Source: Bryoerythrophyllum caledonicum (taxonomy: Eukaryota; Streptophyta; Bryopsida; Pottiales; Pottiaceae). Taken from it: 64,000 bases of DNA. Below, piece after piece: positions 1-64,000 of this stretch. Numbering within the stretch: position 1 is the stretch's first letter; every line of letters begins with the position of its first letter. The stretch spans positions 18,697,406 through 18,761,405 of the forward strand of contig OZ020514.1 in the NCBI GenBank assembly GCA_963971425.1, in the 5' to 3' direction. Position numbers and translations under genes: made by a program. A model generated the notes under the pieces. That model was given only the letters and a program-made list of their open reading frames with translations. It was not told the origin of the DNA and searched no databases.

Positions 1-973
1 TTAGCTAACATGGAGCATGGTGTTAATCCTGGTTAGTAGCTCCGAGTGTGAATATTTAGCTATTCATATCCAATGAACACATGTGGTATTAAAGAAGTGT
101 CGACTAATGTGTTCTTCTTTTCAATATTAAAGTTAGATTTGTAATGTAATGTTATCCGTAGTACTTATTTATCTAGGGATTTTTGTAGTGAACATTACCT
201 CCTAATTTAATGGAAACTCATATCCCTCCATAGTGTAGAGTTTAGATGTGCACTTTAGCTCTTATGTTTAACATGTGTTTATTTTGGAGTTGCTTAATCT
301 CTTAAAATAACGAATATGGTGTGATAACTATTATCTACTAGATAATAACTTACAAAGATTTTGTCAATTGCTTACAAACCATAAATATTATTTATTATAT
401 GTATACTACATTAAATATGTGTTTGTTCAAATCTATTTTGAACAATGATTGAGGTTATTTTCTATATTATAAAAATTTCACAAGAACATTGAAGTTCACA
501 CCTTAATATGCATTCATATGTAACATTTTGTATGCGTCTATATATAACCGGTGATGGAACCCAACAATATCCGGGTGATACCCCTTCCTTCATTGTACGT
601 GACGTTTCACTCTTATTTCAAGTTGAGTTCCAATTTTATTTCTAGTTTACTTATAATTGTGTTTTTTTCATTTTGTTCATTATTAATTTCTAATTAATTT
701 ATATATTTACTCAGGTGGGGATTGGCCTTGGCCCGTTTGAAACAACAAGGATCTACTAGTATATTGATTTAATCTTTTACTCTATATATTATCTATACTA
801 TTCATCATATAGTATTAATAATATATATGATTTATTTTGTGTACTACTAGAATCATTTATATTATATACTTTACATTATTTATACTCTATACTAAGTATG
901 TTATTTGGTAATTATACCAAGTACTACTTAAATAGTAATTTATCCTAAATCATTTACTTTAGAAACTATTTAT

Positions 974-1030
974 ACTAGGTACTAATTATATTATATACAC
1001 TAGGTACTAATTATATTATATACACTAGGT
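974..1030. repeat. 25-bp tandem repeat, about 2.3 copies
   Basis: The word ACTAGGT recurs at 974, 999 and 1024, exactly 25 bases apart. The intervening bases are identical in the first two units, and the third is cut short. Confidence 0.85.
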
Positions 1031-1866
1031 AATAAATATCCTAATACAAGGTACTTATTATACTAGTCATATAATATACTAATTGTACCATTTGTATTCA
1101 ATACCATTTATACTATTTATAATATGCATTAATTAAATCATTTTCTAAATACAGTACTTATTTTATATACTAATCATACTATTTAGCACTATACACCAAT
1201 AATACCATCTATATTATATACAAATTTATCCATTTATTTGGCATAGTAATTATTGGATATTGTTTGATAAAATTATATTATTGAACTATATACCAAGTAA
1301 ACCATCTATATTTTATATTATATAGTACTTATACAAGCCACTATGTATATTATGTACTATTTATAATATATGTTACTATATACCAATTATACCATTTATA
1401 TTATATACTATTTAAAATACTCATCCACTATACTAATTAAATAGATATCAATTGTACTATTCATACTACATACTAATTATACATGGTATTCTATATACCA
1501 ATTAAATTAATTATATTATGTAATAATTTAACCATTTAATTTTATGTTACAAAACTATTTGTACTATATAGTATCATTTATTATTTATATGTATGGAAGT
1601 TTTATTTAGTATTAAGTTTTAACATATGCATTGGTATGAAGTATGTACCATATATATTAGTATTATATGTAAACTAGTAGATTCACCTGTTGTCTCCAAT
1701 AGATAATGTAAGTTTAAATGAGTTAACTAAATTTATAAAAGTAAAAGTAAAAATTTAGTCTTCGTCCTCCTCCTCACAGTTATCTTCCAATCATCTCCTA
1801 GTTGATTCCCCATCCACTACCAGCCACATGTCATCACCAATTCATTGTTGTCCTTTTAATAAGAGG

Positions 1867-1886
1867 ATATATATATATATATATAT
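1867..1886. repeat. (AT)10 microsatellite
   Basis: Ten uninterrupted AT dinucleotides, a simple sequence repeat. Confidence 0.95.
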
Positions 1887-2910
1887 GTATATTAGAATAT
1901 TGATCCATTGTTTCTAACAAATAATGTTAGTTTGGGTAAGAGTAACCAAAATTGTATAAATAAAAAAGAAATGTTAAGTCTTTGTCTCAATTTAAATCGC
2001 AATTATTTTCCTTGGAAATATCACCTAGTTATTTCTCACTTAAGTCTCTCTCATCTATCTGCCACATGTTATCTCTAGTCTTATTCTCACCGAGTTTATT
2101 TTATATATAAAGAGATATTAGAGGATCCGTTGTTTCCAAGGAGGTTTAGTAACTTCACATAACTATACTACAATATGATTGTATCTACAATTGTAACTTA
2201 ACTTAAATCGTTTTGCAGTAAAAGTATCAGAGTAAACAAATTGAATCTTTCAAGTACATAGATATTCTTTGTTGGACGGATGGAAGGAAAATTTGTAAAC
2301 TTTTATTAAAATAGAGAAATAAATAGAATTGGTTTAAGTGTGGTCAAGCTAATCTAAGCTTTTCGATGATTTTATACTTCATTTTTAATTCATTCAGTTT
2401 ACTAGAAAATATATGCATGAATTGATATAGTAAAATATTTTATTTTCTCTTTAAAATATATTCTTTTATGTGTAAGAATGTTTATATATATATAATAATC
2501 AATTTGCTCATATTACTTAAAAAAAATTAAAAAATATATATATATTATATTACAAGCTGACTTAGAAAAATAGATTAAATGGTATATAATAATCTTTAAG
2601 TATTTAAAATATATATTTCTTTAAACCTGTATATACATTTCAAATAATGAAATGCATTTTAGTGTATTTAATATGCTGACAGAATTTTTTTTTAAAAATT
2701 GCAAAGTATAATAGAAAAAGAATAAAGATTAAAATGACAGGCCAAGTATGGGTATTGGCCCGATTCACAAGGAGAGTTGAAAGCCTATCTAAAGAGTACA
2801 TGTGGCGTTTAACACAAATACTCTACTCCCTACCATCCAAGCTACATCCCATAGAAATTATCCTATCTACGCTGATTCTTCTTATATCTTTCGTTCCTCT
2901 TCTTTGCTTC

Positions 2911-3210
2911 TTCTGACTCCTTAGCTTTAGCAGCAAGCTCAATTCAAGTCTTTCGTTTCGTTGGATTTTCAGCATCGATAGGAGGTAGGAGAGGTGGAGA
3001 TGACATCTTCATTACTACCCAAGCCACTTCTATTCGTTTTCATGCCTCACTTTCAAATTCCAACTCAACAGACTCTTCTTTTAGTTTTTTGAGGCGCTCT
3101 AGTACCCTACCTTCGTATCTCAGCTTTTAGAGTCTTTCAAACTGTGCAATTTCTTCTTTTAACTTCTTGATAATATGTTCTTCAAGCTCCATTTCAACAA
3201 TAACATTCAT
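2911..3210 (-). pseudogene. Decayed coiled-coil coding remnant
   Basis: On the minus strand one frame starting at the ATG at 3210 reads about 100 codons with strongly protein-like composition. It is rich in Glu, Lys and Leu (pieces such as LEEHIIKKLKEEIAQFERL and LKKLKEESVELEFESEA), as in a coiled coil. It is interrupted by three stop codons but no obvious frameshift. The surroundings are AT-rich and noncoding. The family is not recognised; it may come from the coiled-coil genes carried by retroelements elsewhere in this window, but no specific match was seen. Confidence 0.45.
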
Positions 3211-4994
3211 GGACGCTACTAGGTCCACCTCAGTAGCACCTCAGTAGCTGTTATTCCTACATCACAATCAATTGTCTGCTTCAAATTCTGACCCATGTAT
3301 AAAGTCCATGGCACGGGCTGAAATATAATGATAAAGGATGTATGGATAGTTAGAAAAGGATAAATCAACAAATCGCAGATGTATTTAGCACGTCGCAGAT
3401 AGTACACTTCGTACTAAACACTACGTTTTGTAGTATACTTTGAACATCAAATACAACTAGCAAAGGATTTCATACAACCCTAGCTAAGTTACCCTAAACC
3501 TCTTTAAGTTGGAAACAAAACCCTATGCTTGGTCAAGTAAACATACATGAAAACATTCAAAGAACCATACAAAGAATATAAAATGTGAATCAAACCATAG
3601 TCACCTGGGAAGGTTGGATTGACACGCCCAATTCAAGCTCCAAAGTAGAGCAACTCCAGAAAGTTTGCTTTAAAAATTTGAGAAGGTACTCAGGGAAGGA
3701 CAAGCGCACCATCATGTGTGCCATTACTTGCAAGCTACAAAAGAATTTTTCTGTCTTTCATATTTAGGTCATTCACGAGATATTTGTGCTGCAAAGGCAA
3801 CACTTGACAACGAGAAGATGTCAGGGAAATCCAAAATTGGAAGCCACGTGGGGTACCGTGATTGATCCATGTAGTACAACAAGTACGCACTGTACAAACT
3901 GAGTACAAAGCGATATAGAGAGGAATATATGGGAATTCTAGAAAAACTAAGGCAATATGGAGAATCTCCGATACAGAAAATGAAGAGAGAGATTTTGTTA
4001 TTTTCAAAATTCATTTGTTGACCGCCTTAGATATATAGTCCCTAAATGCCAATCTTAAAAAAAATGGAAAAAAGACTTAAAACTCAAGTTTTGGATCCTC
4101 GAAAGAAAAGCCACATTTGTTACATTTATTATTTATTGGCTATCATTTTATCTATACAAATAGCAAGGCATGGTAGCCAAAGAATAGGGGATCATATATA
4201 GCTACTTAAAATATAAAAATGATAACTAAAAATCATCATAATGAATACAAACATGTGAAACCTGAAACTGTGACAGTACCAACGTTTTATGTTTGTACTC
4301 ATTTTAAGGGTTTCATTTTATGCAATGACTATTTTGATTTCTATTCTTCAATGTATGAAGATGTAGGACTATACCTACTAATAATTTTCTCTAAAATATA
4401 AAAATTCTAGTATGAAATTGAGTCCAAACTTGTACCTGGCCCTAAAATTGTGCTGTGACGACAAGTTTGTACAACTATAGTGTGCGTGCACCCAATGGAA
4501 CTGATACCCGGCAGTGGGACTGGTACTCGGCAGCGGGAACATATCCCAAGGTCCTAAATCCGACAATACCCATATTGTACACAGCCACATCCATATTGTT
4601 CCCATATCGTACCGTATCACAGCCGTATCCCACAGTACAAGTGTTAGGAAAATTAGAGTTGATTGAGGGAGATTTAAACAGAACGATGGTACTACGTCCT
4701 TTAGATTCTAGATCCTTTATCCAGTTAACTACTATTTGATGAACATCCACCACTAGATTATACATGTGTAAGAACTATTCAGCTACATCTATAGCAGTCC
4801 ACATGTGGAAGGTAGTAAGAATTCAATTGACGTATCTTGTGAGGTGATCATGAGTATTTTAAGAATGTAGTGGAGATGTGAGGAGAGTGTAATATCTGAG
4901 AGGGGAGGTTAAGGTGGAAGCTTGAAGCTTGCAGGGACATTATTAACATGGTTTAAAGGTGTTGCAATTATATTTGGGACTTAAACTATGGACC
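3211..4994. other. Intergenic, no gene seen
   Basis: Short frames only, none with convincing composition and none matching the other elements in the window. The stretch at about 4480-4640 is less AT-rich but shows no recognisable domain. Confidence 0.5.
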
Positions 4995-7106
4995 ATGGAG
5001 GCAAGAGGTAAGGCTAAGAAACCTGAGAAGGCTAGTGAGCCAAAGGTGGAAAATGATGGAGAGGTGTTGGACACTTTGATCACTTGTTGCAAAGCCTACA
5101 AGTGAAAGGCTCTCCCTCCACAGCAAGTGGTAGTCATGGGGACTTTGAGCTCTCTCCCATAGCGAGATCTTGCACAGGGCTCCAGAACTTGCGTAAACCA
5201 GACACAAAAGTGTTGAGCACGGAATCGATGTAGTATTAGACTTAACTTGGTGGGGTGCGGAAGATCCGCTCACTTCGGGTCAAGGAGGGAATTCCAGCAC
5301 CTTTGTACTACGCCCGTGGGCAAGTTAGGGTCAAGGATTTGGTGATTGGAGGTAAGGTTGTGATCCTTCGGAATTCTGGATCAAGTTATGGTGTAGAAGT
5401 AGAGGATTTCTCTTCAGACATCCAACTACCCACCTTCTCGCTTATTTTCACCAAATTTGAGAGCATAGGGTTTTTATTCCATACTACGTGGCAGTGGGAG
5501 GTTAACACGTGGCAAGAGCGTGCTACTAGTGTGTGGGTTACTCTTACCTCAGAGTTGTTGGACTAGAAAGTGACACCTATGATCTATGCTCTAAAGATGA
5601 GGAAACCCATGAAGCTTGGGGATTGTTTGAGTAAATCACCCAACTAGCATCTGGATAACTCAAAAGGTCCCAATTTTACACGGAGAAACACCCTTTTCTC
5701 ACTTGTTGCTAGTGAGAGGGTGTTGACAAAAATTCGTGGTCAACTAGTAGAGGCAGAGGACAGTGCTTTGCCATTGGTAGACGAAGAGGAATTTCTTGAA
5801 AACCTGAAGGTGAGTGTACAGGTACCAATTTTACCCACAAAGCCTTTTCAATTATACTTTGATTGAGAGGAGATGGATCACATTTGGAGGTAGAGAACAA
5901 GGGGTACAGAGATTTTTGGGTGTCACGAGCTCCATAAAAGTCGATGATTTCAAGAGGGACTTCACCATTTGGTGTGAAGTCTAGAAGTCTCATAATCCCA
6001 ACTTCAATCCGTACATGGTGTGGAGGACATTGTTTGGGTGTCTGGAGGGAGCTCCATTGGCGAACTACGGAGAATTCGAGGAGGCTTATTCCCAGAAACT
6101 ATGGTTTGGAGAGATTTCTACGCACCAAACTATGTGGATGTATTTGGTGGAGCACCGAGGGTGACATCAACACTCTTGTCTAATGTAAAGATGGAGGAAG
6201 GCAAGAGCACTATGGAGGATCTGGTGCAACGAGTAGAACTGGTAAATCACCCACCTCCATTCAATCCTACAGTTGGGTTCTTTGTGCAATTCAACAGAGA
6301 CTATCAAGGGCAAAAGACGGATAAGATATAGGCCCTCTGTTCCTTCACACATGGAGGTGACAAGTCTCTGAGAGAGGCTCATGCGGTATTCAGAAGGCTA
6401 ATCTCAGCCACTCGCGGAGTTACAGAAGAAGAAACATTGCAACATTAATATAATATCCTGGACAAGGAATTGAAGACCTTGGTGCGCAATGAGGCATTGC
6501 AATTGGGAGTGCCAACTACACTACGGTTTGTTTTTGAAACCTTGGAGCAGATCGAGATAAATTACTAGAAGAGAAGGCAACCATGGGATTTCTCACACCT
6601 AAAGAGAAGGTCCCGGAGAAGGTTAAAGTGGCGTAGGTGGTTGGTCCTTCGTATACCGCAGACACTGGTGCTTTGTACTTCAAATGTGGGAAGCCAGGAC
6701 ATCAAGGAAAGATTGCAAGGAAGATGAGGCTTCCACACCTCAGGCTGGAGGTTTTTGCTCTGGTTGTGGTGCCAAGGGGCATGCGAAGGCCAACTGCTAA
6801 AAGCTTCATCCAGAGTTGAAGCCCTCTGGGGGCAAGAGAGCCAAAACAAATGGCAAGGAGAAGAAGTCCAAGGCCACTAGAGGAGAAAAGAAGAGCTACA
6901 AAGCCAAGTTCGCAGAGTTGGAGGCCTAAATGGAAGCAATGAGTGCCAACACTACCATGGTAGGTGGCAACCCTCATGTTACTCCTAGTTTCCATGCTAG
7001 GGGCGGTTTTAGTTCCGTGGATGATGAATTTGGAGACTTTGTATTAAGTGGCATGGCACTTGCCATTAGGGATGGCACACAAGAGGCCTATGCCCTCGCA
7101 CAGAGC
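4995..7106 (+). pseudogene. Gag remnant of an old retroelement (element E), with two CCHC zinc knuckles
   Basis: A long decayed coding region. A plausible start is the ATG at 4995 (MEARGKAKKPEKA). Most of 5255-6570 reads in one frame with about a dozen stops, then shifts frame near 6580. Near 6680-6800 two retroviral-type knuckles of the C-X2-C-X4-H-X4-C kind can be read (CGKPGH and CSGCGAKGH pieces); the first needs a one-base frame correction. CCHC knuckles belong to gag nucleocapsid proteins that bind element RNA. The coding region is cut at 7106 by the hAT insertion and resumes at 11773 with a protease-like part. It is clearly dead. The lineage is uncertain, probably Ty3/Gypsy-like. Confidence 0.65.
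7099..7106 (+). repeat. hAT target site duplication, left copy
   Basis: CACAGAGC immediately before the hAT terminal repeat. It pairs with CACGGAGC at 11773-11780 (one mismatch). Eight bases is the standard hAT duplication length. Confidence 0.85.
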
Positions 7107-7115
7107 CAGGGTTGT
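7107..7115 (+). repeat. hAT 5' terminal inverted repeat
   Basis: CAGGGTTGT, the inverse of ACAACCCTG at 11764-11772. CAGGG starts are common in plant hAT elements. Confidence 0.85.
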
Positions 7116-7119
7116 TCGG

Positions 7120-7190
7120 CCGTCCGTCCGTCCGGTAGTGTCCATCCGTTCGGATGTCCGTCCGGTAGAGGTTGTTGTCCGTCCGATAAG
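7120..7190 (+). repeat. 5' subterminal GTCCGTCC repeats of the hAT
   Basis: Several overlapping GTCC/GTCCGTCC words follow the terminal repeat. The same word in the same orientation is repeated near the other end (11660-11755). Subterminal repeats of this kind are usually transposase binding sites in hAT elements; binding here is inferred. Confidence 0.7.
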
Positions 7191-7281
7191 GGTAAATCCT
7201 AGTTTGACCATGACTCGAGGTAAATCAATTTACCCACTGCCACGAAGGCGACTACGTGGCTGACACGTCGTCAATAGGGTT

Positions 7282-7528
7282 GCGCGCGTGCAGACTGAGG
7301 GGCGAGCGCGTAAAGGGATCGAGCGTGTACGGAGATGGGCCGAGCGCATACTGAAGGGGCCGGGCGCGTACGGATATGGGCCGGGCGCGCACTGAAGGGG
7401 CCGGGCGTATACAAGGGAGGACCGGGCACGTACCGTGTTGGGCCGGGCGTGTACACGAATGGACCGGGCGCGTACTGTGAGGGGCTGGGCGCGTGCAGAG
7501 AGGACCGCGCGCGTACCGCAAGTGTCCG
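7282..7528 (+). repeat. GC-rich 21-bp tandem array, left arm
   Basis: About a dozen imperfect 21-bp units built on GGCCGGGCGCGTAC, running up to an assembly gap. The right side of the gap holds units in the opposite orientation (GCGCGCCCGGCC). The two arms together are therefore a large GC-rich inverted repeat. Because 21 is a multiple of three, long spurious open frames run through it. Confidence 0.85.
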
Positions 7529-7728
7529 NNNNNNNNNNNNNNNNNNNNNNNNNNNNNNNNNNNNNNNNNNNNNNNNNNNNNNNNNNNNNNNNNNNNNNNN
7601 NNNNNNNNNNNNNNNNNNNNNNNNNNNNNNNNNNNNNNNNNNNNNNNNNNNNNNNNNNNNNNNNNNNNNNNNNNNNNNNNNNNNNNNNNNNNNNNNNNNN
7701 NNNNNNNNNNNNNNNNNNNNNNNNNNNN
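7529..7728. other. Assembly gap of 200 N
   Basis: Exactly 200 undetermined bases, probably a fixed-size scaffold gap. It sits at the centre of the GC-rich inverted repeat. Confidence 0.98.
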
Positions 7729-7832
7729 CGTGCCGCCCGGCCAACAGCATGCGCGCTCGGTTCTACAGCGTGCGCGCCCAGCCACATAGAGAATGCGCCC
7801 GGCCACCCTTGTGCGCGCCCGGCCCCAGATGC
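7729..7832 (-). repeat. GC-rich 21-bp tandem array, right arm
   Basis: Four to five units of about 21 bp with CGCGCCCGGCC, the reverse complement of the left-arm core. They lie just upstream of the TATA box of the transposase gene. Confidence 0.75.
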
Positions 7833-7846
7833 TCCTGCTCCAGTAC

Positions 7847-7854
7847 TATATAAG
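7847..7854 (+). promoter_or_regulatory. TATA box of the hAT transposase
   Basis: TATATAAG, the only strong TATA motif between the GC-rich array and the transposase start at 8044, at a spacing that fits a short 5' leader. Confidence 0.6.
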
Positions 7855-8043
7855 AACTATATGCGATGTGCTTGACTCACCTCACATCCTTGGCTTCGTG
7901 TCCTAGAACTCCTCATTGGGCTCCTTGCATGAATCTACAAGTTTGTGAGTGACCTTTGGGTCATTATTTTCTATGCACACACAATTTCCTATTACTTTTG
8001 GCGGATTCTCTTTGGCACAACATTACGCGCCAATTTTATTGTG

Positions 8044-8661
8044 ATGTCGTCTCAACAAAGGGTTCAAACGAAGGAGTGGGCCCCATGGTACACATTTAAC
8101 AAGAAGGATCAAGTGACATGTGTTTGGTGCAATTACACGTTCGCATACAAACGTGGGAGGTGCATGTCACACTATGGGTATCCACAATGGACGAAGACTT
8201 CGTGCACTAAGGCCCCAGCAGCTGTTAAGGTCCGTTTTAAAAGATGCGGGAATATTATTCCACCTAGGATGACCGAGGCGGAGATCGTTGGCCTTCCTAG
8301 CGCACCAACAACATGTTCCACTGAACCTTGTTCTAGCCAATCCATCCAACAAGGTAGTTTCTTGGAAACTCGAAATGAGGAGAGCACGCAGTCCACAAAT
8401 CCTCTAAGCCAAGCAGCATCATCAACACCAAGATCTCTACGACAACGGAGCTTTCCAGAGGCTTACCAAATAGAAAAACGAAAAGAATTGGACGAATTAT
8501 GGGCACAATTTTTTTATGAAGCCAACGTTGCATTCAACGTGGTTAGACATCTGGCCTTCATCAAGGCCACCCTCGCAACGTCAAAGGCGGGTTTCAATTA
8601 TACACCGCCATCGTACAATGCCATGAGGACGACATACATTGAGCCTCTAAAAAAAAAGTGA
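8044..8661 (+). CDS. hAT transposase, N-terminal part with BED zinc finger
   Basis: I chose the ATG at 8044 (MSSQQRVQTKEW), because codons upstream in the same frame (from 7945) look like leader. Near residues 20-55 is a BED-type DNA-binding finger: CVWC, then MSHYGY, then SCTKAP, the C-X2-C...H...C pattern usual in plant hAT proteins with DUF659. A Ser/Thr-rich linker follows. The frame ends at a TGA (8659-8661) directly after a run of nine A (8649-8657). The next part of the transposase lies one frame over, so a single A is missing here, either truly or by assembly error. BED fingers bind the terminal and subterminal repeats of the element. Confidence 0.85.
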   Translation: MSSQQRVQTKEWAPWYTFNKKDQVTCVWCNYTFAYKRGRCMSHYGYPQWTKTSCTKAPAAVKVRFKRCGNIIPPRMTEAEIVGLPSAPTTCSTEPCSSQSIQQGSFLETRNEESTQSTNPLSQAASSTPRSLRQRSFPEAYQIEKRKELDELWAQFFYEANVAFNVVRHLAFIKATLATSKAGFNYTPPSYNAMRTTYIEPLKKK

Positions 8662-10001
8662 AAGACCTTGTGGACAAGAAGACCGGCGTAGATATTGCCA
8701 AGTATGGGGCAACAATATGCTCGGACGGGTGGGACAATGTTACACATCGCCCTCTTATGAATATCATGCTCGTATGTCCAATGGGTGATATCTTCTTGGG
8801 GTCTATAGACACCACGGGTATGAAGAAATCTACGGCATATATAGGGGACCAATTGAAAAGTTTTATCCGTAAGGTTGGACCATTGAATGTGGTCCAAGTG
8901 TGCACCGATAATGCTTCAAACATGTTGGGGGCAATGAAGAAGGTCAACGATAAGTACCCGCACATATATACTCAAGGGTGTTGTGCACATATTTTGGACC
9001 TCCTCCTCGAGGACTGGGGGAAGGAAGGCATGTTTGCAGACCTCGTCCAGAAGGCGAAACATATTGCATTGTATATCCGGAACCATCATGTGCCCATGGC
9101 CCTATTTCGTCGATTTTCGCTAAAATTGTCTCTGTTGTGGCCAGCAGCAACAAGGTGTGCATGCAATTACATAATGATCCATCGTCTATTGGAAGTGAAG
9201 AATGCCCTGGAGATGGTTGTGATAGACCCAGCATGGATATCCTACGTATCCTCTCTTTTTGATAGGCAAAACGGGCACCGTGCCCATGCGAAGGCATCGC
9301 ATGTGCGAGCCACCGTTCTAGACGAGACTTTCTGGCATCGGTGCAGTAACTTTGAATTTGTAGTGGCACCAGTACTAAAGGCATTGCGGACTTTTGATGG
9401 TGACACTTCGGCAATGGGAATTGCTTGGATGACCATGAACAAGCTAAAAGAGCATGTGTTCAAGCTGCGCAATGTGCCATTCAACATGCTTGACGGAATT
9501 GCAACTCGCTTTGAAGGATCATTCCTACGTTGGGAGATGATGACAACAAATCTCCATTATGCAGGGGCTTTATTGAATCCTTATCTAGCCAATAACTTGC
9601 AAATTCAAAACAATGGTGAGGCCAAAAGGGCCCTAAACAAGGTTGTTATGATGCTCTGTGGTCCACTCGGAGTGTCTTTTTCGGCAGTAATGCTCGAAAT
9701 CACGGAGTATGAAGAATTGCGAGGCCCATATTCACCGGAGGAAGCTGGGGAAATTGAAAACAACAACCTCTTGCCTCACCAATGGTGGAACCGCGTGGGC
9801 GGGCAATCATTGCCTATCATTGCGAAGCATATACTAGCACAAACCTGCTCGGCCTCATCATGTGAGCGTAATTGGAGCATGTATTCGTTCGTGCATAGTA
9901 AGAGCCGAAATCGCTTGGGAGTACAGAAAGCGGAAGATTTGGTTTACATCTACACGAATAGTCGATTGCTCCGAGAATGTGCTCGTCCAGACCCAATTTG
10001 A
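8658..10001 (+). CDS. hAT transposase, catalytic core and dimerisation domain
   Basis: A 447-codon frame continuing the transposase. It has a DUF659-type start with CSDGWDN (first catalytic Asp region), CTDNASN (second Asp), the QGCCAHILDLLLEDW signature of the hAT insertion domain, and near the C-terminus the hAT dimerisation block from HQWWNRVGG through SSCERNWS to NRLGVQKAEDLVYIYTN, which supplies the catalytic Glu. It has no ATG at its beginning; it is the same gene as 8044-8661, thrown out of frame at the A9 run. It ends at TGA 9999-10001, beyond which the same frame stays open. The core residues are all visible. Confidence 0.9.
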   Translation: MKDLVDKKTGVDIAKYGATICSDGWDNVTHRPLMNIMLVCPMGDIFLGSIDTTGMKKSTAYIGDQLKSFIRKVGPLNVVQVCTDNASNMLGAMKKVNDKYPHIYTQGCCAHILDLLLEDWGKEGMFADLVQKAKHIALYIRNHHVPMALFRRFSLKLSLLWPAATRCACNYIMIHRLLEVKNALEMVVIDPAWISYVSSLFDRQNGHRAHAKASHVRATVLDETFWHRCSNFEFVVAPVLKALRTFDGDTSAMGIAWMTMNKLKEHVFKLRNVPFNMLDGIATRFEGSFLRWEMMTTNLHYAGALLNPYLANNLQIQNNGEAKRALNKVVMMLCGPLGVSFSAVMLEITEYEELRGPYSPEEAGEIENNNLLPHQWWNRVGGQSLPIIAKHILAQTCSASSCERNWSMYSFVHSKSRNRLGVQKAEDLVYIYTNSRLLRECARPDPI

Positions 10002-11274
10002 TGGTTTGAAGAGAATGTGCATTTGGAGGAGTCTGATCCAGATGGGGGACTTCCTTCAAACACAGAGGACGAGGGTTTGGAGTCGGATGATGAGGATTAT
10101 AACTGGATGGGCGGCGATTGGGAAGACCTTGCCGGTGACAACAACCCCGTGTCTTATCATAGCCCACCTAGGGACAACTCTGCAAACAACGAGCACGGTG
10201 GAGATGCACTACATGACCATTTTCACAACGTCCACGGTGACCCAGTGGATCCTTTTGTGTTTGATGATGTCGACGCAACGGCAGTCCATACTATAGTAGA
10301 ATTATCGGGTGAAGACCGTGCCCAAGAAGCTAGGGCAGACGAAGATGGGTCGGCACTGGGGGGCAATCTTGATGGAGATGACAACATCTCGGAGAATTTG
10401 TCTATGAACTCAAACGGCTCTGGCGCCTTGGGCCCTTCTAGTGGCGATGGCCCTGAACTCGACGGTCATGGCATTGGCATTGCAGCAAACAATACATTTC
10501 CTCATGATGGAAACGAAGTGAGCAGTGGTGGAAACGATAATGAATCCCATGAGCCAATGGCCACCACGGGGTCCATTGAAGTTGTGAGAAGCTCTCCGAT
10601 TTTGCCTCAAGCAATAGAACCGGACTCAGAGGAAGACATGCCACTACAAGATTTGTTTCGGCGGCCACGTGATCAAAGTACCGCATCTATCGGAAGAACT
10701 CTTTTGCGTGTAAAGAAAAAGACCTCTTCAACAATAGTTCGGCCACCCGTCCACCGTAGCGCACTCGGCCCAAATGGTGGTGTAGAACGTGCAATACTAA
10801 CCCCACAACTTCCCTCCGCGAGGGTTGGGTCCTCTACTATGAGCAGCCATTTAGGGACACGGAGGGGCAAGAACAATGGTACTCTCCCTTTCTTCACGGC
10901 CCACGGGACTTTGGCGAGGTGGAACCTCGGAGAGAATCATTGGGGCCAAAGGCAACCGCTCCTAAAACATGGATGGAGGAACAGACAAAAGGAAGAATAT
11001 CCGAGTAAAACGACTTGTGAACGCCGCATCAACTACTGGAGCCGAGCTACAACTACAAAACTTGGCCTCGGAGATTGAGGAGTACGTGGCACCAGTCTTG
11101 GAAAATGCAGCCGAGAACTTCTCATCATCGGGCGATGATGCAGACGATGAGGATTGCGATGAGGTACCTTGCGACAATACGGTGGTGCTTCGCGGGTTTT
11201 CTCTTCCCCAAAATGTTCGCCGATCAAAACGGAAGCGAAAACACAATGAAGAATCCTCAAGCTCAGATGATTAA
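10002..11274 (+). pseudogene. Acidic C-terminal extension of the hAT transposase
   Basis: After the TGA at 9999-10001 the same frame runs on to 11078 with strongly acidic, low-complexity sequence (DEGLESDDEDYNWMGGDWED). Near 10830-11000 the sensible reading changes frame. The last part (to 11274) is again acidic and ends with a basic stretch (RRSKRKRKHN) resembling a nuclear localisation signal. I read this as one long tail of the transposase now broken by a stop and at least one frameshift. It could instead be a second gene of the element, but no promoter or strong start is seen between the two. Confidence 0.55.
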
Positions 11275-11639
11275 AAGATGACGGACATGAGGGTACTACA
11301 AGTTAAAAGTGACTTTAATGGTGTGGTGATAGAATGGTACAATAGCACCGCGGTTTTAAAATATGTACTTGGTGTTGAGAGTACCCATTCATGAAAGCAC
11401 CACATTGAAATAAATAATTTTAATGTTAGAGCACCCTGGTACAATTGAATTCTTTCAAATTCTCTAAACCTCAGCCATTTTGAGGGGCAGACGCAGTGTT
11501 CAATCGCGCGCGCCCGATAGGCAGGTGCGCGCGCGACCCACTTGATGTGACGTGGAATGCCGTATGACGTGTCATGCACACGTGTTTTAGTAGGGGGTAA
11601 GTTGAAAATTTGATTTAGGGTTTGTTATTTTTTTTTACA

Positions 11640-11755
11640 CACAACTGTCCGCCAAAAAGTGTTGTCCGTCATGTCCGTCCGTCCTACTGTCCGTCCGTCC
11701 TACTGTCCGTCCGTCCTACTGTCCGTCCGTCCACTGTCTTTGGGCCCCTGTCCGT
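11640..11755 (+). repeat. 3' subterminal GTCCGTCC repeats of the hAT
   Basis: A near-perfect 16-bp tandem (TGTCCGTCCGTCCTAC, about four copies) plus single GTCCG words. The core is shared in direct orientation with the 5' subterminal repeats. Confidence 0.85.
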
Positions 11756-11763
11756 CTATATAG

Positions 11764-11772
11764 ACAACCCTG
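11764..11772 (-). repeat. hAT 3' terminal inverted repeat
   Basis: ACAACCCTG, the exact inverse of the first nine bases of the element. Confidence 0.85.
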
Positions 11773-11780
11773 CACGGAGC
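11773..11780 (+). repeat. hAT target site duplication, right copy
   Basis: CACGGAGC, matching CACAGAGC at 7099-7106 except for one base. Confidence 0.85.
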
Positions 11781-12780
11781 CATAGTCCAATTTCCAAGGA
11801 AGTTCCACGTGGAGCTAGTCCAACTCTAGATCCTTCCATGGAAAGGATAACCGACAAACACGGTTACCCCAATCCTTCACCTTAGAAGAGATGGTGCCCA
11901 CGTCGTCCATCGTGCCTCCACCACAACTCGAGTCAACATCCAAATGACCGTCTCCACGATCTGAAAGACCCACAGAAGGTTTAGGAGCACTTATGGAAGC
12001 AACAACTTCTATATGGGAAGCTTCTTTGTTTTTTGCTAAGGTATTGTCACAAGATGGCTTCAGTGTGGCAGAGGTTTTCAAGACAACAGCCCTAATGTGT
12101 GAGTTGGGCAACTCCACGGGTATCAATGTGTTGAAGACGGAGATAATCGATGCAGTGGAGAGCCACAGTGACAATGTTGTGGAGCTGCTCTCAGCAGCCA
12201 TACGAGTCAACACAATGGCCGCAAGATCTGCGATTGAGAGGTCATCCATTACCCTTGGTGTGGTGGTGGTAGACAATTTCCAAGGCATTTTCCAACTTGT
12301 TGGGCCTAAAGGGAAGGTTTTTGTACCTCAACGTGTGCTTTTGGATTCAGGAGCTCAACCTTTGATGCTAGGAGCATCTGCTATGGAAGGATTGGATTTA
12401 ACTGGAGATACTTTGGAGAAGTGTCCATAGACAATTAGCACATCCATGGGGGTACAAAGCACGCTACAGGCATCACAAGGGTTGAGTTGCTGTTACCACT
12501 CAATCAAAGTGATGTGGTAGTGCCAGTTCCATAAAGATGAATGCAATGGTCACGGAGGTCAAGTCATATGATGTCTTGGTGGGCTCGGCGGAGCTATACC
12601 CGATGGGATTCACCTTGGATTTCTGGGAGGAGTCAGCAAGCTATAGACCAGGATGGCTAGCAGGAGATGGGCGGAAGGCTCAGCTGCCAGCTCGATTTGT
12701 TCAAGTTCTTAGTGGTAACTTTGTTGATGTCTTTGCCTTTTCAAGATGTATGAATATGAAACCTTCATGGTTTTAGGCAG
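11773..12780 (+). pseudogene. Retroelement aspartic protease remnant (element E, continued)
   Basis: A continuation of the coding remnant split by the hAT. The frame 11993-12430 contains VLLDSGAQPLMLG, the Asp-Ser-Gly active-site loop of a retropepsin. After a stop, 12537-12776 reads YDVLVGSAELYPMGF and then a DVFAF stretch typical of the linker before reverse transcriptase. Stops and frame changes show it is dead. At about 12780-12800 the sequence changes to pol of a different family (A2), exactly at the protease-RT boundary. Confidence 0.65.
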
Positions 12781-12799
12781 GTTTTGAGGATCCTTCTAT

Positions 12800-15531
12800 T
12801 ACTAATTATCTTAGAACCTAACACTAAACCCGTAAGACAAAGACAATATCGTATCAATCCCAAATATTCTTTAATGGTTAAAGAAGAAATAGACAAATTG
12901 ATAGAGTGTGGATTTATATATCCCGTCCTTCATAGTGAGTGGGTCTCACCAATTGTCGTAGTACCAAAGAAAAATGGGAAATTACGCATTTGTCAAGATT
13001 TCAGAAAGTTGAATAGTGCCACTAAAAAGGACTATTTTCCACTTCCGTTTACCGATGCCATCCTAGATGGGGTAGCCGGTCATGAATGCTATTCCTTTTT
13101 GGATGGGTTCTCGGGCTATAACCAAGTTGAAATAGCCCCGGAAGATCGTCCTTTAAGCACATTCACAACCGATTGAGGGACATATGCTTATAAAGTAATG
13201 CCTTTTGGTTTGTGCAATGCATCGGCTACTTTTCAAAGAGCCATGACACATGCTTTCCAAGAGTATTTAAGGAAATTCATAGAAATATTTTTAGATGATT
13301 TTTGCGTCTTTAGTTCTAAAGCTAAACACCAAGAATGTCTAAAAAAGTATTTTGAAAAATGTAAAATTAATGGTATTTCCATAAATGCACTTAAATCTAA
13401 ATTTGTTTTACCATGTGGTAGGTTAGTGGGTCATATAGTATCCCAAGCAAGAATTGCGGTAGATCCAGATAAAGTGGCCGCTATTTTGAAATATCCTACA
13501 CCAGTCCATATGACCGTCCTAAAGGGATTTTTGGGTGCAATTAATTACTATAGACGATTTATCTATATGTGTGCCCAAATAGCTGCTCCTTTAACCCATT
13601 TAACCAAACAAACCGATACATCAAGAGTTTGGACTCCCGAATGTAGTAAAACATTTAATAAACTTAAAAAACGTTTAAGTACTGCCCCAGTATTAATTCC
13701 TCCTAATTGGAAAAAACCTTTTGAAGTTTATGTGGATGCGTCAAATTATGCCATTGGTAGCCTCTTGAGTCAGAAGAATGAAAAAGGACACAATCAACCT
13801 ATTTACTTTGCAAGTAGGCAACTAAGTGCCACGGAAAAAAATAATTCCATTTCCGAAAAGGAAGGGCTTGGAATGATATTCTCCATTCAAAAATATAGAC
13901 ACCATCTTTTGGGTTATAAATTTACATTTCACGTTGACCATGATGCCTTGAAGTACATGGTTAACAAACCTCAATTGAGTGGATGAATAGGGTATTACTA
14001 CTTCAAGAATTTGATTTTGTTGTTAATGTAAGACCGGGAAAAAAGCATGGGAATGCCGATTTTCTTTCACGAATGAGCATGGAAACCAATCCTACATCTA
14101 TTGATGATAGTTTACCGGATGCTTATATTTTTCATGTAGATGTCATTCCTTCCGAATATGCGGATATAATACATTACCTTAATACCAACACATTTCCGTT
14201 AGAATATACGGATAAACAAAAACATCGATTAATTCATAAATCACGACCTTATTCCATTATTTCTCATATGTTGTATAAACAAGGCAAAGATGGTATTTTG
14301 AGAAGGTGTGTTAATCCTAGTGAGGTACCCCTTATTCTTCAAGGGTGTCATGATGATGCATGTGGGGGTCATTTTGCCGGTTTGGTAACCGCACAAAAGG
14401 CACTCCAATCTGGATATTGGTGGCCAACTTTGTTTTTTGATGCCGTCCAACATGCTAAAAAATGTGATCCTTGTCAAAGGGTGGAAAAATCTACTACCTC
14501 AAAAGCCATGCCTTTAAATCCAATATTAGCACAAGTACCCTTAGAAAAATGGGGCATCGATTTTGTGGGACCAATTAAACCCCCAAGTTGTAATGGTCAA
14601 AAACGATATATTTTAGTGGCCACCGATTATGTGACTAAATGGGCGGAAGCCTTAGCCACTAAAACCGATGATGCACATATTGTTGCTAAATTTATTTATG
14701 AGAATATAATTACACGTTTTGGGTGCCCTAAAAAGCTTGTTAGTGATAGAGGTACATATTTTCTAAATGAGACTATTCAATTATTAACTACTAAATATCT
14801 CATTAAACATAGAAAATCTTCACCTTATCATCCTCGGGCTAATGGGCGAACTGAAAAAACCAATGGGATTTTGTCTAAAATTATAACTAAAACAATTCAA
14901 TGTGCTAATGTTAATTGGGATGCTAGACTTTTTGATGCTTTATGGGCATACCGATGTGCTTATAAAGTTACCACTAAGTTTACACCTTTTCAACTTGTCT
15001 ATGGTCAAGAGGCTATGTTACCCATTAAATTAGAGGTTCCTTCTTTAAGAGTGGCCATTGCCGAACGAATGGGTGATGTGGAATCTCTAAATCAACAAGT
15101 ATTTATGCTTGAAAACTTAGATGAAACTAGAGCCCAAGCCTACTTGAACATGGTTGCTATTCAAAATCAATGAAAAAGCATATTATGATAGCAAATTGCA
15201 ACCTAAACAATTAAAAGATAATGATTTAGTTTTGCTTTATGATAGTCGATTTCAAAAATTTCCTGGAAAATTTAAAATGCGTTGGTTTGGTCCTTATAAA
15301 ATTTTAAAAGTATATCCAAATGGTTCGGTAGATTTACAAGATTTTGCCGGCAATGTGCACGCTACACGTTATAATGGCTACCATCTCAAACATTACATAA
15401 CTTTAGGGCAAGTTTTTGGATTAGGAGAGTGCAGAGTAGCTAAATTGTATAGAATATTATGGAATTTTTTTGAAATATTTTCAATATTTTTTGAATTTTT
15501 TTCGAAAAATTATATAAAACAACAAATTTAA
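12800..15531 (+). pseudogene. pol: Ty3/Gypsy pol (RT, RNase H, integrase), 5'-truncated A2 copy
   Basis: Closely similar along its length to pol of element A on the other strand (49924-55029), starting just before RT (KPVRQRQYR). RT has the FLDDF active site near 13295, RNase H has VYVDAS near 13730, and integrase has the H-H-C-C finger (GCHDDACGGH, CDPCQR) and catalytic D, D, E (WGIDFVGP, VSDRGTYF, RTEKTNG). It ends with a GPY/F-type module (FGPYKILKVYPNGSVDL) and has no chromodomain. It is broken by TGA in place of Trp at about 13174, a small deletion and frameshift at about 13985, and a frameshift at about 15170. Gag and protease of this copy are missing. Confidence 0.92.
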
Positions 15532-17087
15532 ATAAATTGAATAAACTAACATTTACAGAATTGGAAATTCTAAAATTATCAAAAAAATTGAAAATTGAAA
15601 AATAAAATTTGAATGTACCATTAATCATAAGAAAAGAGCAAAGGGGTAGTGAGTGGAAAAGGGACGAGTGAACTTAACACCACTACTTTAGGCATTAATG
15701 GGAATTACTGAGAGGACTGGTGGTAAAGGACTATTAGTTGAAAGTGACGCCACAGATCCATCAAGACAAGACAACAAGAAGCCAAGTTAATCATTTCAGC
15801 ATCAACCACTAAACTTGCAATCACGAAGTCACTAATGACAATTAGTCTCGGTGAGTATGCACTAGCACTGTAGTCTTGAGAGAAGGTTTGCACAGATTGC
15901 ACAAATGACCAATTGTGAGCGCAACACAATACATTGTTTGTAAGTGAGATCTGAGACTAATCAGCTGAGTGTATATGCCGAGAGAATTGAAAGGCAAAGT
16001 GGTAGAGATTTGTTGAGAGAGTACTGGGAGCACTAGAAGCCTCGAGGAGATAATTGGTCGATCGAGTGGAGAAACGACGGAGAAGAGAGAGAGACACTGT
16101 GGCAAATTGTCTTGAGGTATGACGATACCTCTGTTATGGTCATTGCCGAGTGTGAATTGTTAGTTGCATGCAAAAGAAGGTATTGGGGTAAGGTATGTTT
16201 TCCACATTGTGTTGACGAGTGATCTGAGAGTCACGTTGATAGTAAAGGTGTCAAGGTGTGTCACTGTTAGGGTTAGCCATTGCCGAGAGATTTGGTCAAT
16301 TTGTCATCACTAAACGGGAGCAAGGTCACTGATTTTTCTTTGATTCAGTACCAATTGTCGATAGAGTTGTTCTAATGCAGTCACTGGCCATGACTAAGTT
16401 GTACAACAGAAGTTGAAGGGAGTATTGAAGCAAGAAGAGAAAACGAGTGAGCTCAAGGTGAAGTAGACAAATTGTTGAGAGAAACATGACTGATTCTAAG
16501 GTAAGAATACTATCATACGTTGTTACGAGAAGGAGTTGAGGATGTTAATAACCAGATTACCAATTGTCTTAAAAACCTCAGCTCTTAAGAAATTGACGTT
16601 AGAACCCTTTACAGTTTGATCATCTTGCAAGAGTGGAAAAAACTAGGTATAAGAGAGGTTCATGACTGGACCTATTGAGAGAATTCATGACAAGTAGTCG
16701 AGACCTTAAAAAACGTATAAAAAATACAAGAAGAAAAACCTTTGAAAGGGATGAAATAATATATAAAATAAAAAGAAAAAAAAATGTTGTAGAAGACAAG
16801 CTGCTGTTATTGTGCGGACGAATTGTATCATGGAATTGTATACAAATGAAGAGATACAAATTGTCAAAGAAGAATGAACCAGAGTTAAAAACAGTGTACA
16901 AATAATCAAATGCGATGGTGATATCAATGAACTGATAAGAAGATATTACAAATCATCTTCGTAAGCTGTTCAAGTATGATATATCCATGATGAACGAATT
17001 TCTGAAGACTAAAGAAGAAGACGAGTCGTCAGAAAAAGAAAAAATCATGAAAAAAAAAAAAAAACTAATGTGGAATGTCAAACAGAG
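15532..17087 (+). other. Spacer between pol and ORF-X in element A2
   Basis: Noncoding, purine-rich sequence in the place where element A has its own 1.37-kb spacer between pol and ORF-X. No gene is seen; short frames here have no conserved counterpart. A poly(A) tract lies at 17050-17064. Confidence 0.55.
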
Positions 17088-20000
17088 ATGGCGGAAGAAA
17101 TACCTCTGCAGTGTAAGGCCATCCCCTTTCGAGAGCTACCACCTGGAGCAAGGATGGCGGTGGACAAGAACATGGCGAATCTGCAGAAGGCTAGTCTTTG
17201 GGACTACATTCAGAAGGATTGGCACGACTGCAAGAGCGGAGATCTATCCATTGTTGCAGAATTCCTGAGAGCTTCGTGATATGGCCAGAAATCTTCGGCC
17301 ACAGTGGATGGAGTGAAGATACCATTCACCGAGGAAGCTATTGGTGAATTACTCACCGTGCCTTTTGAAGGACCAATCGTCGAGGCTGAACCTCTAACTA
17401 TGGAGGAATTGGCGTTTCTGCTTGGCCCAGAGAGAGCAAGACCGAAGGGAGACAGCTGATACATTGGAAGTATCAGAGGTCCGATTGGTCAGTGGTTGGA
17501 GTACATCAATCAGCGATTCTTCCTCAACTTGCAGAAGGCGATGAAAGATCAAGAGCTCGCCATGACATTTAGAGCATGGCAGGGAAAGGAGTACAATTGG
17601 GTTGGAGTTCTCATGAAGGCCATGAGAAGGGAGCTGTTCGTCAAGAGTATACGCAACTCGATGAGCTTGCTGCAATCAGGATACTTGAGTGTTCTTTGCG
17701 AAGAATGCCTTGTAGCTCTGGGATTTACGGGACAACAGACTCACGTACCAATAGTCCAAGACGCAGGTACGAGCGACATTAAGGAGAAGGTTCAAGTGGT
17801 AGAAATACCACCTAGACCATTAGTCGCTAAGGCAGGACCGGCGGTGAATAGCCCAAGAGTCGAGCTCTTGAAGGCCAAGGAAGATCACGACAATTCGTCT
17901 TCACCTCATTCAAGTATTCAGCAGGGCGAAGCTAGCAGCAGAATGAAGAAACGCCCAAGGCACCAACTAGTGGATTTGGAAGAGGAGGAGGTCGACGTGG
18001 TTTCTGAGCCTAAAGAGGAAGACTACACTTCGTCAGGAGCAGAGGAGGATGAGCTCCTTGGAAGGAGGTTGGAGATTCTTAACGGGAAGATCCAACAAAA
18101 AGACCAAGAACTTACACGACTCATTCTGGAGTTGGCGCAGGCTCAAGAGACGAGTGGTCAGAACGAGGAAAGGGCAAGGTCTTTGACAATTCAGCTCAAG
18201 GATCAGGAACCAGTGCATGTGGCCGCCATCACCATTTCCAGAGCTCAAGTGGAGCACCTCACGCTACAAGGTACAAATCATCAGAAGACTATTAATATCT
18301 TGCAAACGGAGCGTGATCAAGCGAGGGCTCAGGCGAGCACCGAAGACATGCGTTTCAAGGCCAACTCTTATGACGAGTTGCAAAAGGAGTTCGTACGTCA
18401 GGAGCGAGAGTTTACCAGAGTGACGACACTCCTGCAGGATACCAAGGATGCGGCAGCCATACACCTGAAGGATAAGACTCAGATGGAGAAGCAAATCCAA
18501 GAATTGCAGCTTCGTTTGACAAATAGTCCAGGTGTACAAAGGTTGGCAGTAAACGATAAGGGCGGAAGCAACAGCTATCAACCTATGGAGATGGACGTCA
18601 TGAAGGAAGACCTTCGAGAGCTGGCGGCATGCAATGACGACTTGTATAGCCAAGTCGACATGATGAAGGCCCAGATTGCACAACTCCATGAGAGATTATG
18701 GAAGTTGGATGCAAAGAACCCCCCTTCCCACTCTCTATACCAGACTTATGAGTTACAGCGCAACCTCTTTCTCGTGATGGTGGAAATGGAGCGAGGAGCC
18801 ACCTTGACTCTTACAAAATTTGAAGAGGTATGGGAAGCTACAATGAAGATGGGAAGACCAAATCTGATGGCTGAGGTGATAGCTTGTCGTGACCTATTAG
18901 TAGAAGACATCAAGCAGGTACTAATAGTCATGGGCGATGTGGGAGCCCGAGCACTCCTTTACAATCTGGACCTGGAGCTTCAGATTGAGAGGAAGAGGCA
19001 GTTGGACCATGCCATGGAGGATACACGCCATATTGATATGGCGGTGTATCAAAACATGTTGAAGCAAATCTGCACCAAGGACGTACCACCAGAAGATTAC
19101 GCGACTTGGCTCGCAGGAGTTGAAGGACTACTGATCAAGATCAAGGATCAGTAGTTGTTACGCAGCTCTTTAGGATGTGTGCTGGAGCGCGAGAGCTGGG
19201 CGAAGAGAGGCAAATTATCTGCCAATCACTATGTCTATACGACAGACAAGGCGATGAATCGTTTGCAGCAGACGGCTTAATCCCTGAGGACGAATAGTCT
19301 TCCACGACTGATGCTGCAGAGTGCAACAACATTCGACTATGCACCAAGAGTATATCAATCGATGGTGGCGTAGGGACTAATCGTCGACCTCCCAAAGGCG
19401 GGATCAGTGCTCAAGGTACGATATCTTGGACACATGAATGAGTTATTCCATATGTCGGAGGCAAAGACAGAGTACATTGCGAGCTAGAAGGCGTTGGAGT
19501 GGATTCTGGAGGACTATGGTCTTTCAACTATCAACACCATCTCTGTAGACATTGCGTATGGCAAGGTTTCCAAGGATTGGGACCCTAAGTTTCTCCCCGC
19601 GACAGTACACATGGATTCTCGGTTTTGCAACTGTCCAAGGCGTTGCAAGTGGGATCCAGAGGCAACGATCGACTCCATCGAGTACAACTGGCCTACTATC
19701 GGTGGCAGTTTCAAGAGTTGGCAAGAATGTGCCCATACGTATCAAGTATTCCACGAGCTACACAAGGGTCATCAAGATCCTGTCTGCTTCAGAGCAGCCT
19801 ATTTCTGTGGAGTTCTAGCGAGATGGTGCACCCAGTTCAAGCTGCGGGTGGATGTCAACACGTACGATCCAACAGATCGGGAGTTTCTTCTGTTACTCAA
19901 GCTGTAGTATCGCGGAGCCAGGTGGAAACGAATAGTCGAGGTAATGTCCATCACTCATTTCATTTCAGGTGTACACCTGAGTCTTATCAATGAGATGGGC

Positions 20001-20141
20001 GCGACAAGGAAGAATCCCTTTGAGCGATGCCTGAGGTATCAAGCCACGAATAATCCGGCACTAGTTCAAGAGGACGAGGACATACGCAAGGCGGTCAGCA
20101 AGCAGCAGATTGAGGACGCTCGGCGTGGATCGCAACAATAA
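17088..20141 (+). pseudogene. ORF-X, large coiled-coil protein of element A2, with nonsense mutations only
   Basis: One frame from ATG 17088 to 20141 (about 1,017 codons) with eight stops (near 17277, 17457, 19152, 19278, 19371, 19482, 19905 and 20139) and no frameshift seen. It aligns along its whole length with the ORF-X pair of element A: the start (AIPFRELPPGAR against DPSPLRELPKKV), an acidic linker, a long coiled coil (about residues 320-520), a helical block (SHSLYQTYELQRNLF against PPTFALFRAYELQRT), and the C-terminal part (KWDPEATIDSIEYNWPTIGGSF and HQDPVCFRAAYFCGVLARWC). No catalytic motif is recognised. The N-terminal region is reminiscent of plant-transposon accessory proteins, but that is only an impression. 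Confidence 0.8.
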
Positions 20142-20280
20142 GATGCACGACGCAATCTCAATCAGCAGCGCTAGGGTTAAAACTTGTCAAGCAAGACGGC
20201 GCAGACAACATCAACCAAGAAGACAAGTTGTAAGTGAACCTAGACAGAACCCTAATTCAGATTTTGACGAGGGCGTCACA

Positions 20281-20298
20281 AAGCTTAGGCGAGGACTA
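20281..20298 (+). promoter_or_regulatory. Polypurine tract of A2
   Basis: AAGCTTAGGCGAGGACTA sits directly before TGTAG. It resembles the tract of element A (AGCTAAGAGGAGGGCTA before TGTAG), which primes plus-strand DNA synthesis at the 3' LTR. Confidence 0.65.
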
Positions 20299-20545
20299 TG
20301 TAGTGCACAAATTTTACTTTTTGAACACTATTCGTCTTTACAGTGTGAATAGGGATCATAAGTAGCACTAGTTTACAAATAGTATGAAACAATGTGAACA
20401 TTTACCCTAATTTTTTGGAATAGTGTAAAAAAGACGAATAGGCGGTTAAGTAAGTTAAAAAAGTAGTTATCAGGGAGAAGTTATTAAGAGTAAGTTAGAC
20501 GAGTAGTTATGAAAGTTGAGAGAGAAGATCATTGGTCTAGGTCGA
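20299..20545 (+). mobile_element. A2 3' LTR, first part
   Basis: Starts TGTAGTGCAC right after the polypurine tract, like the TGTAGAGCC start of the element A LTR. It is cut at 20545 by unit C1, whose GTCGA duplication is the last five bases. It resumes at 24355. Overall similarity to the element A LTR is low. Confidence 0.6.
20541..20545 (+). repeat. Target site duplication of unit C1, left
   Basis: GTCGA, identical to 24355-24359. Confidence 0.85.
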
Positions 20546-20881
20546 TGTGGGAATCTGTTCCCACAAGGTTCCGGATGTTAACCTAAAAATCCGGCACAAA
20601 CAAAAAAAAATTAGTGTTAGAACGTTAGAATCATAAGTTTGAACTATAGAATAGGCAAATAAGAAATAAGACAACCTAGGGGTACCAATGATCCTTAAAA
20701 CCGTTTAGGAATTACCATAAATCCAAGGGATTTGGAACCAGAGAGACCGCTCACGTCCGGAACCTGCCGGAAGCATCCGGAACCGGAAGTAAACCGGAAC
20801 CGGAGAGAATCCGGATTCAGAATGGATCCGGAGCCGGAAACGCTATTATAACCGTAACGGCCGTCCGTACACCGCAGAAGG

Positions 20882-20889
20882 TATTTAAG
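20882..20889 (+). promoter_or_regulatory. TATA-like box of unit C1
   Basis: TATTTAAG, about 165 bases before the gene start. Unit C3 has a similar TTAAAAGAG about 190 bases before its own start. Confidence 0.4.
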
Positions 20890-21051
20890 CCAGAAGTTAG
20901 GGTTCACTCCCCACACTTCTTGGCTTACTCTTTTTCCTTTGCCCGTGCATTGTAATCCCCCTAGAACGGAAGTGTTTCCATTAGAGAGAGTGTGTGGCGA
21001 GGTCAGTGCGTGCAGGTGATACCGGAGAGACTGTGAGGAATCTCTGCAGAA

Positions 21052-23040
21052 ATGGCGGAAGGAGAACCTTCCCGGACTACTCGTGGTACGACGACGCAAC
21101 CGGCGGTTCAACGGGTGGTCCCGATCATATCGACAGACCCGGAGGAGAAAGCCGTCCTCGAACACTACCTCACCAACATGGGCTGCCGAGGGCTTCTCGA
21201 CGTAGCGTGGGGCGTGAAGGATCCGAAACTGGTGGCGGAACTGCTCGGGACACCGGACAATCAGTACGATGGCACAATCCGAGCTCACCCCGAAACCTGG
21301 GGTATTCCGGAGTGGCAGCGTACCTACTCCTTCAGCAGCGGAACCGTCAAGACAGCGGAGCGGTGCGAAGACATACTTGGGGACGAATTCACAAGGCAAG
21401 CCGACCCCAAAGAAGGCTACAGCACCGACGACCTCCGGCATCAAGACGCGCAAATTGTGGTAAGATTCTTGAACCCGATCTTTCACCCGGAGAAACCTAA
21501 ACGGGTGGTGTCTAAATGGGCCACCACCATATTAGGTTCGATGAGAGAGAAATTTAGTGTAGACTGGGCCTCGCTTATGAGCGAGATGATCAACCGGATG
21601 GTTAAGGGGCTCCAGAAGTCGAAGAGGGCCGGCACCCCTCTCCCCTCGTACCTCACTCACCTCTATGCGCAACACGATGTGCTTACCCCGGACGAGCAAG
21701 ACGCATACGAGCTGCTGCTGGAGATCCAGAACTATGGAGGTCCAGAACCAGGAGACGATAACGAGGAACCGGAGGACGTGGAGACTTCCTTGCCCGAGAC
21801 AGTTCCCCAAAACCGGAAGCGGAGCAGATCTGTACCGCGGGAGTCGACACCGGGGCCATCTACATCAATTCAGCCAACGGATGAGCAACCTCCGCAAGGC
21901 CCCAGGTCCGCACCACGTGAAGGTCGCATTCCTCCGGCGGAGCCCCCGCACCTTGTTGGACTCGACGGGCCCGATCTACTGGAGCTCATCCAGCATGCAG
22001 GATGGCGTGCGGCGATCGTGTGCCAATCCGAAGCGCGATTACGAGAAGTCTTGGACGGCATCAGGAGGGAGTTGGAGGTAGAGAGGGTCGTGGACATACC
22101 GACAGCGATCCAAGAACTACAGAAGAACACACTCCGACTCCAAGCCTTAGAGATCCAGCAGGCTGCCATCATCCGGAGTCGAGACAACTTTGCTGCGACG
22201 TGCGACGAAACGTTTGCGGCGTTGACGGAGTCCCGAAAGAAGCTGAAGGAAGCGGAAGAACGAGCAGACGCTTCCGCACAGGCTTTGACAGAGGTACGCG
22301 TCGCGTTAGCCTTTCCGGTTGACACGGTCAACCGGAGTCTTCTCTTCACAGATCAGCTGGAGAAGGAAGGAAGGCTGAACCGGATCCAGATCATACGGTT
22401 CTTGCACGACCACGGCAAGAAGATGGAGAAGACATGGACTCGAATGCAGGAACTGGTGGCCAACCTACCCACTCAGGGACCGGAGAACCGAAGCACTCAA
22501 GCACCGGAGGACATTGCAGTTCGAGTCCGTATCCGGACATCTCCGGATGAATCCGGAACCCCAAGCGTACACCCGGAGGTCTCTGGGAAGCAGGCGGATA
22601 TCCCAACTCCGGCGGAGCCTGCTGCACCCATGACCGGCAGTCCTTCCAGCAACCCAAGCCCCGGTGCTGGAAAGCACTGGACGGAGTTATTACCGGAGGT
22701 AAGTCAGGGTGCAACCCCTTCTCCCCTCCGGCCTGCACCTACTCCTCCCTCATCAGGTCGCCGGAAGTCTACTCCACCACTCGCTAGGTGTTTGGCGACG
22801 GATCCTCTTAGTCCCGGAGCCGAATTCCAAGGCTTTGCTGAAGCTCTGGAGACCATTGTGGTGGATTCCACCTCCGAACCCCCTCCACCGGCAGCATCCC
22901 AGCCTCCAACTTCCGGAGCCGGATCACAAGACCTTCCGGCATCTTCTACTCCCCAGCGAAGGAGGGCCGGCAAGGCGAAGGCAGAGGCATCTACGAGACG
23001 TACCAGTCCAAGATTCAAGAATGTTAGATCACCCTCTTAG
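21052..23040 (+). CDS. Unit C protein, 662 residues, unknown function
   Basis: An intact frame beginning at ATG 21052 (MAEGEPSRTTRG). Residues about 30-230 form a compact, Trp-rich globular region (NMGCRGLLDVAWG, ADPKEGYSTDDL, FLNPIFHPEKPKR). Residues 235-310 are acidic and Pro-rich, 310-470 are helical and coiled-coil-like with a conserved core (FPVDTVNRSLLFTDQLEKEG), and 480-662 are Pro/Ser-rich ending basic (ASTRRTSPRFKN). A homologue is split by element A at 60157-60776 and 39368-40726. No enzyme motif, transmembrane segment or zinc finger is seen. The layout (globular head, acidic linker, coiled coil) resembles ORF-X of element A, but I see no reliable alignment between the two. Function unknown. 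Confidence 0.75.
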   Translation: MAEGEPSRTTRGTTTQPAVQRVVPIISTDPEEKAVLEHYLTNMGCRGLLDVAWGVKDPKLVAELLGTPDNQYDGTIRAHPETWGIPEWQRTYSFSSGTVKTAERCEDILGDEFTRQADPKEGYSTDDLRHQDAQIVVRFLNPIFHPEKPKRVVSKWATTILGSMREKFSVDWASLMSEMINRMVKGLQKSKRAGTPLPSYLTHLYAQHDVLTPDEQDAYELLLEIQNYGGPEPGDDNEEPEDVETSLPETVPQNRKRSRSVPRESTPGPSTSIQPTDEQPPQGPRSAPREGRIPPAEPPHLVGLDGPDLLELIQHAGWRAAIVCQSEARLREVLDGIRRELEVERVVDIPTAIQELQKNTLRLQALEIQQAAIIRSRDNFAATCDETFAALTESRKKLKEAEERADASAQALTEVRVALAFPVDTVNRSLLFTDQLEKEGRLNRIQIIRFLHDHGKKMEKTWTRMQELVANLPTQGPENRSTQAPEDIAVRVRIRTSPDESGTPSVHPEVSGKQADIPTPAEPAAPMTGSPSSNPSPGAGKHWTELLPEVSQGATPSPLRPAPTPPSSGRRKSTPPLARCLATDPLSPGAEFQGFAEALETIVVDSTSEPPPPAASQPPTSGAGSQDLPASSTPQRRRAGKAKAEASTRRTSPRFKNVRSPS

Positions 23041-24354
23041 ATAGGTTAGATTTAGGAGTAGTAGTAGCTTAGGGATCAGAATTAGGTAGCGATTAACGAT
23101 GGGGCCCAGAGTTGCACCCGGCTACTCAATCCGGAAACTAAGCCTTCCGGAAACTTAGGACCTTTCCGGAATTTTGCGTACTTTTCGGATGTCCGGAAAC
23201 CGGACCCGGGAAAATAGGATCTGAGATTCTCTTTTCCGGATTTTTCGGGATAAGATCCTCCGGATTTCTTGCAGATAGGATAAGCCTTAATTTAGGAACT
23301 ATTCTTGTACTTAGTAGATGGGTTTGAAAAACTCAGGACCTTGTTTTCTTTTCCTCTACGTTGAATATATTTCAGAGCTTTTCTAGAATTGCTACCTAGT
23401 ATTTGTGAAGAGAGTATTTTACGTGTGAGGTTCAAGGTCCGTTGCGGTACAAAAGTTTTGTGTAAGTTTCTTCAAAGAGAAGGATGTGTTGTTGTGCTAA
23501 GGAGTGAATCGGTTTGGATATTCAGTAGGGGAGTGTCCGGAACAACTGAAGGAGGTTGCAGAGGTGTTCCTGGTCACCTTCAGAGTCCGGAAGAACCAGG
23601 AGGGGAAGAGATATATTGCAGAGGCGTTCCTGGTAGTCTCTAGGGCACGGAACAGTCCGTGTGAACCCGAATTCCGGTCCAGAACCGGAGTTTACCCCCA
23701 CGATAGGAAAAACCTACTATGTGATTCTAGAAGGAGTCCTTCCAAGTAGAACTCTATCCGTATCCTTGTAGAGCTACAAAACTGCTACCGGAACGTCGTT
23801 GTAGTCCGGCCGTACCTTTGTGTGACCACATCCGAAAGGCCTTCCAGATGTCGTGAGAGTTACGTCTAGGACCAACACCCTATCACAGGTTAGTAGATTA
23901 GAGGAAGAGTGATTGTCCGGTCACTATAAACTTCGAGGCAGTGGGTGTCTAGCCACTTAAAGTCACAAGGCAGTGGGGAATCCGGCCACTTACACAAAAT
24001 AGGATCACTGGTCTTCCGGTCACTTGTTTAAACCTTCCGGAATCCACTCTGAGGGGAAACAGAGGTAAAACAAACTACCCCCCCACGTTCCCGGAAATCC
24101 TTTCCGGAAATAACTATGAAACCTTCCGGAATCTAGATCCGGAAAGTTTTTGCTTGGGTCTTGGAATCCGGAAAGATCCGGATCATCCCTGACTAGATTG
24201 ACTAACCTAGGTGATGAATAAACTAGTGATTTTGGGGTTAATTTGAAAGGATAACTAGATCTCTCTGGGAACAAAACCAGAGCGGTTTACTTTGGAAGCA
24301 ATTAGTGACGATTAAGTGCCTTCCGGAGGAATACTAACTCTGCAAACTACGACA
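23041..24354 (+). other. 3' noncoding part of unit C1
   Basis: 1.3 kb without a gene, dense in CCGGA words (seven within about 145 bases near 23120-23270). It is matched in reverse orientation by 38060-39360 (C3) and, for its last 510 bases, by 28970-29479 (C2). Two short related segments (about 23525-23600 and 23600-23650) repeat a GGAGG...AGAGG...TTCCTGGT pattern. Confidence 0.7.
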
Positions 24355-26074
24355 GTCGAGAAACCAATAGTCACGAGAGGGATATAAAGAAACTGAATCC
24401 AACTTTGGATACACCACATTTTTCTCACTTTGAATGTGTGTCCTAGGCTGGTGATTGTAAACTCTCAAACTTTTATTGAATACAAGCCTAGTTTTATGAT
24501 TTCTGATCTGTTGGTGTAATTTCTGCATTACCAATAGTCTACAGTACATCAGAGTTGTAGATTGGAGGTTAGAGGATGACGAAGTCAGAATCCTTGGGAT
24601 TTGGAAGGCTGATTGCAGAAGACCAGTAGTCGTTGATTGAGTCTATTTTCACAAAACACTGATTTGTGATAATGGCGCACAATTAATGGCTCAGGAATGA
24701 ATGACTGTATCTTAGATACAATTAATCTATGCTGCAGTCCATTCTCAATCACCACTTTGAGATTGTTGTAATATACAATTCGTCTTGAATACTACCAGTA
24801 TCTATAACTAAATTGAGTATCATAAATGGAGAAGCTGTGAAGCACTGTAGTAATTGAATCCTTTTATTATATTACCATTTGTGAAATCCTTTCCGATGGT
24901 AAACACCGAGTGATGTGACAAATTACCCTAAACCATAAAGTGATAATTACAAATAGTCATGTATGACTATTGTAATTCCTCCAAGTCTAAACTGAGATGA
25001 ATGGATAGCGGGTGAGGTAAAAATGCATACAATTATACTATTTGTCTGATAGAATTGCCGAGTGAAATTACGTCCATAATGTGTGAAATAAAGATTGATC
25101 ACCCTGAGTCAATAAATCATAAGACCATAATAAATTTCCCAAAAGCAATTTATGTCATTGTAGTATGAATTGAAGCATTGAAAGATCATGTGGATGAAGC
25201 ATGACAATTAGTGAAGGTAAATTGAGAAGAAAATAATTGCTAAAAGAGAGAGCAATGGAGAAAATGAAAGAGTAAGACTAAAGAGCCAAGAGTGGGCCGA
25301 GAGAGTCTTGAGAATGACCATGTTGTCATAAGTTGGGCTAGATGCCTTTTATATTAAAGTTTGACCAAGTGATCATTAAGTCAAGCTAAAGAAAAAGAGA
25401 TTGTTTGTATGTGTCATGAGATTGACGACATAAAACAAGACCATTTGCCATGAGGAAGTATTAGTGAGAGAACACATAGATTTGATAGCAAAGGGTTATC
25501 AATAACAACAATTATACCGAGATTGTGATATAATTGTTGTCCGGTGTTTCTTTGAATGGAAAGTTTTGCAGGTATGATGAAATGATTAACTTAAGGCGGA
25601 CTAGTGGAGCGAAAGTGGGAAGCCATGATAGAATTCTGTACCCAAAAGCTCTTGGCAAAATAGAATAGCTAGCATAGTTGTCAATTCTAATAAAAAGGAA
25701 TTAGCAATTAGAGTTGGCAATGGAATTGGTTATGATGCATTGATTATGAACAAGACAAATTGTATCACTCACTAAAACACTTAAAGACTATTTGAGTCCT
25801 TTAGTGAGAGGATCCCACACAATCACAAATGCATGTTTAACGACTAATTGATTGTAAGAGTGTAGAGTGCACTCACGGGAAAATCACAAGGGTTAATTAA
25901 CACACCTATAATAGATAATTCGTTATCTTAAGCAATTTGTTAAACAAAAGACATTCCTATCTAACATGTGACCTTAGTTATTCAAACGATAGACTGAATT
26001 AAGCCTCCCTAAGACCCCCCACTAAGAAATTATCTTGGATTTATTTATATTTACAAGACAAATTTTCCCCTACA
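24355..26074 (+). mobile_element. A2 3' LTR, continued, decayed and of uncertain end
   Basis: Sequence resumes after the GTCGA duplication. A TATAAAG at 24383-24389 is a good candidate for the LTR promoter. Near 25890-25960 a stretch with ATAGATAATTC and CTTAAG is weakly similar to the inner end of the element A LTR. No clear LTR end is found; the next recognisable item is the hAT fragment. No gene is seen. Confidence 0.4.
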
Positions 26075-26330
26075 ATGCGCCTGACCCTTCTCCGTATGCG
26101 CATGGCCCATCTCTGTACGCGTCCGCCCCCTTCACGCGCGCGACCTTGTTGTTGATGTGTCAGCCACGTAGTCGCCTTCGTGGCAGTGGGTAAATTGATT
26201 TACCTTGAGTCATGGTCAAACCACGGTTGACTCTTATCGGATGGACAACATCCTCTATCGGACGGAGAGCCGGACGGATGAACACTTCGAGACACACACT
26301 ACCGGAGGGTTGAACGGCCAAACAACCCTA
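26075..26330 (-). mobile_element. Truncated 5' end of a hAT element
   Basis: In reverse orientation this matches the first ~250 bases of the hAT at 7107. The end reads AACAACCCT, then subterminal repeats, then a block (26155-26205) nearly identical to 7224-7272, then GC-rich repeat units. The transposase is absent. It shows that the hAT family has at least one more copy here. Confidence 0.8.
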
Positions 26331-26610
26331 GTTCAAACTGGAACTCGAACAGGAGCACCAGAGTATCTCGGGTTTAACACGGCCTAATCACTGAGAGCAA
26401 GGGTCAGCCCCGGAGACATGAGATGGCCGGGTGCGAGAAAATATAGAGGCAAACAAGTTAGAGGGAAAAAAACAAAAAAGAATAGCAGGGAAGCTAGATA
26501 GAAAGGATCATGAGGGTAGCCAGCCAAAAGAAAGAGAAAAAGAGTGGTAGCAAAAGAGGAGGAAAAAAAAAAGCACGGGAAATAGTTGTAGAAAATGAAA
26601 AAGAAAAATA
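26331..26610. other. No gene seen
   Basis: Mixed sequence leading into a purine-rich stretch. No recognisable feature. Confidence 0.4.
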
Positions 26611-26961
26611 AAAGGATACAAAAAAGAAAAAAAGAAGGCTACAGAAAAAGAAAAAGCTGCAGGAAAAGCAGTCGAAAAAGAAATAGTAGTAGTAAAAGAA
26701 AAAGCTACTGAAAATGAAAAGCAGCAGAATTTGGAGGAAAAGAAAATGAGGGATGAGAGTCCTGGTTTTTCATCCAACCCAAATGAATGTCATCCAGCTA
26801 CGACGAAACCTTTTGACCAGCTCCAGAGAGTGTGTCCACTCTCTTTGGGTGGTGTTTTTGAAGAAGAGGAGTTTTGCAAGGATGGTTGTAGCTATGGCCG
26901 ATATGGTCTAAATTTAGAGGATATTAGGGTTTCCTGGAATTGGGAGTCCTATATGTGGTAG
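26611..26961 (+). pseudogene. Lys/Glu-rich coding remnant, unrecognised
   Basis: One frame from about 26611 to the stop at 26961 reads a Lys/Glu/Ala-rich helix (KEKAAGKAVEKEI) followed by a more globular tail (FEEEEFCKDGCSYGRYG). Upstream the same frame continues with stops (26520-26610) and similar composition. No family is recognised. It may be the end of a coiled-coil protein like those carried by the retroelements here. Confidence 0.35.
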
Positions 26962-27192
26962 GAAAATGCCGCAATAGGAGAGCGGCTGCAACTATCGCCA
27001 TCGAAGGCAATTGCACGGGCGGTGCAATAGGTGCCGTTGGAGGGGTTTGCAAAGGAAGGGCAGCAGCTACTACCGGAGGTCGTCTTTGCGAAGGAGCCAA
27101 CAACAATTGTTGAGAGGACCTAACAAGCAGAATCAGAGGAGTCCATGGCAACTGGCAAAGCGGAGGTCGGCGCTAAGAGACATCACAGTAGG
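26962..27192 (+). other. GC-richer sequence, possibly coding remnant
   Basis: Composition matches the Ala/Arg-rich remnant after the miniature element, but no clean frame is seen. The miniature CACTA-type element interrupts it at 27193. Confidence 0.3.
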
Positions 27193-27367
27193 CACTACAA
27201 GAAAACAGGGTGTTTAGCAATGTTTTGAGAAATTCCTAAGCAATGCCTAGGGGCTTGCTTTGAAAAGAAGCAACAACTATAGCGTGGTTTTATGTGTAAA
27301 GCATGGCCCTAAGCGTTGCTTAGGAGTTTTTCAAAACGTTGCTTTACACACTGTTTTTTCTGTGGTG
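27193..27367. mobile_element. CACTA-type miniature inverted-repeat element
   Basis: A 175-bp foldback element starting CACTACAAGAAAACAG, the classic En/Spm (CACTA) terminus, and ending CTGTTTTTTCTGTGGTG. The two halves are inverted copies over about 60 bases (GTTTTGAGAAATTCCTAAGCAA against the reverse complement of the end). It is flanked by the 3-bp duplication AGG (27190-27192 and 27368-27370), as expected for CACTA. It is too small to code for anything. Confidence 0.85.
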
Positions 27368-27370
27368 AGG

Positions 27371-28236
27371 AGGACGAAAGCGAGGAGATGCACACGAGCT
27401 GCGGACGCGGAGGAAGCCGCACTAGTCGACGCCAGGTGCACACATATTGACAGCAGTACAAGTCCAACATCGGGGGAGGAGCAGGCGCTCGCGGCTGCAA
27501 CACGGCCTGCGGCTAAGGTAAAGCAGACAACGAAGGTGAGCACGGCCGCGGAGTTGGGCTAGGTGCAGCGGCCGGCCGCGAAGAAAAGCAAGACCCCAAC
27601 AACGGAAGAGCCCGAAGAAGAGGCCAAAAGAGTAGCGACGACGCCAGCTAACACGCCGGTGCTCCGAGCGGGAGGCAACGCGAAAGACTGGAGCTGGCGG
27701 AGGTGAAGCGGTCCCGAACGCAGGCGGGGATAAAGCTGTCTTAGACGCAGCCAGAAGACGAAGCTGACTGTGTAGCCAAATTCACGGCAAAAACACTGAG
27801 GAAGCGCCGTTGCGACGACGCCGCAGGCGCTGCTAGGGAGCTTGAGGGGCATGGGACCGCGGCGGAAGTGACGATAATACCAATGACAGAGCAAGCGCTT
27901 GCGGAAAAGGTGGCGCACAACGCTGATAGAGAGCTAGTGGAGGTGACCCGGTTGCAGGCGAACCGGACAACACAGGAGAGCGAGGTTCACCTGCCGACGG
28001 TGGAGGCAAGCCAGAGGAGGAGGGCAAGATCTGCAGCAACAACGGAGCCGACTCGTCTGGAGGAACAAGGCACCGACAGGGAATCGAAGGAGGCGGCAGA
28101 GGCGCACACCAAGGCAGCTGCAGCACCGACGAAAGAGTCGGTGAGGGCGTTGAGTGAGGAGCACCACCAGCTGAAGATCGCAAGGGGATTCTCGAGTTTC
28201 AGCCCAACACGGCACAAACCCAGCCTTAAGCTTTGA
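27371..28236 (+). pseudogene. GC-rich Ala/Glu/Thr-rich coding remnant, unrecognised
   Basis: Two frames joined near 27720. The first (to about 27710) reads Ala-rich sequence such as AADAEEAALVDARC and EEPEEEAKRVATTPA. The second, with stops at first and open from 27868 to 28236, reads EQALAEKVAHNADRELVEV and SKEAAEAHTKAAAAPTKE. It looks like a helical, coiled-coil type protein with higher GC than its neighbours. No family or motif is recognised. Confidence 0.4.
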
Positions 28237-28969
28237 GGTCAGCTCTTTGATTTTTTTGGGATTTTATTAAGCCTTAAAGGAAATTCCAGTGGCTACACGC
28301 GCCTAGCAAATCAGTGGACGGAATTCACAACCGGTTAAGAAACTCCAAAACAAATATGGGTTTCTTATCATGGTTAGAATTTACAGAACTCCAAAACAAA
28401 TATTGGTTTCTTGTTATGGTCAGAATTTGCAACCGGTTAAGGAACTCCAAGGACTTTCATTGCTTGGATTATGGAAAACCAATTTCACATATCAAGGTGT
28501 TCAGGACCAGGTAGAGGGAAAACCTTTCACTTGCCTTGGGGAGGAGGATCAGTTGTATCACTAGGTTGGATTGGACACTAGAGAACACTACAAAATAAGT
28601 CGACACTAGCTCTCCAGGATTGGATGGAGGATTCTTACTCTGTATATGGGGCGTTTGATACGCCCAGGCCCATGAAGCCCGTGACTAGGCTTGAGTTCGA
28701 ATTGATGGCAACGGCGTAAGCTACGGGGGAGACACCTCCGCTGCCGGACATTTCTCTCCGGGATCCAGTGATTTAATCATTCCAAGTGAGCCCAGTCACA
28801 CCCTAGCCGTAGTCTCTCGATGTAGTTGCACCCAGACATGGCGCACCACCAAAACTGGTCACACGACCGAGTGGATTGTCGGCTTCTCAGCTCGAAAGTA
28901 TTATTTTCCTTCCCTAGACTGATGGCAGCACCCTGGATAGCGAGGCCCGGGGATTTCAGATGATGCTCC
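28237..28969. other. No gene seen; contains a short tandem duplication
   Basis: Noncoding. At about 28325-28450 a segment with GAACTCCAAAACAAATAT is present twice about 55 bases apart, together with ACCGGTTAAG words. Nothing else is recognised. Confidence 0.5.
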
Positions 28970-29479
28970 TGTTACAGTTTGTAGAGACAGTATCCCTCCG
29001 GAATGCATCCAATTGTCACTAAGTGCTTCCAAAGTAACCGCTCCGCTTTCGTTCCCATAGAGACCTAATGTTCTTTTCCAAATACTCCGAATAACTAAAC
29101 TTATCACAGCAAGTCGTTTATAAGTTAGTTAAAATCTTCACTTACGTAGGGTAGATCCGGATCCGTCCAGAGTCCGGATTATGTACAATGGTTTCCGGAA
29201 GTCTGGAGGGTAGTTTGATTTGTCTCTATTCCTCCTGAGAGAGTCTCTTGGAGTTTTTAAGCGAGTGGCCGGAGTCCACTGATCCTGTTTTGAATAAGTG
29301 GCTGGATTTCCCACTGCCCGGTGACTTAAAGTGGCTAGGCATCCACTGTCCAAAATTTACACTGACCGAACACCACTCTTCCTACACTGCTAACTGGTGA
29401 TTTGATTGCTGCTGCTAGACTTAGACTCTCATGACACCCGGAAAGCCTTCCGGATCCGGTCACACAGAGCGAAGTCCAG
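28970..29479 (-). mobile_element. Unit C2: 3' end of a C unit, cut by element B
   Basis: In reverse orientation this matches the last ~510 bases of C1 and C3, from the terminal TGTTACAGTTTGTAGAG at 28970 to 29479, where element B begins. The rest of the unit would lie beyond the window's right end if element B is inserted in it. Confidence 0.75.
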
Positions 29480-30373
29480 TGTGAGCCAAATAAACCGCCC
29501 CTACCGGGTGGCCTATCTTGAACACAAGTTCCTAAAATCGGGATACAACCCCATATGCAATCATCGGTGGAACTAACCATTCATGCTACCATCATGTCAT
29601 AGTGGTTAGGTTGTGGTTACTAAATGTTTTGGTGGACCTAGGGGTGGTGATGATTGAATTCAGCCTTAAGGAGGTTCCGAACTTCATACACACATAAATT
29701 TTACCCTAGAACTCCGTTTTTCAACGTTTTAAAGTTTAGATAGGTTCAACTCGACCTTATGGATTTGATTAGACCCTCAAAGACCACTTCCAGATCAAGG
29801 CGTGACCCTGACAGCAGCAGACAGCAGACAAGCTTCCTTTTCTTATCCAGAATTTATATGCCCATTATCTCTTAGGTTTTAACTCCGTTTTTTATGTTCA
29901 TTTTTTGAATCCTTAGTGTTTTTTTGTGCTTAATGCAATGGCAGCATTCAATTACCTATCCAACTTAACCCAGGACTCACAGCCTAGCAATCAACAGTAC
30001 AAGACTCAACTTTTATGTTTAGTCAAAACCATGTACCATACATCACGTGCACATCACATACATTCACACAAGGAGCCTTACTCGAACATCATGCCATCCA
30101 GATACCTCCAGTTGCATTTACCTACTATTGTCTTATTAAAACCGATAGTGTTGTTACGTTTGAAAGGAAACCCTAATTCTATTGAAAATTGGGCAGCGCT
30201 TCCGCGCGATGGTTGTAACTAGAAAATTTAGGGTTCCTTCTCCACAAGCAATCAAGATGATAATGAATCAATTGGAAGAGGAAGGAGGCTCCCTGATCCT
30301 GCTCAATTCACCCTCTGCCGTGTTCGTGTTCGTTCTTGTGATTGTGTCGTCCTCCTCTTCTTGGTGCTCTTCA

Positions 30374-31012
30374 CTCCGCAGCCCGTATCTTCGTCATCAC
30401 AACTCCGATCTACACGTTCTTGATCTTGTTGGAAAGCCAACGTTTTGATCTGTCTACTCCTAAAATCTTACCTTCATCAAACAAGAACTCTACGACTGAC
30501 AAGGGGAAACCCGAGGCCGTGCGATATCCGCCGATAATCCTCCAGCTGGTCGTCCTCGCTCTGCAGGTTGAATCTTCCTCGTCACAACTTCGATCTGTAC
30601 GCTCTTAAGCTTGTTAGAAAGCCAACGCTCTGATCTGACTACTTAAAGAAATTCCGCTTGATTGGACCAAAACTCCGTCACTGAGAAGGGGAACTCCGAG
30701 GCCGTGTGAGATCCGCCGCCGATCCTCTCGTTGTCCTTGCTCCGCAGCTTGTATATTCATTGTCACAGCTTCGATCTGCACGTTCTTGAGCTAGTTAAAA
30801 AGCTAACGCTCTAATCTAACTACACCTAAAAATTCAGCTCGATTGGACCAAAACTCCGCGACTGACAAGGGAAAAACTGAGGTCGTGTGAGATCTGCTGC
30901 CGATCCTCCAGCTCGTCGTCCTCGCTCCACAGCCCGTATCTTCGTCGTCACAACTCCAAATCACACGCTCTTGATCTTGTTGGAAAGCCCACTTTCTGAT
31001 CTAACTACCCTC
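30374..31012. repeat. About 183-bp tandem repeat inside the element B LTR, 3.5 copies
   Basis: The word CTC(C/T)(G/A)CAG followed by CGTATCTTCGTC-like sequence recurs at about 30374, 30559, 30740 and 30925, i.e. every 181-185 bases. Each unit also contains TTGTTGGAAAGCCAACG-like and ACCAAAACTCCG-like words. The units have diverged from each other. Confidence 0.8.
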
Positions 31013-31771
31013 CAATTTTTGTAACAATCGACTCAACATCCAACCCACACGAGGGGGAAATCTCAAACCCTACCTCTTCTCTCTCTTTCCACACACCTCA
31101 TCTCGGTTTCCTAGCTCCTACTCCACACACCCTCGAATGAGCGGCCTCCCAGGGGGTAACCCCAAGGCTTCTTGCTCCCTTCTTGGTTCCCAAGGTGGTT
31201 CCCTGCCGCCTTTGCCTTGTTCCATTAATGACCCTCTTTAATAAAAATACCATTAACCTATGACTACTTAACTCCGTGCCACCCTTGCATTAACACTAGT
31301 GGGTGTCCCACTAACCAAGGAATATCTAAATCTCAACTTTGACTCCATGCCACATGTGTGTGCATGATCTCAATAAGTGAGCTATTAAGCTAAATTCAAG
31401 GATGCTAAATCTAACTAATCTACCTAAATTGAATTCCCCTTGCTTGGGGTTAGGATTATTTTACCAAGTGATGGTGAGGGTTTTTTCCCACTTCTTTTGG
31501 ACCTTTTCTCTACTTTTTAAAGGGCTTTTTAAGCCTCCTTCTTTTTTCCTTCTCCTCACCATCATTCTTCTTCTTCTCCTAATTTTTTCCGTGGTTTCTT
31601 CACCGTGGCCAATTGCGGCCCCCGACTCGGTAGGAGGTAATTTCTTCTCCACCACTTCTATTTCTCCTTCTTTTCTATTGTTTTTGGTTTTTCCTAATCT
31701 TCTCTTCATTTTTTCCTTCCTAATTATTTTTTGGTTAACTTAATAAAATCCGTGGTTGCCATAAAGTGGCT

Positions 31772-31782
31772 CCTATTTAAGG
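31772..31782 (-). promoter_or_regulatory. Candidate TATA box of element B LTR
   Basis: On the minus strand CCTTAAATAGG lies about 150 bases into the LTR from its 5' side, a usual place for a U3 promoter. Confidence 0.3.
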
Positions 31783-31927
31783 AATTAGTGAATGGAAAGG
31801 CCATTTAGCCATCTTGATCAAAAATCATGGGTTAATCCTATCGAATTACCCACTTCAACTACTAGTTGAACCTAACACAATCGATGTGCGGTCCATTCAT
31901 CATCGGGAGCCGTTTTGGCGGCTCACA

Positions 31928-32085
31928 CATGGCGGCCATCTGGGACAACTTGAAGAGGCAGAGAACCCAAAGGCTTTTGCTTTTGGGCACACGGTCAAAA
32001 TTCCCTTATGTCGTATTTGAACAAGAACCAAGACCATAAGTAAGAAAATTGGGGAAGGCCCAAGTGGATGTAGGTTGTGAGTAAT
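31928..32085. other. Short region between pol end and LTR of element B
   Basis: Noncoding. At 31930 the plus strand reads TGGCGGCCATCTGGGAC, which resembles a primer binding site more than the expected polypurine tract. See the findings. Confidence 0.4.
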
Positions 32086-35000
32086 TCACACCTTGTACTC
32101 CTTGCATCCGTTCCCCGAAGTCCTCGTTATGAAGTCCTCTTCATTTAAGGTTTGAAGTTGAACAGAATTATTGGAGAAGACTTCCTTCACGAGGTAGGGA
32201 CCTAACCAAAAGGCATCAAATTTCCCTGGAAAATCCATGCGGCGCGCGTCTTGGAGTAGCGCAAGCATTCCCGGTTGTAGTGAGCGGACTTTGTTGCGCC
32301 TATCGAACGCAATTTTCTTGCGGCGCTGAATGGCCTCCATGTGTTGTGCACTAATACGTCGCCGCTTATCCAATTCCTTCGGGTGGCCCAATCGATCAGA
32401 AATTGAGGCAGCGATTGGCCACCTCCCAGACACTGCAACTCGGAGAGAAGGTATTTCTAGCTCGATGGGGAGAATGGCTTCCATACCATAAACTAAAGAA
32501 AATGGGGTGGCCTGGGTGGTGACCTTAAAAGTGGTTCGGTAAGCCCACAAGGCCGCTGGGAGTTTTGTATCCCAATCACGTTTGGAGTCCACGACCGTCT
32601 TGCGTAAAATATTCACCAAAGTTTGGTTAACACGCTCGGTGTGGCCATTGGTTTGGGGGGTGGTTTTCCGGTGATTAATCCTAAACTGAGTTGTCATGGC
32701 CGCAATCACTTCATTCAAGAAATGTTTGCCATGGTCACTGATGAGGATTTTTGGACATCCAAACCGTGTGATAACTTGTTCAAACAAGAACTTAGCGGCG
32801 TGGTTGGCGTCATTGGTTCGCACGGCCTTTGCTTCGGTCCATTTGGTGAGGTACTCGGTAGCGACCACTATGTGTTTCATTCCATTGGAAGAACTAGGGT
32901 GAACCTCACCGATATAATCAATTCCCCATTTTTCAAAGGGAAGCAAGGGAAGTGAAACTCTCAAAGGCAAGTTGAGCCGGAGATCATTCCTAGCGTACCT
33001 TTGGCATGCGTCACAACGTTGGGCATACTCGTGGGCATCTTGGAAAAGCGTAGGCCGATAGTAGCCTGCACGGAGTACCTTTTGGGCTGTCAAGGCTCCA
33101 GAAAAGTGGCCACCACACGCGTTGTCGTGGCAGGCTCACAAAATCGTGGGTATTTCCACGGTTGAAATACACCAGCGAAGGAGGCCATCTATTCCACGAT
33201 GATACAACTTTCCACCCACTATGGTGAAATGACGACTATGGAGGCGGACCTTTCGCCTCTCATTTTTGGACAAGGTCTCAGGTAGGCGGTGGGTGGTAAG
33301 GAATTCCGCTACTAGGCCATACCATGCAGGAATAGATGAAACTTTAAATAAAGTCTCATCCACTAATGTCTAATCGATGGGGACCGCTCCAGGTTCTTCG
33401 GATAAGCGTGAGAGGTGGTCCGCCTGAAGGTGCATTCTTCCATGCCTATATTCTACCGTGTAATTGAATTCCTCCAACAACAAGACCCACCGGGCTAGTC
33501 GGCCGCTTAAGTTTGCTTTGTTGACCAGATACTTGATAGCCATATGGTCTACATATAAGACCATCAGGTTCAAAAGAAGGTAGTGTCGGAACTTCTTCAC
33601 GGAGAAAACCATTGCAAGACACTCCCTCTCTGTGGTGGAGTAATTTCTCTCTGCGGGGTTCAACTGTCTACTTGCAAAAACAATTGGATGGTCCTTGTTT
33701 TTATCTCCTACAGCTTGGCAGAGTGTACTACCTATCGCCACCGATGATGCATTGCAGAAGACATGGAAGGATAAATCCCAGTTTGGAGGCCTCAGCACTG
33801 GATACGAGCTAAGCTCGGTTTTTAAGACATCGAAGGCTTGTTGACACTCCGGAGTCCACTCAAATTTTACCTCCTTTTGCTGAAGTCTAGTAATGGGCAT
33901 AGATTTTGTGGCGTAGTTATGAATGACCTCACGATACCACCGTACATGTCCAAGAGTCTTCTGAATTTCCTTGACGTTCCTAGGAGGGGGCAATTCTACT
34001 ATGACTCTCACCTTCTCTGGATCTGGCTCTCTACCATCTTTAGAAACCACAAAGCCAAGTAGGACTCCCTTCTCTACTGCCAAGAAGATCTTCTCTAGAT
34101 TTAAGGCTATTCCCGTGCATCTACAATGCTCAAAGCTCTCCTTGACACACTCAAGGTGGGAATCCTTCGAGGATTGGGTGCTAAAGTCATCAATAAAGAC
34201 CGTCATAGACTTGTGTAAGAGATCGGAGAACGCGTAGGTCATTGCTCTCTGGAAGGCGGCTGGTGCATTGCACAACCCAAATGGCATCACTAAATAAATG
34301 AAGGTTCCCCAAGGAGTAGTGAACGCCGTCTTATGGTAATCCTCATGTGCTATGGAAATCTGGTTGTAGCCTGAATACCCATCCATGAAGGTGTACAACT
34401 CATGACCGCCGACCTCTTCTAAAATGGTGTTGATAAATAGGAGGGGGAAATGATCCTTCTGAGTGTGTTGGTTTAATTTCCTAAAATCGATACACACTCG
34501 AAGTTTTCCATTTTTCTTTTTGACCAACCCATGGGGGAGACCCAGTCAGATATTTCCACTGGTTTGATAAATCCCGCTTGCAGAAGCTTTTCTAATTCTG
34601 CCTTCACTATTAGCTGGAGGTTGGGGTTCATTCGGCGTTCCTTTTGTCTAATGGGAATCGTGTTTGGAAGAAGGGGAATGTGATGTTGGGTCACCTCTGG
34701 GGGAATTCCCTTAAGATCCTTGTAAGACCAAGAAAAGACATCACGATATTCTAGGACTAAATCCTTATACTTGGCCATCTCTTCCTCACTTAATCCTACC
34801 CCAACCTTAATGCTACGGTTTCCTTCTCCTTCACGTGAGACATCCATCAATTTCCAATCTTGGGGGTGCACATGGGGTTGTTGAGTAGGGCCTTTGTACC
34901 AATCTCTAGGAATTGGAGGATATATTGGGCCTAAACCTCCAGCTAAAATACTAGAGGATGTCCTCTTAAAATGAAGAGATGGATTGAGAGTCCCTTCGTC

Positions 35001-35750
35001 CACCAAGACCTCTAACTCTTGAGTTTGTGTGCCCTCAACATCCATGCCGAATGCCTCTCCCAATTCCAAGTCATCTAACAGAGGAACAAAGCCTTGCTCT
35101 AATTCCGACCCCACGAAGATACCTTCCATAAAGTTTACTGAAAGAGCCTCCTCCGCGCTTGAGATGGGATGTTCCTTTAACCATTCTACATACTCCTTGG
35201 TTAGGGCCCATTCGTAAAGGCCTGGACCCAGACTCTTGAACGGAACTTCGTGGGCCTCTACTGGATGGATTCTATCAACGGCTTCATGAGGTAAAAACCT
35301 CACCTTCTTCGGGGGAACCTTTGTCAACACTTCCCTTGACTCATCCTCAAAAGGGCTATGGCATCCACGACAAAATCCGTACTTCAAAGGCTTGATATCC
35401 ACCTCCGTGAGGTTATGTGGCGGTCCATAGGTAATGTGAGGCCTAAGGCCTCCCCAATCTACACGAGCATTAGCAACTCTCAACCATGGACGGCCTAACA
35501 ACAAGGGATAAGTTTCCTTGTTGGAGCGCATTCGAAGTACTTGGAAGGTGAGAAAATACTCTTCCCCCCCTGTGATGACCTTACAATTACTAATTTGGCC
35601 TAAAGGTGCTTCTGCACTTTGGTTGGCCATGTTGATGATGAAAGGTGAGGGTTCCGTGATGTCTAGGCCCAATTTCTCCATGGTGGAGAGAGGCATAATG
35701 TTTAACCCACTACCACCATCTACCAATACATGGGGTACTATTTTGTCCAC
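32086..35750 (-). pseudogene. pol: Element B pol: protease, RT, RNase H, integrase
   Basis: Protease loop VLVDGGSGLNIMP (Asp-Gly-Gly instead of Asp-Ser/Thr-Gly, a variant known in some plant Gypsy elements) near 35720; linker; RT with VFIDDF near 34195; RNase H with VFCNASS near 33755, where the usual catalytic Asp is Asn; integrase with the zinc finger (ACHDNACGGH, CDACQR) and D, D, E (WGIDYIG, ISDHGKHF, HTERVNQ); then FPGKFDAFWLGPY, a GPY/F module without a chromodomain. There is one frameshift near 34525, right after WVSP, and stops at about 33365 and 33133. It is dead as a polyprotein. Confidence 0.92.
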
Positions 35751-35932
35751 GATGGAAACTTCAATTGTGCATGCCCGAACCTCGATGGTAGGTTAGGTAG
35801 ACTTAACACGGGCAGCTAGTTTAACCTAGGCCCTGGGCCGCCGTTTTACTGGGGTTCCAGTCCTGAGAGCTCTTCTCATGGGAGGAGAGACTTCTAACAA
35901 TTGGGCAATAGTGATGTCGGCCTTAAGACGAC

Positions 35933-38059
35933 CTAAGTCCGCCCACAAATCATACGAGAGCCCGTCACCACACTTTTTGCAGTGAGAGGAGGTGGTCTAA
36001 GCTTCGGAATGGGAATCTGTGGCCCTTCCCACTGTTCACTGAGTGGAGGAGCATGGTTCCAAGGCCTAGAATTTCCTTGGGTGGACCTAGAGGTTGCCCG
36101 TTGAGTGTTTTCTATTGCCTCTCTCGTGGTCTCATTTAAGTGAGAGAAATGTGGTGAATCCTCATCAGAGCTATCACTATCCTCTGGTATAGGTGGAGGA
36201 GGGCTAGAATATTTAGGATCACGACGATTGGCCCTTGTTTGCACTGCTAGAGCAGGCAGCACACAATGTTGCTCCTCACGAGATGAACTAACCTCGTGGA
36301 AAACCACATTGAGCTCCGTGAGAGTGGGGGATTGTTCAGATACAACCTCACTTGAGACTGTAGCAAAACGGACGTCTTGTGGTCCTTGGTTTTGTTGTCC
36401 ACCTTGAGGTGGTCCTTGGTTTAGAGGAATGTAACCACCCTTGGTGTTCACTCCCATTGGAGGGTTTTGATTCTGGCGGTTGTTATTGTAATCGTAATAG
36501 AGGCTAGGGGGTCTAAGTGTGTTATCAAAGGCAGGATTACGGGCCCCCTTCAAGTGATCTTGGGCTTGCTATTGGTAATTCCCTGGCGGAAAGGTCATGG
36601 GAATTACCTTATCCGGCCTACGGCATACATGGGTAGGGTGATTGCCGCCACAATTTCCACATACTACACCACTCTCTATCCAACACTGCCCAATTGCATG
36701 TCTACGCCCACAAACGCTGTGAATCTCGTGACGTGGTTTTTGTTGGCCTGCGAAACCTGGACTAGGGGACACATAACCTTGTTGACCCTAGTTAGGCCCT
36801 ACTTGCGGTGGGTTCCTATGAGGAGGCACATATGGCTGCTGACTAGGGTGGTGTTGTTGTGCAGATGCTCCCATGGTGCAAAATGGACTAGTATGGCCAT
36901 GTTGGCCACATTGAGCGCACCAAGGTCCTGAATCATGTTTACCAGACTCTATCGGTGGGGGTGGTTGGTTAGGATTTTGGTTCCTAATCAACATAGCCAT
37001 TTGATCTTGCATGGCTTTAATTTGTTGGACCAACTGATTTTGGAACCCTTGTTGACCTTGGAGGACCTCATTCCTAAAATCATCCTTCCACGTGGTTCCT
37101 TCAACTGGATAAGTGATTTGAGAGAGAGGGGCGGGCGCTCTAGCATTCAAGGGTGGAGCATAAGAATTCCACATGGGGACAGGCATACCTAAGGTGCCTT
37201 GAGCAGATTCATGGGCTATCTCTTTTCCCTTAGCGTGAATAGGTATGAAACTAGGAATGTGGTGCTCTTCCTTCCTCCACAACCTCTCATGATCTCTATC
37301 AATCCGCTCTATCAGCCTAGCTTGATCTTTAGCGACCGCTAAAGAAGCGGGGCGTGCCCTAAGGATTTCTCGAATGGTAGTCTCATTGTTAAACCCTTGG
37401 ATAAAGAATTGAGTCAAGGTATCGTCGGTGAGGAGGTTGCCTACAAATCTAGTGACCACTAGCTCAAACCGGCGAATGTACGTGGTAATATCTTCACCTT
37501 GTCCCTGGCGCAAGGCTGCTAAGGCAGTGAGGGCATTACTTTGCCCTACTTTGGGCCTAAAGTTCTCCAAAACGCCCTCATAAGACTATCTCAGCTGTCA
37601 AAGGTGTTAGGAGGATGGTTTCTATACCATTCGTAGGCGGCATCCTTCAATGTGCAAGAGAACCAAACTAAGTAGTAGCCCGGGTCAGTGATAAGGCAAG
37701 TGGTGAGGAGCTCCAAGAACCGCTCTACATGAGCAGATGGGTCTTCATCCTTGGTTCCTTTTAAGATAGGCAAATTTGGGGGCATAGGAGCTGCCTGCAA
37801 CCCAATGGGTACTACGATGGGCAAACCCCTTGGTTGAACCAAGGGATTGATAGGAATGGCATCCGGAGGAGGTGGCCCTCCAAAATCCATAGTGGAAGGT
37901 GGTGGAGTGCCCTCACGTCGAGTAGCACCCACGAAATATTTAGGATCTAGAGAAAAAATAGGCAATAAAAGTCTAGGTGAGAGAAGAGGGATAGGTTGGG
38001 CTTCTAGATGTACTTCTAAGAATCCCTCGGAGATATCCACCGTATTGTCACTAGTATTC
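35933..38059 (-). pseudogene. gag: Element B gag, main part
   Basis: From the C3 junction the frame reads NTVDISEGFLEVHLEA through a gag capsid region (FSCTLKDAAYEWYRNHPP, near 37650), shifts frame at about 37580, and continues (TLTQFFIQGFNNETTIREIL). A zinc knuckle WCAQCGQHGHTSPFC lies near 36910 and a second CCHC-like motif (VCGNCGGNHPTHVC) near 36640. In-frame stops occur near 36787 and 36567, and another at 35933 before the protease. The N-terminal codons are on the far side of the C3 insertion (61335-61419). It is a Gypsy-type gag, clearly inactive. Confidence 0.8.
38055..38059. repeat. Target site duplication of unit C3, left
   Basis: TATTC, identical to 61335-61339. Confidence 0.85.
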
Positions 38060-39367
38060 TGTCGTAGTTTGTAGAGTCAATATTTCTCCGGAATGCACTC
38101 AATCGTCACCAAGTACTTCCATAGTAAACCACTCCGGTTTCGTTCCCACAGAGATCTATTTATCCTTTCAAATTATCCAAAACCTTTAAGCTATCGATCA
38201 CCTAGGTTAGTTATTCTATTCCGTAAAGGAACCGGATCCTTAAACCGTAAACCAGTTTCCGGAACTTATCCAGAATGTACCGGAACTAGTTTCCGGAAGT
38301 TATGTATAGTTGTTTCCGAAAATGATTTCCGGCAGACTAGGTGGGTAGTTTGATTTACCTCGGTTCCCCCCCTAGAGCAACTTCTGGAAGGTTTAAGCAA
38401 GTGACCCGAAGGCCACTGATCCTATTTTGTGTAAGTGGTCGGATTCCCCACTGCCTTGTGACTTTAAGTGGCTAGACACCCGCTGCCCCGGATTTTATAG
38501 TGCACGGACAATCACTCTCCTCCTAAACTACTAACCGGTGAGGTGGTGTTGATTCTAGACTTAACTCTCACGACATCCAGAAGGCCTTCCGGATGCGGTC
38601 ACACAAAGGTAAGTCCGGACTACAACGACGTTCCGGTAGCACTTTCGTAGCACTCTGAAGATAGTGATATTGTTTTACTTGGGAGGAGTCCTTCTAGACT
38701 CACATAGCAGGTTTTTCCTATCGTGGGGGTAAGCTCCGGTTTTGGGACTGGAATCTTGGTTCACACGGGATATTCCGTGATCTAGAGACTACCAGGAACA
38801 CCTCTGCTATATATCTCTTCCCCTCCTGGTTCTCCTGGAACGCCTCTGCAATCTCCTCCAGTTATTCCGGACACTCCCCTGCTGGAAATCCAAACCGGCT
38901 CACTCCTTAGTACATCAAAACATCTTTCTCTTCACAGAAACGTACGTAATACGTACTACAGCAACGGACCTTGTACCTTACAAAAGAACATCATATGTCG
39001 CACAAACTAGGTAGCAAATCTAGTGATAGCTCCGGAATATATTCAAACATAAGGAAAAATAAGATCCTGAGTTGAGAAAACTCATTATACTAAGTACTAG
39101 GAAATCAACCTGATCCCCGCACTACCTTATCTGCGAGAAATCCGGAAAAACTAACCTAGAAAATCTTATCCCTAAAGGTCTGGGATTTCAAACCTGAGAT
39201 CCGAAAATTTTGGATCTTTGATCCGATTTTTCGGCCGGCCACAATTCTAAGTTTTCAGTTTTGACAGACAGGTCGGTAGCCGGGTGCAATCTGGAGCCCA
39301 ATTGTTAACCGCTACTACAAGTCTGAGGACCGGTAAAACAAATCTTCTAACAACACTAATAATCTAA
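38060..39367 (-). other. 3' noncoding part of unit C3
   Basis: Reverse-orientation match to 23041-24354, rich in CCGGA and TCCGGAA. No gene. Confidence 0.7.
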
Positions 39368-40726
39368 CTACGGAGTCTTCTTGTTCCGTCCACTCCGGCG
39401 CATCGGCGATGCTTCCACGGTCTGCTTCGTGCCACCTACCTTGTTCGGAGTTGGATCCGGTACTAGTCCACTTCCGGAAGCTGGAGCTTCCGGCTCCGGT
39501 TGGTCGGTTGAAGTTGCCGCCTACGTGCCCTTCTCTGGTGTACCGGTGGTAGTCCCCTCTGCTGTCTTGGGGCTGGCGGCAGCATCCAGATAGCCTCGGG
39601 ACAGGGGAGAAGTAGTCTTACGGCGACCGGAGGTAGGTGGAGAGAGATGAATCCAGAAGCCAGGAGACGGCTCCTGGAACAGTGCTGAAGGAAGAGGGGT
39701 CTTCCTGGACGTCATTGGACTGTTGGGAGGGGCCCGGCTCTGTGGTCTGGGAGGATTTGTTTCCGGTGTTGCCACCGGCTCCTCCATAGGTTCTTTACCC
39801 TTCCCGCAGGGTTCCGGTGCCTGCTGTAAAGGTCCGGTCGCCTCCGAGGAAGATGTAAGGTCGATGGTAGGGTTGGGTGCCGCCGGCTTCTCTGAAATGA
39901 CGGAACTGGCTGCGTTGTTTGCCAGTAGTTGCATCTCTCCCCATGCCTTCTCCATCTTCCGGCCGTGGTCAAGAAGAAAATGGATGATCTGGCCCCGGTT
40001 CACCTCACCTTCCTTCTCCAAATACTCGGTGAAGAGAATGCTCCGGTTGACAGTGTCAACCGGAAAACTCAGAGTTGTCCGTACCTCACCTAGGGCTTGA
40101 GCGGAGGCAACCGCTTTGTCTTCCGTTGTCTTCCGGAGTACTTGGGCCTCCTCCAGGGCTGCGTCCGCCTTTGCCAGTTCCTGCTGCATTTTCGCCCGGG
40201 CTTGAAGAAGGGTTCAATGCTGTGCTTCCATCTGCTCGAGCCGGAAATCGCTCTCCCCTAGGGTCTTCAATCGAGGCAGGATCTCCTCCGAATTCTCAAT
40301 CCGGAGCTCCCCCATGACGGTGTATATTAGGGCGGTGCTGTCATTCAGGTGTTGGTTGATCCGGGTGGCTCTCCATGCGACATGTTGGAGTAGCTCCATG
40401 ATGTCCTCCTTGTTACTTCCGATGAGTGTTGGAAGATCCGGAGTTGGACATCGCCCTGGCCGCTTCGAAGGCCCCGCTCCAGCATCATCTTCAGCTTCCG
40501 GAGTGTGGTCTAGACGGGTGGGTGGGGAACGCGCCGGTGGGGATTTCGGCTGTGCCGAGCGACTCCTCTTCCACGGCTGGGGTGCTTGCGCCGGAGCGGT
40601 CTCCGTGTCTTCATCCTCCTCCTCCTTATCATCAGCCTCAACCCCTCCGTACCTTTGAATGGTGAGCAGGGTCTATTACTCGTCATGCTCTTCCGGTTTA
40701 AGTAACTCGTGCCGGTGGTAGAGGTG
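39368..40726 (-). pseudogene. Unit C protein in C3, C-terminal two thirds
   Basis: Continues the frame from 60157 after element A. It reads YHRHELLKPEEHDE, then two adjacent stops (TAA TAG, in the place of EQ-type codons in C1), then QRYGGVE, an acidic and Pro-rich linker, the helical region (MELLQHVAWRATRINQHL), a TGA near 40215, the coiled coil with the conserved FPVDTVNRSILFTEYLEKEG, a TAG near 39522, and a basic end RRSGRNKKTP before the TAG at 39368. No frameshift was seen. Every stop can be explained by a C-to-T change. Dead copy of the C1 gene. Confidence 0.75.
40722..40726. repeat. Target site duplication of element A, left
   Basis: AGGTG, identical to 60157-60161. Confidence 0.9.
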
Positions 40727-42713
40727 TGTAGCGATGGTTTTCACCACTCTAAGAAAACACCCAAGTGTACCCACACCTCATAGGATTCGTTACGGGGATG
40801 ATCATACGCCTAGTTTTAAGTATTTGGAGATTAATTGTGTCGTTAAAGCTATCTTTTTAGTTAATTCTTAAGGTTATCTATCTATTTTTAGGGAATTAGG
40901 GCGGTTAGCATCACTCTTAAGGGATCCACCCACAAAGTCTAATCCCAAAGGATCTCTCGTGCCTTAAGACGGAACATTAGTCCTTCTAAGATTGTGCTTA
41001 TGCCACTAATCCTTAAACACTTGCCACACTGGGCTAATGGAAGTTTCCATTAAGTCTCATTGCATTGGTTCTTTTAATTACAATCTTTAAGAATTCAAAT
41101 TCTTACCTCATGCAAAATTGCTCCACTTTTCACGTCCGTCCACTAAATCCACGTAATCACGTTCTTAAGACAAGGATTAGTCTCAAAAATCACATACACA
41201 AGTTAACTTAAGTCTTAAGGAATTTCAGCTCTTAAGTCTCCACTTAAGTTCACCTTTCCACAATTATCCCTTAAAGACCACGGTGTTCCACACTTACTCG
41301 TACCACTTAGTCTTTAAGATGTCTGAATTTTACTTAAGACTTCGCTCTTAGTTGACTCCATGTTCTTAAGAACACAGTTTCTGTCCTTGAGTTCTTAAAC
41401 ACTCACTTACTCAATCGGGACTGATTCTTAAGAACCTGTACTGTCTAGACCAATTCAGCCCTACAGTGTTCTTAAGTTTCTGTCTTAAGACTTCCAGAAT
41501 CGGGAATGCATCTCACTGAATGCAAATGATGTCCCATATTCTCACTCATACGGATCTTAAGTCCCAGCCCTTAAACTTAAGGGTCTACTGGTACTTAAGA
41601 TCTCAATCTTCATAAGCTTATGTATCCAAACTTGGACTTAAGATTCTTAAGTTTCTATGTTCTGTTCTTAAGTCTTTCTTTGGGATTTATTCCTTATTTT
41701 CTCTCTTATGCTAGATTCTTTTAAATACTCACAACTTAGCCTACCTTAGAGAATCCATTCTATTAAGGTTAGACTTAATGCCAATTTTTTGTATGCATAA
41801 TATGACACTCTTGCCATGCATCAAGGTATGCCACTCTTGATGTTTATTGCATCAAATTGCATTAACATGAATAAGAACTCCATTCTTATTCTTATGATAC
41901 TCAAGTTATGCTCACTCACACTCGAGATCTTATTAAGTACTTATGCATCACACATCTCATGTACTAAGTCACTTAATTTCACATTATCTCCATTAATCTT
42001 CACACTCATGATTAATGCTCCAACACACACACAAGGTCACACACACGACCTTAGTAGTTAGGGTATTTCCCTAACTTATTTCATGAAGAATAAATATACC
42101 ATGCATTCATGCATAGGAATTTTATCCACAATTAATACCTAATGCATGCACTTGTATTTACAACACACAATGTCAAATTTATGCAATGAAGTTCACATAA
42201 TATTGCAATTATACATATAACTCAAGTCACAAGACTCTACATATGCAAATTCAATAACAATTATATATTCATATATAAAATTAAATACTCTTACAACATT
42301 AAGAGTCATCAACTAGCTCTTTCACCTAAAGCTAGGGCTCACTCCAACCTTCCTTCAAGGAATTTCTATGGTAATGGCCAAGAATGCTAAAAATTCAAGC
42401 TAGTCATTCTACTCAACATCCAAGAGGCACACCTCTTGGCAAGAGGTTTTTCCTATCATTAACCATTAAGATTAATTCCACTAAATCTTCACATCTCTTC
42501 ATATCTATTCATGAAAAGGTACAACCTATCCAAAGGGTGCGAGTCCAACCCTTTTCCCATTATTTCCTTATTCTTGGATATGAATAGGTACTTTCCACCT
42601 AATTATCTACTTAGTGTAAACTTAATCATTAATTTTTTAATTCTCCATATATCTACAACCCTTTTTACACTTAATTTTTGGAAAAAAGCTAATTTTGTCA
42701 TTTTGGCTCTACA
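40727..42713 (-). mobile_element. Element A 3' LTR (left copy)
   Basis: Starts TGTAGCGATGG and ends CTCTACA in plus orientation. It differs from the other LTR at 41793 (A/G), 42679 (T/C) and 42710 (T/G). About 19 copies of the palindrome CTTAAG lie between 40865 and 41670. Small frames inside are identical in both LTRs and have no coding character. Confidence 0.95.
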
Positions 42714-42728
42714 TAGCCCTCCTCTTAG
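42714..42728 (-). promoter_or_regulatory. Polypurine tract of element A
   Basis: On the minus strand CTAAGAGGAGGGCTA directly precedes the 3' LTR start TGTAGAG. This is the plus-strand primer position. A2 has a similar tract before its LTR. Confidence 0.75.
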
Positions 42729-43014
42729 CTTGGAGACGTCCTCGTCGACTTCAACGACCTTGGTCCTTGAACTTGATCTTTTGCACTCCATCTTCCTTTC
42801 AATCATTTTTCTCGTAGTCTCTTTATGCTCCATGTAGCATTTTTTCTTTCTTGTCTTTCTCCTTTAAGAATTGTTGATATTCTCCATTTGCTTTCCATTG
42901 TTCTCTTCTTTAATAAGTATGTCTTATACATACTTGGCTTCAAGTTTCTCCTTTTAACTTAACTCTTTTAGTTAAGTCTTCCACTTTTATACTTCCATAA
43001 TTTTTTCATAATAA

Positions 43015-43040
43015 TTTTTTTTTTTTTTTTTTTTTTTTTT
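43015..43040. repeat. Poly(T) run of 26
   Basis: Twenty-six consecutive T on the plus strand (poly(A) on the coding strand of element A). Confidence 0.95.
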
Positions 43041-43160
43041 AGCTTCGAATTTTCCATTCTCTTTTAAATCTTCATTTTTATTTTTTATTGCTTTTCAAAT
43101 TTTCCTCTTCCAATTTAATTTTTTCTTCCATATCTTCCTCTATACTTCACTTACAATCAT

Positions 43161-43208
43161 TTTTTATTTTATTTTATTTTATTTTATTATTATTATTATT
43201 TTATTTTC
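43161..43208. repeat. TTTTA / ATT microsatellite
   Basis: TTTTA repeated about five times, running into ATT repeats. Confidence 0.9.
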
Positions 43209-43476
43209 TTTTTACTTCATTCACCATTTTTTCAAATTTAGAAAATTAGCACTCATTAGTCCTCACATCTCTTGATTAGCAAATTAATAGTGCATCTAAT
43301 TACTAATTCTAGATTACTAATTTTCTTTTCACTCTTCTATTTCTATTTTTTCTAACTTGTGTGAGCTATCCTATCATACAATTTAAGTAGTGTGTTATTA
43401 CTTCACTACTAATCGTGTTATCTACATCACTCACATTGTTTTACTTTCATAGCCTCTTTGCTTTATCTCTCAATAT

Positions 43477-43616
43477 TATCATGTTCTTTCTTATTTTTCC
43501 CTTCCATGATACTCTCTCCTTATAGTTATCATGTTCTCTCCCTCTTATTTTTTCCTTTCATGATAATCTCTCATTATAGTTATCATGTTCTCTCCCTCTT
43601 ATTTTTTCCTTTCATC
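43477..43616. repeat. About 54-bp tandem repeat, 2.6 copies
   Basis: Units starting TATCATGTTCT at 43477, 43527 and 43581. The second and third are nearly identical; the first is four bases shorter. Confidence 0.85.
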
Positions 43617-45085
43617 TATATGCATTTTTTTTAATTTTTTTTTTTTAAATTTTTTTTTAAAAAAAAACTATTTTATTTTTTATTATTTTATTTTATTTTT
43701 TATTTTTACAAATTCAATTGAATTTGCTCTTCCCTTAAGATACTATCCCTCCACATATTCTTAAAACTCTCACTACATCAAAGTCTTAAGATTTTTGTTT
43801 TATCCAAAGTGTAACTGACTTTGGTTTTATTCTTAAGGAGACTGACTCATAACAGGTTTTTTAAGAACTGACTTACTTAAGGAAAATAAGGATTAACCTA
43901 TTTGTTCTTTTCCTTTAAGGAACTATATCTCTCTTACTCGTCTGATTCTTAATGTTCTAGTCTGCTCAAGGTTGTACCTTAAACTCTCACTTCTCTTAAG
44001 GTCACGGGAAGAAATGATCTCACTCAAAACAGTGTGTTTAAAGAATCTTACAAACTTATACTTGAAAGAGATCTTCGCTAAAAACTTGAACTTGAGGAGT
44101 GGTACTTTAAAGGATAAACTTACTACATACTTTTTAAGTAGGAAAATTATCTGTTCTTTCAGCCTATTCGTTTCTTCCCGAACTGGTTCTTAAGTACGTA
44201 CAGACAGAGCTCTGTCTGTATTGACAGGTTCCATATTTTGCCGCAAGTCTCAATCTCTTTAAAATCCGTTTTTCCTTCCAATTTTCTTCCCTAAGTTCCT
44301 CGTACCGCTTTGCTCATGACTTGTGCTTCATTGTGCTTCACATTATGAAAATTTGGTGTACTTATATCTCTGGATAATCGAAACAATAAGTGGAATTTTT
44401 ACTTTCCAGCCATAGCAGGTTCAGCATTTGTCCCATATCGTTTGGTGAGGCTCCTCTGGCTCACGATATATAGGCTGACGAACCTCCAACCCACATCTAG
44501 CAGGCCTTGGTGGTCTGGTTGACGTGTGACGCGGGTATATACTGTCGTGGCAACCTCCGGGTGCTAGTGCCGGGTATGTACCATCATACGCGGCCTACCC
44601 CACCACGCTTGACTAGGGTGTTGACTTCTGTAGTTACAGGCAGTTCAACAATTTTTATTATTTTTTTTTCACTTTACTGCACAGTGTTTCTTTCTTTGTG
44701 TGTACACTTCCAAGTCACCGAACCTCTTTTCAGCATACTTCCACTCTTATGTTTTTTGTAGTAATCTCATAGTTGTTCGTCATTCTCCAACAGTTACTCA
44801 TTTTAATTAGTTGTTGACTTCATTTTGTCGTGTTCATAATCTTATGACACCGTCTCATACAGCTAATATCATTCATATTTCCAGAAGTAGATTGCAACTT
44901 TACAATGCTTTGTTCAGTCTTTCAACATCAGCTATCAGCTCATTATCATGGCTTCCATAACAAGCCATATTCTGAGTCTTGAAGCTGCAAACGCCTAAGC
45001 TTTAATTGCCACCTCAAAATCACAAAATTCCATCTTAGTCCTTACATTGTCTGCACATAGCTCCTCCTAAAAACCTTATGTCTAC

Positions 45086-46264
45086 TTAAGATCTTGGTCT
45101 GGCTTCGAGTCGAGGGCGCTTGTGCTTGTATGCATCCTTGAACTCACACTCCTGGAGAATCAGCTGTAGCTCAGCCATCTCCACATTACGACGAACATCT
45201 TCGTCATGCTTAAAAAGATACGTCTCGTGCGCCTTCTGATAACTCAGCCATGCAACTAGCTGCTCTTGACGCTTGCTTGAATTCTCCAAAGCAAACACCG
45301 AGCTCGCACCATGGAGGAAGTTGGTGATTACCATACACTCCAAAGCTCTCATATGGCGACTTGGCATCTGCTGCATCTTCGTCCATAAGTGAAATTCAGG
45401 CTTGGTCTCATCAAACCTGTTGACGTTCACCACACACTTGTATCGTATACACATGTGAGATAGGATGTTGCAAAATACTGCAGCTCGAAAACACACAGGG
45501 TCCGTGTGTCTTCGGTGAATCTCAAAAAAGGCTCGATAGGAATCACTGCATTCCTGGGGAGAAGAAAAACTCCCTGGAATCTGTGGCCAGTTGTAAGGCA
45601 CTGTGTCGAGCTTACTCCAGGGCGCCCACTTGTAACGCCGATATCCCTTCAAGGGACACTGGTGGTAGCTCATCGTGATCGCTGCTGGTGGCACCGTTGA
45701 CCAAGTCTGGGATACCTTGGGATATAGTTGATCCCACTGTCTCCAGACCTGCGGTGACAAGCCAAAGTCCTCCAACAGCCAATCTATGGCTTGCCATGAG
45801 GGAAATGGCACCTCCTCCTCGCTGTTAAACAGATTCTCGTACTCTCCGAGAAATCGTTGCTTGTTCAACGATCCGGTCACTGGTAGTGGCAAGCCTCCCC
45901 AGATCGTGTGTCTATAATCTGGAGGGGGTGACATGAAAGTGGCCATCTGAACCGCATCTGCCACATCCACCGTTTTCTTCTTTGCTCCCTCGATCGCACG
46001 CTTAAGTCGGTGGTGAGCTCGGACCTTGGCGTAGAGATACTGCCCCATGGTGATCTCACCTCGCTGAGCCAAGTCCTCGCGCTCCTGGACTTGAGTCATG
46101 CATCCCACAAAGCTCTGCTCATTTTGTAATAGCTTCGTCAGCTTCTCCATCTGGTTCTTCCATTCTCCCAGGTAGTCCGAGGAGAGGGGAATGGTCTTAA
46201 GATCAACCTCAGGAATGACTACCATTCGTTGAGCTACATCTGGTTGATCATACTGCCTCCGCAT
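45086..46264 (-). CDS. ORF-X of element A, C-terminal part (392 codons after the TAG)
   Basis: Begins directly after the TAG at 46265-46267 in the same frame as the larger part. The A2 copy reads through the matching place without a stop (LELQIERKRQLDH against LEGQL-stop-MRRQYDQ), so this is the end of one long protein rather than a separate gene. Conserved blocks shared with A2 are a WLLEDFGLS segment, PYNWPQIPGSFSSPQEC and TDPVCFRAAVFCNILSHMC; the last is Cys-rich and probably structural. The end is basic (KHKRPRLEARPRS). No catalytic motif or membrane segment is seen. Function unknown. Confidence 0.7.
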   Translation of the reverse strand: MRRQYDQPDVAQRMVVIPEVDLKTIPLSSDYLGEWKNQMEKLTKLLQNEQSFVGCMTQVQEREDLAQRGEITMGQYLYAKVRAHHRLKRAIEGAKKKTVDVADAVQMATFMSPPPDYRHTIWGGLPLPVTGSLNKQRFLGEYENLFNSEEEVPFPSWQAIDWLLEDFGLSPQVWRQWDQLYPKVSQTWSTVPPAAITMSYHQCPLKGYRRYKWAPWSKLDTVPYNWPQIPGSFSSPQECSDSYRAFFEIHRRHTDPVCFRAAVFCNILSHMCIRYKCVVNVNRFDETKPEFHLWTKMQQMPSRHMRALECMVITNFLHGASSVFALENSSKRQEQLVAWLSYQKAHETYLFKHDEDVRRNVEMAELQLILQECEFKDAYKHKRPRLEARPRS

Positions 46265-48442
46265 CTACAGCTGCCCCTCCAAGTGCCAGTAATATAGTAG
46301 CACTCTGGCTCCAATATCACCGATCGGTACCAGCAGCTGTCTCGAGTCCTCCAGCTGAAGGTCTTGTCTCACGATCATTTCGCAGATTAGATTCTGCATA
46401 TTGGCAAAATTCGCCGCTACGGTCCACAGGTTCTGAAATTCTCCTCGGCTCAGCTTGTCTCCATGATTCAAACACATCATGGTTAAACAAGCGGTCCTTT
46501 GCAACTCATAGGCTCGGAAGAGTGCAAAGGTTGGCGGACTGTGTAAGTCCTGGCGCCAAATGGCCTCTTGGAGTTTGCCCTTCACTCCTCTATCTACTGT
46601 TGTCTGTGAAGTCAACCGGGCATTAGCCTCGGTGACCTCCCGTACCTTCTCTTCCAATTCTGCTACCTGCAAAGAGTCGGGCGTAGCTACGGTCGACGTT
46701 TCCCTGCTTGCCTGCACCTCCCTCTTCTGTTGTGCTAGGGACGTCGCCAACTCCTTCGCCAGATTCTTCTCAGCCTGACACTGTTCCTGCACCTGCTGAT
46801 ATTGAGTCTTCAGATTCTCAATCTCGAGCAAGTATTCTTCAACTTGTCGCTCCTTCGCAGTGTCGAGATCCTTCCAGTGGGTAGCGCTCCCGGAAGCTTG
46901 CCGGAGCTCTTCTTGCAACGTGTGCCAATCTCGCACCTGTGCTTCCTTGTCTCCAGCTAGAGCCGAATTCTCCTTCTCCGACTCCGCCTTGAGGCGATGG
47001 TACTCCTGCTCCATGTGGCTCAGCTTCTTCTGCAACTCCTCGCATTGCTGTGCCTTCGTCGTCTGATCGTTGCACAAGGTCTCCCAGCGCTGAACTTCTT
47101 CAGTTGTTTGGGCTAACTTCCCTCGCAGTTCACCTCGCTCTCGGTCCAGCAGCTCTCTAGCCCGCTCAGCTTCCAACAGCGACTTCTCCAGCCGAAGCTT
47201 CTCGCGTTGGAAGTCCTTCTGCATTTGATCCTTGGCCAACAAGACATCCTTGTTGGTGGCTTGATATTGAGCTACGAGATCATCCTTTTGGATCACCATC
47301 AGCTCGAGTTTCTCCTTACTCAGCTCACGAACCTCACTCCGTTTGGTGCCATCGGCTTCCTGCGATTTCTTCTCTGTTCGCTTGATAGGCACTTCATCCT
47401 CAGGGTCCTCTACGTCGATGACGTTAGGAGCAGCGTACGGGACAATCTGCTTGGATGGTGTCTTGGGCGGCTTCGCTGTTCCTGGTGTACGCGGTTCCTG
47501 CCCTGAGGTGATCCTTAAAACACCTCCAGTGCCGATCGGGTGCTTCACCTTTTTCTTCTGCACCTCCACCAACGGTGTCTTCCCCTTGTCTTTCGCTCGT
47601 ACAGGGGCTTGAGGTGACCCTGGTGTCTCCTCTTCCTCGTCCTCCCTCGCAGGACTTGGCACGTCGTTATCTCCCAAGTCCTCTTCTTCTTCAGAAGCTT
47701 CTTCCGGTTCGTCCTCTTCCTCTTCCGGTTCTTCGACCATCTTGCGCAATCTCTTCTTCCTGGGACTCCTCCCTGATTCTTCTTCCACCTGTTGCGCTCC
47801 TCCAGTCAAGCTCTTCCTCAATGGGGGACAGATTGCTGAGAAGTATGTGGTTCCATGGAAGATGTTATGGCGGGTATTCTTCCCTGCCAGCTCCAATCGG
47901 AGATGCGCGTACATGATCTTGGACCAGTTGAGTCGCTCTCCATTCCAGCTCTTGTAAGCTGCGGCCAACGCGCTGGGCGATAATACCTCCGTTCCATCAA
48001 AAGCCATCAAAAGTCGAAGGTTGATAAATTTCAACCACTCCTTCCACGAAGCCTTGGCCTTCCTGATTGAATATCCCCGTCCTACCTTGGCGTCATCTGG
48101 CCTCTCGAATACCCGACTGAGCTCAGTCTTGGTTAGCAAAGGCAATCCCACCAGCGTAGGTCCTGTCTTCGGCAAGCTTGGACAATGCTGCTGGACGATC
48201 TCCACGTCGAAGCGAACCACTTCACCGTTGATTAAAAATTCGTCTTGCGCGCCTCGCTTGGAGCCCAGCATGAAGGCCAGCACTCGCGGTAGATCCGCCT
48301 CCGGCCATTGTTGCTCGATGAATTGCAGGAGACCTGCCTTTTCCAAGTTCTTGCGGTTGCCCTCATACACCTTCTTTGGCAACTCCCTGAGCGGTGAAGG
48401 ATCAATCTCAAAATCCTTCTTCGGCTTCCATTTCTGGCTCAT
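46265..48442 (-). CDS. ORF-X of element A, N-terminal part (to the internal TAG)
   Basis: I prefer the ATG at 48442 (MSQKWKPKKDFE), because the A2 copy aligns from here; the frame stays open upstream to 48550. Relative to this start, residues about 1-210 form a helical, Trp-containing domain (LLQFIEQQWPEADLPRVLAF, RLNWSKIMYAHLRLEL). An acidic stretch follows (about 230-280, almost all Glu/Asp), then a Pro/Lys-rich linker, a long coiled coil (about 370-620), and a helical block (PPTFALFRAYELQRTACL) up to the TAG. It lies downstream of pol, where some plant Gypsy elements carry an extra gene. The N-terminal domain is reminiscent of plant-transposon accessory proteins; this is unproven. Not an envelope: no signal peptide or membrane span is seen. 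Confidence 0.75.
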   Translation of the reverse strand: MSQKWKPKKDFEIDPSPLRELPKKVYEGNRKNLEKAGLLQFIEQQWPEADLPRVLAFMLGSKRGAQDEFLINGEVVRFDVEIVQQHCPSLPKTGPTLVGLPLLTKTELSRVFERPDDAKVGRGYSIRKAKASWKEWLKFINLRLLMAFDGTEVLSPSALAAAYKSWNGERLNWSKIMYAHLRLELAGKNTRHNIFHGTTYFSAICPPLRKSLTGGAQQVEEESGRSPRKKRLRKMVEEPEEEEDEPEEASEEEEDLGDNDVPSPAREDEEEETPGSPQAPVRAKDKGKTPLVEVQKKKVKHPIGTGGVLRITSGQEPRTPGTAKPPKTPSKQIVPYAAPNVIDVEDPEDEVPIKRTEKKSQEADGTKRSEVRELSKEKLELMVIQKDDLVAQYQATNKDVLLAKDQMQKDFQREKLRLEKSLLEAERARELLDRERGELRGKLAQTTEEVQRWETLCNDQTTKAQQCEELQKKLSHMEQEYHRLKAESEKENSALAGDKEAQVRDWHTLQEELRQASGSATHWKDLDTAKERQVEEYLLEIENLKTQYQQVQEQCQAEKNLAKELATSLAQQKREVQASRETSTVATPDSLQVAELEEKVREVTEANARLTSQTTVDRGVKGKLQEAIWRQDLHSPPTFALFRAYELQRTACLTMMCLNHGDKLSRGEFQNLWTVAANFANMQNLICEMIVRQDLQLEDSRQLLVPIGDIGARVLLYYWHLEGQL

Positions 48443-48550
48443 CTTGATCTCTGAGTCAACTGTTCTCTTACAACCAACGCCACTCTGTGAATTTGGATTC
48501 ACCATCTTGCACCTGTCTTTAACAACAAAGCAAAGCTCTTTTTCCTGCAA

Positions 48551-49923
48551 TGTCTACTTCGTTTTTGCAATCTTCTTTACGCTACGAACACTCTTAAGAC
48601 ATGCACCTACACTCATAGAATTCCCTATCATCTGTGCAGACTTATGTCTTAAGATTACATGCAAGGTGGTTACAACGGTTATTCCGTTTCTTGATTTTCT
48701 TTAACAAACTCTTTGATTTTACTCTCGTAGATAGTTATCTACTCTCAGTAAATTTTATTTCGTTAATCTCATACCTTAGCAAGGAAGATCAGTTGAATTC
48801 TGTTGTCTTAAGCAACCTTATTCACAACGACATGGCATAATCCAACAATTCTGTGAACTCACATTCAGCATGACTTAAACGACGAACTTACCACCAGAAC
48901 GTGTGACGACCTCTGCCTTCGCTCTTGGTGACACCTCGCTTCCCCGACGCAGAGTCTCACAAAACTCACAGCTTTGCAACAATTCTTCACGATACACTCT
49001 GACTCTCAATAATGCAAACTAACCTCTCGACTCTGCTTCAGCGACTGAACAATGCACTTGTGAATTCTCTCTGATGAGCCATAGCCAAGTTTGGTAGCTC
49101 GTTTTCTTAACGGCTCATCAAGTTTGCCACTTGGTTTTAAGTCTTGCCCCCACTCGTCCTTATCATCACGTTATTCAAGTCATTGCAATGATCTTTTTGA
49201 CGTGATTGATTGTTGTTTCCCTCGGGTGAAATGCCCACTTTTGTCCCTTCCATGTCACTTTAGTTGATCTTTCGTCATGATGAGATTTCTCCATTTTATG
49301 ACAAGGTCGCTTCTCACAGATTTCCTACCAACTTAATCATCATTTTTATTTTCTTAACTATTTCCATTTTTCATAATTTGCATCGTCTTACTTCTGTTTT
49401 AAGGCATCTCCTTATTTAAGTTTATTGTTGTCTCACAATTTTACTTTTTAAGATGAACTCCAGGGACAACCCCAGACTTACTGTCTTAAGGTGTCTACTC
49501 AAGTTCTTAAGACAACTGTAGATCTGACGTCTCTTGAGTGCTTGAAGACAGCTTAAGTTCTTTAAGACAACTGTGTCTTTAAGAGCACTTAAGTTCTTAA
49601 GACAACTGACATGACATCACACTTATGATCTTACTTTTGTGACTTAACTTGAGATGACTTCTTAAGTACTGTTCCTTTATGCAAAAATGATTTAGCTTTT
49701 AAGATTTTTGATTTTTTCAATAATACCTTATGACAAGGTTTCTCTCAAGAAAGTTTTTTGTGCATGTTTTTGTGAATGTTCACAAATTAACTATGACTTA
49801 AAACACAATATTTTTAACTTTCCCTTTGGTAGTTTAGGGTCGTTCCGGACCACTCAAAAACTTTTTCTTAAGATTACCCTTAAGTAGGGGTGTAGCCCCC
49901 CTCTTTTAAAAGGTAACTTGCCC
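48551..49923 (-). other. Element A spacer between pol and ORF-X
   Basis: 1.37 kb, no gene. CTTAAG words are dense near 49480-49700. A2 has a spacer at the same place (15532-17087). Confidence 0.7.
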
Positions 49924-52900
49924 TCAAGTTACATACTTTTTGAGCCTGTATCCATTATAGCGTGTTGCATGTACATTACCTGCAAAATCTTGTAATTCGA
50001 CGGAGCCATTAGGATAAGATTTAAGTATTTTATATGGTCCAAACCATCTCATTTTAAATTTCCCTGGAAATTTCTGGAATCTACTATCATAGAGTAGGAC
50101 TAAATCATTTTCTTTTAGAGTTTTTGGTTGTAATTTACTATCATAATAAGTTTTCCTTTGTTTTTGTATAGCTTCCATATTCATGTAGGCTTGACCTCTA
50201 ATTTCATCTAGACGTTCCAGATTATCTAATCTTTCTCTTAAAGATTGTTCATCATCTAATCTTTCAGAAATTGCCACACGTAAGGAAGGTAATGCCACTT
50301 CTATTGGGAGCATAGCTTCCAATCCATACACTAATTGAAAAGGGGTTGCTTTAGTTGTAGTTTTTATTGTACATCTATATGCCCATAATGCATTATTCAA
50401 CTCATAATCCCAATTAGATGCATTGCCTTGTAATGTCTTAGTGATGATCTTGCAAAGAATACCATTAGACTTCTCAGTTTGTCCATTAGCTCTAGGGTGA
50501 TAGGGTGACGACTTACGGTGCTTAATAAAATACTTTTGCAACATTTTCTCAATAGTGTCATTGATGAAATGAGTCCCTTTATCACTTACAATTTCTTTTG
50601 GACACCCAAACCTAGTGATAATATGTTCATAAATGAATTTTGCAACAGTGTCTGCATCATCATTTTTAGTGGCAAGGGCCTCTACCCACTTAGTCACATA
50701 TTCTGTTGCAACCAAGATATAGCGTTTTTGACCCTCACGACTAGGTGGTTTAATGGGGCCTACAAAGTCAATTCCCCATTTCTCAAAAGGAATTTGTGCT
50801 AAAATTGGTGTTAATGGCATAGCCTTAGTAGCTGTCGGTTTACCGACTCGCTGACAAGGATCACATTTTTTAACATAATTAGTGGCGTCGGCAAAAAGTG
50901 TGGGCCACCAATAGCCTGCTCGTAATGCTTTTTGAGCGGTAGCCCAACCCGCAAAATGCCCTCCACAGACATCATCATGACATCCTACTAAAATCATTGA
51001 CACTTCACTAGGATTTACACATCGTCGAAGTACATCATCTTTACCTCGCTTATAGAGAACACCACTAATCATAGTGTATGGTAACGATTGATGCACTAGT
51101 TTAATTTTATCTTTGCTAGTGTATTCAATAGGAAAAGTAGCTTTAGTTAAATAGTAGATGATGTCGGCATATTCTTTTGGAATTACATCAAGTACCTCCA
51201 CACCCTCCTTAACAGAAAAGATGTGTGCATCTGGAAAGTTATCATCTATGGACTGTGGATTTATGGTCTCACTAAGTCTTGATAAAAAATCTGCATTTTG
51301 ATGTATTTTCCCCGGTCTGACATTTATGGTAAAATTAAACTCTTGTAATAACAAAACCCACCTCGCAATTCGTCCACTTAATTGAGGCTTATTGATCATA
51401 TACTTCAAAGCATCATGATCAATATGGAAAGTAAATTTGTAACCCAATAAATAATGTCTATATTTTTTAACAGAGAAGATCATGCCAAGACCTTCTCTTT
51501 CAGTCACAGAATAATTTCTTTCTGGGGCACTCAACTGTCTACTTGCAAAGTAAATTGGTCTATCATGACCTTTAGAATCTTTTTGACTTAAGACACTTCC
51601 AATGGCCATATTAGAAGCATCAACATACACTTCAAAAGGTTTTGTCCAATCTGGGGGAATTAGGACAGGTGCTTTACTAAGACGACGTTTTAACTTGTTA
51701 AAAGCTTTGGTGCAATCATCTGTCCATACCCCAGGTAATAAAGTTTGTTTTGTTAAGACATTCAAAGGTGCTGCTATGAAAGCAAACCTATAAATAAATC
51801 TTCTATAATAACCTGTTGCTCCTAGAAAGCCTTTTAGTCCTGTTAGATGTTTAGGTATTTCCATATTAAGAATAATGTCTACTTTGTCTGGGTCTACCGA
51901 TATTCCCTCTTTTGAAACAACATGACCTAATAATTTACCACATACAGTGGCAAACTCAGACTTAGCAGCATTTATGGAGATGCCATATTCTTTACATTGA
52001 TTAAAACATTTCTTTAGGTTTTGTGCATGATCTTTCTTAGAACCAAACACACAAAAATCATCTAAAAATATCTCCATAAATTTTCTAAGATATTTTGTAA
52101 AGGCTTGAGTCATAACTCTTTGGAATGTTGCCGGAGCATTGCACAATCCAAATGGCATGACATTATATGCAAAAGTTCCCCAGTCCGTAGTGAAAGTGGT
52201 CAATGGTTTATCTTCTGGGGCAATCTGCACTTGATTATAACCCGAGAATCCATCAAGGAAAGAATAACACTCATGACCGGCTACACCATCTAGGACTGCA
52301 TCCGAAAATGGTAATGGAAAGAAATCTTTCTTAGTGGCTTTGTTCAACTGTCTGAAATCCTGACAAATACGGATCTTACCATTCTTTTTAGGTACTATGA
52401 CAATAGGTGACACCCATTCGCTAAATGGCACGGGATAAATGAAATTACACTCCAGTAATTTATCAATTTCCTCTTTAACCATCAGAGAATACTTTGGGTT
52501 CATCCTATATTGCCTTTGCCTAACAGGTTTAGCATCCGCTTCTAGGATAATTCGATGTTGACAAACATCAGGAGGTATGCCTTTCAAGTCTTTATAAGTC
52601 CAAGCAAAGGCATCATTTTCCTTCTTAAAGAATTCCAACCATTCTTCATATTCTTTAGAACTTAATTCATCATATATTTTAATAGGCTTAGGATCTTCCG
52701 TAGTGCCTAAATTTATTTCTATAGTATTTTTTACTAAAGGTCGAACATTAGGAATTTTTTTATCACCTAGTAATTGATCCGAGTCTGACACATAAGGAAT
52801 TTCCTTATCTGACTTCCCCTCAATAGTAATATTAAAAATAGGAGCATTTTGCCATGCTTCAATAGCTGCATCCGAGTCATCAACTTGACTGGGAGGGACA

Positions 52901-55029
52901 AAATACTCTCCATGACCTAAGTCTTTAAACGTAGGCATGTCCTGGACAACATTAGTGTCTTCAGGCTCAGATTCTGAATTGGGATCAGTAGTCCAATCTG
53001 AAGCATCATCCTGGGTCTCACCATGATAGTTTGCAGGAAACATAGGGAGAATAATTTGACTTTTACCCTTCCCAATTGTTAAAGTTCCCTTACCCCAATC
53101 GTCCTTAGCTTTAGCCAATGACAACCAAGGCCTGCCAAGGAGTATAGGATATGTGGAAATGGACTCACTCACCTTAAAGACAATATAGTCAATTTTATAA
53201 TCAATTCCACCAATTATTGTATTTAATTGTATCAATTTTCCCAAAGGTTTGACTCTACTTTGATCGGCCATTCTTAAAATAATGGGAGTAGGAACTAAGT
53301 TGGTTATACCCAACTCTTCCATAGTGTCAACATTCATAAGGTTGACACTACTCCCACTATCAATTTGGACTCCATCAATTAAAGTTCCATCTATAATTAC
53401 ATCGACTGTAGGTGCACCTGGATCTAGAGAGATATCATGAACGTTCACAATTTCGGGTTGAGATTTACTTGTTTCCTTATTTATTTTTTGTTTAGTTCCT
53501 TTAACATTGCCCTCCTCTTGTATTTTTGCTCTCTTTCTAATTAGAGAAGATGTTAATTCATTTTTACAATAAGGTGACAATGCAAGTAATTGTCTCAAAG
53601 AAATTTGAGGTTGTAATCTATCTAAATCTGTGAGAATATCATATGGATGCATACCCACTGTTAATCTCATAATTCTATTATGTTTTCTCTTTTTTAAAGA
53701 CATAGATGATTCTTTCATTATCTTTTTTGAAGGCTTATAAAAAGTAGGTTGTTCCAATGGTTTCATGGAGGTACTTGTTTTTTCCACTTTTGGAATTATA
53801 GGTACAACTTTTTCTGGCAAAGTAGATGTTATAGGTACTTGAGTTGGATTTTCCCGAGAATCACTACTTGTCATCTCTATTATTTGTGGTGATGGTTTAA
53901 GAATTTCTGGTCTTTTCAGTATAGTTGGCATATCTCTAGCAAGCACAGGATTAAGTTTTACTTTGCTATAATCACTCTCTGAACTATTAATGGGTTCTTT
54001 TTCAAGGGCCTTCTTGGCTTGTGATCTAGTGATAAAGACATCTTGAGGTGTATCAATTGCCATATAATTAACATTTCTAGTATTAGAAGACTCTACTTCT
54101 TGAATTTGAACTTGTTTCCTAACATTAGGAAACTCAGTAATTATGGCTGTGCAAAAGGTAGAAACATGTCCTGTTTGGCCACATCTCCCACACAAGGGAT
54201 TAAAACCAACTTGTTGACGTGCATTTGTGCATTCCCTAGAATAATGACCTGGCTCTCGACATCTATAACATATTACTTCTTTGTTTCTATCTTGGTTAGG
54301 TTCTCTCCAAACTTGATGTTGACTATAACCATTATTTCTTCTCGGATTGTTATTATTGTTTCCTGGTCTGGTGAAAGGTTGTTTGGATGTAATTCTATAA
54401 GGTTGTTTCTGGTTATTATTTTGAGAAGGTTGCTCTTGTACTAAGGCCTTAACTTCCTTGATATTTCTACAAGTAGTTATATCATGACCCTTTGCACCAC
54501 AATAAGCACATTTAAGCTTAGGTGTTCCTCCTATAGGATATCTACACTCGGTGGCCAAGTGTCCATGTCCCTTACAATTACTACACCAAATATTAGTTCG
54601 TTGATTGGTAGCCTTAGGTCTTTTATTTTTTCCTTCATTAACTTGGACTGACAATTCCCTAAATTGTTTTTGTAAGGCTTGTAGCTCATTTTCCTCATGA
54701 CTTGGAGGCATCAACACAAGTTGTTGCTCTCGAGGATGAGGTGGTCCTTGTATGGTTAATTGGGGTTGACTAGATGTTGACCTAGGATAATAATCTCTTC
54801 CACTATTATCCATCCCATATTGAGTAGATACAGGTAAAAGATATGGATCCTGATATGGAATTCTTTTTGTTTGTAACAACATATTAGATCGCTGCATAGC
54901 AGCTTCCCAATTTCTAGCAGCTTCATATGCTGCATTTAAATTTGCCGGGTTGGAAAGTTTAACCTGGTATATACACATAGGATCTAATAAACCTCTGGTA
55001 AAGGTATTAGTGATCCATGCTTCTGGCAT
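49924..55029 (-). CDS. pol: Element A pol with gag C-terminus (1,701 codons)
   Basis: An intact frame continuing from gag after one TGA. It begins inside the gag capsid region (MPEAWITNTFTRGLLDP). Four CCHC zinc knuckles follow at about residues 148-290 (CSNCKGHGHLATEC, CAYCGAKGHDITTC, CYRCREPGHYSREC, CGRCGQTGHVSTFC). The protease has IDSGSSVNLM at about 556; RT has IFLDDF at about 988; RNase H has VYVDAS at about 1133; integrase has the H-H-C-C finger (GCHDDVCGGH, CDPCQR) and D, D, E at about 1418, 1481 and 1518 (WGIDFVGP, VSDKGTHF, QTEKSNG). It ends with FGPYKILKSYPNGSVEL and no chromodomain. All catalytic residues are visible. The annotated start follows the stop and is not a true initiation site. 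Confidence 0.93.
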   Translation of the reverse strand: MPEAWITNTFTRGLLDPMCIYQVKLSNPANLNAAYEAARNWEAAMQRSNMLLQTKRIPYQDPYLLPVSTQYGMDNSGRDYYPRSTSSQPQLTIQGPPHPREQQLVLMPPSHEENELQALQKQFRELSVQVNEGKNKRPKATNQRTNIWCSNCKGHGHLATECRYPIGGTPKLKCAYCGAKGHDITTCRNIKEVKALVQEQPSQNNNQKQPYRITSKQPFTRPGNNNNNPRRNNGYSQHQVWREPNQDRNKEVICYRCREPGHYSRECTNARQQVGFNPLCGRCGQTGHVSTFCTAIITEFPNVRKQVQIQEVESSNTRNVNYMAIDTPQDVFITRSQAKKALEKEPINSSESDYSKVKLNPVLARDMPTILKRPEILKPSPQIIEMTSSDSRENPTQVPITSTLPEKVVPIIPKVEKTSTSMKPLEQPTFYKPSKKIMKESSMSLKKRKHNRIMRLTVGMHPYDILTDLDRLQPQISLRQLLALSPYCKNELTSSLIRKRAKIQEEGNVKGTKQKINKETSKSQPEIVNVHDISLDPGAPTVDVIIDGTLIDGVQIDSGSSVNLMNVDTMEELGITNLVPTPIILRMADQSRVKPLGKLIQLNTIIGGIDYKIDYIVFKVSESISTYPILLGRPWLSLAKAKDDWGKGTLTIGKGKSQIILPMFPANYHGETQDDASDWTTDPNSESEPEDTNVVQDMPTFKDLGHGEYFVPPSQVDDSDAAIEAWQNAPIFNITIEGKSDKEIPYVSDSDQLLGDKKIPNVRPLVKNTIEINLGTTEDPKPIKIYDELSSKEYEEWLEFFKKENDAFAWTYKDLKGIPPDVCQHRIILEADAKPVRQRQYRMNPKYSLMVKEEIDKLLECNFIYPVPFSEWVSPIVIVPKKNGKIRICQDFRQLNKATKKDFFPLPFSDAVLDGVAGHECYSFLDGFSGYNQVQIAPEDKPLTTFTTDWGTFAYNVMPFGLCNAPATFQRVMTQAFTKYLRKFMEIFLDDFCVFGSKKDHAQNLKKCFNQCKEYGISINAAKSEFATVCGKLLGHVVSKEGISVDPDKVDIILNMEIPKHLTGLKGFLGATGYYRRFIYRFAFIAAPLNVLTKQTLLPGVWTDDCTKAFNKLKRRLSKAPVLIPPDWTKPFEVYVDASNMAIGSVLSQKDSKGHDRPIYFASRQLSAPERNYSVTEREGLGMIFSVKKYRHYLLGYKFTFHIDHDALKYMINKPQLSGRIARWVLLLQEFNFTINVRPGKIHQNADFLSRLSETINPQSIDDNFPDAHIFSVKEGVEVLDVIPKEYADIIYYLTKATFPIEYTSKDKIKLVHQSLPYTMISGVLYKRGKDDVLRRCVNPSEVSMILVGCHDDVCGGHFAGWATAQKALRAGYWWPTLFADATNYVKKCDPCQRVGKPTATKAMPLTPILAQIPFEKWGIDFVGPIKPPSREGQKRYILVATEYVTKWVEALATKNDDADTVAKFIYEHIITRFGCPKEIVSDKGTHFINDTIEKMLQKYFIKHRKSSPYHPRANGQTEKSNGILCKIITKTLQGNASNWDYELNNALWAYRCTIKTTTKATPFQLVYGLEAMLPIEVALPSLRVAISERLDDEQSLRERLDNLERLDEIRGQAYMNMEAIQKQRKTYYDSKLQPKTLKENDLVLLYDSRFQKFPGKFKMRWFGPYKILKSYPNGSVELQDFAGNVHATRYNGYRLKKYVT

Positions 55030-55038
55030 ATTATGATC

Positions 55039-56502
55039 TCACCATCTATTCAATAAGTTTCTAAGCCGAGTATAATATCCGGCTATAGTTTCTGTGGGAT
55101 ACATTTGAAAACTTTGTAACTGATCCTGCAAAGTATTATGATAAGACTGGGGTCTGAACCTGGTCAAAAATGCTTCTTTTAAAGCATCCCAGTTTATTGG
55201 TTGAGGATCTAATGCCGCATACCACCTCTGAGCTTCCCCTAGTAAATTACCAGGAAAACTAGTGATGTACTTATCAATTGCTAAATTATTAGCTATTGCT
55301 ACTACTTGAAATCTTTCCAAGTAGGAATCTGGATCTTCTCCCAAGTCACCATAGAATATGGGAAATGGAGCTATATTAAGCATCCTATGATGCACCATAG
55401 CAAGGGGATTAACAAAAGGGTCGTCTGGAGTAGGAGGGGTTGAAGGTGGTGAGGATAATGAGGACCTGCTAGAGGTAGAACTAGCAGAAGAAGAGTCAAA
55501 AGGAGAAGTCCTCCCAGAAGTATGTGAGGGGAGTCCAGCTGGACTCTCTTCTCGCACTGGTGGTTCTGAGTGCTCTTCTTCTTTACTTTCACTATTAAAT
55601 AAACTTTCACCTTCTTTAGGCTCACTTTGCTCACCTACATCTAACTTTTCCTCTTTAATAGGATTATACTTAAATTTCGCTCCTTCTACACTAATTTGGT
55701 CAATCTCTTCTTGTATGTCAAAGTTTAAAGTGATAGGTCTAAGAATTTGACTAAAAGCTTCTAATAACTCCTTACGAAACTTATGCTTTTCTTCTTCATT
55801 TTCCAATGGTCTATCATTCAGAAAATGGTCAATAGATTCTTTTGCTTCACTATGAGTAAATATTGGTATTGACTCAAATTCTTGGGCAAAAGGACTTGGA
55901 TAGGGAGTTTCAAAGTTTGTTTGGTCTGAGGAGTTACCTACTTCATATGTACGATTTATTAAAGATTGGGGTATGGGGGTTCTAAACAATCGCTCTAACT
56001 CATCAAGTTGTTGATCATGAATGTTAGGTTTTTCATCCACTTCTTCCTCTTCTGAGGATCCTTCCTTTTCTAAGGATTTAGACCAAACCTTCTCACTTTG
56101 GGTCTCCCAATTTACTTCTTCCGGGCTACTAGAACAACAAGAGTGACTCGTATATTTTTTATCTTTTCTTTTTCTTATATATTTCTTCCTAGGATTTTTT
56201 AAGGCTGCAAATACTAACTCTTCTGGGGTAAATTGTGGTGTCTTTGTGTCTGACTGAGGAGAATTTGGAGGATCGGGTAGTGTTTTATATGTTGTCTCCT
56301 TTTTAGTTTGTCTCAATGCCTTTTCTAAGGCTATTTCTATTTCCTCATCTAGTTTGAAGGGAGAAGGAGTTGTAACAGTGTTAAAGGTAGGATTATGTAC
56401 TCCTAACACTATAGTTGGTTGTTTCCTCTCTACCCTTTTCTTATAACGTTGAGCTCTCTCGACTTTTTGTTTCTCTCTTTTCTCTTTGTCTTTTCCTGAC
56501 AT
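55039..56502 (-). CDS. gag: Element A gag, cut by one TGA
   Basis: 487 codons from ATG 56502 (MSGKDKEKREKQKVERAQ). The N-terminal ~340 residues are basic, then acidic and Ser/Pro-rich. From about residue 365 the capsid domain typical of plant Gypsy gag begins (FYGDLGEDPDSYLERFQ, LLGEAQRWYAALDPQ, FLTRFRPQ, TIAGYYTRLRNLLNRW). It stops at TGA 55039-55041 in the middle of that domain, and the same frame continues as pol. CGA to TGA in a CpG is the simplest explanation. Gag would form the particle; zinc knuckles follow after the stop. A programmed readthrough here is unlikely because the capsid itself would be truncated. Confidence 0.88.
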   Translation of the reverse strand: MSGKDKEKREKQKVERAQRYKKRVERKQPTIVLGVHNPTFNTVTTPSPFKLDEEIEIALEKALRQTKKETTYKTLPDPPNSPQSDTKTPQFTPEELVFAALKNPRKKYIRKRKDKKYTSHSCCSSSPEEVNWETQSEKVWSKSLEKEGSSEEEEVDEKPNIHDQQLDELERLFRTPIPQSLINRTYEVGNSSDQTNFETPYPSPFAQEFESIPIFTHSEAKESIDHFLNDRPLENEEEKHKFRKELLEAFSQILRPITLNFDIQEEIDQISVEGAKFKYNPIKEEKLDVGEQSEPKEGESLFNSESKEEEHSEPPVREESPAGLPSHTSGRTSPFDSSSASSTSSRSSLSSPPSTPPTPDDPFVNPLAMVHHRMLNIAPFPIFYGDLGEDPDSYLERFQVVAIANNLAIDKYITSFPGNLLGEAQRWYAALDPQPINWDALKEAFLTRFRPQSYHNTLQDQLQSFQMYPTETIAGYYTRLRNLLNRW

Positions 56503-56560
56503 TAGTAATCCCCATAGGTTTTTTATTTTTATCCTTATTCTGAACTTAATTTTTAAATTT

Positions 56561-56845
56561 TTAATTTAAACAAAGATAAATTGCTTCCTCCGTAAGCTTC
56601 ATTCCCTCAACTTCCCATGCAATGTTTCGTGGATACTTATACATAGTTAGTAAGGCTCCCATTTCATTTTCTCCCAACCATTCACTGGCTATACCTATTA
56701 AAAAGTCTATCTCACTTTCGGCTATTTTCAAATATCCCCCATCATAAGGTCCTATACGGTGATACGCACAAATTGTAGTGATTAATCTCCTAATTATTTT
56801 CCCACCATTAACTGGGGTACATAAAGGATCACTCTCTCGGTTCAT
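56561..56845 (-). CDS. Small ORF d of element A (94 residues), paralogue of ORF c
   Basis: Starts MNRESDPL and ends 58 bases before gag. Its C-terminal two thirds matches ORF c: YLKIAESEIDFLIGIASEWL and then GENEMGALLTMYKYPRN against YLDIVETEIERLIEQAKEWL and GELEIGELLAYLGYPIN, and both end in EA-x-x-LC. Predicted helical and soluble, with no known motif. Position upstream of gag and tight packing suggest translation from the same polycistronic RNA. Function unknown. Confidence 0.6.
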   Translation of the reverse strand: MNRESDPLCTPVNGGKIIRRLITTICAYHRIGPYDGGYLKIAESEIDFLIGIASEWLGENEMGALLTMYKYPRNIAWEVEGMKLTEEAIYLCLN

Positions 56846-56893
56846 TTTGTCATTGGGGTACTTGTATGGTATTTCAAGGAATTATAAAGAATT

Positions 56894-57175
56894 TTAACTT
56901 GAACAAAGGTGGAGAGCCTCCATGGATAGGTTTAATTCCTTCTCTTTATTTATGGGGTAACCTAAATATGCCAACAATTCCCCTATCTCAAGTTCACCCA
57001 ACCATTCTTTTGCTTGTTCAATCAATCTCTCTATTTCAGTTTCTACTATATCCAAATATTTCCTATCCTGACTAATGAAAGTTTCATAATAAGCTATTCT
57101 TGCATATAAGAATTTAAGGGACTTATTTCTTTCACTTTTAGAATTTAGGCGTTCAATTTTTCTCATTTGCTCCAT
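56894..57175 (-). CDS. Small ORF c of element A (93 residues), paralogue of ORF d
   Basis: Starts MEQMRKIERL, overlapping the end of ORF b by 23 bases in another frame, and ends 48 bases before ORF d. It shares with ORF d an Ile/Leu/Glu-rich core ending in EWLGE-x-E-x-G-x-LL and YP. An N-terminal basic helix (KIERLNSKSERNKSLKFLY) precedes it. No known domain is recognised. The conservation between c and d suggests duplication with retained protein sequence. Confidence 0.6.
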   Translation of the reverse strand: MEQMRKIERLNSKSERNKSLKFLYARIAYYETFISQDRKYLDIVETEIERLIEQAKEWLGELEIGELLAYLGYPINKEKELNLSMEALHLCSS

Positions 57176-57461
57176 TGAGGTAACAATAGTGACGCCAATC
57201 AGTCAGGGTAAATGGTTCTATCTTAAATTCTCGTGACAGTGGTTCTATTATTAATTCTCTTGGGTAATTGAATTTTTGTAAGAAAGTATTGATGATTTTT
57301 TTTCTATTAATGGAATGTTGGTTGTTGTCTTTAATACATTCTATTTCTGTCCCCAAAAGTCTAAATAATTTCCCTTCATTGTATTGAATTTTAGAATAAA
57401 TTATTAACAATCTTTTCAACCTTGTCCGTTGTTCCTTAAAAGTTTCATTTGAGGAACTCAT
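57153..57461 (-). CDS. Small ORF b of element A (102 residues), probable divergent paralogue of c and d
   Basis: Starts MSSSNETFKEQRTRLKRLL, six bases after the stop of ORF a. Weak but collinear resemblance to c and d: LLIIYSKIQYNEGKLFRLLG then TEIE, and FNYPRELI at the place of the YP motif. Its C-terminus (TLTDWRHYCYLNG) differs. Function unknown. Confidence 0.5.
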   Translation of the reverse strand: MSSSNETFKEQRTRLKRLLIIYSKIQYNEGKLFRLLGTEIECIKDNNQHSINRKKIINTFLQKFNYPRELIIEPLSREFKIEPFTLTDWRHYCYLNGANEKN

Positions 57462-57467
57462 TTTTTT

Positions 57468-57965
57468 TTAAATACATAATAAATCAAAGGCTACACTCAC
57501 GGGAACTTCTGGATCTTTAGATAAGAAGTCGGGAAAGAATACTTTGCTCTCTAAGTTTTGTTTACTATAAACAAAGATATAAGTTTCTTGATTAAACTTG
57601 TATCCGTTCCAAGCCCCTAAGCCTCTAGAAATTAATGGTTGTGTTTGAAGTTTCAATCTACCATATTGAGCAAAAAGGTAGTGTAGTTGATATTTTAAAT
57701 ATAAAGTCTTTTTCTTGACAATTACTTCATTAAAACCCTCACCCTTATTCCACACTTTGTTTAAAATTAATTGTTTAATTTCTAAGGGTAGTTGTTCAAA
57801 TTTTTCATTAAATGATTGATCAATTTTTAGGTGAGCCCCATAAAATTGAAATCCTTGTCCGTAATACGCACCTCTATAGACACGATAAAGGGCGCTAAAC
57901 AAATATGGACCACTAAAGAAGTCACTCAAGGTTTCTTCAGAAACCTCCCATGGAAAAGTAGACAT
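57468..57965 (-). CDS. Small ORF a of element A (165 residues), unknown
   Basis: First ORF after the primer site. I use the ATG at 57965 (MSTFPWEVSEETLSDFF); the frame extends slightly upstream without an ATG. Aromatic-rich globular sequence (GPYLFSALYRVYRGAYYGQG, YLKYQLHYLFAQYGRLKLQ, SRGLGAWNGYKFNQETYIFV). No signal peptide, membrane span or zinc motif. Not obviously related to ORFs b-d. Some large plant Gypsy elements (Ogre type) have a gene between the 5' LTR and gag, but I see no specific similarity. Function unknown. Confidence 0.55.
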   Translation of the reverse strand: MSTFPWEVSEETLSDFFSGPYLFSALYRVYRGAYYGQGFQFYGAHLKIDQSFNEKFEQLPLEIKQLILNKVWNKGEGFNEVIVKKKTLYLKYQLHYLFAQYGRLKLQTQPLISRGLGAWNGYKFNQETYIFVYSKQNLESKVFFPDFLSKDPEVPVSVAFDLLCI

Positions 57966-58142
57966 GTTGTAACAACATGTCTTCACTCTTTACAAATTTT
58001 AATTTTTAAATTTTTTAAATAATGTTTTTCAAAGTTTATAACTTCACATAAAACTAAATGCTATGATAGTTTACTTAAGTAATTGACTTAAGTTTGACAG
58101 CTTTCCTAATTAAAATTACTTAAAAAAAAAAACTTGACGGTA
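57966..58142 (-). other. Element A leader between the primer site and ORF a
   Basis: About 180 bases of AT-rich leader. No ORF of note. Confidence 0.5.
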
Positions 58143-58163
58143 CCATCCCCAGCATGGTCGCCA
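58143..58163 (-). promoter_or_regulatory. Primer binding site of element A
   Basis: On the minus strand, six T after the 5' LTR end, the sequence TGGCGACCATGCTGGGGAT begins. It has TGG as needed to pair with the tRNA CCA end and resembles the Asp-tRNA site known from Athila/Tat elements, with about four mismatches by eye. Confidence 0.6.
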
Positions 58164-58169
58164 AAAAAA

Positions 58170-60156
58170 TGTAGCGATGGTTTTCACCACTCTAAGAAAA
58201 CACCCAAGTGTACCCACACCTCATAGGATTCGTTACGGGGATGATCATACGCCTAGTTTTAAGTATTTGGAGATTAATTGTGTCGTTAAAGCTATCTTTT
58301 TAGTTAATTCTTAAGGTTATCTATCTATTTTTAGGGAATTAGGGCGGTTAGCATCACTCTTAAGGGATCCACCCACAAAGTCTAATCCCAAAGGATCTCT
58401 CGTGCCTTAAGACGGAACATTAGTCCTTCTAAGATTGTGCTTATGCCACTAATCCTTAAACACTTGCCACACTGGGCTAATGGAAGTTTCCATTAAGTCT
58501 CATTGCATTGGTTCTTTTAATTACAATCTTTAAGAATTCAAATTCTTACCTCATGCAAAATTGCTCCACTTTTCACGTCCGTCCACTAAATCCACGTAAT
58601 CACGTTCTTAAGACAAGGATTAGTCTCAAAAATCACATACACAAGTTAACTTAAGTCTTAAGGAATTTCAGCTCTTAAGTCTCCACTTAAGTTCACCTTT
58701 CCACAATTATCCCTTAAAGACCACGGTGTTCCACACTTACTCGTACCACTTAGTCTTTAAGATGTCTGAATTTTACTTAAGACTTCGCTCTTAGTTGACT
58801 CCATGTTCTTAAGAACACAGTTTCTGTCCTTGAGTTCTTAAACACTCACTTACTCAATCGGGACTGATTCTTAAGAACCTGTACTGTCTAGACCAATTCA
58901 GCCCTACAGTGTTCTTAAGTTTCTGTCTTAAGACTTCCAGAATCGGGAATGCATCTCACTGAATGCAAATGATGTCCCATATTCTCACTCATACGGATCT
59001 TAAGTCCCAGCCCTTAAACTTAAGGGTCTACTGGTACTTAAGATCTCAATCTTCATAAGCTTATGTATCCAAACTTGGACTTAAGATTCTTAAGTTTCTA
59101 TGTTCTGTTCTTAAGTCTTTCTTTGGGATTTATTCCTTATTTTCTCTCTTATGCTAGATTCTTTTAAATACTCACAACTTAGCCTACCTTAGAGAATCCA
59201 TTCTATTAAGGTTAGACTTAATGCCAATTTTTTGTGTGCATAATATGACACTCTTGCCATGCATCAAGGTATGCCACTCTTGATGTTTATTGCATCAAAT
59301 TGCATTAACATGAATAAGAACTCCATTCTTATTCTTATGATACTCAAGTTATGCTCACTCACACTCGAGATCTTATTAAGTACTTATGCATCACACATCT
59401 CATGTACTAAGTCACTTAATTTCACATTATCTCCATTAATCTTCACACTCATGATTAATGCTCCAACACACACACAAGGTCACACACACGACCTTAGTAG
59501 TTAGGGTATTTCCCTAACTTATTTCATGAAGAATAAATATACCATGCATTCATGCATAGGAATTTTATCCACAATTAATACCTAATGCATGCACTTGTAT
59601 TTACAACACACAATGTCAAATTTATGCAATGAAGTTCACATAATATTGCAATTATACATATAACTCAAGTCACAAGACTCTACATATGCAAATTCAATAA
59701 CAATTATATATTCATATATAAAATTAAATACTCTTACAACATTAAGAGTCATCAACTAGCTCTTTCACCTAAAGCTAGGGCTCACTCCAACCTTCCTTCA
59801 AGGAATTTCTATGGTAATGGCCAAGAATGCTAAAAATTCAAGCTAGTCATTCTACTCAACATCCAAGAGGCACACCTCTTGGCAAGAGGTTTTTCCTATC
59901 ATTAACCATTAAGATTAATTCCACTAAATCTTCACATCTCTTCATATCTATTCATGAAAAGGTACAACCTATCCAAAGGGTGCGAGTCCAACCCTTTTCC
60001 CATTATTTCCTTATTCTTGGATATGAATAGGTACTTTCCACCTAATTATCTACTTAGTGTAAACTTAATCATTAATTTTTTAATTCTCCATATATCTACA
60101 ACCCTTTTTACACTTAATTTTCGGAAAAAAGCTAATTTTGTCATTTTGGCTCGACA
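58170..60156 (-). mobile_element. Element A 5' LTR (right copy)
   Basis: Same 1,987-bp length as the left copy and TG...CA ends (TGTAGCG / CTCGACA), followed by AGGTG. The exact promoter was not resolved. Confidence 0.95.
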
Positions 60157-60161
60157 AGGTG
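60157..60161. repeat. Target site duplication of element A, right
   Basis: AGGTG, identical to 40722-40726. Confidence 0.9.
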
Positions 60162-60776
60162 CGTCAGGTACGCCAGCAGCGGGGACCCTGCCTTCCGGTT
60201 CCGGTGGAAATTCTTGACCAGTCGCTCCACCAACTGTTCCATGAGAGAGCCCCAATCGACCGTGATCTTCTCCCGCATGGCTCCCAAGAACGTCGCCGCC
60301 CACTTCAGTACCAAGCGCTTGGATTTCTCCGGGTGAAAAATAGGGTTTAGAAACCCTATTACAATCTGGGCTCTTGGGTCAGCCAGGTCGTCGATGGAAT
60401 ACCCTTCTTTCGGATCAGCCGGCCCCCGGAAATCGTTGTTCGTGAGCTCGTCCTTCCGCTCCGCCACCTTGATGTCCCCATCGGCAAAAGCATACGTCCG
60501 CTTCCAGTCTGCCCGGGTCCACTTCTCCGGGTGCACTCGTATACTACCGTCGTACTGGTTATCCGGAGCGCCGATCAGCTCCGTCACGACCTTCTCGTCT
60601 TTCGTTCCCCATGCTACAGCTATCAGACCGGAGCACCCCATGATGTCCAGGAAGTGGAACAACGTATGAAGATCACGGTCCGCCGTGGGGTACTCCGGTA
60701 TCACCCTCACGATGGGTGGTCCCCCGATGGCAGTGCTCTTCACCTTCTCCTGTTTCCCTGCTCATTCACCGGCCAT
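60157..60776 (-). pseudogene. Unit C protein in C3, N-terminal third
   Basis: Starts at ATG 60776 (MAGE, then TGA at 60762-60764), then open to the element A junction at AYLTHL. It aligns with the N-terminal globular region of the C1 protein: MGCSGLIAVAWGTKDEKVV, APDNQYDGSIRVHPEKW, ADPKEGYSIDDL, GFLNPIFHPEKSKR. The frame resumes at 40726 with only the AGGTG duplication between. One early stop makes it a pseudogene unless a downstream ATG is used. Confidence 0.78.
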
Positions 60777-61334
60777 GGTGCTCTTCCGGTCGAACCTGCA
60801 CGCACTGACCTCACAAAGACTCTCCACTACTGTCGGATGCTTGACGAGCAACCGGTTTAGAAACTAGCAAAAAGAAGCAAGAGAAAAAAGAATCGAAAAA
60901 AACGCGGGGGTAGGTAAGAAGAGGAAGAAGAAGATAACTGATTTGGGAAGTTCCGTCGGTTGCTCTTTTAACAACGGCCCTAAGGTACGGAATTCTCCAA
61001 CGGTAGTGACGTCACTATCAAAGTTTTATAACGACTCTGATGTCACCATTCCCATTATGACAGATTTTGTAACAGGTATCTACTAATTCTTTCTCCCGGT
61101 TCTAGGTTCTTCGAGGTAGCTCAGCTTATAACCGGATCCAGTCGTGACTGGCCGTCCGGATTACGCACTTTGATAGAGCTTTTGAGGACTTAACCGGTCC
61201 GACCATTATCTTATCTTCTAATTTCTGATTCCGTACTACATTACTTAATTTTACTCATCTTTTACCACTAATTTTTTTTATTTAAACCGGATTTTACGGT
61301 TAACTTCCGGAAACCGGTGGGACGGCTTCCCACA
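60777..61334 (-). promoter_or_regulatory. 5' noncoding part of unit C3 with TATA-like box
   Basis: Matches 20546-21051 in reverse, starting from the CCCACA end. TTAAAAGAG (minus strand, near 60963-60971) takes the place of the TATTTAAG of C1. Noncoding and rich in CCGG. Confidence 0.5.
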
Positions 61335-61339
61335 TATTC
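61335..61339. repeat. Target site duplication of unit C3, right
   Basis: TATTC, identical to 38055-38059. Confidence 0.85.
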
Positions 61340-61419
61340 CTACATCTAGTCCGTTTTAGAGTTGAGGTTTCCAATGGCGCTTCCAAGGTGGGGCGTTGAG
61401 ATCGAGTGGAACGGGACAT
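61335..61419 (-). pseudogene. gag: Element B gag, first codons
   Basis: From ATG 61419 (after a TAG) the minus strand reads MSRSTRSQRPTLEAPLE and on into the C3 junction. With one TATTC copy removed, this frame is continuous with the gag frame that resumes at 38059. The start choice is an inference. Confidence 0.5.
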
Positions 61420-62970
61420 CTACTCCAAGTCAAATCCAAGCTTCAATCCACGTGGCTTCCATCCAATTCCAGGGTGATAAGGTATCTACTACGCATTCGA
61501 TCTTATCAACGTGCTTGTGAGTAACGAGAGTATGTAGAATTTGCACGTGTGGCCACTTCCACCTACATCACCTTAATCACACTCTATACGGAAGACCACC
61601 AGAACCAAGACAATAATTTTAAAAATATTATTTTAAAGCTCGATGAAGCCGCCGAAGAAATCTGTTCAAAGGACTTACCCATCATGGGCAACAACAAAGA
61701 GCTAACTCATTGAGAAGTGTCTCCACGGGCATCACCCCGTGCAAAGCCAAATCCCAACAAGCGCCATACAATACAAACCCAACTGTGGGGCTGACCTAGA
61801 TCTTAGCAATGGAAGGTGTGATCCTTGGTATCCTTGGTAACCCCCTTGGTAACCCCCTTGGTAACTCCCTTGGAAACACTCCGGTAGCACCCTCGGTATC
61901 CCTTTTCACCTTCCACGGACTAAGTTAGGCATTACCCACTAGGAAGGAAACAACATATAATACGGGACAAAATCCATAAAATGTGTGGACTTGGATTATC
62001 ACCGAGCAGAGAACGTACATGGCTGCGTCTCCAGCCAACCTGTCACAGTTAATTCGAATACGACCGTGGTCCTATACGCAACTAACGAAACTAATGGCCA
62101 GCTAGGTAATTAATCAATAAGTTTTAGAGGGAAATTACGTACCTCAAGCAACTCCCGCCAATCCACCGTTAGCACAAGTTCGTTGCATACAAGAGTTCTA
62201 GCTGGCCAAGTTTTACCGAATCTAAGGCAATTCTCCGTGAGGCACAAGGTTCCAAATTCTTAATCACAATATCTATTCTAGCATAATTCTAAGTTACTTA
62301 ACGCGGTCCTAATGCCATGAAGAAGGTCTAGGATACATACCTCAAGCCGCGCTCCTTCCTATCACGACCCTAGCTTCTTGATGATCCTTCATAGCTCCAA
62401 CTCTCCTCCATGGTAGCTCATTCAACCATACATACAATTAACTTGCAACAAATAAATAAATAAAAACTCCAACAAATACCAAGTTGTATTCACTTTGGTG
62501 GTTAGTCAAGCGTGGGGGGAAGGAAGGGGCGCCCTTGTCCCATACCCGGGCTAATGCACCCTTCCCCTTTGGCCTAGGAGCTCACTGGAAATTCTTACGA
62601 AAAACCGTGGGAGGGCCTCAACCTTTCACCCCTAGGCCCCTTGCTCAACACAAAGCTACAAGACTAGAAGGGGATCCCTCCAACACAAGGTGTTTGTGGT
62701 TGGAAGGTTGGGAAACCACACTCCCTTCTAGACCCCCACCTTTAAACACAACTTGGTACACACATACACTTACAATACTCAAAATACACACACACAACTA
62801 ACAACTAACAACTAACAATTAATACACAAGGGAGTTGAGCACTTACCTCAAGCTTCACAACGCCGCTCCATGCACCACAAAATCTAAAAGCGTTTGCACC
62901 TACATCCAAGGTAGAACAATCAATACAACCAAACCATAAACACACCAGGCTCCCGGTAGACGCACCAAAA
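61420..62970 (-). other. Element B leader between the 5' LTR and gag
   Basis: About 1.5 kb without a gene. A short repeat CCTTGGTAACCC recurs several times at 61822-61880. Next to the LTR (62950-62967) the minus strand reads TGGTGCGTCTACCGGGAG, a candidate primer binding site starting with TGG three bases after the LTR end. Confidence 0.5.
61822..61880. repeat. Short CCTTGGTAACCC-type tandem repeat
   Basis: CCTTGGTA(A/T)(C/T)CC-like words repeat about five times with 10 to 13 bases spacing. Confidence 0.75.
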
Positions 62971-64000
62971 TGTGAGCCAAATAAACCGTCCCTACCGGGT
63001 GGCCTATCTTGAACACAAGTTCCTAAAATCGGGATACAACCCCATATGCAATCATCAGTGGAACTAACCATTCATGCTACCATCATGTCATAGTGGTTAG
63101 GTTGTGGTTACTAAATGTTTTGGTGGACCTAGGGGTGTTGATGATTGAATTCAGCCTTAAGGAGGTTCCGAACTTCATACACACATAAATTTTACCCTAG
63201 GACTCCGTTTTTCAATGTTTTAAAGTTTAGATAGGTTCAACTCAACCTTATGGACTTGATTAGACCCTCAAAGACCACTTCCAGATCAAGGCGTGACCCT
63301 GACAGCAGCAGACAGCAGACAAGCTTCCTTTTCTTATCCAGAATTTATATGCCCATTATCTCCTAGGTTTTAACTCCGTTTTTTATGTTCATTTTTTGAA
63401 TCCTTAGTGTTTTTTTGTGTTTAATGTAATGGCAGCATTCAATTACCTATCCAACTTAACCCAGGACTCACAGCCCAGCATTCAACAGTACAAGACTCAA
63501 CTTTTACGTTTATTCAAAACCATGTACCATACATCACGTGCACATCACATACATTCACACAAGGAGCCTTACTCGAACATCATGCCATCCACGTACCTCC
63601 ACTTGCGTTTACCTACTATTTTCTTATTAAAACCGATAGTGTTGTTACGTTTGAAAGGAAACCCTAATTCTATTGAAAATTGGGCAGCGCTTCCGCGCAA
63701 TGGTTGTAACTAGAAAATTTAGGGTTCCTTCTCCACAAGCAATCAAGATGATAATGAATCAATTGGGAGAGGAAGGAGGCTCCCAGACCCCGCTCAATTC
63801 ACCCTCTGCCGTGTTCGTGTTCGTTCTTGTGATTGTGTTGTCCTCCTCTTCTTGGTGTTGTGGTCGTCTTCCGCTTCTGTGATTGTGTCGTCCTCCTCTT
63901 GTTGGTGCTCTTCACTCCGCAGCCCGTATCTTCGTCATCACAACTTTGATCCACACATTCTTGATCTTGTTGGAAAGCCAACGCTCTGATCTCTCTACTC
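62971..64000 (-). mobile_element. Element B 5' LTR (right copy), partial
   Basis: Starts TGTGAGCC and matches 29480-30450 closely, with an extra ~50-bp duplication near 63845-63895. It runs off the window. No gene. Confidence 0.8.

Follow-up and report, generated by a model that had tools for sequence, protein, structure and literature searches.

A conserved 662-codon gene inside the long terminal repeat of a Ty3/gypsy-type retrotransposon, carried by solo LTRs

What kind of mobile DNA inserts in the manner of a retroelement, has no terminal repeat of its own and carries a long intact gene? The question is raised by unit C1, which lies in the 64,000-nucleotide stretch of DNA analysed here (the window). 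A sequence-only reading had listed its TG..CA ends, perfect GTCGA duplication, TATA-like box and intact 662-codon gene, and all of these are present: C1 starts with TGTGGGAATCTG and ends with CAAACTACGACA, and the gene, an ATG-to-stop frame, is the one large frame on its strand. The same reading saw no terminal direct repeat inside the unit, where a hidden one would contradict an LTR, and self-comparison of C1 agrees, giving just short weak matches of which none links both ends. From this it proposed that the parent retroelement keeps a gene in its LTR and that C1 is a solo LTR. We conclude that C1-type units are indeed LTRs of a Ty3/gypsy-type retrotransposon and that C1 is a solo LTR with a conserved gene inside. 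Features of the window are collected in Table 1; a run of 200 Ns at 7529–7728 is probably an assembly gap, and frames called across it are meaningless.

Table 1. C1, its relatives and associated features in the window.
Feature	Position	Strand	Basis
C1 solo LTR, 3809 bp, TGTGGGAA...CTACGACA	20546..24354	+	ends and duplication; genome copies
Target-site duplication GTCGA, left of C1	20541..20545	n/a	sequence
Target-site duplication GTCGA, right of C1	24355..24359	n/a	sequence
5'-terminal palindrome of C1, TGTGGGAA-TCTG-TTCCCACA	20546..20565	+	sequence; genome pattern count
TATA-like box TATTTAA of C1 (putative promoter)	20882..20888	+	sequence only
Gene inside LTR, 662 codons: helical N domain, coiled coil, basic tail	21052..23040	+	frame, model, homologues, dN/dS
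3' noncoding part of C1 with TCCGG/CCGGA array	23041..24354	+	motif count, C2 comparison
C2 solo LTR, 5' part; gene stop at codon 5	60157..61334	-	comparison with C1
C2 solo LTR, 3' part; four stops in gene	38060..40726	-	comparison with C1
C2 duplications, TATTC on + / GAATA on -	61335..61339 and 38055..38059	n/a	sequence
Element A, Ty3/gypsy, nested in C2, outside the unit itself	40727..60156	-	LTRs, duplication CACCT, pol domains
C3, 3' fragment of third, diverged LTR, 69% to C1	28970..29480	-	comparison with C1
Unfilled site GTCTG of copy L011, in repeat common to L011's flanks	9037..9041	-	comparison with L011

The genome searched is assembled into 894 contigs (437 Mb). A search with C1 DNA gave 38 places at 92–100% identity, C1 included, with one at 70% (the best 38 of 3937 candidates). 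We surveyed C1 and 20 fetched copies, 21 units of 3761–3869 bp (L028 runs into Ns), among which L018, L019 and L020 have one duplication in common and were counted as one insertion. TG..CA ends with perfect 5-bp duplications, as expected of Ty3/gypsy LTRs, flank 17 of the 21 units, the frame of 662 codons is intact in nine, and a divergence of about 1% separates the most similar C1-type copies. For the 17-base 3' end CTCTRCAAACTACGACA the genome has 207 exact matches, and for the reversed control none; together with the 17 perfect duplications this indicates that the ends of C1 are not a product of chance. At the other end, the palindrome TGTGGGAA-NNNN-TTCCCACA has a loop that varies among families, and the pattern with any loop occurs at 444 genome sites (48 for a reversed control).

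Copy L011 lies in a repeat with an uninterrupted relative in the window, and the join in that relative (Table 1) shows that the insertion brought both the unit and a second GTCTG; an uninterrupted relative of C2 (92%) adjoins L027. Both C1 and L011 are single units directly between one duplication, as solo LTRs are, with the unfilled site also available for L011. The repeat in question (7730–11516, 95% identical to the L011 flanks) contains a transposase-like gene pair at 8044–10001 that we take to be hAT-like by eye, the first frame of which has no Pfam match. A sister family is represented by L029, with 84.5% DNA identity, a unit of 3810 bp, the duplication AAAGG and an intact frame of 662 codons. 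When the genome was searched with the protein, 18 of the best 67 of 7623 candidates had no stop, one of these matches being partial. C-type LTRs are also found inserted within other C-type LTRs, at L022 and at G000:C8:6121023-6127468.

Such copies would also be produced by a free-standing transposon that has no terminal repeats and moves directly as one unit, with a gypsy-type integrase or Ginger-like transposase acting in trans; any pairs would then be neighbouring insertions. Each copy has its own duplication, and among the matches listed in the searches with C1, the protein and L029 all that are not fragments stand alone: no good copy has a second one in direct orientation within 30 kb in the best 38 of 3937 candidates (C1 DNA), the best 67 of 7623 (protein) or the best 38 of 3892 (L029), and the same-strand neighbours listed in the two DNA searches are pieces of copies that are nested or have been interrupted. 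The parts of PMC2836005 that describe Ginger DNA transposons give them TGTNR ends, short duplications, long inverted repeats and a transposase gene, and the C1-type ends fit TGTNR. The long repeats of Ginger elements are absent, however, as neither terminal inverted repeats of at least 40 bp nor an integrase-like transposase was found in the C1-type unit and gene.

The pattern of 3' ends decided the matter. Among the 100 of the 207 ends that were listed, five have same-strand and three have opposite-strand neighbours under 20 kb away. One of the five same-strand pairs has the same variant base in both ends, and this is a paired element at G000:C1:1466292-1486247, on the minus strand, with two units in direct orientation 16 kb apart; in another (L037) no primer site follows the first unit, and a further one contains L016, which has its own duplication. 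In the paired element the last 451 bp of both LTRs are 99.6% identical (2 differences), and AGCAT precedes the first unit and trails the second as a single outer duplication. The first unit is followed by TGATTT-TGGCGCCGCTGCCAGGGA, which resembles a primer site, and the interior has matches above the Pfam cut-offs to Ty3_capsid (1.7e-9), Retrotrans_gag (2.6e-8) and zinc knuckles (3e-10). Some features of this copy tell against the LTR reading: it is damaged, with the 3' LTR lacking positions 1–1316 and the interior disturbed after the protease, for which Pfam gave no match in this element, although one stretch is 37% identical to the protease region of element A. The gene of the 5' LTR has no stops over residues 1–661, so that of the two gene copies per element anticipated by the sequence-only reading one is seen whole, while the copy in the 3' LTR is partial, from unit position 1317 on.

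The pattern ACGACA-N6-TGGCGCCGNTGCC, which joins an LTR end to a sequence presumably complementary to a tRNA, occurs six times genome-wide and never in its reversed control. One of the six belongs to the paired element. At another, C1:61321800, the copy matches L029 at 96% over 391–3810, and we examined the 4 kb upstream of three more. At L041 the primer site is preceded by a distant relative of the gene (33% identity over residues 18–232 and 37.5% over 393–472), and the 6 kb that follow encode a reverse transcriptase (1.1e-19), an RNase H (2.7e-36) and an integrase zinc-binding domain (6.2e-8), with gag, zinc-knuckle and protease matches that fall below the Pfam cut-offs. The remaining two speak against the LTR reading, there being no gene on the right strand within 4 kb in either L042, where just the last 154 bp of the LTR are left, or L040, which has no C1-like LTR end. 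The rarity of complete elements is a further point on that side, with six junctions as against 207 exact 3' ends, two patterns that cover different sets and give no exact ratio.

The paired element, and the gene relative before the L041 primer site with pol after it, together identify the unit as an LTR with the gene inside. The order is LTR, 6-base spacer, the primer-site-like TGGCGCCGNTGCC, gag, protease, reverse transcriptase, RNase H and start of integrase, pieced together from two elements of which one has the closing, truncated LTR of a direct pair within one outer duplication. The direct-orientation pair around a primer site and gag that had been predicted is seen in the paired element, with pol after the L041 junction. 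As just 2 of the 100 listed 3' ends bear a primer-site junction, single copies dominate and far outnumber pairs; the paired form nonetheless exists, and the copies are not all single. The pair is young, with 2 differences in 451 bp, and the closest C1-type copies are about 1% apart, so that fast loss of pairs through recombination between 3.8-kb repeats would be a sufficient explanation for their scarcity. The free-standing transposon was dropped when the 3'-end pattern led to the paired element; with one outer duplication, near-identical LTR ends and a primer site and gag inside the pair, and with six LTR–primer-site junctions genome-wide, we regard it as very improbable.

Is the gene in the LTR maintained? 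Between C1 and L029, dN is 0.109 and dS 0.538 (NG86), a dN/dS of about 0.2, and by region dN ranges from 0.059 in the N domain, its lowest value, up to 0.184 in the tail, its highest. Variants common to at least two of 19 copies comprise 31 replacement and 32 silent changes, where 0.656 to 0.301 is expected, and the private variants of these copies (126 replacement, 78 silent, 10 stops) are nearer to neutral. These substitution patterns indicate purifying selection on the LTR gene. Its protein has no Pfam match, and none of the 13 members of protein set A1 matches a capsid or gag family, even with E values up to 1 allowed; 12 metagenome homologues with 37–48% identity were found on contigs of 1.6–5.8 kb (7991 candidates scored). 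In the predicted structure the N domain is helical (pTM 0.83 when modelled by itself); there is also a coiled coil, and the remainder is disordered.

The noncoding parts of the LTR have features of their own. The first 500 bp of C1 contain 17 copies of TCCGG/CCGGA (1.4 expected) and the last 1314 bp contain 39 (3.3 expected); no such enrichment was seen in four other stretches of the window. In nine noncoding C-type pieces from several families there are 12–34 motifs per kb, as against 0–1.1 in three control stretches, although for two of these pieces the highest count among 200 shuffles equalled the observed number. The last noncoding kilobase is about 79% identical between C1 (23307–24354) and C2 (38060–39097), and is thus more alike than the silent positions of the gene, where third codon positions differ at 61–63%. 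Such a pattern is compatible with signals that the RNA or the end of the LTR requires, or with sequence exchange among families.

If transcription starts just after the TATA-like box, the genomic RNA of a complete element would open with this gene as its first frame, upstream of gag, and a position within the R or U5 part would let reverse transcription copy it into both LTRs. Recombination between the two 3.8-kb LTRs would then leave solo LTRs that retain promoter and gene. The protein may in turn influence the LTRs themselves, perhaps as a regulator or anti-silencing factor that binds the TCCGG/CCGGA motifs, which is the weaker part of the scheme. We consider this explanation as a whole, from a Ty3/gypsy LTR gene and a solo C1 to the proposed steps of transcription and regulation, to be highly probable.

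What the protein does for the element is less certain, and we favour a self-acting DNA-binding regulator, even though the motif array runs through the gene too (35 motifs, 8 expected). It might instead have a structural or packaging role, as a partner that shares its RNA with Gag, and a predicted helical domain followed by a coiled coil, in what would be the first frame ahead of gag, is in keeping with that. Such a role is possible, if on the unlikely side, given that the element has its own Gag, that the proteins match no capsid or gag family and that the motif array would be left unexplained. The lack of a known family and the stops in many copies might also suggest a captured host gene, a passenger without function for the element. 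Such a passenger should not show a dN/dS of about 0.2 between families or the excess of silent changes among the common variants, nor would it be expected to have a relative of 33% identity in the same place within the distant L041 element, and we give this alternative very little credence. Returning to the DNA-binding regulator, a bolder version of it is that the lineage moved both a selected regulatory gene and a dense array of motifs bound by its protein into the LTR, and that solo LTRs in large numbers keep a few complete elements active in trans. We put this forward as rather doubtful; were it true, each solo LTR would be a self-contained promoter, gene and target.

Other units in the window add to this picture. 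The sequence-only reading had taken 38060–61334 as a second complete unit repeating all features of C1; this unit, C2, is real, with a TATTC duplication, ends closely similar to those of C1 and, element A removed, a net length of 3840 bp (3809 bp in C1), but its gene is broken by five stops. The LTRs of element A (40727–42713 and 58170–60156) are 99.85% identical. Behind its pol lie two extra frames on the same strand, of 746 and 392 codons, with no Pfam match above cut-off, and the 746-aa frame is related to a 537-aa frame at 17541–19154 (24% identity, E 3e-25). To judge from these related frames, a second gypsy lineage in the window carries its own unfamiliar gene. A repeat present at 29480–31011 and 62971–64000 (97% identical over 887 bp) adjoins the C3 fragment at 29480.

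Solo LTRs are usually regarded as regulatory debris. Those described here can retain an intact, once-selected protein gene, and the usual disarming step leaves the gene in place. They offer a clear case for asking how an LTR gene stays selected and whether solo copies aid complete ones in trans, and for asking whether coevolution of a motif array with an element-encoded protein has occurred outside DNA transposons. For annotation there is a warning, as the LTR gene may pass for a large unfamiliar family of host genes.

In its TG..CA ends, 5-bp duplications, primer-site-like sequence, gag, protease, reverse transcriptase, RNase H and integrase domain the element is like Ty3/gypsy LTR retrotransposons; unlike the others, element A included, it has an LTR that holds a conserved gene of 662 codons. 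No earlier conserved gene inside a Ty3/gypsy LTR was found in a search of open-licence papers. The superantigen gene of mouse mammary tumour virus reaches into the LTR and is hence duplicated in the integrated element, a precedent for a gene in an LTR, although virus and protein are unrelated to the C1-type element. The Ty3/gypsy-like rice elements Retrosat2, RIRE3 and RIRE8 have LTRs longer than 3 kb, and an additional frame precedes their gag-pol; the passages of PMC3485330 concerned describe this ORF0 as upstream of ORF1, without placing it inside the LTR, whereas the C1-type gene is within it. In VANDAL DNA transposons, according to the sections of PMC5735166 that treat them, the VANC anti-silencing proteins bind a short motif that is densely repeated within the encoding element, chiefly in its noncoding parts. 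The C1-type LTR likewise has a dense motif, although VANDAL is a DNA transposon with another motif and the likeness on the C1 side is one of motif density alone.
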